This document shows positions 1-64,000 of a DNA stretch of 64,000 nucleotides, one piece after another. This stretch comes from Aquiluna sp. (GTDB taxonomy: Bacteria; Actinomycetota; Actinomycetes; Actinomycetales; Microbacteriaceae), in assembly GCA_029241985.1 (NCBI GenBank), contig JAQWUU010000029.1:1-64000 (forward strand), read 5' to 3'. The notes under the pieces were generated by a model that was not told where the DNA came from, ran no database searches, and was given only the letters and a program-made list of their open reading frames with translations. The stretch's first letter is position 1, and every line of letters begins with the position of its first letter. Position numbers and translations under genes: made by a program.

Positions 1-466
1 CGCACTCTTCAAATGGTCCTCGAGCAAGTCGGTTTTCCTCGGTTAGAAGTAACGGGTAATTATCAATGCATTCCTGGCTGGCATCCGCCGACCAAGAAAA
101 ACAAGTATCCGCATCAGATAGACACATCTCGAATGGCAAATTCGCCGCACTCTCCTCGGACACGGTTCCACAGGAAACAAGCAACATGGACCCAGCAACC
201 AGCAACGAGATTGAAGTAAATACCGGTCTTTTAGTCGACAATGAGGTCCATTCTTAGGGGGTAGTCGAACTGTACCACTGTGCGAACGACCAGCCTGAAT
301 CTTGCCGCCTAGCAGCCTGGTTGAAGCTAGAGAGCTGTCGGAGGCATATTTTCTTTCATGAAAATGCAATCAGCTCGGCCTGATCTTTATTCGAATGCAC
401 TGCTTTGTGAATTGGCAGGCTCAAAATCCTCCAGTCCAAATTTATTGGCTCTGTTAGGTTCATGGC

Positions 467-895
467 ATGAGTAATTTCAGCGTCACCAACATAGGGCCCT
501 TATCTAGCTGGAGAGACTACTTTGGCGGGTTTGTTGAAGCCACCAATAAGCAGGGCCGAAGGGTTGTGGACCATGAACTCGATAGCAAAATCATCGGGTT
601 TACTGCCACGGCATACGAACCTGGTGAAGAAGCGGGCTACTGGCATAGCCACAGTGAACTCGAGGAGATCTACATCTTCCTTGAAGGAGAGGGGCAGATG
701 GGGCTGGATGACCAGGTTGTGGATGTCCAAGCTGGGACGGTGGTTCATGTTGGAATTGGTGTCATGAGGACCTGGAGATGCAAGCCAGAAAGCAATGGCC
801 AGTTGCGTTGGTTATGTATTCGAGCAGGTTTAGGTGAACTAGAGGCTATTCCTTCGGATGCTCACCCAATACGTGACATTCCAATGCCCTGGTAG
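467..895 (+). CDS. cupin-domain protein
   Basis: 142 aa ORF with a cupin-like pattern (GYWHSHSELEEIYIFLEGEGQMGLDDQVVDVQAGTVVHVGIGVMRTW). Confidence 0.85.
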   Translation: MSNFSVTNIGPLSSWRDYFGGFVEATNKQGRRVVDHELDSKIIGFTATAYEPGEEAGYWHSHSELEEIYIFLEGEGQMGLDDQVVDVQAGTVVHVGIGVMRTWRCKPESNGQLRWLCIRAGLGELEAIPSDAHPIRDIPMPW

Positions 896-927
896 TCAGC
901 GGTCAGTTTTTCTCTTGTCGATTCGGC

Positions 928-2526
928 TTATGAAAGCGAAATCAGCTCTGCGTAGCCTTCGTTCCAGTGATCTTCGTCGCCGTCTGGCAGAATCAAAACT
1001 CTTTCCGGGTTCAATGCCTCAACGGCTCCTACGTCGTGGGACACCAACACCACGGCACCCTTGAAGCTCGCCAGGGCCCCAAGAATCTCTTCTCGACTAG
1101 CAGGGTCTAAGTTGTTCGTGGGCTCGTCCAGAAGCAAAACGTTTGCGCTGGAAACCACCAGAGAGGCTAGCGCCAGTCTGGTCTTTTCACCTCCTGATAA
1201 GACTCCTGCAGGCTTTGAAACATCGTCACCCGTGAACAAAAATGATCCGAGCACTTTTCTTGCATCTGTGTCTGGTAATCCAGGGGCAGCATCCTGCATG
1301 TTTTGCAGCACTGTTTTCTTGACGTCTAGCGTTTCGTGCTCCTGAGCGAAGTAGCCAACCTTGAGCCCATGGCCTGGAATAAGTTCTCCCGTGTCGGCTG
1401 CTTCTACGCCAGCCAAAATCTTAAGAAGTGTGGTTTTACCAGCACCGTTGAGTCCGATTATGACCACTCTGGAGCCGCGGTCAATTGCAAGATCCACCGC
1501 TGTAAAGATTTCAAGGGATCCATAGCTCTTGCTCAGGTTTTCTGCCATCAGTGGGGTTTTGCCACACGCAGCGGGGTCAGGGAATTTGATCTTTGCAACC
1601 CTCTCGACTTCGCGAACGTCATCGAGGTTTGATAGCAGTGACTCCGCTCTTCTGACCATCTGCTTGGCGGCTACTGCCTTGCTGGCCTTAGCACCAAATT
1701 TGGCAGCCTGAAGCTGGAGAGTGCTGGCCTTTTTCTGCGCGATTGAGCGCTCTTTTTTGCGGCGCTCCTCGTCTGTTTCACGGGCTTTTTTATATTGATT
1801 CCAGCCCATGTTGTAAATGTCGATGACTGTTCTGTTGGCATCAAGGTAGAAAACTCTGTTAACTGTTTCTTCGACGAGGGCCACATCGTGGCTGATGATT
1901 ATGAGCCCGCCTTTATAAGACTTTAAAAATTCTCGAAGCCAAACAACTGAGTCAGCATCCAAGTGGTTTGTCGGTTCGTCCAAAATCATGGTCTGAGCGC
2001 TGCTAAATAGGATCCTTGCTAGCTCAATTCTTCTGCGCTGGCCACCGGAAAGCGTCTTGAGTGGTTGATCCAAGATTGCGCCTTTGAGCCCTAAGTTTCC
2101 GGCAATTGCGCTGGCTTCAGCCTCGGCTGCATAGCCGCCGGCTGCCTGGAAGCGCTCTTCAAATTTTGCATATGCATCCATAGCTGCTGAAGCAATTGCC
2201 GAATTCTCGTTTCCCATTTCAAGCCCAGCTTTATTCATGCCCTCGAGACTGCTTCCAAGGTTTCTGGCGTTCAAGATGCGAGTTCTCGCAAGCTGCTCGG
2301 GGTCTCCGGTTCTGGGATCCTGGGGGAGGTAACCGATCTCACCGTGGGTATCGACAGCGCCTTGAGATGGCTGGCCGTCTCCCGCAAGAATTTTTGTGAG
2401 GGTGGTTTTTCCGGCGCCGTTTCTTCCAACGAGTCCTACCTTGTCGCCCTTGTCTACGCGGAAGTTCACCCCGTGCATCAAAACCCTAGGGCCAATGCGA
2501 ATCTCAAGGTCGCGCACGCCAATCAT
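928..2526 (-). CDS. ABC-F family ATP-binding protein
   Basis: 532 aa; two nucleotide-binding domains (GRNGAGKTT, GLNGAGKTT; LSGGQRRRIELARIL...DEPTNHLD and LSGGEKTRLALASL...DEPTNNLD), no TM segments. Confidence 0.95.
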   Translation of the reverse strand: MIGVRDLEIRIGPRVLMHGVNFRVDKGDKVGLVGRNGAGKTTLTKILAGDGQPSQGAVDTHGEIGYLPQDPRTGDPEQLARTRILNARNLGSSLEGMNKAGLEMGNENSAIASAAMDAYAKFEERFQAAGGYAAEAEASAIAGNLGLKGAILDQPLKTLSGGQRRRIELARILFSSAQTMILDEPTNHLDADSVVWLREFLKSYKGGLIIISHDVALVEETVNRVFYLDANRTVIDIYNMGWNQYKKARETDEERRKKERSIAQKKASTLQLQAAKFGAKASKAVAAKQMVRRAESLLSNLDDVREVERVAKIKFPDPAACGKTPLMAENLSKSYGSLEIFTAVDLAIDRGSRVVIIGLNGAGKTTLLKILAGVEAADTGELIPGHGLKVGYFAQEHETLDVKKTVLQNMQDAAPGLPDTDARKVLGSFLFTGDDVSKPAGVLSGGEKTRLALASLVVSSANVLLLDEPTNNLDPASREEILGALASFKGAVVLVSHDVGAVEALNPERVLILPDGDEDHWNEGYAELISLS

Positions 2527-2679
2527 CTAAAAAATCTCCAAAGGGTTGTTGCCGGAAGTTCTCGGCCGACGTATGCCTAAAGTCTAGCTTGTGACCTAGA
2601 ACATAGGCTACGAAACAACTCGAGGACACCAATGGCGAGTCCCTCGAAATACCCTTGGGTTGGCCGATAGAATCTGGCT

Positions 2680-3246
2680 ATGGGCATGATGCAAGAACTT
2701 CGAACGGTTCCGAACATGCTGAGCATCCTGAGGCTTTTGCTTGTTCCATTATTTTTGGTGCTGATCTTGAACGGTCACTTTGCATGGAGCTTTGCGGTAA
2801 TAGCCCTAGCGAGTGCAACAGATTGGCTTGATGGTCAGATCGCCAGAAGGTTCAATCAAATGACCAGACTTGGTCAGGTGCTGGACCCTGCAGCAGACAG
2901 GCTGTTTATTTTTGCGACTTTAATCGGGCTGACCATTAATGGCAACATCCCACTTTGGTTTGCAATTGTCGTCGCCTCCAGAGACCTGATGCTACTGGCT
3001 GTTTATCCCATACTTGCAACCCATGGCTATGGCCCGTTACCGGTTCACTTCCTCGGCAAAGCGGGTACTTTCTCATTGCTTTATGCGCTGCCTTTACTGC
3101 TGTTGGCCGACATCTGGCCGGCTGCCGACTTTATTGTCTTGCCGCTTGCTTGGGGCTTCGCCTACTGGGGAATAGGTCTGTATTGGATCGCTGGACTTCT
3201 TTATGTGAAGCAAGTTCAAGAACTTGTGTTTCCACGCAGTAAATAA
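2680..3246 (+). CDS. CDP-alcohol phosphatidyltransferase family protein
   Basis: 188 aa membrane protein with the CDP-alcohol phosphotransferase motif (ATDWLDGQIARRFNQMTRLGQVLDPAADR). Confidence 0.92.
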   Translation: MGMMQELRTVPNMLSILRLLLVPLFLVLILNGHFAWSFAVIALASATDWLDGQIARRFNQMTRLGQVLDPAADRLFIFATLIGLTINGNIPLWFAIVVASRDLMLLAVYPILATHGYGPLPVHFLGKAGTFSLLYALPLLLLADIWPAADFIVLPLAWGFAYWGIGLYWIAGLLYVKQVQELVFPRSK

Positions 3247-3280
3247 TCCTCTAAAGTGGAGTATCTAGGGGAGGCGTAAA

Positions 3281-3700
3281 TTGTCCAAGGAAGCCAATGG
3301 AAACGACGAGACAGCTCGTTTTTCTGACGACCTTGTTGCGAAGTCCAAGCCTGTTTTATCAGATGACGAAGCTATAGCTGTCGACTCTCTTCCCGCCTTT
3401 TCAGCGCTCTTGATTTCACACCGAGGACCAGGCGCAGGTTCTAGATTTTTACTGGACCAGGACGTAACCATAGCTGGGCGCCATCCCGATGCTGATGTCT
3501 TCTTAGACGATGTGACGGTGTCCAGAAAGCACGTCAAACTCGAGCGCCGAGCAGGGAAGTTTTTTCTAGATGATTTGGGTTCGATGAACGGAACTTACCT
3601 GGACGGCTCAAGAGTTGATTCTGCTGAGCTTGCAACAGGCTCTGAGCTCATGATTGGTAAGTTCCGACTTACTTTTTACGCTTCAAAGAAAGAAGCGTGA
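3281..3700 (+). CDS. FHA-domain protein (GarA/OdhI-like)
   Basis: FHA core (ITIAGRHPDADVFLDDVTVSRKHVKLERR-like, DLGSMNGTYLDG); followed by a MerR gene as in the odhI-ftsR arrangement. Confidence 0.88.
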   Translation: MSKEANGNDETARFSDDLVAKSKPVLSDDEAIAVDSLPAFSALLISHRGPGAGSRFLLDQDVTIAGRHPDADVFLDDVTVSRKHVKLERRAGKFFLDDLGSMNGTYLDGSRVDSAELATGSELMIGKFRLTFYASKKEA

Positions 3701-4383
3701 GAATGGAAAACGCGCTAAGTCGGATCCAAGATCACCGCAAGCTCTACACAATCGGGCAGGTGTTGGCAGTACTAAAGTCAGATTTTGGAGATTTGAGTCC
3801 ATCTAAGCTTCGTTTTCTAGAGGACCAAGGTCTTGTCACTCCAGATCGGACCGAAGCGGGCTATCGAAAGTTTTCAGAGTCTCAGATTGAACGACTCCGA
3901 ATCATCTTGACTCTCCAAAGAGACCAGTATCTGCCGTTGAAGGTCATTCGTGAACACTTGGATGAACTTGACGCTGGTCGTCAGCCATTGCTCCCGACGG
4001 CTAACCCAGCATCCTTGCGAAAGGGTCAGAGGTTTTCAACGGCACAGCTGAAGATTGAAACAGGTCTTTCAGACTTGGGCTTTAAAGAAGGTGCAGATTT
4101 GGGGCTTTTCGGTCCTCAGCCGCACTCCTCGCATGAGGTTGAGATTGCTTTTGCGCTGGTCGGGCTTGAAGAATTTGGAATACATGCTCGTCATCTTCGA
4201 GGGCTGAAATCCGCTGCAGAGCGCGAAATTGGAATTATCACCGGTGTAACAGAGCCAATTCTGAGAAGAAAAGCACCCGACAGCGCAGCCAAAGCGGGCC
4301 ATGTTTCTCGGGAGATTGCCGAACGGTTCGGCGCTATTCGGTCACATTTGATTTTAGAAACCATCGAAGAGATCGAGGGTTAG
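3697..4383 (+). CDS. ftsR: MerR family regulator, FtsR-like
   Basis: 228 aa with N-terminal MerR HTH (YTIGQVLAVLKSDFGDLSPSKLRFLEDQGLVTPDRTEAGYRKFSESQIERLRII); position downstream of the FHA gene. Confidence 0.75.
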   Translation: MRMENALSRIQDHRKLYTIGQVLAVLKSDFGDLSPSKLRFLEDQGLVTPDRTEAGYRKFSESQIERLRIILTLQRDQYLPLKVIREHLDELDAGRQPLLPTANPASLRKGQRFSTAQLKIETGLSDLGFKEGADLGLFGPQPHSSHEVEIAFALVGLEEFGIHARHLRGLKSAAEREIGIITGVTEPILRRKAPDSAAKAGHVSREIAERFGAIRSHLILETIEEIEG

Positions 4384-4468
4384 GTGCGACACGCCCGAGA
4401 CGCTGCAGCAACCTTAAACCTGAACTTGAAGGCAGACTTATACTCCTGTGAAGTTTTAGGAGTCACTC

Positions 4469-4981
4469 GTGGAGTTTGAATCAAGCGTGCTGTTTACCGA
4501 TGGTCTGCCAAATAAAGACATTGGTTACCGTGGCGCATCTGCTGCAGCTGCGGCTGGAATTACTTATCGTCAGCTCGATTACTGGGACCGCACAGGACTG
4601 GCCGTTCCATCAATTCAAGGAGCTACTGGATCTGGGTCTCAGCGACTCTATTCTTTTAGGGACATTCTCGTTCTAAAGCTAGTCAAGCGACTGCTTGACA
4701 CCGGGGTTTCTCTCCAGCAGATCAGGATCGCTGTTGAACAGCTATCCGCTGCAGGAATTTCAGATCTTTCAAATACGACATTAATGTCAGATGGAGCCAG
4801 GGTTTACCTCTGCACCTCACAGGATGAGGTCATTGACTTGCTCGGCCAAGGCCAGGGAGTGTTTGGAATTGCCATTGGAAGAGTGCTTCGAGAAGTAGAA
4901 GCGACTCTTGTTGACTTTGCAGCCGAAGAAGCCGCCGTTCACGACGAACTAGCTGCAAGGCGTGCTCGTAAAGTTTCTTAG
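4469..4981 (+). CDS. MerR family transcriptional regulator
   Basis: 170 aa; YRGASAAAAAGITYRQLDYWDRTGLAVPS...RLYSFRDILVLKLVKRLLDTGVSLQQIR. Confidence 0.88.
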   Translation: MEFESSVLFTDGLPNKDIGYRGASAAAAAGITYRQLDYWDRTGLAVPSIQGATGSGSQRLYSFRDILVLKLVKRLLDTGVSLQQIRIAVEQLSAAGISDLSNTTLMSDGARVYLCTSQDEVIDLLGQGQGVFGIAIGRVLREVEATLVDFAAEEAAVHDELAARRARKVS

Positions 4982-5913
4982 CGCCTACTAAACCAGCGCC
5001 TTTTCTTGCGTGACCTTCTGGTTTCTGGTTCCGTCACGACTGGACCAGCTTCAGGGCTCATTACTGCGGCAAGCGGGCTTGATTGGCCCCTCATTGTGCG
5101 GCCAACTATATTTACTCGATCCCGCTTGGGAGCCTCACGTTCAAAATCTGCCATAACCCCGGCGAGCAACCAGTCAAACCCTTTGGCAACCTCTGCGGCT
5201 CCGTCTGCTGGCCAAGAATGAATAGGCCTCGCGGCACCGGTTGACTGTTGAACTACAGCTCGTTCTTCGAAATAGGGCTGGAGGAGGAGGTCACCGAACA
5301 TCTCTCGAAGTTCATTGATTCGGTATTCGTGTTCGTGAGACTGTTGCCTCAGCCTGTTCACCACGAAACCGTAAAGACTGAGCCTGGGTGAAAGCTTTGC
5401 GCTAATCTCTGTGATTGCGCGACGTGCCCTATCTGCTGCAATTACGGAATAGAGAGCTGGCTCGGTCACTAAAATCACTCGGTCACTGGCGACCCAGGCT
5501 GTCCTGGTTAGCGCGTTGATCGAGGGGGGAGTGTCAATAATCACCAGCTCGTACTCGTCCTCAATCATCGCCAAAATTTCTTCAAGCTTCCAGACATCGG
5601 AGACAGTTGGTGCCGGGTTGTCAAGCAGTAATGAGCGAGGGCTGCCGACGAGCACGTCCATCTTTGATGTCCGAGACCAAGGGGAGGAAACTAGCGCTCT
5701 TCGAAGAATTGGCAATTTTGGGCTTTGTAACACTTCGGCGATTGATGCAGTCTGATCAGCTGGAGCTGCCAGTCCACTGGTCGCATCACACTGCGGGTCA
5801 AGATCTATAACTAGGGTGTTGATCCCCTTGTTGAGCGCAGCGGAAGCCAAACCTAGGGCTACTGTCGTCTTTCCAACGCCACCTTTTAGTGAACTCACGC
5901 TAAGTACATGCAC
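4978..5913 (-). CDS. ParA family ATPase
   Basis: Deviant Walker A SLKGGVGKTTVALGLA, LVIDLDPQCDATSGLA; GTG start at 5913 preferred over the longer 373 aa ORF, which would overlap the pyc start; no parB neighbour. Confidence 0.88.
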   Translation of the reverse strand: MHVLSVSSLKGGVGKTTVALGLASAALNKGINTLVIDLDPQCDATSGLAAPADQTASIAEVLQSPKLPILRRALVSSPWSRTSKMDVLVGSPRSLLLDNPAPTVSDVWKLEEILAMIEDEYELVIIDTPPSINALTRTAWVASDRVILVTEPALYSVIAADRARRAITEISAKLSPRLSLYGFVVNRLRQQSHEHEYRINELREMFGDLLLQPYFEERAVVQQSTGAARPIHSWPADGAAEVAKGFDWLLAGVMADFEREAPKRDRVNIVGRTMRGQSSPLAAVMSPEAGPVVTEPETRRSRKKRRWFSRR

Positions 5914-5976
5914 GGGAATAGGGTACCTTTTTATTGGGCGCACACCTGTTGCGCCACTTCGGTTCAGTGAGGTTTG

Positions 5977-8900
5977 ATGTTTAAAAAGATTTTGGTAGCC
6001 AACCGCGGTGAAATCGCAGTCAGAGCTTTTCGCGCGGCATTCGAGATCGGAGCTAGGACAGTAGCGGTATTCCCTTATGAGGACCGAAATTCTGTTCACC
6101 GGCTAAAAGCCGATGAAGCTTACGAAATCAATGCCGAGGGCTCGCCTGTGCGCGCCTATCTTTCAGTTTCTGAAATGATTCGGGTTGCCAAGGAGTGCGG
6201 CGCTGACGCTATCTATCCCGGTTATGGCTTCCTCAGTGAAAATCCCGATTTGGCCCGAGAGGCCGTGAAGGCCGGAATTGCCTTTGTCGGCCCAGCACCT
6301 GAAATTCTTGAACTTGCAGGCGACAAGGTGAACGCAAAGGCCGCCGCAATCAGGGCAGGGGTGCCAGTTCTGGCCTCCACCGAGTCTTCGGATGACCCTG
6401 GTGTTCTTATCCCACAGGCCCAGGAAATTGGCTTTCCGATTTTTGTAAAGGCAGTCGCTGGAGGCGGCGGCCGGGGGATGCGCAAGGTTGATCAAGAAGC
6501 GGATCTCCCAGAAGCACTCAACCAGGCAATGAGTGAAGCCGAAAGTGCTTTTGGAGATGCCAGGGTGTTTTTAGAGCAGGCAGTTATTCGTCCTCGTCAC
6601 ATTGAAGTTCAGATTCTGGCTGATAATCACGGCAACATTGTCCATTTGCACGAAAGAGACTGCTCAATCCAGCGCAGAAACCAAAAAGTGATTGAGATTG
6701 CGCCGGCTCCGTTACTTGACGATGAGCTTCGTCAGCAACTTTTTGTTGATGCAGTGGCTTTTGCCAAGGAGATTGGCTACCAAAATGCGGGCACTGTCGA
6801 GTTTCTTATCGAAACCTCCGGGCCCAACACTGGCAAGCACGTGTTTATTGAGATGAACCCCAGAATCCAGGTGGAGCACACCGTCACGGAAGAGGTTACC
6901 GATGTCGACCTTGTTCAGTCTCAGCTGAGGATCGCTGCCGGAGCGACACTTGAAGAAATAGGCCTGCGCCAAGAAAACATCAAGCCTCATGGCTTTGCGA
7001 TTCAGTGCAGAATCACCACAGAGGACCCTGCAGCTGGATTTAGGCCTGACACCGGAAGAATCACTACCTACCGTTCACCGGGAGGCGCTGGCATTCGCCT
7101 GGACGGCGGAACAGTTACCACCGGCGCTGAGGTGTCACCGCATTTTGATTCACTCCTTGTGAAGCTAATTACGAAGGGCCGGGATTTTCACTCAGCCGTG
7201 GAGCGAGGAAAGAGAGCTCTTGCCGAGTTTCGTATTCGTGGGGTGGCAACAAACATCAATTTTCTGCAAGCAGTGTTGGATGATGAAACCTTTGCATCGG
7301 GGGAGTTGTCCACTCACTTCATCGATGAGCGGCCTGAACTTTTGCGAGCCAGAGTTTCGCAAGATCGAGGCACCAAGGTGCTGCAATGGCTGGCAGAGGT
7401 CACCGTCAATAAGCCATACGGCGAACGCGACGGCAAGTTGGACCCCCAGCTGAAGCTTCCCGAAATAGACCTAGAGGCTCCAGCCCCCAGTGGATCCAGA
7501 CAAAGACTGCAAGAGCTTGGCCCGACTGGGTTTGCATCTTGGATGCGTGAGCAAACTGCTCTTTTGGTAACAGACACAACTTTTAGAGATGCACATCAGT
7601 CATTGCTCGCCACCAGAGTCAGGGGTCGCGATTTGGTGACGGCCGCTCCATACGTTGCAAGAATGACACCGGAGTTACTGTCGGTTGAGGCATGGGGCGG
7701 TGCAACCTATGACGTTGCCCTCAGGTTCTTGGGCGAGGACCCGTGGACTCGGCTGGCAAAATTGCGCGAAGAGATGCCAAATGTTTGCATTCAAATGCTT
7801 CTTCGAGGCAGAAACACCGTTGGTTACACGCCATATCCTGTCGAGGTCACCGAAGCATTCATAAAGGAGGCAGCCGAAACTGGCGTCGATATCTTTAGAA
7901 TCTTCGATGCCCTGAATGATGTTGAGCAGATGACTCCGGCAATCGAAGCAGTCCGAACACACACCTCTGCCATTGCCGAGGTCGGAATCTGCTTCACTGG
8001 AAACTTCTTGGATCCCAAGGAAGACCTCTACACGCTCGATTACTACCTGGATCTGGCACAGCAAATGGTTGACGCCGGGGCGCACGTGCTTGCAATTAAA
8101 GACATGGCTGGTCTATTGAGACCGCGGGCAGCCAGAGAGCTCGTAACGGCATTGCGCGACCGCTTTGACCTTCCAGTTCACTTACACACACACGACACCG
8201 CTGGAGGTCAGCTAGCTACGCTGTTGGCAGCTGCTGAGGCAGGTGTTGACGCCGTTGATGTGGCAAGTGCACCCATGGCTGGAACGACCAGTCAGCCATC
8301 ATTTAGCTCGTTGGTGGCTTCCTTGCTGAACACCGAACGTGACACTGGAATCTCATTGGAGGCAGTTACTAACTTGGAGCCCTATTGGGAGAGTGTTCGC
8401 AAGGTTTACTCTCCCTTTGAGTCTGGCCTCCTAGGACCTACCGGGCGCGTTTACACACACGAAATTCCAGGCGGGCAGTTGTCGAATCTGAGACAGCAGG
8501 CAATAGCGCTTGGGCTTGCCGACAGGTTTGAGCTGGTCGAAGACATGTATGCAGCGGCCAACAAAATCCTAGGTAGGCCACCGAAGGTTACGCCGTCTTC
8601 GAAGGTTGTTGGCGATCTCGCACTGCACCTGGTTGCCGTTGATGCTGACCCAGCTGAATTCGAAGAAAACCCGCAGAATTATGACATTCCTGATTCCGTG
8701 GTCGGCTTCATGGCTGGTGAGCTTGGAGATCTTCCCGGAGGCTGGCCGGAGCCATTTAGAACCAAGGTCTTGAAGGGGAAGACTCCAAAAATTGAGGTGA
8801 AACCACTTTCTGCTGAAGAGCTTGCAGCTCTGGGAAGTCAGGACCACTCCCTAATCAGGGCAACACTCAACATGCTGCTGTTCCCAGCCCCGACTAAAGA

Positions 8901-9378
8901 GTTTGAGCGAGTTCAGGCCGCCTATGGGGAGATTGATAACGTCGAGACCCTTGACTATCTCTATGGCTTAGAGCAGGACCACGAGCGAGTGGTGGAGCTC
9001 CGAAAGGGCCTACAGCTATTTGTGGGTCTCGAGGCTATCGGTGAAGCCGATGCCAAGGGGTTTAGAACTGTAATGGCGAAGCTCAATGGTCAACTTAGGC
9101 CGGTTCTAGTAAAAGACCACAGCATTGCCGTGACGGTTTCCTCGGCGGAAAAGGCAGACCTATCAAACCCTGGCCACACCGCATCCCCATTTACAGGGGT
9201 AGTCACTCCAAAAGTTCAAGTGGGTGATAGCGTTCAGGCTGGGGATCCGATAGCGACGATTGAAGCCATGAAGATGGAAGCCAATATCACCGCTCCAATC
9301 TCAGGCAAAATTTCCAGGCTGGGAGTCACCGGCCCTACCCCGGTTGAGGGCGGGGACCTAATTGCAGTTATTGAATAG
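5977..9378 (+). CDS. pyc: pyruvate carboxylase
   Basis: About 1133 aa; biotin carboxylase domain (FKKILVANRGEIAVRAFRAA), carboxyltransferase domain (DTTFRDAHQSLLATRVR), C-terminal biotinyl motif EAMKMEA. Confidence 0.98.
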   Translation: MFKKILVANRGEIAVRAFRAAFEIGARTVAVFPYEDRNSVHRLKADEAYEINAEGSPVRAYLSVSEMIRVAKECGADAIYPGYGFLSENPDLAREAVKAGIAFVGPAPEILELAGDKVNAKAAAIRAGVPVLASTESSDDPGVLIPQAQEIGFPIFVKAVAGGGGRGMRKVDQEADLPEALNQAMSEAESAFGDARVFLEQAVIRPRHIEVQILADNHGNIVHLHERDCSIQRRNQKVIEIAPAPLLDDELRQQLFVDAVAFAKEIGYQNAGTVEFLIETSGPNTGKHVFIEMNPRIQVEHTVTEEVTDVDLVQSQLRIAAGATLEEIGLRQENIKPHGFAIQCRITTEDPAAGFRPDTGRITTYRSPGGAGIRLDGGTVTTGAEVSPHFDSLLVKLITKGRDFHSAVERGKRALAEFRIRGVATNINFLQAVLDDETFASGELSTHFIDERPELLRARVSQDRGTKVLQWLAEVTVNKPYGERDGKLDPQLKLPEIDLEAPAPSGSRQRLQELGPTGFASWMREQTALLVTDTTFRDAHQSLLATRVRGRDLVTAAPYVARMTPELLSVEAWGGATYDVALRFLGEDPWTRLAKLREEMPNVCIQMLLRGRNTVGYTPYPVEVTEAFIKEAAETGVDIFRIFDALNDVEQMTPAIEAVRTHTSAIAEVGICFTGNFLDPKEDLYTLDYYLDLAQQMVDAGAHVLAIKDMAGLLRPRAARELVTALRDRFDLPVHLHTHDTAGGQLATLLAAAEAGVDAVDVASAPMAGTTSQPSFSSLVASLLNTERDTGISLEAVTNLEPYWESVRKVYSPFESGLLGPTGRVYTHEIPGGQLSNLRQQAIALGLADRFELVEDMYAAANKILGRPPKVTPSSKVVGDLALHLVAVDADPAEFEENPQNYDIPDSVVGFMAGELGDLPGGWPEPFRTKVLKGKTPKIEVKPLSAEELAALGSQDHSLIRATLNMLLFPAPTKEFERVQAAYGEIDNVETLDYLYGLEQDHERVVELRKGLQLFVGLEAIGEADAKGFRTVMAKLNGQLRPVLVKDHSIAVTVSSAEKADLSNPGHTASPFTGVVTPKVQVGDSVQAGDPIATIEAMKMEANITAPISGKISRLGVTGPTPVEGGDLIAVIE

Positions 9379-9387
9379 GAGCAAGTC

Positions 9388-10476
9388 TTGGTAAATGGAC
9401 CTAAAGATGACTTTTCTTCAGGGGAAGGTGCTGATTTTAGCGATCTCGAGCTAGATCCTGAGACCGGCCGCATAGTTGAAGTTTTGGCCGATGCCGTATC
9501 AATCCCAATTGAGATTCCTGTAGAAGCTGGTATTTTTGAGGAGCCAGAGCCCGCAAGCTTGCTGACTGCGGACCGGTTGCTTCAAGACAAGGCAAAACCC
9601 AATTTCATCCCAGAAACCTTCTGGCGGAAATTCTGGTACCGGTTTACTTTTGGCCGCATAAACCTCGGTGATAACTCCAAGGTAAGAGCCCGCAGGGCTC
9701 TTGACCAGAGGATCAATGCAAACCTTGCGGGCGAAACTAAGTTCGTGCCGGTGCTAACTCGCAAGGGTGGCGTTGGAAAGACCACGATAACGGCCCTAAT
9801 CGGAATGGCCATGGCCATCGTTCGGGAAGACCGAGTGCTTGCGATTGACGCTAACCCAGACCGAGGAACCCTCGCCGAGAGGGTGAAGCGCTCCACAGAT
9901 CGAACTGTGCGCGATGTGGTGAATCGTGCCGGATCTATAACAAGCTTCAACTCGTTTAGTGACTACGTCTCTCGAGACAAGTCCAGGCTCGATGTTCTAG
10001 CTTCAGATACCGATCCGCTTATTTCAGAGGCTTTCAACGAGGGAGACTACAACGTTGTCGCCGACATTGCGGCGCGTTACTACAGTGTTTGCTTGACAGA
10101 CTGCGGAACCGGCATTGTGCACAGCGTAATGCGGGCGATTCTTCAGCGGGCGGATGGACTTGTTATTGTTTCCGGCGGCTCAATTGATGAGGCCAAGCTC
10201 GCGTCAGAGACTTTGACTTGGCTGGAAGCCAATGGCTACGTGAACTTGGTCAAAAAAAGCGTCGTGGCACTGAATACTGCCACTTTTGGGACAGAGCTTG
10301 TCAAGCTAGACGAGATTGAAGAGCACTTCAAGTCTCGCGTGCGCGCCGTGGTGAGGGTCCCTTATGACCCGCAGTTGGCAGCGGGTGCCGTGGTCGACTT
10401 CGACCAGCTTCACCCAGCCACGCGTCAAGCAGCTAGAGATCTAGCCGCTTTGGTAGCGGACGGTCTTGTTATTTGA
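9388..10476 (+). CDS. MinD/ParA-like ATPase with N-terminal extension
   Basis: RKGGVGKTTITALIGMAMA...VLAIDANPDRGTLAER; about 120 aa of sequence precedes the Walker A motif. Confidence 0.85.
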   Translation: MVNGPKDDFSSGEGADFSDLELDPETGRIVEVLADAVSIPIEIPVEAGIFEEPEPASLLTADRLLQDKAKPNFIPETFWRKFWYRFTFGRINLGDNSKVRARRALDQRINANLAGETKFVPVLTRKGGVGKTTITALIGMAMAIVREDRVLAIDANPDRGTLAERVKRSTDRTVRDVVNRAGSITSFNSFSDYVSRDKSRLDVLASDTDPLISEAFNEGDYNVVADIAARYYSVCLTDCGTGIVHSVMRAILQRADGLVIVSGGSIDEAKLASETLTWLEANGYVNLVKKSVVALNTATFGTELVKLDEIEEHFKSRVRAVVRVPYDPQLAAGAVVDFDQLHPATRQAARDLAALVADGLVI

Positions 10477-10967
10477 GCATCAGAGAAATCCGACTCTTTG
10501 GAGATCCGGTTCTCAAGTTTGAAACCGCTCAGATTACGGATTTAGCCAAAGCATCAGGGCTAATTCAAGACTTGCTTGACACGACATCACTTTCCGGCAG
10601 GGCGGGAGTTGCGGCAACTCAAATTGGTGTTGGCCTAAGCGCTTTTGCATACAACGTCGACGGAAATATCGGCTATCTCATAAACCCTAAGATCACCAAG
10701 CTTGAGGGCCAAGAGGAGCTCCTAGAAGAAGGCTGCCTGTCGGTACCCGGTCTTTGGCAGCAGGTGCCGCGTTATGAAAGAGCAACGGCAACAGGGTTCC
10801 AGCTTGATGGCTCCGAAATTGAAATCACCGGTGAGGGCCTCATGGCGCAGGTGCTGCAACACGAGGTAGACCACCTAGAGGGATTGCTTTACCTAGATCG
10901 CCTGCTACCCGAAGAGCGAAAGCTAGCGTTCAAATCCCTTCGAGAGCAGCCCTGGTTTATGCGTTAA
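10473..10967 (+). CDS. def: peptide deformylase
   Basis: Motifs AGVAATQIG, EGCLSVPG, QHEVDHLEG; the first Gly of the canonical motif I (GxGxAAxQ) is replaced. Confidence 0.92.
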   Translation: MSIREIRLFGDPVLKFETAQITDLAKASGLIQDLLDTTSLSGRAGVAATQIGVGLSAFAYNVDGNIGYLINPKITKLEGQEELLEEGCLSVPGLWQQVPRYERATATGFQLDGSEIEITGEGLMAQVLQHEVDHLEGLLYLDRLLPEERKLAFKSLREQPWFMR

Positions 10968-12756
10968 CGTAGATTCTTCCGAGCTGAAGGTCGAAGTCCT
11001 CCATCACCTTCGAGCGCTTAATTTTCAGCGATGGCGTTAGGTGACCTGAGGCTTCAGTCAGTTCAATATCTACGATTTCGAAAGCCCTTATCTGCTCTGC
11101 CTGCGAGAAAAGCTTGTTCACTTCGTCAACCGCTTGCTGCATTTCAGCAATGATTACCGGGTGCTTAGTGGCTTCTGCGAGAGTGAGTCCTTCTTCGATA
11201 CCGTTATTCTTTGCCCAAACCGGAACCATCTCTGGATCCAGTGAAATAAGGGCTCCAATAAACGGTTTAGCGTCACCAACCACCACCACCTGCCCAATTA
11301 GCGGGTGAGCCCTGAGTGGGTCTTCAATTGGTGCCGGTGCAACATTTTTACCAGCTGCGGTCACAAGGATCTCCTTTTTACGACCGGTAATAGTCAAGAA
11401 GCCGTCCTCATCAAGTTCGCCCAGGTCGCCGGTTCTAAACCAGTCCTCGTCGAATGCTTCACGGGTGGCTGCTTCATTGCGCCAATACCCGCGCATGCAG
11501 TTAATACCCCGAAGCCAGATTTCACCGTCTTCGGCAATTTTGATTCCAGTGCCGGGCAGTGCCCGACCTACCTTGCCGATTTTCTGCCAGGAGACCCGCC
11601 CGATAACAGCTGCGGCAGCCGTCTCGGTGAGGCCATAACCTTCGAGCACTACAAGCCCAATTCCACGGTAGAAGTGGCCGAGTCTCGCCCCAAGCGGCGC
11701 TCCGCCGCTGATTGCGTATTTGACTTTGCCTCCCATTGCCGCGCGAAGCTTTCCAAAGACTAGGCGATCGAAAATTTTGTGCTTTGCCTTGAGGGCAAAG
11801 GAAGGTCCAGTCTTGGAGTCCATTGCCTTCGAGTATTCGATGGCAACCTCAGCAGCTGCGCGGAAGATCTTTCCTTTACCGCCGGTCTCAGCCCTTAGCT
11901 CAGCACCGTTGTAAACCTTTTCGAAAACCCTCGGGACTGCAAGCAGGAATGTTGGCTGGTAGACAGGAAGATACTTCGCTACCTGCTTGGAGTCTCCAAG
12001 GTGACCTACTCGGATTCCTGAATGGATGCAAAGCACTGAAACATACCTTGCGAAGATGTGGGCCAGTGGCAGGAACAACAGCGAAGACTGCCTGTCGTTG
12101 GCAAGTTCGGGGATCTCCGCGGCAGCATTCTTGGCGTGGTCAACAAAGCTCTTGTGGGTCAGCGCACAACCCTTTGGGTTACCGGTTGTACCTGAGGTGT
12201 AGACGATTGTTGCAAGGTCACTTAGCTCGGCATTGGTGCGCGCGGTTTCCAGCTGGTCGTCACCAATTTTTTCTCCGGCAACGTGGAGGTCTGAGAAGTC
12301 TTTGGAATCAATTGTCCAAGCCTGCCTGACATTCTTGAGGTTAGCTTTGATTGAATTGAATCTATCTAGATGCTCCTGGTCCTCGATAAACAGAGCGACA
12401 GCATCAGAATCTGAGAGGATCCATTCCATCTGACTTGCCGACGAGGTTTCATAGATTGGGACACTGACTGCACCGGCGAACCAGATCGCGAAGTCGATCA
12501 TCGTCCACTCGTAACGAGTTCTTGACATAATGCAGATGGCATCGCCCGGTTTGATGCCAGCACTTATGAGGCCCTTGGCTAATGACTTGACCTCGTTTAG
12601 GAAATCCACCGCTTTGACGTTGCGCCACGTCTCGTCGGGGTTCTGTCGACTAAAAATTGCATGGTCGGGGCTGATTGCGACTCGCTCAAGCAAAAGGTCA
12701 CTTGTGTTGAGCTTGGGGTCAGAGTTGAATTTGATGGGCACATCGTAGAACGTCAT
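10957..12756 (-). CDS. fadD: long-chain fatty acid--CoA ligase (AMP-binding)
   Basis: 599 aa; IVYTSGTTGNPKGCALTH, GYGLTETAAA, DWFRTGDLGELDEDGFLTITGRKKE. Confidence 0.93.
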   Translation of the reverse strand: MTFYDVPIKFNSDPKLNTSDLLLERVAISPDHAIFSRQNPDETWRNVKAVDFLNEVKSLAKGLISAGIKPGDAICIMSRTRYEWTMIDFAIWFAGAVSVPIYETSSASQMEWILSDSDAVALFIEDQEHLDRFNSIKANLKNVRQAWTIDSKDFSDLHVAGEKIGDDQLETARTNAELSDLATIVYTSGTTGNPKGCALTHKSFVDHAKNAAAEIPELANDRQSSLLFLPLAHIFARYVSVLCIHSGIRVGHLGDSKQVAKYLPVYQPTFLLAVPRVFEKVYNGAELRAETGGKGKIFRAAAEVAIEYSKAMDSKTGPSFALKAKHKIFDRLVFGKLRAAMGGKVKYAISGGAPLGARLGHFYRGIGLVVLEGYGLTETAAAAVIGRVSWQKIGKVGRALPGTGIKIAEDGEIWLRGINCMRGYWRNEAATREAFDEDWFRTGDLGELDEDGFLTITGRKKEILVTAAGKNVAPAPIEDPLRAHPLIGQVVVVGDAKPFIGALISLDPEMVPVWAKNNGIEEGLTLAEATKHPVIIAEMQQAVDEVNKLFSQAEQIRAFEIVDIELTEASGHLTPSLKIKRSKVMEDFDLQLGRIYVNA

Positions 12757-12882
12757 TGGTCTCCCTATATCGAGTTATGAACACTGTATTACCTATGTGT
12801 GGCGTCGTTTGCTCTCTGTTCAAAAAAGTAGTTTCTCTGGGGCACCCTTTAGGTCTAAAATTTAGTCTTTGAGCGTGCAGGG

Positions 12883-13842
12883 ATGGAAAAAGTGCTTAGT
12901 ATCGGAATAGACATTGGTGGCACCAAAATTTTGGGTGCCCTAGTTGACGAAAAGGGCAATGTCCTTGAGCAAATCAGAGTTCCGTCACCTGCTAAAAATA
13001 CTGATTTGATGATTTCAGAAGTGGCGAGTCTTGCCCTAGATCTCAAGGCTAAAGCGGATTCGAAAGTGGCCGGCATTGGCGTGGCCGCGGCCGGCTTCAT
13101 CGACGCTGATCAGTCAACTGTTCTTTACGCTCCGAATCTCTCCTGGCGCAATGAGCCATTGCGCGAGCGTCTTGTTGAGGCAATCAATCACCCCGTCATT
13201 GTTGAGAATGATGCAAACGCCGCGGGGTGGGCGGAATATCGGTTTGGCGCAGGCCAGGGTGCTAAAGACATGGTCATGCTGACCCTCGGCACAGGCGTTG
13301 GTGGAGCGGTCGTGCTGGACGGCGCCATTCGACGCGGTGGATTTGGAATTGCGGGGGAGCTTGGTCACATCCGAGTTGTTCGTGATGGGCTTCAGTGCGG
13401 CTGCGGCAGGCGCGGCTGTGTCGAGCAGTATGCATCTGGGACAGCTTTGCTCTTAGCCGCTAGAAAACTCGCAGGCAGTGGCCATGAGTCGGGTGCGTTC
13501 TTGGCGGGCCTGCAGCATAACGGTGGTGAGCTAACTGGGAAGGATGTCCAGACGGCACTTGAGGCAAGGGACCCAGGAACACTGGAGCTATTGGCCGATG
13601 TCGGGCAATATCTCGGTGAGGCAATGGGCACGATCACCGCCACTTTCGATCCAGAGGTCTTCGTAATTGGGGGTGGATTATCTGAGGCAGGGGATTTGCT
13701 ATTAGAGCCAATACGGCAAAGTTTCCTCGCGGAGCTTCCAGCCAGGGGATTTCGCCCTGAAGCCAAAATTTTTGCTGCAACCTTTTCAAACCAAGCCGGT
13801 GTAATCGGTGCTGCCGATTTAGCCCGCGAATCTCTTCGGTAA
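12883..13842 (+). CDS. ROK family sugar kinase (glucokinase-like)
   Basis: IGIDIGGTKILGALVDEKG; ROK zinc motif CGCGRRGCVEQYASG. Confidence 0.92.
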   Translation: MEKVLSIGIDIGGTKILGALVDEKGNVLEQIRVPSPAKNTDLMISEVASLALDLKAKADSKVAGIGVAAAGFIDADQSTVLYAPNLSWRNEPLRERLVEAINHPVIVENDANAAGWAEYRFGAGQGAKDMVMLTLGTGVGGAVVLDGAIRRGGFGIAGELGHIRVVRDGLQCGCGRRGCVEQYASGTALLLAARKLAGSGHESGAFLAGLQHNGGELTGKDVQTALEARDPGTLELLADVGQYLGEAMGTITATFDPEVFVIGGGLSEAGDLLLEPIRQSFLAELPARGFRPEAKIFAATFSNQAGVIGAADLARESLR

Positions 13843-13868
13843 GCTCTTGGATAACGACTGGAGACTTC

Positions 13869-14555
13869 ATGGCTTACTTCTTGATTAAGAACTTTGTTCT
13901 GGGCCCAATCCTCAAGATTTTGTTTCGGCCCTGGGTAAGAGGTGCCGAGAATGTTCCAAAACAGGGTGGCGCAATACTTGCGTCAAATCACCTTTCTTTT
14001 GTTGACTCAATTTTTCTTCCACTGAAAGTGCGTCGTCCGGTGACTTTTTTGGCAAAGAGTGACTATTTCACCGGGAAGGGCGTCAAGGGCGCGCTGATTC
14101 GGTGGTTCTTCAAGTCAACTGGGCAGCTTCCAATCGACCGCTCCGGGGGCAAAGCCTCAGAGGATTCCCTGAATACCGGATTAGGTGTTTTGGAACGCGG
14201 ATTACTCCTTGGAATCTATCCCGAGGGGACAAGGTCACCGACTTCAAAGCTTTACCGAGGCAGGACCGGAATTGCCAGGATGGCCCTCGAGGCCGGTGTT
14301 CCAGTGGTCCCAGTGGCGATGATAGATACTGAAAAAGTTCAACCCCTGGGTTCTAAGTATCCGAAAATTCATCGCGTGGGTGTTGTAATCGGTGAGCCGT
14401 TAGACTTTTCTAGGTTCGCCGGCATGGAAGGCGACCGCGCGGTGCTGAGGTCTGTGACCGATCAGATCGTTTACAGCATCTATCGCTTGTCAAACCAAAG
14501 CTACGAAGATGTATACGCTTCGTCGGTTAGAAACAGACTTGCGAGACAGGAATAG
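13869..14555 (+). CDS. plsC: 1-acyl-sn-glycerol-3-phosphate acyltransferase
   Basis: PlsC motifs ASNHLSFVDSIFLP and GIYPEGTRSPTSKLYRGRTGIARMALEAGVPVVPVAM. Confidence 0.92.
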   Translation: MAYFLIKNFVLGPILKILFRPWVRGAENVPKQGGAILASNHLSFVDSIFLPLKVRRPVTFLAKSDYFTGKGVKGALIRWFFKSTGQLPIDRSGGKASEDSLNTGLGVLERGLLLGIYPEGTRSPTSKLYRGRTGIARMALEAGVPVVPVAMIDTEKVQPLGSKYPKIHRVGVVIGEPLDFSRFAGMEGDRAVLRSVTDQIVYSIYRLSNQSYEDVYASSVRNRLARQE

Positions 14556-14561
14556 GAAACA

Positions 14562-15902
14562 GTGGACCAGTTCGGACTAGACAACTACCTCAAGCTTGAG
14601 GCCAAGCAACAACCCACATGGGACAGCGATGTTCTCTTAGGGGAAGTCAAACAGGACTTGGCTACTCAGCCTCCGCTAGTTTTCGCCGGTGAGGTTGACA
14701 CCCTGCGTAATCGCATTGCCGCAGCCAGCCGTGGTGAAGGATTTGTTCTGCAGGGCGGTGACTGTGCGGAAACTTTCGCAGACGCAACTGCTGATCGCAT
14801 CAGAAATCGGATTAAGACTGTTTTGCAGATGGCAGTCGTGCTGATGTATGGATCGTCATTACCCGTCGTGAAAATGGGGCGAATGGCTGGCCAGTTTGCT
14901 AAGCCAAGGTCATCGGACACCGAGACCAGGGGAGAGGTTACCCTTCCTGCCTACCGAGGCGATGCCGTGAATGGTTACGAGTTCACTCCAGAGTCGAGAG
15001 TCAATGACCCTTACCGATTGATGCAGGCGTACAACACCTCAGCTAGCACGCTCAACCTGATTCGAGCATTTACCACTGGAGGTTTTGCCGACCTTCGAGA
15101 GGTGCACCTCTGGAATAAGGGGTTCACTGACAACCCTGCAAATAAGCGTTACGAAAGCATTGCTCAGGATATTGATCGTGCGATGCGGTTTATGGATGCC
15201 TGTGGCATCGACGCCAACGAATTGAAATCGACTGAGTTTTTTGTCTCTCATGAAGGTTTGTTGTTTGACTATGAACGACCTCTAACGAGACTCGACTCTC
15301 GATCTGGCGAACCATATGCCACGAGCGGACATTTCATCTGGATTGGTGAGAGAACTAGACAGCTCGATGGCGCTCACGTTGACTACTTCTCGAGAGTTAG
15401 AAACCCACTCGGCGTGAAACTTGGGCCGACAACCTCAAAGCAGGATGTCTTAGACCTAATTGACAAGCTTGATCCAAACCGGGAACCCGGCAGGCTAACT
15501 TTCATTTCCCGCATGGGGGCTGGAAAAATTCGTGATGAATTGCCAAGGCTCATTGAGGCGGCACAGGAGTCTGGAGCCACTCCGCTGTGGATAACTGACC
15601 CCATGCACGGAAACGGCATGACAACTGCCAACGGCTACAAGTCAAGGCGCTTTGACGATGTCATGGATGAGGTTATGGGCTTCTTTGAGGTTCACCGTTC
15701 AATGGGCACTCACCCGGGCGGTCTACACGTGGAGTTAACAGGCGACGATGTGGCAGAGTGCCTTGGGGGATCAGAGCAGATCGATGAAGAAACTCTGGCT
15801 GAGCGCTATGAATCAGTCTGTGACCCAAGGTTGAACCACATGCAGTCGCTGGAACTTGCTTTCTTGGTTGCCGAACAGCTTGTAGAAACCAGCAGGAAAT
15901 AG
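14562..15902 (+). CDS. aroG: 3-deoxy-7-phosphoheptulonate synthase, class II
   Basis: 446 aa; GFVLQGGDCAETF, KMGRMAGQFAKPRS, LWITDPMHGNGMTT, typical of type II DAHP synthase. Confidence 0.95.
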   Translation: MDQFGLDNYLKLEAKQQPTWDSDVLLGEVKQDLATQPPLVFAGEVDTLRNRIAAASRGEGFVLQGGDCAETFADATADRIRNRIKTVLQMAVVLMYGSSLPVVKMGRMAGQFAKPRSSDTETRGEVTLPAYRGDAVNGYEFTPESRVNDPYRLMQAYNTSASTLNLIRAFTTGGFADLREVHLWNKGFTDNPANKRYESIAQDIDRAMRFMDACGIDANELKSTEFFVSHEGLLFDYERPLTRLDSRSGEPYATSGHFIWIGERTRQLDGAHVDYFSRVRNPLGVKLGPTTSKQDVLDLIDKLDPNREPGRLTFISRMGAGKIRDELPRLIEAAQESGATPLWITDPMHGNGMTTANGYKSRRFDDVMDEVMGFFEVHRSMGTHPGGLHVELTGDDVAECLGGSEQIDEETLAERYESVCDPRLNHMQSLELAFLVAEQLVETSRK

Positions 15903-15903
15903 C

Positions 15904-16242
15904 GTGATCGAAGAAAAAGTATCAAGCTGGCTGTCAATTGACGAAGTGGCTCAAATGCTCGAGATTTCACCGGGTAAAGTGCGCAGACTCATCGATGAGA
16001 AGTACCTTTTCTCTCATCGCGTAAACAAGCAGCCAATGATTCCGGCCGATATTATTGTGGACGGCGAGCCGCTCAGTAGCATTCACGGAACTCTAGTGCT
16101 GCTTGCAGACCTTGGCATGGGGGATGAAGAGGCTATTGCTTGGCTCTACGAGGTAAATCCAGAATTGGGAACAGAGCCGATGACTTCACTTCTTGCCGGG
16201 CACAAGGCGCCCGTCAGAAGAGCCGCGCAGGGGCTTGGTTAG
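15904..16242 (+). CDS. Rv2175c-like DNA-binding protein
   Basis: 112 aa; SSWLSIDEVAQMLEISPGKVRRLIDEKYLFSHRVNKQPMIPADII; adjacent to type II DAHP synthase as in mycobacteria. Confidence 0.8.
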   Translation: MIEEKVSSWLSIDEVAQMLEISPGKVRRLIDEKYLFSHRVNKQPMIPADIIVDGEPLSSIHGTLVLLADLGMGDEEAIAWLYEVNPELGTEPMTSLLAGHKAPVRRAAQGLG

Positions 16243-16245
16243 TTC

Positions 16246-17346
16246 TTACTTCGCTCTGTTGATTACTTGATCAGCGAGAGTCGCCAGGGCTTTTCTGCCC
16301 TGATCGGAAATTTCGAGTGACGCCAGTGCTTCAACGGAGCGTAAAGAGTGCTCTGAGATTAAGCGTTCAGTTTTTTCTAGCGCTTTGGAGTCGGTAATCG
16401 TTGCCCTCATGAATTCAAGCTGGTTGTCGTCAATTTCTCCGGAGGTCAACAGTTCTTCAAATATTCTGGCAACTGATCCAGGTAGCGTTTCAAGGGTCAG
16501 TGCAATCAGCACCGTGCGCTTTCCCTCGCGGAGGTCGTCCCCAGCCGGCTTACCCGTGACTTCTGGGTCACCAAACACTCCGAGAACATCATCTCTAAGT
16601 TGAAATGCCATTCCCAGCGGAATTCCAAACTCACTTAGCGAGGTAAGCGATTTATCTTTGGCGCCAGCAAGGGCTGCGCCGATCAAGAGCGGGGCCTCGA
16701 GACTGTATTTGGCCGTCTTATAGAGCATTATGCGATTAGCACGAGCAACCGCCGCACCGTCTGTTCTTGTCGGAGCAGCATTTTCCTCAAGCACATCTAG
16801 GTACTGACCGGCCATCACCTCGAAGCGCATTTTGCCAAACTCGGTTCTGCAGTTTGATTCCGATATTTCGTTGGGAGCATGCAACAGCGCTTCTCCAAAG
16901 ATCTCAGAACTCCAAGCAAGCATTAGGTCACCAACCAAAACAGATCCTGCAACGCCAAACCTTTCAGGCGAGCCGACATATTTGTGTCTGGTGTGGAGAT
17001 CCTCAAACCGCTTGTGTATTGATGGAGAGCCTCTTCTAGTATCACTCTGGTCCAGTAGGTCATCGTGAACAAGGGCAGCAGCGTGAAACATTTCAAGTGC
17101 TGCAGCAACCCCAACAATGGGCGAATCAACAGTCAGGTCTTTGCTGCCGGGAACTGTCTCGAGGTTGGAAGCGTAGGACCAGTAGCAAAATAATGCTCGA
17201 AACCTTTTGCCACCGGAGAGCAATGACTGAGTGAAGTCAATAAGGGGGAGTAGATCATCGGCAATGCTCGAAAGCTCTTGACGTTTTTGATCACAAAACG
17301 CATCCAGTTTGGTTTGGACTAGGTCCAGCAAAAAATCTTGTGCCAC
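16246..17346 (-). CDS. polyprenyl diphosphate synthase
   Basis: Aspartate-rich motifs VHDDLLDQSDTRRG and QLRDDVLGVFGD; GGKRFRALFCYWSY. Confidence 0.94.
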   Translation of the reverse strand: MAQDFLLDLVQTKLDAFCDQKRQELSSIADDLLPLIDFTQSLLSGGKRFRALFCYWSYASNLETVPGSKDLTVDSPIVGVAAALEMFHAAALVHDDLLDQSDTRRGSPSIHKRFEDLHTRHKYVGSPERFGVAGSVLVGDLMLAWSSEIFGEALLHAPNEISESNCRTEFGKMRFEVMAGQYLDVLEENAAPTRTDGAAVARANRIMLYKTAKYSLEAPLLIGAALAGAKDKSLTSLSEFGIPLGMAFQLRDDVLGVFGDPEVTGKPAGDDLREGKRTVLIALTLETLPGSVARIFEELLTSGEIDDNQLEFMRATITDSKALEKTERLISEHSLRSVEALASLEISDQGRKALATLADQVINRAK

Positions 17347-17404
17347 GTTTCATAGCTTAGCGCCCGATTGTTGTTTAGACTTAGACAAGGAACGGAGATT
17401 CAAC

Positions 17405-17752
17405 ATGGCACTATCAGAGCGGGAGCAAAAGCTTCTCGAAGAGATGGAGCGTAACCTGATCGAGCAAGACGCCGGGTTTGCGAATCGAGTTCGCGAAGTT
17501 GGGACTAGCAATAAGAATGCTAGGAAGCTCGTCATTGGTGTGCTGACAATGCTTGTTGGGCTGGGGCTTCTTGTGTTTGCGGTTGTACTGCAGGTGGCGT
17601 TCTTCGGAGTCGTTGCTTTTCTTGTGATGGTTATTGGGCTAGTGCTTGCGACCAGCAACTTCCAGCTACCTGGAATTTCAAAGGCACCGAAGTCCAAGGG
17701 TGGACAAACCTTCTTCGAGGACCGCTGGAACCAGAGATTCAACAACGACTAA
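17405..17752 (+). CDS. DUF3040 family membrane protein
   Basis: MALSEREQKLLEEMERNLIEQD followed by two hydrophobic segments; ATG at 17405 chosen over the longer ORF. Confidence 0.88.
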   Translation: MALSEREQKLLEEMERNLIEQDAGFANRVREVGTSNKNARKLVIGVLTMLVGLGLLVFAVVLQVAFFGVVAFLVMVIGLVLATSNFQLPGISKAPKSKGGQTFFEDRWNQRFNND

Positions 17753-17768
17753 TCTTTTTTTTGACTGA

Positions 17769-17792
17769 CCCTCGCTTCGGCGGGGGTTTTTT
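17769..17792 (+). terminator. Rho-independent terminator
   Basis: CCCTCGC-TTCG-GCGGGGG stem-loop (one G-T pair) followed by TTTTTT. Confidence 0.85.
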
Positions 17793-17846
17793 CATTTAAA
17801 TAACCGAGCAATCTTTTTGCAGAAAACACTTGCAAAATGAATTGAA

Positions 17847-17872
17847 GTGGAGGAAAGTGGAGTAAAGTGGAG
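17847..17872 (+). promoter_or_regulatory. putative MraZ operator: three GTGGAG repeats with 10-bp periodicity
   Basis: gaaGTGGAGgaaaGTGGAGtaaaGTGGAG at 17847, 17857 and 17867, about 50 bp upstream of the mraZ start. Confidence 0.8.
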
Positions 17873-17898
17873 AATATCTAGCAGCGAAAGGGGTGCTC

Positions 17899-18330
17899 AT
17901 GCTTCTAGGCACGCATTCCCCAAAGCTCGACGAAAAAGGCAGATTGATACTGCCCGCAAAGTTCCGAGCCGAGCTAGAGCAAGGGGTTGTTATCACTCGC
18001 GGGCAAGAGCGTTGCCTTTATGTTTTCTCGGCCGCTGAGTTTCAGGCCGCTCATGAAAAGATTCGCCAGGCTCCTGTCACATCTGCTGAAGCCAGGCGTT
18101 ATCTTCGCATTTTCCTCTCGGGCGCTAGCGACGAAACTCCAGACAAGCAGGGCAGGGTTTTGCTCCCACAGCTGCTTCGAGAGTACGCGGATCTAACCCG
18201 AGAACTGGTAATCATCGGTGTTGGCTCGCGTGCAGAGATTTGGGACGCCAAAGCTTGGCAGGCATATCTGGATACCAACGAAGAAAGTTTTGCTACACAG
18301 GCTGAGGAGGTGATTCCCGGGTTGTTCTAA
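17899..18330 (+). CDS. mraZ: transcriptional regulator MraZ
   Basis: [26 protein letters not shown]; two SpoVT/AbrB-like repeats; first gene of the dcw cluster. Confidence 0.95.
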
Positions 18331-18447
18331 CTCTTGCACTTTGGTCCTTGGCCGTACCGGCTCTCTTCCCCTGAGTCGGACCTACGAAAAACCAAGCTCG
18401 TAGACGGACAGGGATCCAGGTGCAGGAATTGGTTCCCGATTTTTCAA

Positions 18448-19407
18448 ATGACTCAGGAAATCTCAGAGCTACACAGACCGGTAATGCTTCAGCGTTGCCT
18501 TGAACTATTAAAGCCAGCAATCAAAGGCTCAAAAGCCGTTGTGATCGACTGCACTCTCGGGCTCGGTGGTCACACCGAGGCTCTTCTGGAAGAGCATCCG
18601 GACTTGAGCGTTATAGGCATTGACAGAGACCCAATGGCTCTGGAGCTCGCTTCAAAGCGGCTGCAGCGCTTTGGCAAGAGGTTCATTCCTGCCGAGGCCA
18701 CCTACGACCAAATCGCTGAGGTGCTCGCGGAAAACGGCATTGAATCGGTTCAGGGAATTTTGATGGATCTTGGGGTCAGTTCAATGCAGCTAGATGAGTC
18801 GGACAGGGGTTTTGCATACGCGCAGGATGCACCGCTGGATATGCGCATGAACCAGCAGGTCGGCAACTCCGCTGCCCATCTATTGGCTGAACTTAGCGAT
18901 AAGGAATTGACAGCCATCTTTAAGAACTTTGGCGAAGAGCGCCATGCTGCACTCGCTGCAAGAAAAATAGTTGAAGCCAGGAAGGCAAGCCCAATTTCAA
19001 CCAGCGGGCAGCTAAATAAATTGATTGCGAGTGTTATTCCGGCCGCGCCAGGCAAAACCTCTGGTCACCCTGCAAAGCGCATCTACCAGGCCCTCAGAAT
19101 CGCAGTCAACGACGAATTGGGTGGTCTGGAAAGAGCATTGCCTCAGGCTATCGACGCTCTGGCTACCGGTGCGCGTTTGGTAGTCATGTCTTATCACTCA
19201 CTTGAGGACGGGATTGTTAAGCGGGCCTTCCAGCAAGGCGCCGTTTCCTCCACTCCCATCGAAATGCCGATGCAACTTCCGGGCACTTCTCCGAAACTCT
19301 CGGTTCTTACCCGCGGTGTCGAGCGAGCAACCGAATTTGAACTTTCCCAAAACCCCAGGGCTGCCTCCGCAAGGTTGCGAGCGGCAGAAAAGCTAGAGGT
19401 CTACTGA
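18448..19407 (+). CDS. rsmH: 16S rRNA (cytosine(1402)-N(4))-methyltransferase
   Basis: HRPVMLQRCLELL, DCTLGLGGHTEALLE, ILMDLGVSSMQLDESDRGFAY; ATG at 18448 inside the longer ORF. Confidence 0.95.
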   Translation: MTQEISELHRPVMLQRCLELLKPAIKGSKAVVIDCTLGLGGHTEALLEEHPDLSVIGIDRDPMALELASKRLQRFGKRFIPAEATYDQIAEVLAENGIESVQGILMDLGVSSMQLDESDRGFAYAQDAPLDMRMNQQVGNSAAHLLAELSDKELTAIFKNFGEERHAALAARKIVEARKASPISTSGQLNKLIASVIPAAPGKTSGHPAKRIYQALRIAVNDELGGLERALPQAIDALATGARLVVMSYHSLEDGIVKRAFQQGAVSSTPIEMPMQLPGTSPKLSVLTRGVERATEFELSQNPRAASARLRAAEKLEVY

Positions 19408-19925
19408 TGAGCGTTTTTATGGTCACCGAAAAAGATGCCAAACGGCTGAGGCCAAGTCTCACGTCGGGCCTTATTTTTGTGCTGGGAATAGTTATGGTGC
19501 TGGTTGGCCAATTGGCGCTCAACATGGTGCTAACCCACGATGCTTACGAGCTCAGAGCGCTAAAAATTGAGAAACGAGAATTGGCTACCGAAGTGCAGAT
19601 AATTCAAGAGGAAGTTTCCTCGCTTTCATCTCCACAGAACCTTGCCGATGCCGCCAACCAGCTCGGCATGGTTGCGAATCCGGCGTCGGTCCTAATTGAC
19701 ATCGAGAGTGACAAGATTTTTGGAGAGCCGACACCTGCAAAAGCCGAGGGCGGTCAGGTCGCGGCAGCAAACATGATTGCAAACTCAGCTCTTGGAACGG
19801 TGTCTGATTTTTCAATTGCAACCGTAGCCTCCGGAGAGCTCGAAGTGAGTGTTGAAAGCATTGATTCGGTCGATTCTGGCCTAGTTTTACGTTCGGGATT
19901 GATACCTGCGTCACCGACTAGATAG
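19407..19925 (+). CDS. ftsL: FtsL-like septum protein
   Basis: Single TM then a coiled-coil-like region (LRALKIEKRELATEVQIIQEEVSSLSSPQNLADAANQLGMV), located between rsmH and ftsI. Confidence 0.75.
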   Translation: MSVFMVTEKDAKRLRPSLTSGLIFVLGIVMVLVGQLALNMVLTHDAYELRALKIEKRELATEVQIIQEEVSSLSSPQNLADAANQLGMVANPASVLIDIESDKIFGEPTPAKAEGGQVAAANMIANSALGTVSDFSIATVASGELEVSVESIDSVDSGLVLRSGLIPASPTR

Positions 19926-19934
19926 GCAACAACG

Positions 19935-21713
19935 ATGGGAACACACGCGAAGCTAAATCGCCGTTTGGGTGCGTTTGCTCTCGTGCTGTTTCTTATGGTC
20001 GGTGTCCTCAGCGTTCGTCTTGTGGATTTTCAGGTTGTCAAGGCCGATGAAATTCAAGAGAAATCGCTGAAGAGCCGCTCTCAAACTGAAACCCTTCAGG
20101 CCCTTCGTGGAGACATACTTGATTCATCTGGGCAAGTTCTAGCAAAAACCGTATTCCGCTATGACATCAATGCCGCGCCCAAAAACGTCGGTCCTGTTTT
20201 TCAGAACATCGATGGCGTGCGAACGGAGCGCTCAGTCGAGGAGATTGCCATGGAGCTGTCTCAAGTCCTTGGCATCGAATTTGGTGAGCTTATTCTTCGG
20301 CTCGAAGGTGACTCTGAGTATTCGAGCCTGGCCAAGAAAGTGAAGGCCGAAACGTATAACGCCATAAAAGACATGGGAATTCCATGGATCTTTAGCGATC
20401 AGTTTGAAGACAGGCTCTATCCGATGGGTGCTGTAGCGGGAAACGTAATTGGTTTTGTTGGAAGTGACGGAACGCCCTTGGCGGGCCTGGAGCGGCAATA
20501 CAACACTTGCCTGGCTGGCGTGGACGGCCAACAAAGTTTCGAGCGGAGTGCTGAGGGTTTGCCCATACCCACCTCGAACCAGACCACGCAGCCAACTCAA
20601 AACGGCGGGGCTCTAAACCTGACCATCGATGCCAACCTGCAATTTTTTGCCCAACAGGTGCTGGCAGACACGGTAAATGAACTTTCTGCAGAGTGGGCAT
20701 CCGCGATAGTGATCGAGGTCGAAACCGGAAAGATTTTGGCAGCTGCAGAAGCTCCGTCCGTCGACCCGAATGACCCAGCTGCATCTGACGCCGAGGACCG
20801 TGGGGCAAGAATATTTCAAGCAGCGTTCGAGCCAGGCAGCATCATGAAGGCCCTAACTGCATCGGTGGTTTTGGACACTGGCACTGCCAACGAGTACACA
20901 ACCGTGACAGCTCCAGACCGCATGAATTTGGATTTTGGTGGCGAGTACATCAAGGACAGCTTCGATCATGAGGACTACACCCTGAGCCTTGCCGGAGTTC
21001 TTCGGTACTCCTCCAATACTGGAATGACGAACTTTGCCAGCGGTATCGACCGGAATATCCGCTATGACTACTTGAAGAAGTACGGCTTCGGTTCGGTTAG
21101 CACACTTCGTTTCGAAGGTGAAAGCTCTGGAATTCTGCACCCCGCGTCGCAGTGGGATGAGATGACTAACTTGGTCACCACATTTGGTCAAGGAGTCTCT
21201 GTTACTAGCCTTCAGATGGGTTACGCCTATCAGGCGATCGCTAACGGTGGGGTTCGACTTGATCCAAGACTTGTTGAGAACTGCCTGGGCGAGGATGGCG
21301 GCGTCATTTACACGCCGGAGCAGGGGTCGACCAGAGTGGTATCTGAGGCCAGTGCGAACCTCAATCTAGAGCTGATGGAAAAAGTGGTCGAGTTCGGTGG
21401 CGTTGGAAAAACCGCTGCAATTCCTGGGTACCGAGTTGCAGGTAAGACTGGAACTGCCCAGCTGAAAGACGGCTCCGGATATGGCAGTGAGTACGCCATT
21501 TCTTTCTATGGCGTAGCACCGGCAGAAAATCCAAAGTTTGTTGTTGGAGTTACGATCTACCGCCCCGAGGGGGTCTCCAATTCTGCGAAGGCGACCCCAC
21601 CCTTCAAGGCCATAATGCAGCAGGCCTTGAAGCACTACAGAATTCCACCTTCGACGACCCAATCAAGGAGTATTCCTTCAGACAAGTTCGGCAAAGTCGA
21701 TGTCAACGATTGA
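19935..21713 (+). CDS. ftsI: peptidoglycan D,D-transpeptidase FtsI (PBP)
   Basis: 592 aa; EPGSIMKALTAS (SxxK), RYSSNTGM (SxN), KTGTAQ. Confidence 0.95.
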   Translation: MGTHAKLNRRLGAFALVLFLMVGVLSVRLVDFQVVKADEIQEKSLKSRSQTETLQALRGDILDSSGQVLAKTVFRYDINAAPKNVGPVFQNIDGVRTERSVEEIAMELSQVLGIEFGELILRLEGDSEYSSLAKKVKAETYNAIKDMGIPWIFSDQFEDRLYPMGAVAGNVIGFVGSDGTPLAGLERQYNTCLAGVDGQQSFERSAEGLPIPTSNQTTQPTQNGGALNLTIDANLQFFAQQVLADTVNELSAEWASAIVIEVETGKILAAAEAPSVDPNDPAASDAEDRGARIFQAAFEPGSIMKALTASVVLDTGTANEYTTVTAPDRMNLDFGGEYIKDSFDHEDYTLSLAGVLRYSSNTGMTNFASGIDRNIRYDYLKKYGFGSVSTLRFEGESSGILHPASQWDEMTNLVTTFGQGVSVTSLQMGYAYQAIANGGVRLDPRLVENCLGEDGGVIYTPEQGSTRVVSEASANLNLELMEKVVEFGGVGKTAAIPGYRVAGKTGTAQLKDGSGYGSEYAISFYGVAPAENPKFVVGVTIYRPEGVSNSAKATPPFKAIMQQALKHYRIPPSTTQSRSIPSDKFGKVDVND

Positions 21714-23118
21714 TGCGCTCGCCACTGGGTTCAGCCTTGATCTAATTGGCTCGACTCAAGAAGAGATTTCATCGGTCGCAATTTCAAGCCACCACATCCG
21801 CCCGGGCGGGCTTTTTATTGCAGTGCAAGGAGCGAAGAGTCACGGACTCGATCACCTTCAAGATGCGGTGGACAGGGGCGCCGTTGCGGTCCTGAGCGAC
21901 CGAGCGTCCAACACTGAGCTGCCTCAACTCATTCACCCAAACCCCAGGCAGATTGCTGGAGAGCTATCGGCGATGGTCTATGGGACCGCTGGGCTTGGCC
22001 TGAAGGTTTTTGGAGTGACCGGCACCAACGGAAAAACTTCCACATCAATCTTTCTATACCGACTGCTGGAGCAAATGGGAGTCCCGTCAGGGTTGTCGTC
22101 CTCGGCAATGTCGCTGGTAGCCGGCAAGGCCGTTACCGGGGACCTCACCACTCCTGAAGCGCCAAGGCTTCATTGGTTGATGCGTGAAATGTCAAACCAC
22201 GGAGCACGTGCCGTCGTAATAGAGGTCTCAGCACAGGCCCTGGTTCGGAATCGAGTAGACGGTGTTGTTTTCGATGTCTCAGGGTTTACGAATTTAAGTC
22301 GCGACCACCTGGATGACTTTGACTCTATGCAAAGCTACCTTCAGGCCAAATCAAGACTGTTCTCGAGTAACTTGTCTAGACATTGCGTGATCAATTGTGA
22401 GGATGCCTTTGGTCAACAAATGCTTGATGCAGTGCAATCACCAGCCGTAGGCATTGGCGAAGGCTTGGATTATCAGGTCAAAGAAAATAATGGAAACCTC
22501 AAAATAGCTGGCAAAAATCACCTGGACACAAAAACAGACGTCGGTCCACTGATGTCAAAAAACTTAGGCTTGGCGATAGTCATGCTGCTCGAAGCCGGTT
22601 TCGAGGCTGAGAGAATCGCAGCGGCGGTTGAATCGGCAGACCTAACAGTTCCAGGAAGGCTCCAAAGAGTCACAAATTCTGCGCCGGCGGTCTTTATCGA
22701 CTATGCCCACACTCCAGCCGCAGTTGCGGCAGCTTGTGAAGAGGTCAGTCGAATCTACCCACGTTTCACGTTGGTGCTGAGTGCATCGGGGGACAGGGAT
22801 GCGGGCAAGAGGGTTGAGATGGGTTTGGCTGGCGGAAAACTGGCAGCCAATGTGGTTGTAACTGATCAGCACCCTAGAAGTGAAGACCCGGCCCTAATTC
22901 GAGGCGCGGTCCTAAGCGGCTTGCTTCAGCAGCTTCCGCCTGAGAGAGTCTTCGAAGTTGCTGACCCAGGAGATGCAATCGCTAAGGCCCTCGATCTTGC
23001 GCAAAGCGGTGAGGCAATTCTTTGGTGTGGGCCCGGTCACCTAAAGTATCGCGAAGTGAAGGGCGAGAAAATCCCCTTCGACGCAATTGAAGTCACGAAA
23101 GCAGCTCTGAAAATTTGA
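21700..23118 (+). CDS. murE: UDP-N-acetylmuramyl-tripeptide synthetase
   Basis: GVTGTNGKTSTSIFLYRLLEQ, TTPEAPRLHWLMREM, YAHTPAAV; position in dcw. Confidence 0.93.
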   Translation: MSTIDALATGFSLDLIGSTQEEISSVAISSHHIRPGGLFIAVQGAKSHGLDHLQDAVDRGAVAVLSDRASNTELPQLIHPNPRQIAGELSAMVYGTAGLGLKVFGVTGTNGKTSTSIFLYRLLEQMGVPSGLSSSAMSLVAGKAVTGDLTTPEAPRLHWLMREMSNHGARAVVIEVSAQALVRNRVDGVVFDVSGFTNLSRDHLDDFDSMQSYLQAKSRLFSSNLSRHCVINCEDAFGQQMLDAVQSPAVGIGEGLDYQVKENNGNLKIAGKNHLDTKTDVGPLMSKNLGLAIVMLLEAGFEAERIAAAVESADLTVPGRLQRVTNSAPAVFIDYAHTPAAVAAACEEVSRIYPRFTLVLSASGDRDAGKRVEMGLAGGKLAANVVVTDQHPRSEDPALIRGAVLSGLLQQLPPERVFEVADPGDAIAKALDLAQSGEAILWCGPGHLKYREVKGEKIPFDAIEVTKAALKI

Positions 23119-24509
23119 TTGAGATGACCCTCGCTGAAGTAGCAAGTGCCGTAGGCGGCGAGATTATTTATGGGTCTGACGAAGCTAAGGTCTCTGGCCT
23201 ATCGACCACAGACTCGCGAGAAATCCTTCAAGGCGGGATATTTTTTGCCAAAATTGGCAAAGAGGAAGATGGTCATAAGTATCTAGCGGCGGCTTGTGCC
23301 AAGGGTGCTGCCCTGGCAATAGTTTCCAGCGGGAATACCGCTGTCGATTTGCCTCAAATCCTGGTGAAGGACTCTGTGGTTGCTTTGTCCATGCTGGCAA
23401 AGCACGTGCTGGACACAATCAGGGCCGCCGGTGAAATCAAGGTAATCGGGATTACCGGAAGTAACGGGAAGACTTCGACGAAGAACATGCTCAGGGACAT
23501 CCTTAGCCAGGTCGGCCCCACGGTTGCCCCTCAGGGCTCTTACAACAACCTTGTGGGGTTGCCGACCACGGTTTTGAAGGCTGATTACAGCACAAAGTTT
23601 CTCGTTCTTGAGTACGGAGCTGCGGGCAGGGGTTCGATATCTGCGTTGGCTGCCTGGACAAAGCCAGATGTCTCAACCGTACTGAAGGTTGGCCTCGCTC
23701 ACGCTGGTGTCTTTGGCGGCATTGAGGAAACGGCCGCGATCAAAGCTGAGCTTGTCGAGCACACGACTGAGCACGTGGTTTTGAATTTTGACGATCCAAT
23801 TGTGAGTGATTTTAGGCCTGCCCCGGGAGTTGCAGTCTCTGGGTTTGGTTTTGATTCTCAAGCGAGCACCAGAATCATGGCCACCGAAATTAGTCTCGCG
23901 GGAACAGAGATTACCCTGAACACCACATCAGCTTCGGGTCTAATTTTGACGCTAAAAATTATTGGTGAGCACCAGGCTCTGAACGCGGCAGCGGCTCTTC
24001 AGATTTGTTCAGTTTTAGGCATAGACACACGCATTTGCTTTGAAGCCCTTGAAAAAATGGAATTTGCGGAGCGCTGGAGAATGCAGCTACTCGAGAACCC
24101 AACGGGCTATAGCGTCATTAATGACGCCTACAATGCTTCTCCAGATTCGATGAGAGCCGCGCTTCAGACCCTGGCGGTGATTGGCAGATCCGGCCACAGA
24201 ACGGTGGCGGTTCTCGGCTACATGGCCGAACTGGGAGAAATTTCAGATCAGGAACACCAGAGCATTGGGTTATTGGTTGTGCGCTACAACATCGACAAGC
24301 TATTTGTCGTCGGACAAGACGCAAAATTAATTCACATGTCAGCCACGGCCGAGGGCAGCTGGGACGGTGAATCTGAGTTCTACGGCTCTGCCGAAGAGGC
24401 TTTTGAGGAAATAGGTGGAAAGCTGAGGATGGGAGATGTAGTTCTGGTGAAAGCCAGTAACGCTTCGGGCCTTCGGTTCTTGGGAGATAAATTGGCTGGT
24501 GTCGCATGA
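23115..24509 (+). CDS. murF: UDP-N-acetylmuramoyl-tripeptide--D-alanyl-D-alanine ligase
   Basis: [34 protein letters not shown]; position in dcw. Confidence 0.94.
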
Positions 24510-25609
24510 GAGCCCTTTTAGCAGCGGGTGGCATCTCGCTTTTCATTTCGCTTTTTGCAACTCCTGCATTCATCGCGCTGTTTAGGTCACTTAACTGGGG
24601 CCAATTCATCCGCGATGATGGCCCTAAGGCTCATCACACCAAACGGGGAACGCCCACCATGGGCGGCATCGTGATTTTGTCGGCCGCGGTCATTGGTTAT
24701 TTTTCGGCCAAGTTGATAAACGGGGAGACTCCTTCGGCATCGGCGCTCTTAGTTATTTTCATGATGTTGGGACTTGGACTGGTTGGGTTCATCGACGATT
24801 TCCTAAAGGTCAGAAACCAGCGAAGCTTGGGTCTTGGCGGTTGGGCAAAGATTGCCGGCCAAGGAGTAGTCGCAATAATCTTTGCGGTTCTTGCGTTGCA
24901 AATGCCTGACGAGCGCGGTCTTACACCCGCATCAACCTCGATATCTCTCTTCCGCGATTTGCCCTTGGATTTGTTTTTTTGGGGCAGCTTCATTGGCATG
25001 GGTCTTTTCGTGGCCTGGGTCTACCTGCTTGTGGCTTCGGCCTCAAACGGAGTGAACATTGCGGATGGCCTTGATGGGCTTGCCTCCGGGTCGCTTGTCA
25101 TCTCCATTGGAGCATACGTTGTCATCGGTTTCTGGCAATTCAATCAGAGCTGTGCGACTGTAACTGAGAACCTGAGTTCTTGCTACGAGGTTCGAGATCC
25201 GCTCGACACTGCTGTGATAGCAACGGCCATTGTTGGTGCGTGCCTTGGATTTCTCTGGTGGAATACATCTCCAGCTCAAATATTTATGGGTGACACGGGC
25301 TCGCTTGGTCTCGGTGGTGGGCTTGCAGCCCTTGCAATCGTTTCTAGAACTGAGCTTCTATTGGTGTTGATCGGCGGACTTTTCGTTATCGTGACCGGTT
25401 CTGTGGTCATCCAGCGGCTCTTCTTCAAAGCCAGTAGGAAATTGACTGGAGTTGGCAAAAGAGTGTTCTTGATGTCGCCACTTCACCATCACTTTGAGCT
25501 AAAAGGCTGGGCGGAAATCACCATTGTGGTCCGATTCTGGATTATTGGCGCCCTGTGCGCGATTGCTGGCGTTGGATTGTTTTATGTCGAATGGATATAC
25601 GGGATATGA
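24506..25609 (+). CDS. mraY: phospho-N-acetylmuramoyl-pentapeptide-transferase
   Basis: [50 protein letters not shown]. Confidence 0.97.
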
Positions 25610-27045
25610 AACTCCCAGAGTCTTGGCATGAGAACTGGAGTGGCCTGAACGCACTGGTTCTTGGACTTGGCAAATCAGGTTTCTCCGTTGCCGATACTCT
25701 GATCGAGTTGGGCGTTAGGACTGCTGCGGTTGGAGAACAGGCCAGCCAAGAGTTAGTGGACCTAACTGAGTTGATCGGATGCAAATTCTACGGTTCAACC
25801 AGTCCTTCCGTTCTTGATGAAATCGGGTTTAAGCCAGACTTTGCTGTTGTGTCCCCGGGTTTCAGCCCTTCTCACCCCTTGGTTAGAGAACTTCAAAGGC
25901 TCAAAATACACATCATGGGCGACATAGATCTCGCCTGGCGGCTGAATGACAAGAACAAGAAAAAGCCAAAATGGATCTCAATAACTGGTACAAATGGCAA
26001 AACCACAACCAGTCAGCTCACCGCTGCCATTCTCGCAACTGCGGGATCTAGAGCCGTCGCCTGCGGCAACATAGGGATGCCGATTCTGGATGCAGTCAGG
26101 GATCCAGTCGAATATGACTTCCTGGTCGTCGAAATCTCTAGTTTTCAACTGCATTATCTCGGAGAGATTCACCCCTTCGTAAGCGCTTATCTGAACATTG
26201 CCGAAGACCACATTGACTGGCATGGCAGCTTCGAAGAATACGCAAGGGCGAAGGCCAAGGTTTATCAAGGCACCGAAAATGTCATCATCTTCAACGAGCA
26301 GGACGACCAAACCCTCAAGGCTGCGCGCGCGGCTGAGGTGCAAGAGGGTTGTCGTGCTGTGAGCTTCACTCTGTTTGCCCCTCAGGTTTCTTCAGTCGGA
26401 TACGTTGAGAATTTGCTGGTAGACAGAGCCTTTCTGATTGATCGATCAAATCAAGCGCTCGAACTGTGTGAAATCGAGGACATTTCTCGGATAGCTGCAG
26501 TTTCAAGTCAGCTGCTGGCAAACTGCGCAGCTGCCGCGAGCATAGGCCGAGCCGTGGGTGTTGACCCGGTTCATATCAGGAATGCATTATCTAACTTCAA
26601 GCTTTCACCTCACCGAAATCAATTCGTTGCTGAAATTGCTGGCGTTCAGTTTGTAAATGACTCCAAGGCAACAAATGCGCATGCCGCCAAAGCCTCCCTG
26701 GAGCCCCTAGAGTCAGTGGTTTGGGTACTTGGCGGCCTTCTCAAAGGGGTAGACCCTGAACCGCTGATAGTCGCTAACGCGTCGAAAATTAGAGCAGCAG
26801 TACTTTTAGGGCTAGAAACCGATGAGCTCTCCGCGTTATTTAGTAAGCACCTTCCAATGATTCCCGTCATTGTCTGCGGCAAGGATGCTCCAATGGCAGA
26901 TGCGATTGATCACGCACTGACCGTTGCCCAAGCTGGCGACACGGTTCTCTTGGCCCCGATGGCTGCGTCAATGGACCAATTCCTTGATTACTCCGACCGT
27001 GGCAACCAGTTCATCGCCGAAGTAAAAAGGCGGGAAGCAAGATGA
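25606..27045 (+). CDS. murD: UDP-N-acetylmuramoylalanine--D-glutamate ligase
   Basis: [45 protein letters not shown] at 25606 overlaps the mraY stop. Confidence 0.95.
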
Positions 27046-28193
27046 CCTCGGCAAAGCAGGAGATGCGACATACCTTTCGGGCCCAGTCGAAGCCATATTA
27101 TTTCTTGCTCGCCACGACTCTGTTCACCGTGATGCTTGGACTGGCAATGGTTGCGAGCGCATCTTCAGTTGACAGTTTCAAGGAAACGGCTAACGCTGGA
27201 AGCACAGTCTTTAGACAGGGCGGCTTTGCAATAATCGGAATAATCGCTCTGGCAATTGTCTCCACTCTTCCAGTCCAGCTATTGCGTAAAGTTGGGCTGC
27301 TGGCGCTTTACGTGACACTGGGGTTGCAGGTGCTGACGGTATTTTTCGGCATAGAAATCAATGGAAACCGAAACTGGTTGAGTTTAGGTTTCACAAGCAT
27401 CCAGCCATCTGAGTTTCTAAAGCTTGGCATGATCTTGGCCTTTGCTCACCAGCTTTCAAAGCTCACAGACGATCCATTGAGAAACAGACAGGTTTGGATT
27501 TGGCTCGGGGGCTATTCCATGTTTGCGCTGGTTCTGGTGGTTCTAATGGGCAAGGACATGGGTACCGGGGTCGTTATGGCAGTGATGCTCCTCGGGATGT
27601 TCCTTATTGCTGGCCTTCCTTGGTCCTACTTCTTCTCCGTCTGCCTATTGGGTGCTTTGGCTGTGGTTGCGCTGGTGATCCAGTCACCCTCCCGACTGGT
27701 TCGTTTCGAGGCGTGGCTGAATCCTTCTGCCGCTGACCCCATGGGCGTAAATTGGCAGTACCAGCACGGGACCTGGGCACTTGCCTCCGGGGGTATTTGG
27801 GGCACTGGGCTCGGGCGTTCCAAGTTGAAGTGGAGCTGGATCCCCGAGGTGGAAAACGACTTTATTTTTGCTGTCATTGGAGAGGAACTTGGACTATTTG
27901 GGGCACTTTTCGTGATCGCCCTGTTTTTGATTATGGGACTTGCGATGTTCACGATTGCCAAACGTCAGACCAATTCTTTTTCTCGAAACTTGGTGGTTGG
28001 CGTCATGCTTTGGATTGTTATGCAGGCGATGATTAATATTTCTGTTGTGCTTGGCCTGCTGCCTGTTCTTGGGGTGCCGTTGCCCTTGATTTCTGCCGGA
28101 GGCTCGTCCCTAATTTCAACCTTGGCAGCCATTGGCGTGGTTCTGGCTGTTGAGCGAGACCGCGTTTCTAAATTGGGGCGGTCGGCAGCTTGA
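27042..28193 (+). CDS. ftsW: cell division protein / peptidoglycan glycosyltransferase FtsW
   Basis: SEDS family polytopic protein; GNRNWLSLGFTSIQPSEFLKLGMI, FAVIGEELG, PLPLISAGGSSL. Confidence 0.95.
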   Translation: MTSAKQEMRHTFRAQSKPYYFLLATTLFTVMLGLAMVASASSVDSFKETANAGSTVFRQGGFAIIGIIALAIVSTLPVQLLRKVGLLALYVTLGLQVLTVFFGIEINGNRNWLSLGFTSIQPSEFLKLGMILAFAHQLSKLTDDPLRNRQVWIWLGGYSMFALVLVVLMGKDMGTGVVMAVMLLGMFLIAGLPWSYFFSVCLLGALAVVALVIQSPSRLVRFEAWLNPSAADPMGVNWQYQHGTWALASGGIWGTGLGRSKLKWSWIPEVENDFIFAVIGEELGLFGALFVIALFLIMGLAMFTIAKRQTNSFSRNLVVGVMLWIVMQAMINISVVLGLLPVLGVPLPLISAGGSSLISTLAAIGVVLAVERDRVSKLGRSAA

Positions 28194-29269
28194 GTACTTT
28201 TTTATTGGCAGGCGGCGGCACAGGCGGGCATGTAAACCCCTTATTGGCGCTCGCGGAAGAACTTCGTAATCAAAAGCACGATGTCATTGCACTGGGCACA
28301 AAAGAGGGCTTGGAATCGCGGCTTGTTCCAAATCGTGGGTTTGAGCTTGTGACAATTGCCAAATTGCCGCTGCCGAGGAAACTATCCCCAAAAATGTTTG
28401 CCTATCCATTTCGTTTGGCTGTTGCCTCGTTCGAGGTAGCACGCCTTATCAGAAGCAGAAAGATTGAATGCGTCGTTGGCTTCGGCGGTTACGCCTCTGC
28501 TCCGGCCTATCTTGCAGCTTGGGTAACCAGGACGCCGCTGGTCGTTCATGAGGCGAATGCGCTTGCGGGCTTTGCCAACAAATTGGGCGCTCGCCTCACC
28601 AAATTTGTTGCGGTGACTTTTCCAAATAGCAACCTTCGAAATGGCGTCCTGACCGGAATGCCTATTCGCAAAGAAATTGTGACTTCGGCGGAGAGCTATG
28701 ACAAGCAGCAAGCCAGGGTTGAAATGGGACTGGATCCAATGCTGCCAACACTTTTGGTCACCGGCGGCTCGCTGGGGGCTAAGACCATCAATGACACTAT
28801 TTTGGCGAGCCTAGATCACTTGATTGCAGCCGGCGTGCAGGTGCTACACATCGTGGGCGAGGCGGCCGGGCTAGATGATTACTCGAAGCCGGGGTATGTG
28901 CGCATGAGCTATTGCAACGCCATGGACGTTGCCATAGCAGCCAGTGATTTTGCCGTTTCCAGGGCGGGCTCTTCGACAGTGTCTGAATTTGCAGCCTGCG
29001 GCCTTCCAGCTTTATATGTCCCTTATCCGGTGGGCAATGGCGAGCAGCGACTCAACGCGACATCTCTGGTTCAAAGCGGCGGCGGGTTGATTGTGGACAA
29101 TGCTAGCTTCACTCCTGCCTTCATTCTCCAGACACTAATACCCGTGCTTTCAAAAAAATCTGACCTTGCCAAAATGTCAAAAGCAGCCAAGGAGATATCA
29201 ATTGCGAATGCGACAGAGCGTCTTGGCAATTTAGTTTCAAAAGCGATGAATACTAGTACTCGTGATTAA
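28190..29269 (+). CDS. murG: UDP-GlcNAc transferase MurG
   Basis: LLAGGGTGGHVNPLLALAEEL, VVGFGGYASAP, VTGGSLGAKTIND. Confidence 0.96.
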   Translation: MSTFLLAGGGTGGHVNPLLALAEELRNQKHDVIALGTKEGLESRLVPNRGFELVTIAKLPLPRKLSPKMFAYPFRLAVASFEVARLIRSRKIECVVGFGGYASAPAYLAAWVTRTPLVVHEANALAGFANKLGARLTKFVAVTFPNSNLRNGVLTGMPIRKEIVTSAESYDKQQARVEMGLDPMLPTLLVTGGSLGAKTINDTILASLDHLIAAGVQVLHIVGEAAGLDDYSKPGYVRMSYCNAMDVAIAASDFAVSRAGSSTVSEFAACGLPALYVPYPVGNGEQRLNATSLVQSGGGLIVDNASFTPAFILQTLIPVLSKKSDLAKMSKAAKEISIANATERLGNLVSKAMNTSTRD

Positions 29270-30650
29270 GCCAGACTTTAGCCAAGCAATCCCAGCAGAT
29301 TTAGGCAACTGCCACTTCATCGGCATCGGCGGATCTGGGATGTCGGGCATCGCAAGGCTACTTTTCCAAATGGGACACAAGGTGAGCGGCTCGGATGTGA
29401 GAACAAGCCCAAACGTGGATGCTCTGACAGCCATGGGAATCGAGGTTTCAATCGGTCACGCGGCTGCGAATCTGGGCGAAGCAAATACCGTTGTTGTGAC
29501 TTCCGCGCTCTGGGAAACCAACCCAGAACTCCTTGAGGCAAAAGCAAGAGGTCTGCCAGTGCTCCACCGTTCCGCTCTGTTGGCTCATCTAGGCTCGTCC
29601 GGCACTCTAATTGCAGTTGCCGGGGCCCACGGTAAAACCACCTCTACAGGCATGGTTGTGACCGCGCTAAGCAAATTGGGAGCGGATCCAAGCTTTGTCA
29701 ACGGTGGAGTTATTCAGGAGTACCAGTCTTCTAGCGCCTTCGGTTCTGGAGAGCACTTTGTGATCGAGGCAGACGAATCTGACAGCAGCTTTTTGCATTA
29801 TCAAACAAGTGTTGCGTTGATCACCAATGTTGATCCAGACCACCTCGATCATTTCGGGTCTCTCGAAGCTTTCCAGGACGAATTCGTCAAATTTGCCACT
29901 GGTGCGTCCGACTTTGTCGCTATTTCAGTTGATGACGAGGGCGCTGACGCTGTTCTGAAAAAGCTTAGTAGCACGAATGTCATCGGTTTTGGGGCTTCGG
30001 AGTCTGCCGATGTCCGCCTCACAAGAATTGATGCAAGTGGGCCTCGGGTAAGTTTCTCGATTGCCTATGAGGGCGAGCTCATCAAAGCGACACTGAAAAT
30101 CCCGGGGGAGCACAACGCTCAGAACGCAGCGGGCGCCGTTGCGGTTTTAGTTGGTCTTGGCTTTGACTTCGGGAAGTCGGTCGCAGCTGTGTCCGAATTC
30201 GGGGGCACTGATCGCAGGTTCCAGCTCCATGGGAATAGGCGGGGCGTAAGCGTTTATGACGATTTTGCACATCACCCGACCGAGGTCGCCGCCGCTCTTA
30301 GGGCGGCTAAGGCGAGTGTCGGAAACGGCAGAATCATCACGGTTTTTCAGCCGCACCTGTTCAGCCGCACCAGAATTTTTTATCAAGAGTTTGCCGAAGC
30401 GCTCAAAATCAGTGACGTGGCTATTGTGACGTCGATATATGCCGCTAGGGAAGATCCAGAACCTGGGGTGACTGCAAATTTGATAACTGACCTTGATCCT
30501 GAGCACAAGCAGTTGATGCTTGTGCCGGAGTGGGAGGATGTCCCGGGCGTTGCTGCAAGCATCGCGCGTGAGGGTGATTTTATCTTGACTATGGGCTGCG
30601 GCGATATTTACAAGATGGTTCCTGCATTACTAGAAGCCCTGGAGGCGTAG
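29262..30650 (+). CDS. murC: UDP-N-acetylmuramate--L-alanine ligase
   Basis: FIGIGGSGMSGIARLL, AGAHGKTTSTGMV, DDFAHHPTEV, FQPHLFSRTR. Confidence 0.96.
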   Translation: MIKPDFSQAIPADLGNCHFIGIGGSGMSGIARLLFQMGHKVSGSDVRTSPNVDALTAMGIEVSIGHAAANLGEANTVVVTSALWETNPELLEAKARGLPVLHRSALLAHLGSSGTLIAVAGAHGKTTSTGMVVTALSKLGADPSFVNGGVIQEYQSSSAFGSGEHFVIEADESDSSFLHYQTSVALITNVDPDHLDHFGSLEAFQDEFVKFATGASDFVAISVDDEGADAVLKKLSSTNVIGFGASESADVRLTRIDASGPRVSFSIAYEGELIKATLKIPGEHNAQNAAGAVAVLVGLGFDFGKSVAAVSEFGGTDRRFQLHGNRRGVSVYDDFAHHPTEVAAALRAAKASVGNGRIITVFQPHLFSRTRIFYQEFAEALKISDVAIVTSIYAAREDPEPGVTANLITDLDPEHKQLMLVPEWEDVPGVAASIAREGDFILTMGCGDIYKMVPALLEALEA

Positions 30651-31430
30651 TTGAAGCGTCCAGAACGCGAACTGCTGGGGCAAGAAAAAAGACGGCTGCG
30701 CGGCGCCAAGCCATCCGCAGCACTTGCGCGAACGCGACTTGGCCAATTCGGGGTTTGGGGTCGAATCCTTGCGGTTTTTGGGCCAATTTCGTTGACCGCG
30801 ATAGTTCTAGCCAGCTTCTTAACGCCGATGCTGGCGGTCGAGAAAATTCATTTTGTTGGAAATGAACGCATCCCGAGTGATGAACTCGAATCAGCGCTGG
30901 AATCGCTTTATAAGCGGCCAATGACCACAATCAATGATGATGAGGTCGCTTTACTGCTCGGCGATTTCCCACTCATTGAGACTTTCGCAACGCAGGCCGA
31001 GCCCCCTCACACATTCAGAGTAAGCATTCGAGAGCGTCAGCCTATTCTCATTCTTGTTAGGCAGGGAAAGAACTTTCTCTATGACGCCGCAGGGGTACAA
31101 ATTGCAGCGACCGATGAAATAGCAAATTACCCATTCGTGGTCTTTGCAGGGAATCCGATAGAGAATCCAAAGTATGCAACCGCGGTTGATTTACTGCTTT
31201 CGCTTCCGCTGGAAACATACAGCCAGGTGTTTTCAGTCGAGGTTTCAGAGGCCATGACTGTCAAATTGGTGCTTAGAGAATCAAACCTAAATGTGTTGTG
31301 GGGCTCCACCGATGAGGGGCTTTTGAAGTCCGAGGTCTTGGCTTCACTTCTTGGAACTGGATTAGAAAACGCGCTCACGATCGACGTAAGCTCGCCCAAT
31401 GCGCCAGTTGTGCAGTACCCAAACTCATAA
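30651..31430 (+). CDS. ftsQ: cell division protein FtsQ
   Basis: TM segment followed by a POTRA-like region (VEKIHFVGNERIPSDELESAL), position murC-ftsQ-ftsZ. Confidence 0.88.
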   Translation: MKRPERELLGQEKRRLRGAKPSAALARTRLGQFGVWGRILAVFGPISLTAIVLASFLTPMLAVEKIHFVGNERIPSDELESALESLYKRPMTTINDDEVALLLGDFPLIETFATQAEPPHTFRVSIRERQPILILVRQGKNFLYDAAGVQIAATDEIANYPFVVFAGNPIENPKYATAVDLLLSLPLETYSQVFSVEVSEAMTVKLVLRESNLNVLWGSTDEGLLKSEVLASLLGTGLENALTIDVSSPNAPVVQYPNS

Positions 31431-31449
31431 TCGCCGATTCGTTTGCGAC

Positions 31450-31544
31450 ACGCCCAAGAGCTTGGGGCGTATTCGTTGGTTTCGCGCCTAATTTCTAGGC
31501 GCAAATCGAATACTCGTTGAAAAGCTAAGCCTCAGCCTTAGCTT
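31450..31544 (+). promoter_or_regulatory. three tandem hairpins in the ftsQ-ftsZ intergenic region
   Basis: ACGCCC...GGGCGT (31450-31470); GCGCCTA-ATTTC-TAGGCGC (31484-31502); AAGCTAAG-CCTCAGC-CTTAGCTT (31522-31544). Confidence 0.6.
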
Positions 31545-31569
31545 GAGACTTTTTCACAAGGAGGCAACC

Positions 31570-32760
31570 GTGTCACAAACCCCGAATTACCAGGCAGTCA
31601 TAAAGGTCGTTGGCGTCGGAGGCGGAGGCGTGAACGCGCTAAATCGCATGGTTCAGTCCGGCCTGCGAGGCGTTGAGTTCGTTGCAATAAACACCGATGC
31701 TCAAGCGCTTTTGATGAGTGACGCGGATGTCAAGCTAGACATTGGCCGCGACATAACACGGGGCCTAGGAGCGGGCGCAGACCCTGAGGTCGGCAGGCGA
31801 GCAGCCGAGGAGCACGAGGGAGAGATTGAAGCAGCCTTGAAGGGTGCTGACATGGTATTCGTGACCGCAGGAGAAGGTGGCGGAACTGGAACCGGCGGAG
31901 CGCCGGTTGTGGCCAGAATTGCCAAGCGCTTGGGCGCTCTGACTGTTGGTGTAGTGACACGCCCATTTAATTTTGAAGGTAAGCGCAGGGCTGTTCAGGC
32001 AGACGAGGGAATCAGCTCACTTCGCGAAGAGGTGGACACTCTGATTGTTGTTCCGAACCAGCGCTTACTCGAGATGGCAAATAAGAAGATTTCCGCACTG
32101 GAAGCTTTCATGACCGCTGACGATGTTCTGCGTGCCGGAGTGCAGGGCATCAGCGATCTAATCGTGGTTCCCGGACTAATCAACCTTGACTTCAATGACG
32201 TCAAGTCGGTTATGCAAGGTGCCGGAAGTGCACTTATGGGCATCGGTACTGCCAAAGGTGAAGACCGTGCAGTCAGAGCCGCAGAGATTGCTGTTTCCTC
32301 TCCATTGCTCGAAGCCACGATTGAAGGAGCTCACGGTGTGTTGCTTCTGGTTCAGGGAGCCTCTGACTTGGGTCTGCATGAGATCGATGATGCCGCTCGC
32401 CTGGTACAGGAGGCAGTCCACCCTGAGGCAAACATCATATTTGGTGCCACGATCGAAGATACTCTTGGCGACGAGGTGAGAATCACGGTTATCGCAGCTG
32501 GATTTGACGGCGGAGAGCCCAAGTATCGGAAGTTCGAAGCTAGCGCACTGGGCGTCGCGGCACTCGCGGCAGTCACCGAAACTGCTAACTCCGCCCCAGA
32601 ATCTTTGGACCCAGCGTTCGATGCAACCGTTTCTCCTGAAGAGATAGATGTTCCAAGCTTTGTAGCCGAAGACGCCGAAGATTCTGAAGAACTGAAAGAA
32701 AAGGTTTCAGCTCCTGGCTTCTTTGGTGACGACTTGGATTTGCCTGAATTTTTCCGTTGA
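31570..32760 (+). CDS. ftsZ: cell division protein FtsZ
   Basis: [14 protein letters not shown], tubulin signature [14 protein letters not shown] start at 31570 with strong SD aaggagg. Confidence 0.97.
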
Positions 32761-33449
32761 TTTCGCTTGAGTCCCGCTATCAGGAGGTCCTGGACCGCGT
32801 AAACGCGGCGACGAAAGCATCGGGGCGTGAACTTACTGAAGTTGAACTTGTGGTTATCACTAAGACCCATCCAGCAAGCGTCGTAGCTGAGCTGATGGAT
32901 CTCGGTCACAGGGTTTTTGGTGAAAATAAGGACCAGGAAGCAAAGCCAAAAGCGTTAGCCGTGGCCGAGCTAAGGCCTGAATCGAAGGCGAGCTGGCATT
33001 TTGTCGGGCAATTGCAGTCGAATAAGGCGAAGAGCGTGCTTTCCTATGCCACTGCAATTCACTCCCTGGATCGGGCAAGTTTGCTCAAGGAGCTTGCCAA
33101 GCAGCTTTCCGCAGCGGATTCTCAGGTCTCAGGCTTTATCGAACTCAACTTGACGGACGACCCGAATCGAGGAGGCGTTGCACCAGAATCCCTTGCGATG
33201 CTTGCTGACAAGGCAGCAGAAGTTGACGGACTCTCGATACTTGGAGTCATGGCGGTTGCCGGTTTGGATGTCGATCCTCGGGTGGATTTTGCCAGGGCAA
33301 TGCGCGCAAGCGCTGAACTTCAGAAATTGTTGCCCACGGCCACTGCGGTTTCTATGGGCATGAGCGCTGATTATGAACTTGCAATCGAAATGGGAGCGAC
33401 ACACGTCCGTGTTGGTAGCGCAATTACCGGCCCCAGGGGAAACAACTAA
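32757..33449 (+). CDS. yggS: YggS family pyridoxal phosphate homeostasis protein
   Basis: [74 protein letters not shown]. Confidence 0.94.
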
Positions 33450-33479
33450 TAGTCTTTGACCAACAAACTAGGAGTAAAA

Positions 33480-33869
33480 ATGGGCATCGTTAGTTCGACA
33501 ATGAATTATTTTGGTTTTGGAAGCTCAGAAACGGCTAAGTCTGAACCGGCCAAGCCACGTTCCAGTGCCCCTAGGCCTAGAAGGTCATCGGACATGTCTG
33601 AAATCGTCACGCTAGAGCCCAAGTCTTATGCCGACGCCAAAGAGGTAGCTTCTCACTTTCGAACTGGCGTCCCAGTCATCGTGAACATCGGCGATCTGAG
33701 CGAGGCTGACGCAAAGCGCATCGTTGATTTCATGCTTGGATTGAAAGAGGGCCTTGAGGGTCACCTCAGGAGGGTTACAGCGAAAGTCTTCTTGCTGAGC
33801 CCTTCACATGTCTCAGTCTCAGACTCTGATTCTGAGCTTGAAGACGTCGATACCGAAGGCATTAGTTAG
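33480..33869 (+). CDS. sepF: cell division protein SepF
   Basis: MGIVSSTMNYFGFG N-terminal segment; PKSYADAKEVASHFRTGVPVIVNIGDLSEADAKRIVDFMLGLKEGLEGHLRRVTAKVFLLSP. Confidence 0.94.
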   Translation: MGIVSSTMNYFGFGSSETAKSEPAKPRSSAPRPRRSSDMSEIVTLEPKSYADAKEVASHFRTGVPVIVNIGDLSEADAKRIVDFMLGLKEGLEGHLRRVTAKVFLLSPSHVSVSDSDSELEDVDTEGIS

Positions 33870-33873
33870 TTAT

Positions 33874-34158
33874 ATGTCGATTATTGGTCTGGCTCTTTAT
33901 TGGGTGCTTCAGCTTTTCTTCTACGCAATGATTATCCGATTCATCGCGGAGCTTGTCATGAGCGTCAACCGCGGATGGAAGCCAAAGGGCTTGCTGTTGC
34001 CAGTTTTTGACATCTGCTACACCGTAACCGACCCACCGTTGAAGATTTTGCGGCGCTATATTCCGCCACTTCGACTCGGCCCGATAGCTTTGGATTTAGC
34101 CTGGACCGTCTTGTTAATTGCGGTCCTTATTTTGCAGAGCTTTGCGCGTGGGCTGTAA
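33874..34158 (+). CDS. YggT family membrane protein
   Basis: About 94 aa, two TM segments, YTVTDPPLKILRRYIPPLRLGPIALDLAWTVLLIAV; position sepF-yggT-divIVA. Confidence 0.92.
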   Translation: MSIIGLALYWVLQLFFYAMIIRFIAELVMSVNRGWKPKGLLLPVFDICYTVTDPPLKILRRYIPPLRLGPIALDLAWTVLLIAVLILQSFARGL

Positions 34159-34210
34159 CTGCGAATAACATAGGGACCGAGCTCCAAAAAAAACTTAGAA
34201 GAGGTAAAGC

Positions 34211-34861
34211 ATGGCGATGTCGCCCGAGGATATTCTCAGCAAGCGGTTTCTCACAACAAAATTCCGCGAGGGCTATGACCAAGATGAGGTTGACGACTTC
34301 CTAGACGAGGTTGTCCTTGAGTTCCGACGCGTTCTTTCTGAGAATCAAGACCTCAAGTCCGACGGCAGTTCACCACTGGAGGCGCTGTCTAACCCGTCTC
34401 GAGCAGCAGACTTCCCCGTGGCAAGCGACGTTGTGGATACTGGCGCGCTCGAGGGCACAGACTCCTCTAAGAGCATTATTGAGCTTGCTCAGAAGCTCCA
34501 CGAAGACCACGTTCGTGACGGTCAAGTAAAGCGGGACCAATTAGTCCGTGATGGCCAGGAACAGGCTGCACGGCTCATTCGTGATGCAGAAGCAGAGTCG
34601 CGAGAGATAAACGGGAAGCTCGAGCTTGAAAAAAAGCAGATTCTCGAAAAGATAGAAGAACTTAAGTTGTTCGAATCTGAGTATCGCGAAAAGCTTCGTC
34701 ACTACATTGAGGACCAATTGGCGACATTGGAAATAGAAGGAGTTTCGGCACCGGCAATTGATAACGATGTTTCAGCCGAAATTCCAACAGTGAGTTCTTC
34801 TGGGGAACCTTTGACTGACTTTGACCTACCTGAAACTGATCCCGAGGGTGCCAAAAACTAA
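34211..34861 (+). CDS. divIVA: DivIVA/Wag31 cell-pole protein
   Basis: SPEDILSKRFLTTKFREGYDQDEVDDFLDEVVLEFRRVLSEN followed by coiled coil. Confidence 0.94.
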   Translation: MAMSPEDILSKRFLTTKFREGYDQDEVDDFLDEVVLEFRRVLSENQDLKSDGSSPLEALSNPSRAADFPVASDVVDTGALEGTDSSKSIIELAQKLHEDHVRDGQVKRDQLVRDGQEQAARLIRDAEAESREINGKLELEKKQILEKIEELKLFESEYREKLRHYIEDQLATLEIEGVSAPAIDNDVSAEIPTVSSSGEPLTDFDLPETDPEGAKN

Positions 34862-35348
34862 GGGCGGCGCCAAGCGAGTACTGCTCTACCTTGGTACCGC
34901 AGTTGCAGTAGTGGTAGTCGACCAGCTAACGAAATTCTGGGCTGAAGCTAACTTGACTGCGCAGTCGGTTCCTGTCCTCGGAGAAATTCTAAGGTTTCGG
35001 CTGGCTTATAACGATGCTGCAGCATTTTCACTTGGAGTTGGTTCCACATGGGTATTGAGCCTTATTTCGATTGCCGCCACCATCGCACTTTTGATCTACG
35101 GACCAAGGGTTAAGACCGGTTATTGGGCGGTAATAGCCGGATTTGTGCTCGGGGGAGCAGCTGGCAATGGAATCGACAGGGTCTTCAAGGACCCCAGCTT
35201 TATGAACGGACACGTTGTGGACTTCATTCAGATTCCATACAATTTTCCAATCTTCAATCTGGCCGATAGCTTTCTAGTCATTGGTGTGATTCTTGCAGTT
35301 GTCCAGACGGCTCGTGGGGATGAGATCGGTGGCGGGCGTGCAGCCTAA
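34821..35348 (+). CDS. lspA: lipoprotein signal peptidase (signal peptidase II)
   Basis: VVVDQLTKFWAEANL, GNGIDRVFKDPSFMNGHVVDFI, FNLADSFLVIG; exact start uncertain. Confidence 0.94.
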   Translation: MTYLKLIPRVPKTKGGAKRVLLYLGTAVAVVVVDQLTKFWAEANLTAQSVPVLGEILRFRLAYNDAAAFSLGVGSTWVLSLISIAATIALLIYGPRVKTGYWAVIAGFVLGGAAGNGIDRVFKDPSFMNGHVVDFIQIPYNFPIFNLADSFLVIGVILAVVQTARGDEIGGGRAA

Positions 35349-35349
35349 A

Positions 35350-36273
35350 ATGCTTCCGGTTCCTCCAGACATGGCGGGCCTTCGAGCGGACGCTGGCATA
35401 GCAAAGATGCTTGGTTTATCAAGAACCCAGGTTGCCGAACTCATACAATCGGGCTCAGTTTCGCAAAATGGCCAACCTGTTGGAAAGTCTGACAGGCTAA
35501 TCGACGGTGCTCTGGTTGAGGTTCTCTTGATCGAGACGAGGGCAAATATCGAGGTCAGTGCCGAGGATGTTGCGTCTCTAAAAATTGTTTTCCAAGATGA
35601 GCACATCATTGTCATCGACAAGCCTTCGGGTGTCGTATCTCATCCTTCGCAAGGATTTCTAGGTCCGTCTGTTCCGGGCGTTCTGTTGGCAAGAGGAATA
35701 CAACTAACAACCTCCGGAGCCCAGGAGCGACAGGGCATTGTCCAGCGCCTAGACGTCGGTACCAGTGGGCTCATGGTTCTGGCTAAGTCAGAGGCTGCTT
35801 ACTCCAACTTGAAGCAGGCATTTCGAGATCGGGTGGTCAAGAAGACTTACCACGCTCTGGTTCAAGGTCACCCTGATCCTTCAGCTGGCACGATTGACAC
35901 TCCAATTGCCAGGAGTACGAAGCATGACTATAAGTTCACCATTTCTCCCGATGGCAAGGCGGCCGTCACGCATTATGACACGCTGGAAATGCTTCCTGCA
36001 GCGGCGTTGGTGCAGGTGGGGCTAGAAACGGGTAGAACTCATCAAATTCGGGTTCATTTCGCCCACTTTAGGCATCCGCTGGTGGGTGACCCACTCTACG
36101 GAGCTGACCCAAAATTGGCCAGGGCCCTTGATCTAGATCGCCAGTGGCTCCACGCTAAGAAATTGGGCTTTGAGCATCCGATTTCAGGTGAATTTGTTGA
36201 GTTTGAGTCTGATTATCCTTTGGATTTAGAAATCGCCCTCAATCGCCTTCGTGAAGTGAACTTTCGCCTCTAA
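35350..36273 (+). CDS. RluA/RluD family pseudouridine synthase
   Basis: S4-like N-terminus; VIDKPSGVVSHPS, QRLDVGTSGLMVLAKSEAAY, GRTHQIRVHF; ATG at 35350. Confidence 0.94.
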   Translation: MLPVPPDMAGLRADAGIAKMLGLSRTQVAELIQSGSVSQNGQPVGKSDRLIDGALVEVLLIETRANIEVSAEDVASLKIVFQDEHIIVIDKPSGVVSHPSQGFLGPSVPGVLLARGIQLTTSGAQERQGIVQRLDVGTSGLMVLAKSEAAYSNLKQAFRDRVVKKTYHALVQGHPDPSAGTIDTPIARSTKHDYKFTISPDGKAAVTHYDTLEMLPAAALVQVGLETGRTHQIRVHFAHFRHPLVGDPLYGADPKLARALDLDRQWLHAKKLGFEHPISGEFVEFESDYPLDLEIALNRLREVNFRL

Positions 36274-36299
36274 CATAGGGGTTCTAAGAAAGGTGAGGT

Positions 36300-39200
36300 A
36301 TGTCTGATAAGTCATTCGTTCACCTTCATAACCACTCCGAGTACTCGATGCTGGATGGCGCGGCAAGAATCAAGCAGCTAGTTGCCAAGGCAGCTGAAAT
36401 GGAAATGCCGGCAATTGCGATAACAGACCATGGGAATAGCCATGGAGCGTATGAGTTCTGGAAACAGGCCACAGCACACAACATCAAGCCGATTATCGGT
36501 ATTGAGGCCTATTTGGCTCCCGGCAGCAGGAAAGATAAAACTAGGGTTCGCTGGGGCGATGGTGGTGGTGATGATGTTTCCGGTGGAGGTGCGTATAGCC
36601 ATCTAACTATGTGGGCCACAAACAACGATTCGATGCAAAACCTCTTTCGGCTTTCCTCAGAGGCGTATCTGTCCGGCTACTACTTCAAGCCGCGCATGGA
36701 CCGTGAGCTTCTTTCACGGTATGGACAAGGGCTAATTGCGTCGACGGGCTGCCCCGGAGGCGAGGTTCAGACTAGGTTGCGTCTTGGTCAGTACAAGGAA
36801 GCACTAGAAACTGCTTCTGAATTCAGGGACATCTTTGGCAAGGGTAATTATTTTGTTGAAGTTATGGACCATGGATTGGAAATTGAAAAGCGAGTTCGGG
36901 ATGACCTGCTCCGGCTCGCGAAGGACCTCGATTTGCCGCTGGTGGCAACAAACGATCTTCACTACACCGAGAAAGAAGACTCAGTCGCCCACGATGCTTT
37001 GCTGTGTGTCCAGGTTGGCTCAAACCTCGATGATCCAAATCGATTCAAGTTCGAATCACAGGAGTATTACCTGAAGTCTGCCAAGCAGATGCGCGACCTA
37101 TTTTCAGAAATTCCAGAGGCAGCAGACAACACTCTGTTGATCGCCGAGCGAAGTGAAGTCAATTTTGCAAAGCGCGACCTCATGCCAAGGTTCCCAGTCC
37201 CAGAGGGTGAGACCGAAGCAAACCTCTTTGAGCGCGAGGTTTGGGAGGGCATGAGTCAACGGTTTCCCAACGGTTACTCCGATGATCACAAACGGCAAGC
37301 CGCCTATGAAATTGATGTCATTAAGACCATGGGGTTTCCAGGCTATTTCTTGGTGGTCTCTGACTTCATCAGGTGGGCCCGCAAGCAGGGGATCCGAGTC
37401 GGGCCCGGCAGGGGCTCTGCCGCAGGCTCTGTTGCCTCTTACGCGCTTGGAATCACGGAACTTGACCCATTAGAGCATGACCTAATTTTTGAACGCTTCT
37501 TGAACCCTGAGCGCCTTTCAATGCCAGATATTGATGTTGACTTTGACGATCGACGGAGGCCTGAGGTTATTCGTTACGTCACCGAGAAATATGGCGACGA
37601 CCGAGTTGCACAAATTGTGACCTTTGGCACCATCAAGGCAAAGCAGGCCCTAAAGGACGCCGCACGAGTTATGGCTCTGCCATATTCGGTTGGCGAGAGA
37701 TTAACCAAGGCGATGCCACCCATGGTGCTTGGTCGCGACATAGCACTTGGAGATTTAGTTGATCCTAAATCTGAGCGCTACTCTGAGGCCGCTGAGTTTC
37801 GGGAAATCATCGAAACTGACTCTCAAAGTCAAGAGGTCTTCAAGCTAGCCCGAGGACTAGAGTCCCTCAAGCGCCAATGGGGAGTTCACGCCGCAGGTGT
37901 GATCATGTCAGCAGAGCCGCTGATGGACGTCATCCCAATCATGAAGCGTGAAGAGGATGGCGCAATTATCACTCAGTTTGACCAGCCTCCCTGCGAGGAG
38001 CTCGGTCTTCTCAAAATGGATTTTCTGGGCCTTCGGAACTTGACTGTGATTGACGATGCGCTGCAAAACATTCTCCAAAACCGCGGTGAGACTGTGGTTT
38101 TGGAAGGTTTAGATATGAACCAAGACCAGAATACGTTCGACTTGCTGTCTCGCGGCGACACACTCGGCGTCTTTCAGCTAGACAGCGACAACATGCGCTC
38201 ACTCCTGAGACTCCTAAAGCCATCAGAATTCGAGCATATTTCGGCTGTTATCGCGCTCTACCGGCCGGGACCCATGGGTATGAACTCTCACACCAACTAC
38301 GCCCAACGCAAAAATGGGCTGCAGGAAATTGAAGGAGTCCACCCTGAGCTGGCCGGACCGCTGGAGGAGATTTTGGGTCCAACCTACGGCTTGATCGTCT
38401 ATCAGGAGCAGGTAATGGCCGCCGCGCAGAAAGTTGCCGGATATTCGCTGGGACAAGCTGACCTTCTCCGACGTGCGATGGGAAAGAAGAAACCGGAAGA
38501 GCTAGAAAAACAGTTTGAAATTTTCAGCAATGGTATGAAGGAAAACAAGTTTTCGGACGCGGCAGTAACTGCGCTGTGGGACACGCTTCTTCCGTTCGCG
38601 GATTACGCCTTCAACAAGGCACACTCTGCAGGTTATGGCGTGCTTTCCTATTGGACCGGATATCTAAAGGCAAACTACCCAGCTGAGTTCATGGCTGCTC
38701 TGCTTACTTCGGTTGGAGACTCCAAAGACAAACTTGCCATCTACTTGAATGAGTGCCGAAGGATGGGCATCCAGGTGCTCCCGCCGGACGTGAACGAGTC
38801 AATTGGGGTCTTCGCAGCTGTTGGCGAGAGTATTCGATTTGGGCTTGAAGCGGTTCGAAATGTCGGTCACAACGTTGTTGCTTCAATAATTCAGGCCAGA
38901 ACCGATGAGCAATTTACTAGCTTCGATGATTTCCTCACGAGAGTAGGGCAGCAGGCGGCAACGCGCAGAGTTGTGGAGTCCTTGATAAAGGCCGGTGCCT
39001 TCGACACTCTCGGCCACACCAGACGTTCATTAATGGCCATTTTTGAAGAGGCAATTGAAACGGCGACAGTTAAGCGCAAGCAAACAGCCAATGGCCAGGT
39101 TGATTTGTTTGGGGGAGTGCTTGACGATGATCCTTCGGTAGTTCAAGTTCCAGGACTACCAGAATGGACAAAGCGCGACCTGTTAGCACATGAACGAGAG

Positions 39201-39791
39201 ATGCTCGGGCTCTACGTTTCTGACCACCCGCTGGCAGGGCAGGAGTCCCTGCTAATGCGACACAGCGACATGGGAACAATTGCGCTCAAGGAAAGTGATA
39301 TCCAAGACGGCGAAACTGTAACTTTGGCCGGATTGATCACGCAGGTTCAGCATAAAGTTGCCCGCTCCAGTGGAAACCAATACGGCCAGATCACTTTGGA
39401 AGATTTCTCGGGGGAAATCAACATCATGTTTATGGGTAAAACCTACTTGGCAAACAAAGAACTGTTGATGGCCGACCAAACTGTTTCTGTCAGGGGTCGA
39501 ATATCTAGGCGTGATGAAGAGATCATGCTTCAGGCCTACTCAATCGATGTTTTGGACTCGGGACGCGAAGACGGTGGGGTTCTGAAGCTAAGAATCTTGG
39601 AAAGCCTTGCAACTAAAGAGCGCCTAACAAAGCTGGGTGCGATTCTCGATGCAAATCCAGGACCCTGTGAAGTTCAGGTAAGGCTTGTCGGTTCGACGGA
39701 CCGCCACTTTATGCTTCCACAACGGGTTGCGGTTGGTCATGATTTGTTTGGTGAGCTGAAAGCTCTGCTCGGGACTGACGCCGTCAGCTAG
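36300..39791 (+). CDS. dnaE: DNA polymerase III subunit alpha
   Basis: 1163 aa; PHP domain FVHLHNHSEYSMLDGAARI, GPGRGSAAGSVASYALGIT, PDIDVDFDDRRR. Confidence 0.97.
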   Translation: MSDKSFVHLHNHSEYSMLDGAARIKQLVAKAAEMEMPAIAITDHGNSHGAYEFWKQATAHNIKPIIGIEAYLAPGSRKDKTRVRWGDGGGDDVSGGGAYSHLTMWATNNDSMQNLFRLSSEAYLSGYYFKPRMDRELLSRYGQGLIASTGCPGGEVQTRLRLGQYKEALETASEFRDIFGKGNYFVEVMDHGLEIEKRVRDDLLRLAKDLDLPLVATNDLHYTEKEDSVAHDALLCVQVGSNLDDPNRFKFESQEYYLKSAKQMRDLFSEIPEAADNTLLIAERSEVNFAKRDLMPRFPVPEGETEANLFEREVWEGMSQRFPNGYSDDHKRQAAYEIDVIKTMGFPGYFLVVSDFIRWARKQGIRVGPGRGSAAGSVASYALGITELDPLEHDLIFERFLNPERLSMPDIDVDFDDRRRPEVIRYVTEKYGDDRVAQIVTFGTIKAKQALKDAARVMALPYSVGERLTKAMPPMVLGRDIALGDLVDPKSERYSEAAEFREIIETDSQSQEVFKLARGLESLKRQWGVHAAGVIMSAEPLMDVIPIMKREEDGAIITQFDQPPCEELGLLKMDFLGLRNLTVIDDALQNILQNRGETVVLEGLDMNQDQNTFDLLSRGDTLGVFQLDSDNMRSLLRLLKPSEFEHISAVIALYRPGPMGMNSHTNYAQRKNGLQEIEGVHPELAGPLEEILGPTYGLIVYQEQVMAAAQKVAGYSLGQADLLRRAMGKKKPEELEKQFEIFSNGMKENKFSDAAVTALWDTLLPFADYAFNKAHSAGYGVLSYWTGYLKANYPAEFMAALLTSVGDSKDKLAIYLNECRRMGIQVLPPDVNESIGVFAAVGESIRFGLEAVRNVGHNVVASIIQARTDEQFTSFDDFLTRVGQQAATRRVVESLIKAGAFDTLGHTRRSLMAIFEEAIETATVKRKQTANGQVDLFGGVLDDDPSVVQVPGLPEWTKRDLLAHEREMLGLYVSDHPLAGQESLLMRHSDMGTIALKESDIQDGETVTLAGLITQVQHKVARSSGNQYGQITLEDFSGEINIMFMGKTYLANKELLMADQTVSVRGRISRRDEEIMLQAYSIDVLDSGREDGGVLKLRILESLATKERLTKLGAILDANPGPCEVQVRLVGSTDRHFMLPQRVAVGHDLFGELKALLGTDAVS

Positions 39792-40312
39792 AAATTATCT
39801 ATGAGCCTGTCGCCAACGGTGTGATAGCCCCTTTGGAAGTAAACCAGTGGCTCTTTGGGTGATCGAGTCTGGTGAGCTGATTCGGCGCTGAGAACAACCA
39901 AGGCATTGGCTTCAACTTCGATTTTGTTGACAACCCTGGCCAACAGCACCGAAGAGGCATCCAAGAAAATAGGTGTTGATTCAGGTCCGATCCCAAAATC
40001 GTTATCGGCAAATCGCCCCTCTTTGCCTGCGGCTAGTTTCTGTGCCAGTGCCAAGTTGTCGGCATCAAGGGTGTGAATCGCAAGCAGCTTGCCCGGCCTT
40101 ACATGCTGGTAGGTAGAGGCACCCTGAGCAATGTTTAGTGATACCAGCGGAGGGACAGAGCCCAGTGAGGTGACTGAAGAGGCTGTGAAACCAATCGGGT
40201 TTCCCTCTGCATCAGTTGAGGTCACGATGGAGATTCCGGTTGCATGGTTTCTGAAAACAGCTTTCAATGCTTCGCTGCCAGTTAGGTCAAAGTAGTCAGT
40301 GTCAATAGTCAT
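39788..40312 (-). CDS. flavin reductase-like domain protein
   Basis: 174 aa; HATGISIVTSTDAEGNPIGFTASSVTSLGSVPPLVSLNI. Confidence 0.9.
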   Translation of the reverse strand: MTIDTDYFDLTGSEALKAVFRNHATGISIVTSTDAEGNPIGFTASSVTSLGSVPPLVSLNIAQGASTYQHVRPGKLLAIHTLDADNLALAQKLAAGKEGRFADNDFGIGPESTPIFLDASSVLLARVVNKIEVEANALVVLSAESAHQTRSPKEPLVYFQRGYHTVGDRLIDNF

Positions 40313-40359
40313 GTCCAGATAAGGTTAGGGCATCAAAAAATATTTAGCGGGGCCAAAAC

Positions 40360-41658
40360 TTGCGAAAAATTGAATTCTTATCAGCCGTGACACCGTCACA
40401 AGTTGCAAAGCAGTTGCCTCGTGCCCTGGTTTCGATTGATTCAGTCAAGGATTCTGTCTTGCAAATCATCTCCGAAGTGCAAAATGAGTCTCTAACAGCC
40501 CTAAAGCGACATGCACTGAGTTTCGACGGTCTTGAGAACGTTTCCTTTCGCGTTCCGGCGGAGAAGCTAACCCAAGCGTTGGCAGATCTTGATCCAGATT
40601 TACGCAAAGCGATAGAAATTTCAATCGAGCGAGTAAGGAAAGTCTCCATAGCGACAATGCCCAAGAGTGTTTCCGTAGAAGTGACACCCGGCGGCTTTGT
40701 GTCTCAACACTACGTGCCTATCGACTCAGTTGGGCTCTATGCCCCTGGCGGTAAAGCTGTCTACCCGTCGAGTGTGGTCATGAACGTTGTTCCAGCTCAA
40801 GTGGCGAATGTGCCAAGAATAGCGATCACATCTCCTGCACAAGCCAATGGGTTCCCTCACCAAACCGTGATGGCAACCTGCGCCTTGCTGGGTGTTGACG
40901 AGGTCTACTCGATGGGTGGTGCTAGCGCGGTTGCCGCCTACGCCTTTGGAATACCAGAGATTGATCTTGCCCCGGTTCAAATGGTCACTGGTCCCGGGAA
41001 CATTTTTGTGGCTGCTGCAAAAAGGGCTTTGCGCGGGGTTATTGGAATCGATTCGGAGGCCGGTCCAACAGAAATTCTGATACTTGCAGACGCAACGGCT
41101 AACCCAAAGTTCATTGCCGCGGATCTTATTTCTCAGGCCGAACATGATGGGAGTGCTGCGGCAGTGCTGGTGACAGACTCAAAGGACCTTATTGAGGCGG
41201 TCGAGGCCGAGCTTGCAATCCAAATCCCAAAGGCTGCAAATGTAGAGCGCATTCAGGCCTCACTGAATGGAATTCAATCTGCACTGGTGTTGGTCCAAGA
41301 CATTTCTGTAGGAATTGAAATTGCGAATGAATACGCAACTGAGCATTTAGAGATTCAGACCAAGGACCCAGAGGCTGTCGCAAAGCAAATCAAGAATGCG
41401 GGTGCGGTATTCGTGGGCGATTACTCACCTGTCAGCCTGGGTGATTACCTCGCAGGATCCAATCACGTGCTTCCAACGGGTGTTCAGGCTAAGTTCAGCT
41501 CAGGTCTCTCGGTAATGACGTTTCTGCGCAGTCAGCAGCACATCAGCTACTCGAAAGCTGCTCTGTCAGAAACAGCGCCAGCGCTTGAGGTATTCTCAAA
41601 GGCTGAAGGGCTTGAGGCCCACGGCCGAGCTGCAATTATTCGACAAGAGGAGTTCTGA
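40360..41658 (+). CDS. hisD: histidinol dehydrogenase
   Basis: [62 protein letters not shown]. Confidence 0.96.
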
Positions 41659-42098
41659 TGCATTGTCCATTTTGTCGCAACTCAGACTCGAGGGTAATTG
41701 ACTCAAGGACTAGCGACGACGGGTCCGCAATTAGACGTCGGAGGCAGTGCCCAGAGTGTCAAAAGAGATTCACGACAATTGAGACAGCGAGCCTAATGAT
41801 CACTAAGCGCAGCGGTGTGACTGAACCTTTCTCGAGAGACAAGATTGTTTCCGGAGTCCGCAAGGCTTGCCAGGGTAGACCAGTTACCGATGCTGATCTA
41901 GCGCTCTTGGCCCAACAGGTAGAAGAAGCACTGCGTGCTACTGGCGCCGCTTCCATCGAAGCTCAGGACATAGGACTTGCAATTCTGGAACCGCTCAGAA
42001 ATCTGGATCACGTGGCCTTCATGAGATTTGCCAGTGTTTATCAGGCTTGGGATTCCCTCGAGGATTTCGAGACTGCCATCAAGAGCCTCAGAGGATAA
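41658..42098 (+). CDS. nrdR: transcriptional repressor NrdR
   Basis: [42 protein letters not shown] zinc ribbon plus ATP-cone. Confidence 0.97.
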
Positions 42099-42100
42099 CG

Positions 42101-43090
42101 GTGTTTTACCGGTTCCTGTTCAGGGTATTCTTCGTCCGTCTGGACCCAGAGATTGCTCACGAACTGGTTGCATGGGCCATGAAGCTAGCGTCATCACTGG
42201 GGCTCTTGCGGGCCAAGAGGGTTGCGAAGACCCAAACAATAATGGGCATAGATTTTGAGAACGCCTTGGGTATGGCTGCCGGGTTCGACAAAAATGGAAC
42301 TCTAATCAGACCTCTTCACGCACTGGGGTTCGGCCATGTGGAGATCGGGACGGTTACTCCTGTGGCTCAGGGCGGTAATCCGCAACCACGGCTCTTCCGA
42401 CTTCCCAAAAACAAGAGTTTGATAAACCGAATGGGTTTCAATAATGATGGAGCTGAGGTAGTAGCTCGTCGGGTGAAGACGCTTCGAATGAAGCACAAGA
42501 ATCTTCCCGTAATCGGGATAAACATCGGAAAAAACAAATCAACCTCTGAGCTGGATGCAGCAAGCGACTATCAAATGGCAGCAAAGCTGCTGGCTCCAGT
42601 TGCCGATTACCTGGTTATAAATGTTTCTTCACCAAATACTCAAGGCTTGCGCGATCTCCAACGAGTCTCAGCATTGCGCCCGATTCTTGAAGCGGTTCAA
42701 TCGGAGTCTGGAGACAAGCCGGTTTTACTAAAGATCGCCCCCGATTTGGCCAATGATGAAATCTTGGAGATTCTTCAGCTTGCCATTGAGCTAAGCCTCG
42801 CGGGTCTTGTCTTGAGCAACACCACGATTTCTCGCGAGGGCTTAATCTCCGAGGCCAATGTTGAGCAGACTGGTGGTCTAAGTGGCCCACCGTTGGCTAG
42901 CAAGGCGCTCAAGACTCTGAAGCTCGTGCGAGAGCTGTCTCCGGCATCAATGGTCTTGATCTCCGTTGGTGGGCTAACCGACCGCGCTGACTTTACCGGC
43001 CGCATTTCCTCTGGAGCAAACCTTGTCCAGGGCTATACAGGCTTTGTCTACGCAGGCCCGCTTTGGGCGAGGCGTTTGACTAGAAGCTAG
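42101..43090 (+). CDS. pyrD: quinone-dependent dihydroorotate dehydrogenase
   Basis: NALGMAAGFDKNGTLIRPLHALGFGHVEIGTVTP, NRMGFNNDGAE, NVSSPNTQGLRDLQ; GTG start at 42101 just after nrdR. Confidence 0.95.
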   Translation: MFYRFLFRVFFVRLDPEIAHELVAWAMKLASSLGLLRAKRVAKTQTIMGIDFENALGMAAGFDKNGTLIRPLHALGFGHVEIGTVTPVAQGGNPQPRLFRLPKNKSLINRMGFNNDGAEVVARRVKTLRMKHKNLPVIGINIGKNKSTSELDAASDYQMAAKLLAPVADYLVINVSSPNTQGLRDLQRVSALRPILEAVQSESGDKPVLLKIAPDLANDEILEILQLAIELSLAGLVLSNTTISREGLISEANVEQTGGLSGPPLASKALKTLKLVRELSPASMVLISVGGLTDRADFTGRISSGANLVQGYTGFVYAGPLWARRLTRS

Positions 43091-44085
43091 GGCCTTGTTT
43101 CTGGGCTCTTGTTCAGCTCGGGATCTGTAACGATCGAATTACCTAGAATCTGATCGATCGCCTTCATTATCTCTGCCGGAATTTCAACACCAGCAGCCGC
43201 GATGTTAGAGGCGATTTGCTCCGGCTTGGACGCCCCGACAATAGCCGCTGCAATATTTTTATTTTGCAATACCCAAGCTATAGAGAACTGGGCCAGAGTT
43301 AGGCCCAAGTCATCAGCCAATGGCTTGAGCTGCTGGACTTTCGTCAGAGTATCTTCGGACATGAATTTCTCCATGAAGCCACCAATTTCGGAATTTGCAG
43401 CGCGCGAATCGGCCGGAAGGGGTGCTCCAGGAAGATACTTACCCGTGAGTACTCCTTGGGCCAAAGGAGACCAAACTATTTGGGACAGCCCCATCTTTTG
43501 GCTCATTGGAACCACTTTTTGTTCAATAACCCTCCAAAGCATCGAGTACTGGGGCTGGTTGGAAATCAGCCGGTAGCCCATTTGAGAAGCGAGTTCTTGG
43601 CCTTGTTCAATCTGCTCGGCGTTCCATTCGGACACGCCAACGTAGAGCACTTTCCCCATGCGCACCAGGTCAGCAAAAGCCTGCATCGTTTCTTCTAGTG
43701 GTGTTTCATAGTCGAAACGGTGTGCCTGATAGAGGTCGACATAGTTAGTTTGAAGTCTTCTTAGCGAACCATCAATAGATTCCATAATGTGCTTGCGACT
43801 GAGCCCAACATCGTTTGGCCCCTTTTCAGCCACTGGCCAATAGACCTTGGTGAGGATTTCAAGGCCTTCGCGACGCTGACCCTTCAGGGCAGTTCCCATG
43901 ACAGTTTCTGCGGCCTGGTTGGCGTAAACATCTGCGGTGTCAAACGTTGTAATGCCGCCATCTAGGGCCGCCTTAACAGTTTGGATTGCCTGCTGATCTT
44001 CAACCTGGGAGGCGTGAGTCAACCAATTGCCATAGATGATTTCTGAGATTTTTAACCCTGAATTGCCAAGATACCTGTGCTGCAT
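43087..44085 (-). CDS. aldo/keto reductase
   Basis: 332 aa; RYLGNSGLKISEIIYGNW, FDTADVYANQAAETVMG, VDLYQAHRFDYETPLEETM. Confidence 0.93.
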   Translation of the reverse strand: MQHRYLGNSGLKISEIIYGNWLTHASQVEDQQAIQTVKAALDGGITTFDTADVYANQAAETVMGTALKGQRREGLEILTKVYWPVAEKGPNDVGLSRKHIMESIDGSLRRLQTNYVDLYQAHRFDYETPLEETMQAFADLVRMGKVLYVGVSEWNAEQIEQGQELASQMGYRLISNQPQYSMLWRVIEQKVVPMSQKMGLSQIVWSPLAQGVLTGKYLPGAPLPADSRAANSEIGGFMEKFMSEDTLTKVQQLKPLADDLGLTLAQFSIAWVLQNKNIAAAIVGASKPEQIASNIAAAGVEIPAEIMKAIDQILGNSIVTDPELNKSPETRP

Positions 44086-44112
44086 TATTGCTCCCTAATT
44101 CGATCTATTGAA

Positions 44113-44655
44113 CTAACTGTCTAATTTTGTGAACCGAGCGACCTGAGGTTTTGGAATCCTGAGTGAACGCATCTGGATTGAGCGCATCGCTCCGTACCAA
44201 GCAAGACCCTTTTCCATATTCTCTGCACCAAATTTAGCGGCCGTCTTTTTCTTGACTGCTTTACCAACAAGGAATGAATCTACAGCCACGATCGCGAATA
44301 CGCCCCACATCGCAAACAATGCAATCAGCTGAATCTCATACGAATCGATGAATGTCAGCATGACGACCAAGAAAAGCATCGGTAGCACTAGCTCACCTGC
44401 CGTAAATCTCGCGTCAACTACATCTCTTGCAAATCTGCGCTGAGGCCCCTTGTCGCGGCCTCCGAGGTAGCGTTCCTCGCCGGCCATCATGCCCTGCCTA
44501 GCCTTCTGGCGTTCAGCGCGCACCTTTTCGTTGTCAACACGCTTCGCTTCTTTGCTTCGATCTCCAACGAGTGGTCTTTTTCTGGCTAGCTCTCTATCCT
44601 TGCGCGAAGGTGTTGGGCGGCCTTTGCCTGCCTGCGTCGGCTCTTGCTCTGTCAT
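44113..44655 (-). CDS. DUF3043 family membrane protein
   Basis: 180 aa; KGRPTPSRKDRELARKRPLVGDRSKEAKR...ERYLGGRDKGPQRRFARDVVDAR, two TM segments. Confidence 0.88.
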   Translation of the reverse strand: MTEQEPTQAGKGRPTPSRKDRELARKRPLVGDRSKEAKRVDNEKVRAERQKARQGMMAGEERYLGGRDKGPQRRFARDVVDARFTAGELVLPMLFLVVMLTFIDSYEIQLIALFAMWGVFAIVAVDSFLVGKAVKKKTAAKFGAENMEKGLAWYGAMRSIQMRSLRIPKPQVARFTKLDS

Positions 44656-44692
44656 CTGATCCTCTTGTTTGTTTAGGGACTAGATTACTGCC

Positions 44693-46093
44693 ATGGCGTT
44701 TCCTTCAATACCTATGAACCCTAGTTGGGTAGAACCGGCAAGCAAATTCGTTGACTCCCAGTTTCCAAGTGCAATTGGGTCACTTGGAAAGCTTGTGAAG
44801 ATTCCTGGTATCGCTTGGCCAAGCTTTGACCCGGAGAACTTAGAACTGTCTGCAGCAGCAGTGGCAAATGAATTTCGAAATTTGGAGTTCTTTGACTTCG
44901 TTGACATCCGTCGCTCGTTGAAGCCGTCAGGTGAACAAGGTTCGCCGGCGGTTTTGGCTAGGCGTCAAGGTTCCCCGGATGCCCCGCATATCCTGCTTTA
45001 CGCGCACCACGATGTCCAGCCTCCGGGAGATTTAGAGCTTTGGAATACAGCACCTTTCGAAGCAACGCTTGTGGGGGAGAGGCTCTTTGGAAGAGGAGCT
45101 TCCGACGATAAAGCAGGAATAGTTGCGCACCTGCATTCGATAAAGACCCTCATTGCACTGGTAAACAAGGTGAATTTGGGAATTACTGTCTTCATCGAAG
45201 GAGAAGAAGAGGCCGGCTCGGAGTCGTTTCCAGCATTTCTCGCTGATAACAAGGTCGATTTGGCCGCGGATCTGATTGTTGTTGCTGACAGTTCAAACTG
45301 GACTGAGGAAATACCGGCGTTGACGACCTCGTTACGCGGCGCCGTCTCACAAACGTTCACTCTTCACACCCTCGACCATGCTGTTCACTCAGGAATGTAT
45401 GGCGGGCCCCTGCCTGACGCGGCAACGGCAATGATTCAGTTACTTGCAACCCTGCATGATCGCAAGGGTGATGTTGCCATCGAAGGCCTAACCTCAGTAC
45501 TCACAGCCGGACCGGCAATGGACATCGAAGCATTCTCGGTTGCAGCAGGCCTACTGCCCGGCGTTGAAAGGATTGGGGGAAAACCCGTCACTCAACAAAT
45601 CTGGGGAGAACCAGCAGTGACAATAATTGGCATGGATATTCCAGCTGTCGATGTTTCGTCCAATACTGCTCAACCTTCGATTCGCGCTCGTGTCTCACTG
45701 AGGCTATCGCCGAGCCAAGATCCGCAATCAGGCCTCGAAGCCTTGAAGGCACACCTTTTGAAGCACGCTCCCTATGGTGCGCGGGTAGAGTTCGGCAGGC
45801 ACGAGGTCGGCCCAGGCTATCTCGCCAAAGATGGCTGGGCTGCCAACCTGGCGCACGAAGCATTGAGCGCTGCCTGGCCCAATAAAAGCGTGAACATCGG
45901 TATTGGGGGGTCGATACCTTTTATTTCCCAATTTGCAGCAGTCTTCCCGCAAGCCGAAATACTCGTCACAGGAGTTGAAGAGCCAGATTCAAGAGCGCAT
46001 TCTCCAAACGAGTCTCAGCATCTGCCGACACTCAGGAGGGCAATCTTGGCGCAGAGCCTTATTCTCCTAAACGGGAATGACTTATTGAAATAA
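44693..46093 (+). CDS. M20 family dipeptidase
   Basis: HILLYAHHDVQPPGDLELWNTAPFEA, GRGASDDKAGIVAHL, EGEEEAGSESF. Confidence 0.94.
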   Translation: MAFPSIPMNPSWVEPASKFVDSQFPSAIGSLGKLVKIPGIAWPSFDPENLELSAAAVANEFRNLEFFDFVDIRRSLKPSGEQGSPAVLARRQGSPDAPHILLYAHHDVQPPGDLELWNTAPFEATLVGERLFGRGASDDKAGIVAHLHSIKTLIALVNKVNLGITVFIEGEEEAGSESFPAFLADNKVDLAADLIVVADSSNWTEEIPALTTSLRGAVSQTFTLHTLDHAVHSGMYGGPLPDAATAMIQLLATLHDRKGDVAIEGLTSVLTAGPAMDIEAFSVAAGLLPGVERIGGKPVTQQIWGEPAVTIIGMDIPAVDVSSNTAQPSIRARVSLRLSPSQDPQSGLEALKAHLLKHAPYGARVEFGRHEVGPGYLAKDGWAANLAHEALSAAWPNKSVNIGIGGSIPFISQFAAVFPQAEILVTGVEEPDSRAHSPNESQHLPTLRRAILAQSLILLNGNDLLK

Positions 46094-46123
46094 CGCGTTA
46101 AACTACTCAACGGAGGTTCCAAA

Positions 46124-46465
46124 ATGACTCAAGCCACAGCTCACGGCGTAAAGCTCACTGATTTTGCAGTAAACAAGGTCCGCTCGCTCCTTGAAGCAGA
46201 GGGGCGCGATGATCTTCGGTTGCGCGTGTCTGTTCAGCCAGGCGGATGTTCAGGCCTTATCTATCAGCTTTTCTTTGATGAGCAACTTGAAGAAATCGAC
46301 GCGGTTGTTGACTTCAATGGCGTCGAGGTAGTTGTCGATCCGATGAGTGTTCCCTATCTAGACGGAGCTTCAATTGATTTTGAGGACACCATCCAAAAAC
46401 AGGGTTTCACGATTGACAACCCGAATGCTGATGGCAGCTGCGCTTGCGGAGATTCTTTCAGCTAA
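46124..46465 (+). CDS. erpA: iron-sulfur cluster insertion protein (HesB/IscA/ErpA family)
   Basis: LRLRVSVQPGGCSGLIYQLFFDE and C-terminal GSCACGDSFS. Confidence 0.94.
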   Translation: MTQATAHGVKLTDFAVNKVRSLLEAEGRDDLRLRVSVQPGGCSGLIYQLFFDEQLEEIDAVVDFNGVEVVVDPMSVPYLDGASIDFEDTIQKQGFTIDNPNADGSCACGDSFS

Positions 46466-46545
46466 AGCGCGGTTTTCGGGCGTCCCGGGACAACTCATCA
46501 GTTAGACTTGAAACACGTCTTAGGCGATGTTAGAAGGATATTTCA

Positions 46546-47400
46546 TTGAGTAAAAACCGGTCTAGAGCAACTGCGATAGCTGCAATTACGGGGCTTTCCC
46601 TGCTGTTAGCTGGCTGCAGTCCAGAAATGCAAAGAGGGTTCCTGCCGGACGCCTCCGGTGTGACAAACCACACTGACAGAATCATTGGTCTCTGGACCAC
46701 TTCGTGGATTGTGCTCTTGGCTGTTGGCGTTGTTTCTTGGGGTTTGATGGCTTGGGCCTTGATTGTTTATCGCCGTCGTAAGGGCGAGACTGGGCTCCCT
46801 GCTCAAATGAGATACAACATGCCAATTGAGACACTTTTTACAGTCGTTCCTCTTATTTTGGTGCTTGGCTTTTTCGCCTTCACCGCCAGGGACATGACCG
46901 CCATAGAGGCCAAAACTGAAAATCCAGATGTTTTCATCGAGGTAATTGGTAAGCAGTGGAGCTGGGACTTCAATTACGTAGACGACAACGTTTACGACAG
47001 CGGGATCCAGGCTCAGGTGGTTGGAAACCAGGACAATGTTCTAGAAACTTTGCCAACGCTATACCTTCCAGTCGGAAAGACGGTTCGGATAGATCTAAGC
47101 TCCAGAGATGTCATCCACTCATTTTGGGTAGTCGAATTCCTTTATAAGAAAGACATGTTCCCAGGACACACCAACAGCATGTATTTCACTCCTCTGCAAG
47201 AGGGCACCTACGTTGGAAAGTGTGCAGAATTATGTGGTGAGTACCACTCAATGATGCTTTTCAATGTGAAGGTTGTCTCTCAGACCGAATACGACGCTCA
47301 AATGTCAACTTTGGCAGCCCAGGGCAACGTGGGGCAGCTCTCAACCGAATACGACCGCAACCAGAATCTCCCTGGCGGAGATCCTGGGATTAGAGGCTAG
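46546..47400 (+). CDS. ctaC: cytochrome c oxidase subunit II
   Basis: Lipobox-like [13 protein letters not shown]; CuA ligands [12 protein letters not shown]. Confidence 0.96.
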
Positions 47401-47405
47401 GAAAA

Positions 47406-49094
47406 ATGGCTACGATCACTGAAACCAGAACGAATCCGCCTGCTTTTACTCCAAAGCGCAGTAAAGGTGAGATTCTTGTCGATTGGCTGACTACCACCGA
47501 TCACAAGAAAATTGGTTACCTCTACCTAATTACATCTTTCATGTACTTCCTGATTGCTGGCGTAATGGCGCTTGTAATTCGAGCGCAGCTAGCTCTTCCA
47601 GGCCTAGAGATCGTCGCAACCAAAGAGCAGTACAACCAGCTATTCACGATGCACGGCACAATCATGCTTTTGATGTTCGCGACACCGCTGTTTGCTGGTT
47701 TTGCCAACGTGCTAATGCCAGTTCAAATTGGTGCGCCAGATGTGGCCTTCCCAAGACTTAACGCGATCGCTTACTGGTTCTTTAGCTTCGGAAGCCTCAT
47801 TGCAGTTTCAGGCTTCTTCACTCCTCAGGGAGCTGCCAGCTTCGGTTGGTTTGCTTATGCTCCGCTCTCGAACACGACGTTCTCACCCGGAATCGGTGGA
47901 GACCTTTGGGTATTTGGACTAGCACTCTCAGGTTTTGGAACAATCCTTGGAGCCGTCAATTTCATCACCACTGTAATCACGATGCGTGCTCCAGGCATGA
48001 CAATGTGGCGCATGCCAATCTTTACCTGGAACACTTTGGTCACCTCAATCTTGGTAATCATGTGTTTCCCTCCTCTTGCTGCAGCTTTGTTTGCGCTTGG
48101 AGCAGACAGGCAATTTGGGGCTCACATTTTTGATCCAGAAAACGGTGGAGCCATGCTCTGGCAGCACCTGTTCTGGTTCTTTGGTCACCCAGAGGTTTAC
48201 ATCATTGCCCTGCCATTCTTTGGAATCGTTTCGGAAATCTTCCCTGTCTTCAGCAGGAAGCCAATTTTTGGTTACAAGACTCTCGTTTACGCGACAATCG
48301 CAATTGCAGCGCTGTCGATGACAGTGTGGGCGCACCACATGTACGTAACCGGGCAGGTGCTGTTGCCATTCTTCGCTTTCACCACGATGCTAATTGCGGT
48401 GCCCACGGGTGTGAAGATATTTAACTGGATCGGAACGCTCTGGCGAGGGTCCATAACCTTTGAGACTCCGATGCTATGGAGCCTGGGTTTCTTGGTTAGC
48501 TTCGTATTTGGAGGGCTTACCGGTGTGATTCTTGCCTCTCCGGCGCTTGACTTCCACATCTCTGACACTTACTTCGTTGTTGCCCACTTCCACTACGTTG
48601 TCTTTGGAACTGTGGTGTTCGCAATGTTTGCAGGTTTCTATTTCTGGTGGCCAAAATTCACCGGCAAGATGCTAAACGAACGCCTTGGAAAAATTCACTT
48701 CTGGGTTTTGTTTATCGGCTTCCACACCACTTTCCTAGTTCAGCACTGGCTTGGAGTTTTGGGCATGCCTCGACGCTACGCAACCTACCTGGTAGAAGAT
48801 GGGTTCACTGAGATGAACCTGATCTCGACCGCCGGTGCGGCGCTGCTCGCTCTGTCGATGGTGCCATTCTTCTTCAATGTTTGGATAACCTACCGAACTG
48901 GCAAGAAAGTAGAGTTGAAGGACCCATGGGGCTATGGCCGTTCACTCGAGTGGGCTACCGAGTCACCAATTCCTCGTCATAACTTCCACTCGATTCCGCG
49001 AATTCGTTCTGAGTCGCCAGCTTTTGACTTGAACTACCCTGAACATGCCGCGCCGGAAGCGAAGGCTTCTTATAGCAAGGAGGGTATCTCCTAA
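47406..49094 (+). CDS. ctaD: cytochrome c oxidase subunit I
   Basis: 562 aa; [62 protein letters not shown]. Confidence 0.98.
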
Positions 49095-49507
49095 TGCGTT
49101 CGAATATTTGGGTCCTACTTGTTATGGCTGCATATTTCACGGTTGCAGACATAGGTTATGCAATCTGGTCGTATTTATACTTTGGGGCTGTAGAGCCGAT
49201 CGGGACGGCAGCTATCGGGCTGCTCGTGATTCTGTCTCTATTCATCGCATTTTACCTTTACAGCGGTATGCGCAGAAGTGCAGTTCTACCTGAAGACAAC
49301 CTGGATGGGGAAATAGCCGAGGATGCCGGCGAGGTTGGCTTCTTTAGCCCCTGGAGCTGGTGGCCAGTAGCGCTGGGCCTAGGAGCCGCACTGGTCTTCC
49401 TTTCATTGGCAGTAGGTTGGTGGCTTACATACATAGCCGTGCCGTTTGCAATAGTTGCAGTGGTTGGTTTTGTGTTTGAATACTCGCGCGGAGCACACGC
49501 TCACTAA
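49094..49507 (+). CDS. ctaF: actinobacterial cytochrome c oxidase subunit IV
   Basis: 137 aa, four TM-like segments, GFFSPWSWWPVALGLGAALVFLSLAVGWWLTYIAVP; directly downstream of ctaD. Confidence 0.92.
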   Translation: MRSNIWVLLVMAAYFTVADIGYAIWSYLYFGAVEPIGTAAIGLLVILSLFIAFYLYSGMRRSAVLPEDNLDGEIAEDAGEVGFFSPWSWWPVALGLGAALVFLSLAVGWWLTYIAVPFAIVAVVGFVFEYSRGAHAH

Positions 49508-49860
49508 TTGATTGAGGCCCCATTCGTTGGGCCGAACCAAATTTGCCCATGCCTCTTCCTTGCATAAAGCGATCTGGCATGCTGAACCAGAAGGTCTAAA
49601 CCATCTTTTACTGCCACTGAAGGCGGCTCAGGAGGGCTACATCTTTGGATGTCTCTCTGACGTCTCTGGAGCGAATCTGTCTTGAAGAATCGCATTGATC
49701 TAGTGGTGAAGCGATGATTGCAATTGGTCTTGCAGGTCCTGCGAATACAGCGTCGCCCATGCGATCAAGGACTGTTGCCTCAAGTATTTGGCAATCACTG
49801 TGTCGATTCACTTCATAAACCAGGGCGCCTCGGTGATGGCTTCTTGGGGAGTGGGTAAAA

Positions 49861-49897
49861 CTAAACCCCAGGTGAAATGATCACCCGGGGTTTTAGT
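49861..49897. terminator. likely bidirectional terminator at the 3' end of qcrB
   Basis: CCCCAGGTGA-AATGA-TCACCCGGGG with A-rich left and TTTTA right flank, just downstream of the qcrB stop (49910). Confidence 0.75.
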
Positions 49898-49909
49898 TCT
49901 GATTTTCTA

Positions 49910-51556
49910 CTACGCCTTGATTGACTTCTGCTTCTTCTTTGGCTTTTCTGAAACAGCTGCAGGTGCATGATCTGCATGCGCTAGCTCGTACTCGGCCTTT
50001 GAAACTGGAGCAATTCGATCCTCGAAGTAGATCCGTGATACAGCAGAGCGGAGCCTGTTGCCTATAGTAATTTTTCCATTCTCATCGGGTCTTGCAAGAA
50101 TGGGTTCGTAGTTCTTGTAGTCGACTAGTTTCCATAGCTCATACTCGTCCACTGGCTCGTGGACTTCGATGAATTCACCGTGAGGCAGACGCACAATTCT
50201 TCCAGTTTCGCGACCGTGAAGCACCATCTCGCGGTCCTTGCGCTGCAACGACAGGCAGGCTCGCTTGGTTACCCAGTAAGCAATTACAGGACCAATAATT
50301 AGCAAGATCTGCATTGCCACAAGCACCTGGTTCAGTGACATCTGGAAGTTTGTTGCAATGAGGTCTGTTGACGCTCCAGCCCAAAGAACGCCATAGAACG
50401 TTACTCCCGCAGCTCCGATGGCGGTTCTGGTCGGGTTGTTTCTTGGGCGGTCAAGAACGTGGTGTTCGCGCTTGTCCTTGGTCACCCAGTTTTCAATGAA
50501 AGGGTAGGCGGCGACAAGAGCCAAGAAGACCAATGAGACAACAAGTGGCACCATTACACCCATCGGGATGACGAAGCCGAAGACGGAGATGTCCCAACCT
50601 GACGGGGCAAGCCTTAGCGCTCCGTCTAGCCAGCCGATGTACCAGTCAGGCTGGGTTCCAGCCGAGACGGGGGAGGGGTCATAGGGGCCGTAGTTCCAAA
50701 TCGGGTTGATGGTAAATGTCGCTGAAATAGCTGCGATTACACCGAATACCAGGAAGAAGAATCCACCAGCCTTGGCAACGTAGACAGGTGCTAGCGGGTA
50801 ACCAACAACGTTGTCGTCAGTTCGTCCAGGACCCGAGTAGTGAGTGTGCTTGTGGATTATCACCATCATGAGGTGAACACCTATAAGCACGATGATCAGA
50901 GCCGGCACAATCATGATGTGGAGGCTGTAGAGTCTTGCGACAACCTCGGTGCCCGGGAACTCACCACCGAAGAAGCCAGAGCTGATTGCAGGGCCGATTA
51001 GCGGAATTCCCTTGATCATGCCGTCGATGATGCGCAGTCCGTTTCCGGAAAGAAGGTCATCCGGTAGCGAGTAGCCTGTGAACCCGGCTGCCATGCCCAT
51101 TACGAAAAGCAAGAACCCAACCACCCAGTTCAACTCTCGTGGCTTACGGAATGCACCTGTGAAGAACACTCTAAGCATGTGAAGTCCCGCAGCTGCTACA
51201 AACAGCAGGGCTGCCCAGTGGTGAACCTGGCGCATAATCAAACCACCGCGAATGTCGAAGCTGATGTCCAGGCTTGATGCATAGGCGATAGACATCTGTG
51301 CACCCTTTAGGGGAGCGTAGCTACCGTCATAGTGAACCTCAGCCATCGATGGCTGATAGAAAAAAGTCAGGAAAGTTCCGGACAACACCAAAATCACAAA
51401 ACTGTAGAGGGCGACCTCACCAAGCATGAAGCTCCAGTGGTCCGGGAAAACCTTCCGGCCGAACCCCTTCAGTACTCCAGCTACGCTTAGTCGCTCATCT
51501 AGGTAGTTCGCGGTGTTTCCAACGAAACCAGATTTCTTTTCAGTGGTATTAGTCAT
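49910..51556 (-). CDS. qcrB: cytochrome bc1 complex cytochrome b subunit
   Basis: 548 aa; QVHHWAALLFVAAAGLHMLRVFFTGAFRKPRELNW, GYSLPDDLLSGNGLRI, YPLAPVYVAKAGG. Confidence 0.97.
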   Translation of the reverse strand: MTNTTEKKSGFVGNTANYLDERLSVAGVLKGFGRKVFPDHWSFMLGEVALYSFVILVLSGTFLTFFYQPSMAEVHYDGSYAPLKGAQMSIAYASSLDISFDIRGGLIMRQVHHWAALLFVAAAGLHMLRVFFTGAFRKPRELNWVVGFLLFVMGMAAGFTGYSLPDDLLSGNGLRIIDGMIKGIPLIGPAISSGFFGGEFPGTEVVARLYSLHIMIVPALIIVLIGVHLMMVIIHKHTHYSGPGRTDDNVVGYPLAPVYVAKAGGFFFLVFGVIAAISATFTINPIWNYGPYDPSPVSAGTQPDWYIGWLDGALRLAPSGWDISVFGFVIPMGVMVPLVVSLVFLALVAAYPFIENWVTKDKREHHVLDRPRNNPTRTAIGAAGVTFYGVLWAGASTDLIATNFQMSLNQVLVAMQILLIIGPVIAYWVTKRACLSLQRKDREMVLHGRETGRIVRLPHGEFIEVHEPVDEYELWKLVDYKNYEPILARPDENGKITIGNRLRSAVSRIYFEDRIAPVSKAEYELAHADHAPAAVSEKPKKKQKSIKA

Positions 51557-52576
51557 TTACTTCCTCATGTCCCAGAACGATGGACCAACAGGGTCCAAGA
51601 AGTCGCTTTGTGCAATTAGGTAACCTTCAGCATCGACCGCGATGGGAAGCTGAGGCAGTGGTCTTGATGCGGGGCCAAATACAACCTCACAGTGGTTTGC
51701 CAAGTCAAAAGTCGACTGGTGGCAGGGGCACAACAGGTGGTGCGTGTGCTGCTCATATAGAGCAACCGGACATCCAACGTGAGTGCAAATCTTCGAATAG
51801 GCAACAATTCCCTGGTAGCTCCAGTCGGCCTTGGCTGGGTCTTCGTTGAGATCACTCGGGTTCACTCGAACAAGAAGAACAGCCGCTTTAGCTTTTTCCT
51901 CGAGTTTGTGCTCTTCCATCTCGCTGAGGCCCTCCGGAATCACGTGAAATACTGATCCAATGGTGACATCCGATGCCTTGATTGGGATTCCGGTCGGATC
52001 TTTCGTGAGCCTGGTGCCGGGCTTCCACATCGTGTGTCGAAGAGTGTCTCCTACTACTGGTCCCAAGTCACCAAAGATAATAATCGCTGGAATCGGGAAG
52101 AATGCAATCGCTCCGTACATGCTGCGACGAATCAACTTGCGCCTGGTAAACCCTGACTCTCCGTCTGCGAGCTTTACTATCTCGAGAGCTTGAGCCCGGG
52201 TCTCATCTGAGCTTCTAGCCTGGTGGCGCATTTCTGATACTTCATTGTCTGGCATCAGAGTTTTTGCCCAGTGAACCGCTCCGAAACCGATTCCAAGCAT
52301 CGAAAGAGCCATGCCTAGGCCCATCCACAGCGCGTTATTGCGAGTAGCTGACAAGTCACCGTCAATAATCGGGAACGCAAAGAAACCCCATACGGCAATG
52401 ATTGCGCCAAGAACGCTGACACCGAACATTGCTGCAATTTGCTTTTCAGCAGTCTTGGCGTGCTTTTCGCTCTTGTCGGTCATGCGAACCCGGTGTGGTT
52501 CGATTCCAGGGTCTTTGATTGGTTTCTGTATGTCTTTTGCTAGCCCAGGGGAGTAGCTTTTTTCAATGTCGCTCAT
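51557..52576 (-). CDS. qcrA: cytochrome bc1 complex Rieske iron-sulfur subunit
   Basis: CTHVGCPVALYEQHTHHLLCPCHQSTFDL; three TM segments; ATG at 52576 preferred. Confidence 0.96.
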   Translation of the reverse strand: MSDIEKSYSPGLAKDIQKPIKDPGIEPHRVRMTDKSEKHAKTAEKQIAAMFGVSVLGAIIAVWGFFAFPIIDGDLSATRNNALWMGLGMALSMLGIGFGAVHWAKTLMPDNEVSEMRHQARSSDETRAQALEIVKLADGESGFTRRKLIRRSMYGAIAFFPIPAIIIFGDLGPVVGDTLRHTMWKPGTRLTKDPTGIPIKASDVTIGSVFHVIPEGLSEMEEHKLEEKAKAAVLLVRVNPSDLNEDPAKADWSYQGIVAYSKICTHVGCPVALYEQHTHHLLCPCHQSTFDLANHCEVVFGPASRPLPQLPIAVDAEGYLIAQSDFLDPVGPSFWDMRK

Positions 52577-52586
52577 AGCTCTTCTC

Positions 52587-53375
52587 CTAGTTCGACTTCG
52601 CGCCAAGCCATACAGTGATGGCGATGATGAAACCTAACCCAAAGATCCACGTAAATAATCCCTCGGCAACCGGTCCGATGGATCCCAATTCAAATCCACC
52701 TACGGAGTCATTCTCTTCGATGTACATCAGGTAGGTAATGATGTCTTTCTTATCTTCTGGAGTGAGGTTTGAGTCATTGAAAACAGGCATGTTTTGTGGT
52801 CCAGTGACCATGGCCTCGTAGGTGTGCTTCGGGGTGACTCCGCCGAGTGCTGGAGCAAACTTACCCTCTGTCAGCGCTCCGCCGGCCCCAACCGCATTGT
52901 GGCACATGGCGCAGTTGATTCTGAATAGTTCACCACCGTGGGTTGGGTCACCGTCTCCACGCAAATATTCCTCGTCTGGAATCGCAGGCCCCGGAGCAAG
53001 CGACGCTACATAAGCGGCCATTGCAGAAATCTGCTCCTCGGTGAACTGAACTGGCTTCTTATAAAGCTGAGGTCCTGAACCTTGGCCCGGCATTCTTCCG
53101 GTGCCTACCTGGAAATCTACCGACGCAGCTCCAACACCAATGAGGCTAGGTCCGCCGATGGCACCCTCACCGTTGGTTCCATGGCAAGATGCGCAGTTCG
53201 CAAGGAATAACTTCCTGCCCTCTTCTACCTGCTCTGGAGATCCGACCTCGGAAATCACCACATTGGTCGCTGCCGCATAGCCACCTCCAGAGAGGATCAA
53301 TCCAAGAAATACAACAATGCCGGCTGCCCAGGGGCGACGACGCATCGGTTTAGCTGAGTTCAAGTGCTTCTCCAT
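52587..53375 (-). CDS. qcrC: diheme cytochrome c subunit of the bcc complex
   Basis: Two heme motifs, CASCHGTNGEGA and CAMCHNAVGAGG; C-terminal TM. Confidence 0.96.
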   Translation of the reverse strand: MEKHLNSAKPMRRRPWAAGIVVFLGLILSGGGYAAATNVVISEVGSPEQVEEGRKLFLANCASCHGTNGEGAIGGPSLIGVGAASVDFQVGTGRMPGQGSGPQLYKKPVQFTEEQISAMAAYVASLAPGPAIPDEEYLRGDGDPTHGGELFRINCAMCHNAVGAGGALTEGKFAPALGGVTPKHTYEAMVTGPQNMPVFNDSNLTPEDKKDIITYLMYIEENDSVGGFELGSIGPVAEGLFTWIFGLGFIIAITVWLGAKSN

Positions 53376-53378
53376 TTG

Positions 53379-54002
53379 CTATCTGAGTACGTAAACGACT
53401 ACGAAAAGGCCAATCCAGACTACGTCCACAAAGTGCCAGTAATAGGAAACCACAATCGCTCCCGTGGCTTCCTTGTGACCAAAGTTCTTGGCCGCGTAAG
53501 CCCTTCCAATGATTATCAGGAAGGCCACAAGCCCCCCGATAACGTGAAGGGCGTGAAATCCCGTGGTTATGTAAAAAGCGGATCCGTATGAATTTGAGCT
53601 GAGGCTTATGCCCTCTGAAACAAGCATTGCGTACTCCCATATCTGACCAGATACGAAGACAGCGCCCATGACGTAGGTCAAGAAGAACCACTCAACCATT
53701 CCCCATTTGGCTGGGGAGAGGCCCGTTCTGCGCGGCTGGAGTCGCTCAGCCGCGAACACACCGAACTGAGCCGTGAATGAGCTTGCAACGAGGATCAAGG
53801 TGTTGATCAGGGCAAACGGCACGTTCAAAATTTGTGCATCATTGGCCCAAAGGTCGGGAGCCCCAGCGCGAAGGCTGAAATACATGGCAAATAGGCCGGC
53901 AAAAAACATAACTTCGCTGCCAAGCCAGACGATAGTTCCTACAGATGTAGAACTCGGTCTATTGATGGCCATGGGCGCGACAGGTGCAGAAGTAGCAGAC
54001 AT
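53379..54002 (-). CDS. ctaE: cytochrome c oxidase subunit III
   Basis: [73 protein letters not shown] at 54002. Confidence 0.96.
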
Positions 54003-54105
54003 GTTCTTAAGTTTACTCGACGGAACGGCGCTGAGCTCTGGAAAAAGCGAGGTTTTGGAACTTTTTTGCAAACTGTTTATGGTTCGCGATGGTTAGACTT
54101 TCAAA

Positions 54106-55170
54106 ATGCACGAACACAGCTGGAAATCAATCCTCTCAGCGCTCATAAATGGCGAGAATCTAAGCCGAGAAGCATGCAGATGGGCTATGGCTGAAATCAT
54201 GGCTGGTCAGGCGACAGACTCGCAAATAGCTGGTTTCATGCTGGGGCTCAGAACCAAGGGTGAAACAAGCCAAGAACTTGCTGGTCTGGTTGATGTAATG
54301 CTTGAAAACGCCACGAAACTTGAAATATCAGACGACGCCGTTGACATAGTGGGCACCGGGGGAGACCTGGTTGGAACCGTCAACATATCGTCGATGGCCT
54401 CTGTTGTGGCCCGGGCTGCCGGTATTCCAGTTCTGAAACATGGATCGAGAAGCGCTTCCGGGAAGACCGGGTCCTCTGAAATGCTGGAGAGACTCGGGAT
54501 CAATTTGGAGTTGAGCCCCTCACAGGTGGTCGAAGTGTTTGAACAGCAGGGGATTACCTTCTTTTTCGCTCCCGTTTTTCACCCTGCCATGCGACATGTT
54601 GCTCGCGCCAGGAAAGAACTCGGTGTGCCCACGACGTTTAATTTTCTTGGCCCCCTTGCCAATCCAGTACAACCAATTGCAACAGCTCTCGGAGTTGCAA
54701 ATTCAAAAATTGCGCCCCTTATGGCTGCAGAACTTGCCCAAAGAGGAAGAACCGCATTGGTTTTTAGGTCCAATGATGGGCTGGACGAGCTCAGCACCAC
54801 CGCATTAAACACGATTTGGCAGGTTGTTGATGGCGTTGTGGAGGAATACGCATTTGACGCTGAAGCTATTGGGGTGCCGCGATCCAGCCAGGAGCAGTTG
54901 CTGGGGGGCGACGCTGAACATAACTCGAGAGTGGCAACCAGCCTGTTCCAAGGCCTTGATTTTAAAAAATCCTCAGCCATCAGTGATATCGTCTGCTTGA
55001 ACGCTGCCGCTGGAATTGTCGCTTACGAACTTGCCAATGACCATCAACAGCGGTTTGTTCCACTTGAAGACAGACTAAAAGCAGGATTTCTTGCCGCCAA
55101 GTCAGCCATCTCCGGGGGTATGGCCGAAACCACAGCCCGGGAATGGGCTAAAGCCACTCAAGCCTTCTAA
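54106..55170 (+). CDS. trpD: anthranilate phosphoribosyltransferase
   Basis: DIVGTGGDLVGTVNISSMASVVARAAGIPVLKHGSRSASGKTGSSEMLERLG, FNFLGPLANP. Confidence 0.95.
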   Translation: MHEHSWKSILSALINGENLSREACRWAMAEIMAGQATDSQIAGFMLGLRTKGETSQELAGLVDVMLENATKLEISDDAVDIVGTGGDLVGTVNISSMASVVARAAGIPVLKHGSRSASGKTGSSEMLERLGINLELSPSQVVEVFEQQGITFFFAPVFHPAMRHVARARKELGVPTTFNFLGPLANPVQPIATALGVANSKIAPLMAAELAQRGRTALVFRSNDGLDELSTTALNTIWQVVDGVVEEYAFDAEAIGVPRSSQEQLLGGDAEHNSRVATSLFQGLDFKKSSAISDIVCLNAAAGIVAYELANDHQQRFVPLEDRLKAGFLAAKSAISGGMAETTAREWAKATQAF

Positions 55171-55207
55171 CATGCCAAACCCATCGGGGAGCGTTCCAGG
55201 ATTAACT

Positions 55208-55235
55208 ACTTGACATAATGTTTATTATCGGCGTT
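55208..55235 (-). other. dif: putative chromosomal dif site (XerC/XerD recombination site)
   Basis: Reverse-strand 28-mer AACGCCGATAATAAACATTATGTCAAGT matches the actinobacterial dif consensus TTSRCCGATAATVNACATTATGTCAAGT (recalled) except at the first two positions; intergenic. Confidence 0.9.
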
Positions 55236-55273
55236 TATGGGAAGTGATCGGGCCGTCCTCGAGAGGGCTGTTG

Positions 55274-55885
55274 CTAGACGCGACCGGACTTGTCTGCAAG
55301 CCCAAATAGACGCATTGAGAGCTGGTTTAGGTAGCCAATAGACAGCGCAAATAGCAGTGTGCCCTCACGAACTTGACCTCCCAGCAGGAATCCGATTGTG
55401 ACAACGATGATTTCCACTGTCGTTCTGGTAATCCAGAACGGGGCGTTGAACCTCTTTGCGAGCCCCATCATCAGACCATCTCTTGGGCCTTTTCCGAAGC
55501 CACAAGAGATATAGAGACCAGTTGCGTAAGAGATGATGAGCAGGCCTGCGATGAAAAGCGCCAAATTCAGCCAATAGCTTTCGATTTCTGGCCACAGCGG
55601 CATGGTCAGGTCTGCAAATAATCCGACCAATATCGCGTTTAGTACTGACCCGATACCGGGTTTAACTTTGAGTGGTATCCAGAAAAGCATCACAATCAAG
55701 CTGACGGCGATTGTTGCCTGTCCAAAGGTGAGTGTTGACTGCAGTGAGAGGCCCTGAGCCAAAACGTCCCAGGGAGGAATTCCGATACCCGCGTGAACCA
55801 TCATGCCTAGGCCAGTGCCGTAGATAGCCAGGCCAATAATTAGCTTGGCAAACCGGTAATAGAAATTAGACTTGAGCACCAGCAC
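55274..55885 (-). CDS. YitT/YczE-like integral membrane protein
   Basis: 203 aa, about five TM segments; GLAIYGTGLGMMVHAGIGIPPWDVLAQGLS, GFGKGPRDGLMMGL. Confidence 0.88.
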   Translation of the reverse strand: MLVLKSNFYYRFAKLIIGLAIYGTGLGMMVHAGIGIPPWDVLAQGLSLQSTLTFGQATIAVSLIVMLFWIPLKVKPGIGSVLNAILVGLFADLTMPLWPEIESYWLNLALFIAGLLIISYATGLYISCGFGKGPRDGLMMGLAKRFNAPFWITRTTVEIIVVTIGFLLGGQVREGTLLFALSIGYLNQLSMRLFGLADKSGRV

Positions 55886-55905
55886 AGGTTAGTGCTACCG
55901 GAGGA

Positions 55906-56667
55906 GTGAAATTGGCTAATTCGAACTATTTCGACTCCACTAAGCCAAGGGCTTTTGCGCACCGAGGCTTTAGTCATGGACTCCCAGGTGTTGATGAAAA
56001 TTCCCTTGAGGCTTTTCAAGCTGCGATCGACCAAGGCGCCGAATTTATAGAGACTGACACCCAAGCAAGCGGCGATGGTGTCGCGGTTATCTTTCACGAC
56101 GATGACCTCCTAAGACTTTGTGGTCTCGCGGCCAAAGTTCACGAACTATCGATAACCGAATTGAAAATGCTTTCTCTTCCAAATGGATCGAGAATCCCAA
56201 CGTTGGAAGAAGCCCTTCTGGCTTTTCCGGCCGTCAAGCTCAACATCGATGTGAAGTCCAAGGCAGCGATTATCCCAACCGCAAGGGCTATTGAAAACAC
56301 AAATTCGCATTCGCGAGTCCTGGTTTCTAGCTTTTCAGATCGCCGCAGGCGCGCCACTCTGGGGCTGCTAAGCCAACGGGTTGCAACTTCTGGGTCTATG
56401 TCCACGGTCTTGCAAATCTGGCTTTCGCACAAATTATTGGGCGGATTGGGTCTTGTTTTTTTGACGAAGTCTATTGATGCGCTCCAGCTTCCTCGAAATT
56501 ATGGACCATTAAATTTCGCCGATCGTAGCTTTATTGAGAGGCTCCAGAAGCTTGACACAGAGATTCATTTTTGGACGATAAACGATCCCCTAGAAATGAC
56601 CGAGCTAATCCAGCTTGGTGCTGCGGGGATTGTGACAGATCGGATCGATTTTGCTTCCAACCTGTGA
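55906..56667 (+). CDS. glycerophosphodiester phosphodiesterase family protein
   Basis: FAHRGFSHGLPGVDENSLEAFQAAIDQGAEFIETDTQASGDGVAVIFHDDDLLRL. Confidence 0.94.
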   Translation: MKLANSNYFDSTKPRAFAHRGFSHGLPGVDENSLEAFQAAIDQGAEFIETDTQASGDGVAVIFHDDDLLRLCGLAAKVHELSITELKMLSLPNGSRIPTLEEALLAFPAVKLNIDVKSKAAIIPTARAIENTNSHSRVLVSSFSDRRRRATLGLLSQRVATSGSMSTVLQIWLSHKLLGGLGLVFLTKSIDALQLPRNYGPLNFADRSFIERLQKLDTEIHFWTINDPLEMTELIQLGAAGIVTDRIDFASNL

Positions 56668-56676
56668 TTGTTCTGT

Positions 56677-56710
56677 GAACCTCATCTGAAGCGGAATTGG
56701 GCTGAGGTTC
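56677..56710 (+). promoter_or_regulatory. inverted repeat in the rbpA leader/promoter region
   Basis: GAACCTCA (56677-56684) ... TGAGGTTC (56703-56710), perfect 8-bp arms, upstream of the rbpA start at 56739. Confidence 0.55.
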
Positions 56711-56738
56711 TCGTGTTGTTCCTCGCACGGAGGTCACA

Positions 56739-57098
56739 ATGTCTGAATCAATGCGCGGGATGCGTCTCGGCTCACAATCGCTAGAGAGCGACAAGGGGGT
56801 CGAGCTTTCGGCACGCCAGCTTGTCGAATTCAAGTGCCCGAAGGGTCACGACTTTACTCTTGCGTTCGCCGAAGGTGTTGAGCTCCCCTTGGTTTGGCAG
56901 TGCCAGCGCTGCCAGGCTTCCGCGCAAAGATTTGCTGATGGAGAATTGGTCACTGGAGAGGCTACTGAGGAAGACGCTCCTCGGACTCACTATGACATGG
57001 TCAAAGAAAGACGTTCCGAGCAAGAACTAGAAGATCTGCTGGAAGAAATGTTGGTGAGCATGCGAAAGCGCAGGGCTCAAGGGCACGTCAGCGCCTAA
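56739..57098 (+). CDS. rbpA: RNA polymerase-binding protein RbpA
   Basis: SMRGMRLGSQSLESDKG-like N-terminus, paired Cys (CPKGH...CQRCQ), RTHYDMVKERRSEQELEDLLEEML. Confidence 0.95.
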   Translation: MSESMRGMRLGSQSLESDKGVELSARQLVEFKCPKGHDFTLAFAEGVELPLVWQCQRCQASAQRFADGELVTGEATEEDAPRTHYDMVKERRSEQELEDLLEEMLVSMRKRRAQGHVSA

Positions 57099-57786
57099 TC
57101 CCCCACTTTGTGCATAGCCAAAATGCTTCTAGCACAATCTTCAACGTCATTTTGCTCGTGCCTTCAGCTCTTTCCACAAAGCTAATTGGAACCTCGATCA
57201 CATCAAGCCCATTTTCGATTGAGAGTAAAGTCATTTCGACTTGAAAGCCGTAGCCTTGCGCTTGGACATTATTCAGATCTAGCATCGCTAGCCCTCTCAC
57301 CGGGTAGACGCGATAGCCTGCAGTCATATCGAGAACTTTTGTTTGCAGCATTTTTCGAGCATAGAAATTACCAAGACGGGAAATAGCAACGCGATACCAG
57401 GGCCAATTTTGTACCTCTCCCCCTTCAACCCACCGTGATCCGATAACAACACAATCATCGTTTGCCATTGCTAAGAGGTCAGGAAGATGCTTGGGCTGGT
57501 GAGAGCCATCTGCGTCCATCTGAATCACATAGTCGTAGTTGTTTGTCTTTGCCCATTCGAAACCAGCCAGATAAGCCTTGCCAAGCCCGGCCTTAGATTC
57601 ACGGTGTAACACTGAGACCCGAGAATCTTGTCGGCTGAGATTATTGGCGAGGTCCCCAGTGCCATCCGGACTGTTGTCGTCAATGATGAGCAAATCTATC
57701 CCACCGACCGTGTCCAGCACCTTTCTGACGGTTGCTTCGATGTTTTGACACTCGTTGAATGTGGGCATGAGGACGACAAACCTCAT
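57088..57786 (-). CDS. polyprenol monophosphomannose synthase
   Basis: GT2 fold; VLMPTFNECQNIEATVRKVLD, DLLIIDDNSPDGTGDLA, IQMDADGSHQPKHLP; adjacent to lnt and rbpA. Confidence 0.93.
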   Translation of the reverse strand: MRFVVLMPTFNECQNIEATVRKVLDTVGGIDLLIIDDNSPDGTGDLANNLSRQDSRVSVLHRESKAGLGKAYLAGFEWAKTNNYDYVIQMDADGSHQPKHLPDLLAMANDDCVVIGSRWVEGGEVQNWPWYRVAISRLGNFYARKMLQTKVLDMTAGYRVYPVRGLAMLDLNNVQAQGYGFQVEMTLLSIENGLDVIEVPISFVERAEGTSKMTLKIVLEAFWLCTKWGIRR

Positions 57787-59300
57787 CTGTGTTTCTTTCT
57801 AAGATAAAAAATGGCCAACATCCCGAAGACAGCTATCGAGTTCACATAATCAAACCAGGGACCAATAATCATGGCTGGCGTAGTGCCACTGTAAAGCGGG
57901 ACCTCTTCCACCATGGCTCCGGGTTCATACCAAACCAGTTCACTCAAGACTTCTCCGGTCGGAAGATAGATTGCAGACAGCCCAACCGTAGAGATATTCA
58001 CGACCGACCTTCCGGTTTCAATAGCTCTAAGCTGGGCAATTCCTGCTTGCTGATAGGTCTCATCGGAGTAACCAAAATCTGCGTTGTTGGTCTGCGAGAG
58101 AATTACTTCGGCGCCTCCAGCGACCAAGTCACGAAGAATGCCGTCCTCCGCTATCTCGAAACAGATAAGAGTTCCAGCGACAAAGTCATCTTCGATTTCA
58201 TAGATACCGTCCCTCACACCAAACGAGAACCCTTCGGGCACTAAGTCGATGAGGTCCGGTGCGAAAAGTCGCCAAAATTCTCGATTTGGAACAAATTCTG
58301 CGAAAGGAACCGGTTGCTTCTTGTCGTAGTAGTCGACCGCACCAATTTCGGGCCGCCAAAGCAAAGTTGAGTTGAAATTCTCACCTCCGCGACTCGTGAT
58401 CGTTCCAAAGGAGAAAGGTGCACCAATACGGATGGCAATTTCATCAATCTTCTGGGCGGCAGCGACACTTCGAAGTGGGTCAACATCTGAGGAGTTTTCT
58501 GGCCAAACCAAAAGGTCTACCCGATCTGAAAGATCGGAGTCAAAAACAAGCTCAGTAGCATCCAAGTGGTTTTGAAGAATTGTTCCGCGGTCGAGGTTTG
58601 AAAACAGGCCGGCGTTTGCATTGCCCTGCACAGCAGCAATTACCTTGGTTGATGTTTCTATCGGGTTGTTCAAAAACATTGTGATTACGGGAACAAGCAC
58701 AATGGCTCCAATAACAGCAAATGCCGGTACTCTTCGGATCGCATTGCGACCCTTTCGGTGAAGAAACCAGATCGCAAGTATCGAACCGATAAGCGCGAGC
58801 ATGAAGGTGAGTAGCGAGAGGCCGCCAAAGAAGACCCACTGGTTCATAAAGCTCTCGGGTTGAGTCATGGCCAATCTCGACCAGGGAAACCCTCCGTAAG
58901 GAAAATTATTGGCTAAGTACTCTCTGGCCGTCCAGATCGAGGCTGCTGCCACAGCAAATAGCAGAAGAGCATTTTTCTTAGGTTTCCACTTTTTGTAGAG
59001 CCAAGCAGTTGCTCCCACAGCCAGAGCGAAAAAGAAGGATTGGAGAGTACTCAAGGCGATTAGCGGCACCGGACCCAAATAAAGAGAGATCCACTCGATG
59101 TGGGAGATGTAAAAAGCTTGGCTTGCAATAAAACCAACGAGCGCGGCACTCCAGAATCCAAGCCCGAGGCTCGCTAGCAGAATCACCGCGGGAATCAGCG
59201 GCGCAAGTATCCAAATGTTTTCCGTGGGAAACGCGTAAAGCGCAATGAGCCCACCGCCCGCGCCGAGCGGAATCCGCCAAAGTAGCTGTGGAATCTTCAC
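57783..59300 (-). CDS. lnt: apolipoprotein N-acyltransferase
   Basis: 505 aa; N-terminal TM region, C-terminal nitrilase-like domain (WPENSSDVDP, KKQPVPFAEFVP, GTLICFEIAEDGILRDLVAGGAEVILSQTNNADFG). Confidence 0.94.
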   Translation of the reverse strand: MKIPQLLWRIPLGAGGGLIALYAFPTENIWILAPLIPAVILLASLGLGFWSAALVGFIASQAFYISHIEWISLYLGPVPLIALSTLQSFFFALAVGATAWLYKKWKPKKNALLLFAVAAASIWTAREYLANNFPYGGFPWSRLAMTQPESFMNQWVFFGGLSLLTFMLALIGSILAIWFLHRKGRNAIRRVPAFAVIGAIVLVPVITMFLNNPIETSTKVIAAVQGNANAGLFSNLDRGTILQNHLDATELVFDSDLSDRVDLLVWPENSSDVDPLRSVAAAQKIDEIAIRIGAPFSFGTITSRGGENFNSTLLWRPEIGAVDYYDKKQPVPFAEFVPNREFWRLFAPDLIDLVPEGFSFGVRDGIYEIEDDFVAGTLICFEIAEDGILRDLVAGGAEVILSQTNNADFGYSDETYQQAGIAQLRAIETGRSVVNISTVGLSAIYLPTGEVLSELVWYEPGAMVEEVPLYSGTTPAMIIGPWFDYVNSIAVFGMLAIFYLRKKHR

Positions 59301-59316
59301 GCCTCTACTCTAAGTT

Positions 59317-61770
59317 CTAGACGTAGTAGCTGTAAGCCACAATGCCTCTTTTGACCAAGTCCATGGCGCTATAGGCATTCTCTGCAAGCTCGGCATCGGC
59401 GCCTTGCGCCAGTTGGTCCAGGAGGTCAATAACCTGCTTGCTCCAACGAATAAAGTCACCAGCAACCAATCCCGAAAGCTTGAGTATGTCATCGAGTTTT
59501 GCTCCTGTTGCCCAGCGATATATTGGCCACGCCAACCCCAGATCAAGCGGGGATTCTTGGGTCAGATCAAATCTGTCTTGCATTTCAGAAAGCTCATCCT
59601 GAACAAGTTCAGTCCTTTCAAGAACCTCGCGGAAGTTACCCTTTGGCAGCTTCGGCTCGTAGTCTCCATCGTCCCTGCGATTCTCATAAACCAGAGCCGC
59701 TGCCATGGCTGCCAACGATGGCGCATCTAGTTGTTTCCAGACACCCTCATTTACGCACTGTGCAATTAGTAGGTCGCGCTCGCCGTAGATTTTGCCTAGC
59801 CTTCTGCCTGCGTCGGTGATTTCCAGGTCATCACCGTCTGGTTGAAGGTAACGAAGCTCTTCGAGCAAGCTGCAAATCCTGTTGAACACCTTTGCCACTT
59901 GATTCGTTCTGTTTTCGATCTGGTTTATGGTGGCGTCAATTTCCTGTCGTAGTTTTTGGTAGCGCTCCCCCCACCTAGCATGTGCTTCACGCTCGCTGCA
60001 GCCGTGGCAGTTATGTGACCTCAGGGTGCGCTTGAGATCAGCAATCTCCGACTCATGCTTCCTCATCGTCTTGGTTTGGCGAATGTCTTTGCCACCGCGG
60101 GAGCGCCACGAAGCCCCTTTTCGCTCTAGGTCTGAGATTCTGCGCCTCAGGCCTGAGTACTCTTTGAAGTCTCCAAGGTGGCACTGCATCGCCTCTTCAT
60201 AGCCCTCCATCGAGGACTGTTTTTCCGATATCCCTTGGGCCAACCCAACGACCGAACGATCAGCCTGAAACTGCGCAAATGAGCGCTCCAATACCTTGCT
60301 CGCCCGTTGCGCGCCAAAAGCGTCAATAAGGTTTACGGCCATGTTGTAGGTGGGTCTGAATGAGCTGTTTAGCGGGTAGGTTCGCTTGGATGCAAGCCCA
60401 GCAACCATGTTGGGGTCAAGCTGTTGACCCCAAAGAATTACAGAGTGGCCCTCAGTGTCAATTCCGCGTCGGCCCGCTCTTCCGGTCAGCTGGGTGTACT
60501 CACCCGCGGTGACAGACACTCTTGCCTCGCCATTGAATTTGTCCAGTCTTTCCAGTACCACGGTCCGAGCGGGCATGTTGATTCCGAGCGCAAGGGTTTC
60601 GGTGGCAAATACCACTCGCACTAACTTGCGAAGGAATAGCTCCTCGACAACCTCCTTGAAGGCTGGCAGCATCCCAGCGTGATGGGCCGCATAACCACGT
60701 TCCAGGGAGCTCAGCCAATCGAAGTATCCGAGCGTGTCTAGGTCCTCATCAGCAATTGAGCTGCATCTAGCCTCTGCCAAGCGACGAATTTCAAGTGCTT
60801 CTTCCCTTGACGTGAGTCGAACGCCAGCTCGTCGACATGCTGCAACCGAAGCCTCACAACCAACCCTTGAAAAAATGAAGAAAATGGCCGGCAGTAAATC
60901 AGCTCTATCTAAAGCGTCTACAACTTCTGGCTTTTCAAGTCTTGGGAATCTGCGATCGTTGTGACCTCGGTAATTTGAGGACCCACGGGGTTTGGGTCCT
61001 CGGTGAGGTGCCCGTTGCCTAGCCTGATGTTTTTGCAGGAGTTCCGGGTTCACTCTCATTTGCTTGCTACCAGTTTCAAACAGCTCAAGAAACTCATCCC
61101 CAAAAAGGACGTGCTGATGCAATGGAACGGGCCTAATTTCAGAAACGATGATCTCAGTGTTGCCGCGGACTTCGGCTAGCCAGGCTCCAAACTCCTCAGC
61201 ATTTGAGACTGTTGCGCTGAGTGACACTACTTTCACGTCTTTTGGCAGGTGAAGAATTACCTCTTCCCAGACTGCGCCCCTGAACCTGTCGGCTAGGTAA
61301 TGAACCTCGTCCATCACAACAAAACCTAAATCCATCAAGGTCGTGCTGGTCGCATAGATCATGTTTCTAAGCACTTCAGTGGTCATGACCACTATCTCTG
61401 CCTCAGAGTTGTTGTTGGTGTCGCCTGTGAGCAACCCGACTCGATCTTTTCCGTAGCGAGCGGCAAGTTCAGCAAATTTCTGATTGCTTAGAGCTTTGAT
61501 GGGTGTCGTATAAAACACCTTTTGGCCTTTTGCTAAGGCTAAATGAATTGCGAATTCACCAACCACTGTCTTGCCTGCACCGGTTGGAGCAGCCACCAAG
61601 ACACCGGACCCTGCCTCCAGAGCTAAGCAGGCTTTTTCTTGGAAATCATCCAGGGGGAACCGAAGTTCGTGGGTGAACAGTTCAAATTCGGGGAATTTTG
61701 ATTTGGATTTTGCCCGCTGATATTTATCGGCGGGGCTCAAATCATTCGACTTCGATGTCATCATCGACAA
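59317..61770 (-). CDS. helY: DEAD/DEAH-box helicase, Ski2/Mtr4-like (HelY)
   Basis: 817 aa; VAAPTGAGKTVVGEFAIHLAL, VMDEVHYLADRFRGAVWEEVILHLP, TGRAGRRGIDTEGH. Confidence 0.95.
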   Translation of the reverse strand: MSMMTSKSNDLSPADKYQRAKSKSKFPEFELFTHELRFPLDDFQEKACLALEAGSGVLVAAPTGAGKTVVGEFAIHLALAKGQKVFYTTPIKALSNQKFAELAARYGKDRVGLLTGDTNNNSEAEIVVMTTEVLRNMIYATSTTLMDLGFVVMDEVHYLADRFRGAVWEEVILHLPKDVKVVSLSATVSNAEEFGAWLAEVRGNTEIIVSEIRPVPLHQHVLFGDEFLELFETGSKQMRVNPELLQKHQARQRAPHRGPKPRGSSNYRGHNDRRFPRLEKPEVVDALDRADLLPAIFFIFSRVGCEASVAACRRAGVRLTSREEALEIRRLAEARCSSIADEDLDTLGYFDWLSSLERGYAAHHAGMLPAFKEVVEELFLRKLVRVVFATETLALGINMPARTVVLERLDKFNGEARVSVTAGEYTQLTGRAGRRGIDTEGHSVILWGQQLDPNMVAGLASKRTYPLNSSFRPTYNMAVNLIDAFGAQRASKVLERSFAQFQADRSVVGLAQGISEKQSSMEGYEEAMQCHLGDFKEYSGLRRRISDLERKGASWRSRGGKDIRQTKTMRKHESEIADLKRTLRSHNCHGCSEREAHARWGERYQKLRQEIDATINQIENRTNQVAKVFNRICSLLEELRYLQPDGDDLEITDAGRRLGKIYGERDLLIAQCVNEGVWKQLDAPSLAAMAAALVYENRRDDGDYEPKLPKGNFREVLERTELVQDELSEMQDRFDLTQESPLDLGLAWPIYRWATGAKLDDILKLSGLVAGDFIRWSKQVIDLLDQLAQGADAELAENAYSAMDLVKRGIVAYSYYV

Positions 61771-62530
61771 ACTTCGCTAGCTTTCTAGCTCTGCGCTTGT
61801 CATTAAGGGTAGCTATACCGACAGCGGTGAAGAAAAGTGCCGTCAATGGGGCCATGAGAAGGAACATTGACATTGGCTCGGCGGTCGGAGTTGCAAGTGC
61901 CGACACCAGGGCGATGATTGTCAGGGCAACTCTCCATGATTTGAGAATTCCTTTACCAGTTACGAGTCCGGCGAAGTTCATGAGCACCAATACAACTGGC
62001 ATTACAAAAGCCAAACCAAAAATAAGCAAGATTCGGATTGCGAACAAGACATACTCTGCTGCATTGATGACGTTGGAGCTTCCCTCTGGAGTGAAGCCAA
62101 TCAGTACCACCACGAAGCCGGGAAGCGAAGTCCAAGCAAGACCCGTGCCGACAAGGAAAAGTGGCAGGGCTGAGAACACGAAACCAATCGCATAGCGACG
62201 TTCTCTAATTTTTAGGCCGGGAGAAACAAAGGCCCATAGGTTCCATAGCCAGACCGGTGCGGTCATGATCACACCGAGGAAAATTGAGATTTGAATTCTT
62301 AGGTCGAATGCTGAAACGACTGTGCCGAAGTTGACGATTGCTTCTATCCCACGGCTGCTCGTTACCTCCAAAAGAGGGGCTTGCAGGATTCTAAAGACTG
62401 GATCGAATAAGAACCAACCTATGACTGTGCCGACAATTATGAACCCGGCCGACCACGAGAGACGTTTTCTAAACTCTCTAAGGTGTGAAGACAGGCTCAT
62501 TCGGCGCTCTGTGTTTTTGCGCCGGAGCAT
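61742..62530 (-). CDS. tatC: twin-arginine translocase subunit TatC
   Basis: MSLSSHLREFRKRLSWSAGFI, multi-TM; adjacent to tatA. Confidence 0.95.
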   Translation of the reverse strand: MLRRKNTERRMSLSSHLREFRKRLSWSAGFIIVGTVIGWFLFDPVFRILQAPLLEVTSSRGIEAIVNFGTVVSAFDLRIQISIFLGVIMTAPVWLWNLWAFVSPGLKIRERRYAIGFVFSALPLFLVGTGLAWTSLPGFVVVLIGFTPEGSSNVINAAEYVLFAIRILLIFGLAFVMPVVLVLMNFAGLVTGKGILKSWRVALTIIALVSALATPTAEPMSMFLLMAPLTALFFTAVGIATLNDKRRARKLAKFVDDDIEVE

Positions 62531-62739
62531 TAGTCTTTCTTTTTCTCACCCTCGCTAGGTGTCTCGGCGGTTACTTCCTCGGCCTTGGCCTCGGTAGCTT
62601 CACCGTTCTTGTTAATTTCCTTCTTGAAAATTCTCATTGATTGCGCAGCGCTCTTTGCCAAAGCTGGAAGCTTCGGTGCTCCCCATAGCAGAAGAACGAT
62701 TGCAAGAATGATGATCCATTCCCAGCCTTGAAGCCTCAT
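62530..62739 (-). CDS. tatA: twin-arginine translocase subunit TatA
   Basis: WIIILAIVLLLWGAPKLPALAKSAAQSMRIFKKE. Confidence 0.94.
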   Translation of the reverse strand: MRLQGWEWIIILAIVLLLWGAPKLPALAKSAAQSMRIFKKEINKNGEATEAKAEEVTAETPSEGEKKKD

Positions 62740-62741
62740 GG

Positions 62742-63053
62742 CTACCTCTTATCTATTTCAATCTCGCTGATTCGTTTGATTAGTCTACGCCTTCTTGCCT
62801 TGGCCTGTTCATCCTTCTGGCGTTGTCGTTTTCTCCTTGCGCGAAAAAGTTCCGGCAACTCCGAAGCCGTGCTCGGGGTGAGTTTTTCGGCGTCTAACGC
62901 TTCCGCGCTCTTGAAATCGTCAGTTAGGCCCTTTGCTTTTGATACCTCTTTAGCCAGGCGTTTGCCAGCGAGGGCTACACGGTAGAAGATCAAGCCAAGT
63001 ATGTATAGCCCGGCCAAAGATGTCGCGAGAAGAACCCACCCCTCAATGCTCAT
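62742..63053 (-). CDS. hypothetical protein with one N-terminal TM segment
   Basis: 103 aa ORF filling the gap between the WYL gene and tatA with 1-2 bp spacing; WVLLATSLAGLYILGLIFYRVALAGKRLAKE. Confidence 0.75.
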   Translation of the reverse strand: MSIEGWVLLATSLAGLYILGLIFYRVALAGKRLAKEVSKAKGLTDDFKSAEALDAEKLTPSTASELPELFRARRKRQRQKDEQAKARRRRLIKRISEIEIDKR

Positions 63054-64000
63054 TTAGTCCTCATTCTCCGCGATCGACTGGTCACCCAGGGCTTTTCTGG
63101 CAAATGCAGTGACAGCCTCCCTTGCCTCTGGGGGCCCTAAAACAAGCACCTCTCCCCCGTAGCGACAAACGTGCCTACCAAGCGCCTGTAGGTTACCGAC
63201 TCGGATCTTGCCTGAACTGGAGCCGTCCGCTGCCTTCTTCACATCAAGGGCGGGGAAATTCCAAAATATTTCACTGGCTTCGCTGCTGGCTTGAATTTCT
63301 ACGATGAGTTCGTCTGAAACTGCCCCAAACACTTCCACTGGAATGTCTGCAGCCAGCGCTTCTTCAGATATCGGCCCCCCGGTAGTTTTGGCCGAAATTA
63401 TTCGATCGATGCGAAAGGAGCGGACCTCTAGATTCGTGTGACACCAACCACGCAGGTAGTGCCGCTTTCCAATAAATTCAACCCTGAGTGGGTCAATCGT
63501 TCGGACTGACTTGACTCCCAGCTGGTTTACGTATTCGGCGGAAATCTGCATCCTGCTATCGACTGACCGCTGTATCTCGAGCAGCACACTCTCACTTCCT
63601 ACCGGTTGGTAGGAAGTAATCGGTGCGGATCCTGAGCCAATGATTTCCCTCACCTCTTTTAGGTCGGTATTTTCTAGAAACTGGGGCATGGCGGCAAGGT
63701 AGTCAAGGCCGGCTGCAAGCGCCGTCGTTTGGCGTTTGGATAAGAGAGGCGGTCGGTCAAGGCTTGATCGGGCTGTCGAGAAATCAACCTCACCTTCCGA
63801 GAGCAACTCTTCATCCACATAAAAGTGAGTCTCGTAGCGCCCAACGTCTTCGCTGTTTGCGATGGTAAGCACCGCCTTGGTGATTGTCTTTTCACTAAAG
63901 CCAAAGTGTCTTGCTAGCTCGCTGGTGAGCATTGGGCCATCTTTGAGGACCAGCCCAACAATGGATAGCGACAGGTTAAAAAGCCCCTCAGCGTCTATCT
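63054..64000 (-). CDS. pafC: WYL-domain transcriptional regulator, PafC-like (5' end beyond the window)
   Basis: HTH plus WYL-type region (RTIDPLRVEFIGKRHYLRGWCHTNLEVRSFRIDRI); the open frame continues without a stop to base 64000 (IDAEGLFNLSLSIVGLVLKDGPMLTSELARHFGFSEKT). Confidence 0.88.
   Translation of the reverse strand, partial: IDAEGLFNLSLSIVGLVLKDGPMLTSELARHFGFSEKTITKAVLTIANSEDVGRYETHFYVDEELLSEGEVDFSTARSSLDRPPLLSKRQTTALAAGLDYLAAMPQFLENTDLKEVREIIGSGSAPITSYQPVGSESVLLEIQRSVDSRMQISAEYVNQLGVKSVRTIDPLRVEFIGKRHYLRGWCHTNLEVRSFRIDRIISAKTTGGPISEEALAADIPVEVFGAVSDELIVEIQASSEASEIFWNFPALDVKKAADGSSSGKIRVGNLQALGRHVCRYGGEVLVLGPPEAREAVTAFARKALGDQSIAENED

Follow-up and report, generated by a model that had tools for sequence, protein, structure and literature searches.

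A dif site between convergent trpD and yczE genes

The window, by which we mean the whole stretch of 64,000 nucleotides that was analysed, forms the beginning of contig C29 (106,011 bp) in a draft assembly of Aquiluna sp. and carries the reverse-strand 28-mer AACGCCGATAATAAACATTATGTCAAGT between two convergent genes (Table 1). The initial annotation had proposed an actinobacterial dif site at this place, and an exact search of the window located the sequence there. It is the sole match in the window at up to 3 mismatches, with 0 expected in 100 shuffles. The annotation had also predicted a single copy per genome. Indeed, the 21-bp dif core occurs once in the draft genome (55 contigs, 1,310,957 bp) and still only once when up to 3 mismatches are allowed, a count whose scope is an assembly that is about 90% complete. 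The intergenic position and the assignment of one neighbour to trpD were likewise correct, while the family name given to the other neighbour, YitT-like, differs slightly from that of the family it matches, YczE (NF052291).

Table 1. Features of the dif region (window coordinates)
Feature	Position	Strand	Basis or remark
dif, 28-bp XerCD recombination site	55208..55235	-	exact; single in window and genome; conserved across Actinomycetota
putative XerC arm AACGCCGATAA	55225..55235	-	analogy with E. coli dif
putative 6-bp central region TAAACA	55219..55224	-	analogy with E. coli dif
putative XerD arm TTATGTCAAGT	55208..55218	-	analogy with E. coli dif
trpD	54106-55170	+	TIGR01245; converges on dif; neighbour kept in genus
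YczE/YitT-family membrane protein gene	55274-55885	-	NF052291 above cut-off; converges on dif; neighbour kept in genus
GGGGAG, KOPS-like, facing dif, XerD side	55186..55191	+	dif-strand +45..+50, 16 bp past XerD arm
candidate XerC-flank elements, weak	55236..55268		GGAAGTG 55240-55246, GAGAGGGC 55261-55268 (+ strand)
arm with RGGGGAG only in + orientation	1..55207	+	16 +, 0 -
arm with RGGGGAG in - orientation	55236..64000	-	4 - in window; 13 -, 1 + up to contig end

Throughout the genus dif is flanked by trpD and yczE, with glpQ also nearby at all loci but one short one, and trpD adjoins dif in several other Micrococcales too. The contig is colinear, from 2.7 kb up to its right end, with the complete chromosome of a same-genus relative, G003 (one contig, 1,362,706 bp, dnaA at 1.2 kb). 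At the left end of the contig, an ABC-F gene (window 928-2526) maps to 1,151 kb in G003 and its neighbours to 836 kb. This offset could stem from a rearrangement, from a join in the assembly or from a match to a different paralog. Window 19935-32760, at 22-35 kb from dif, holds genes for division and the wall, mraY and ftsZ among them.

The site itself is also conserved. The exact 21-bp core is present once each in 19 of the 22 same-genus relatives, and another (G009) has a variant core that was found at 3 mismatches. The core had no match in the other two of the 22, whose assemblies are 50% and 90% complete, and never did any same-genus genome searched contain more than one copy. Controls with reversed patterns gave 0 matches in the exact search and 1 match in the 3-mismatch search. 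In two relatives (G029 and G059) the 3-mismatch search hit two or more dif-like sequences, some of which may be chance matches. A scan of species genomes returned at least 119 loci with the dif core, nearly all of them from Actinomycetota. The core is also present in nine viral contigs (L235-L243), which may belong to dif-using phages or prophages.

Base counts at 147 loci reveal which positions of the 28-mer are constrained. Position 1 is A at 81 loci, T at 47, C at 16 and G at 3, and position 2 is G at 50, A at 44, T at 41 and C at 12. Because both positions vary freely, the mismatch to the actinobacterial consensus, which is confined to these two positions as the initial annotation had indicated, carries no weight. 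Positions 5-11 in the XerC arm are invariant, partly owing to the search pattern, and positions 13-14 in the central region differ between taxa. The two bases past the XerD arm (+29/+30) are strongly conserved even though they lie outside the search pattern. In E. coli, bases adjoining the XerD arm reportedly matter, which would fit this conservation.

GC skew and the orientation of RGGGGAG around dif

GC skew was drawn on the contig itself and on stretches of the G003 chromosome. The skew extremum that had been anticipated near the site is there, the cumulative maximum of the contig falling at 57,083, 1.9 kb from dif, on a plateau that starts at about 44 kb. In G003, dif (783,340) and the maximum of the detrended cumulative skew (783,540) are 200 bp apart, with the raw cumulative maximum at 795,041. 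In a relative from another genus, G032, the maximum lies 53 kb from dif within the 400 kb sampled, so skew alone would be imprecise in this genome.

Among the 7-mers of G003, GGGGGAG and AGGGGAG have the strongest strand bias. The arms of this chromosome had first been cut at an approximate origin, and a recount with dnaA as origin gave 171:20 for GGGGGAG and 103:18 for AGGGGAG. The octamer known from E. coli, GGGNAGGG, is rare and little biased in G003 and was discarded as a candidate for the motif here. RGGGGAG flips its orientation at dif in the contig, in G003 and in G032. On the contig the counts are 16:0 to the left of dif versus 1:13 to the right (Fisher p 1e-7); the sole wrong-way copy is at about 94,820, to the right of the window. 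The two arms of G003 have 159:22 and 14:117, with a gradient that runs from 75:0 at less than 100 kb from dif through 57:2 and 39:3 down to 5:5 near the origin. Thus, RGGGGAG has a leading-strand bias with a switch at dif, and in G003 both its density and its bias climb toward dif. In G032 the switch occurs between 844,854 and 846,486, next to the dif core at 846,498, and the first reversed copy adjoins dif on the XerC side. Among the matches listed from other genera, 109 of the 110 non-redundant loci are net permissive and none is net opposite, and GGGGGAG amounts to 443:8 in those listed loci (arms of at most 8 kb in sum). This pattern is the one described for KOPS and AIMS (PMC5357621, PMC5993296, PMC13342612), and it suggests that RGGGGAG may be the sequence read by FtsK. 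Copy number, GC skew and, as an independent mark, the orientation switch support the earlier proposal that dif lies in the terminus region, as do the conserved core, the conserved synteny and the FtsK gamma domain and XerC described below.

Recombination machinery and flanking elements

An FtsK with a gamma domain (E=8e-23 for that domain) is encoded on another contig, C26. Four tyrosine recombinases in the draft score above the Pfam cut-off, and one of them, which has a dprA-like gene upstream of it, is predicted to be the XerC ortholog, although both this candidate and the corresponding protein of a relative fall below the NCBIfam XerC cut-off. XerD was not found in the draft, as the XerD of a relative, which passes the NCBIfam XerD cut-off, matched only XerC and an integrase when used as query. 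Both xerC and xerD are present in five relatives, and xerD lies 62-65 kb from dif in four genomes (G003, G008, G011 and G032). In G003 it is at 844,971, and by synteny with this chromosome our contig ends about 8 kb short of xerD. Therefore, the missing XerD is most simply explained by an assembly gap, and the organism probably does possess the protein.

An ungapped alignment of 133 non-redundant loci, anchored on dif, shows strong conservation outside the 28 bp at +29/+30 and weaker conservation at -21..-15 and +40..+48, with at most 0.07 bits at positions farther out. CTCCCC, the reverse complement of GGGGAG, begins at +43..+46 in 20 of the 133 loci, several times the rate seen farther out, and smaller clusters occur near +55, +67 and +78. 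This enrichment of GGGGAG at the XerD-side distance extends across actinobacterial orders, with 6 observed versus 0.31 expected at this position in loci from outside the genus (n=74, each with a 3-kb arm). When a motif is learned in Micrococcales and applied to other orders, it peaks there at +41, and the converse holds too, but some reverse-complement controls in this clade-transfer test reach z values of up to 4.0 close by, and composition therefore contributes to the flank signal. EM log-likelihoods did not separate the flanks from control regions; the concentration of positions alone did so. The nearest inward GGGGAG is at a median distance of 392 bp on the XerD side versus 678 bp on the XerC side, and within the genus at 16 bp versus 1466 bp, distances that come from many loci with shortened arms and from related species that are not independent.

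On the XerC side, many relatives have a phased C-rich element near -22/-32 that differs between clades, lacks strand bias and generalises between clades only in part. The idea that it is a KOPS was dropped, as GAAGTGG and GAAGGGG are hardly, if at all, strand-biased in G003.

A predicted terminus recombination site and its counterparts

We conclude with a probability of roughly 0.96 that the 28-mer at 55208-55235 is a chromosomal dif site that resolves dimers via XerCD and FtsK acting on KOPS-like motifs. On the dif strand, the left arm would be bound by XerC and the right arm by XerD. If the division septum traps a chromosome dimer, FtsK would load on the oriented G-rich motifs, with GGGGAG as core and RGGGGAG as best form, which are aimed at dif from both arms, and pump DNA until it reaches the XerCD-dif complex. 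Its gamma domain would then switch on XerD so that the dimer is resolved and the fused sister chromosomes are separated before division. The FtsK gamma domain loads on KOPS and activates XerD via the same surface (PMC5052618). The GGGGAG beside dif may help FtsK to engage XerD.

It is extremely improbable that the 28-mer is not the dif of the chromosome but a Xer site used by an IMEX-type mobile element that has inserted at dif or close to it. The viral contigs with the core indicate that mobile DNA can carry dif-like sites. However, such an insertion would result in two sites, whereas the assembly has a single copy, which lies between trpD and yczE in a block that is colinear with G003, and there is no integrase among those adjacent genes that were identified. 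Hardly better are the odds that the sequence is a chance or vestigial occurrence and that the working terminus signal resides elsewhere. The failure to find XerD in the draft and the shape of the skew curve, which has a plateau between 44 and 57 kb in place of a sharp peak, could be taken in its favour; however, both the sequence and the place of dif are conserved in the genus, and in relatives the skew maximum and the motif switch coincide with dif. A dif site of the chromosome itself thus remains the reading of the 28-mer that we favour.

The GGGGAG in the XerD flank poses a separate question. Since it sits between convergent genes here, it could be part of a transcription terminator or the site of another protein rather than an FtsK motif. 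We regard this as unlikely, because the words with the strongest strand bias in the G003 chromosome have GGGGAG as their core, and because GGGGAG appears in the XerD flank in nearly one orientation alone across orders and is fixed in position relative to dif. A tentative extension, which we hold to be somewhat less probable than its opposite, is that dif in Actinobacteria belongs to a longer module. On its XerD side, an FtsK-orienting GGGGAG would keep to a preferred register, possibly joined on the XerC side by another phased element that is not a KOPS, such that FtsK would come to XerD from a single side. No description of a phased XerD-side motif was found in the open literature, with incomplete coverage; a search for GGGGGAG together with FtsK returned unrelated papers only, and a word search of the 2011 survey of dif sites (PMC3025954) found nothing on flanking or downstream sequence. 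This absence is weak evidence of novelty.

The dif copy itself is an ordinary, well-supported instance of a known signal, whereas the XerD-side motif at a fixed distance is less described. The site makes it possible to locate, in a draft assembly, the terminus of an actinobacterium with a small genome. RGGGGAG provides a sequence candidate for the motif that guides FtsK in the phylum, and the suggested asymmetry puts the nearest inward motif next to XerD, on the side at which FtsK has to act. The set of actinobacterial dif sites, for which a Frankia sequence served as seed, dates from 2011, when none of them had yet been confirmed by experiment (PMC3025954). The Frankia alni dif, CACGCCGATAATGCACATTATGTCAAGT, shares with our site the core and the arms, the single copy and the terminus position (PMC3025954), and only the first base and two variable central bases differ. 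The dif/XerCD/FtsK system of E. coli with its KOPS, GGGNAGGG, is alike in the 11-6-11 layout, in G-rich motifs aimed at dif and in the FtsK gamma domain (PMC5357621, PMC5052618), but the motif core here is GGGGAG and one copy is present at a fixed XerD-side distance. AIMS resemble RGGGGAG in their strand bias and in a density that climbs toward the terminus, although they are defined as octamers (PMC5993296) and the motif here is read as a heptamer. Plasmid Xer sites such as cer have accessory sequences (PMC5357621), and a flanking phased element is suggested here too, on the XerC side. Unlike in cer, this element is weak and clade-variable and no accessory protein was identified, and the central region of 6 bp is that of chromosomal sites.
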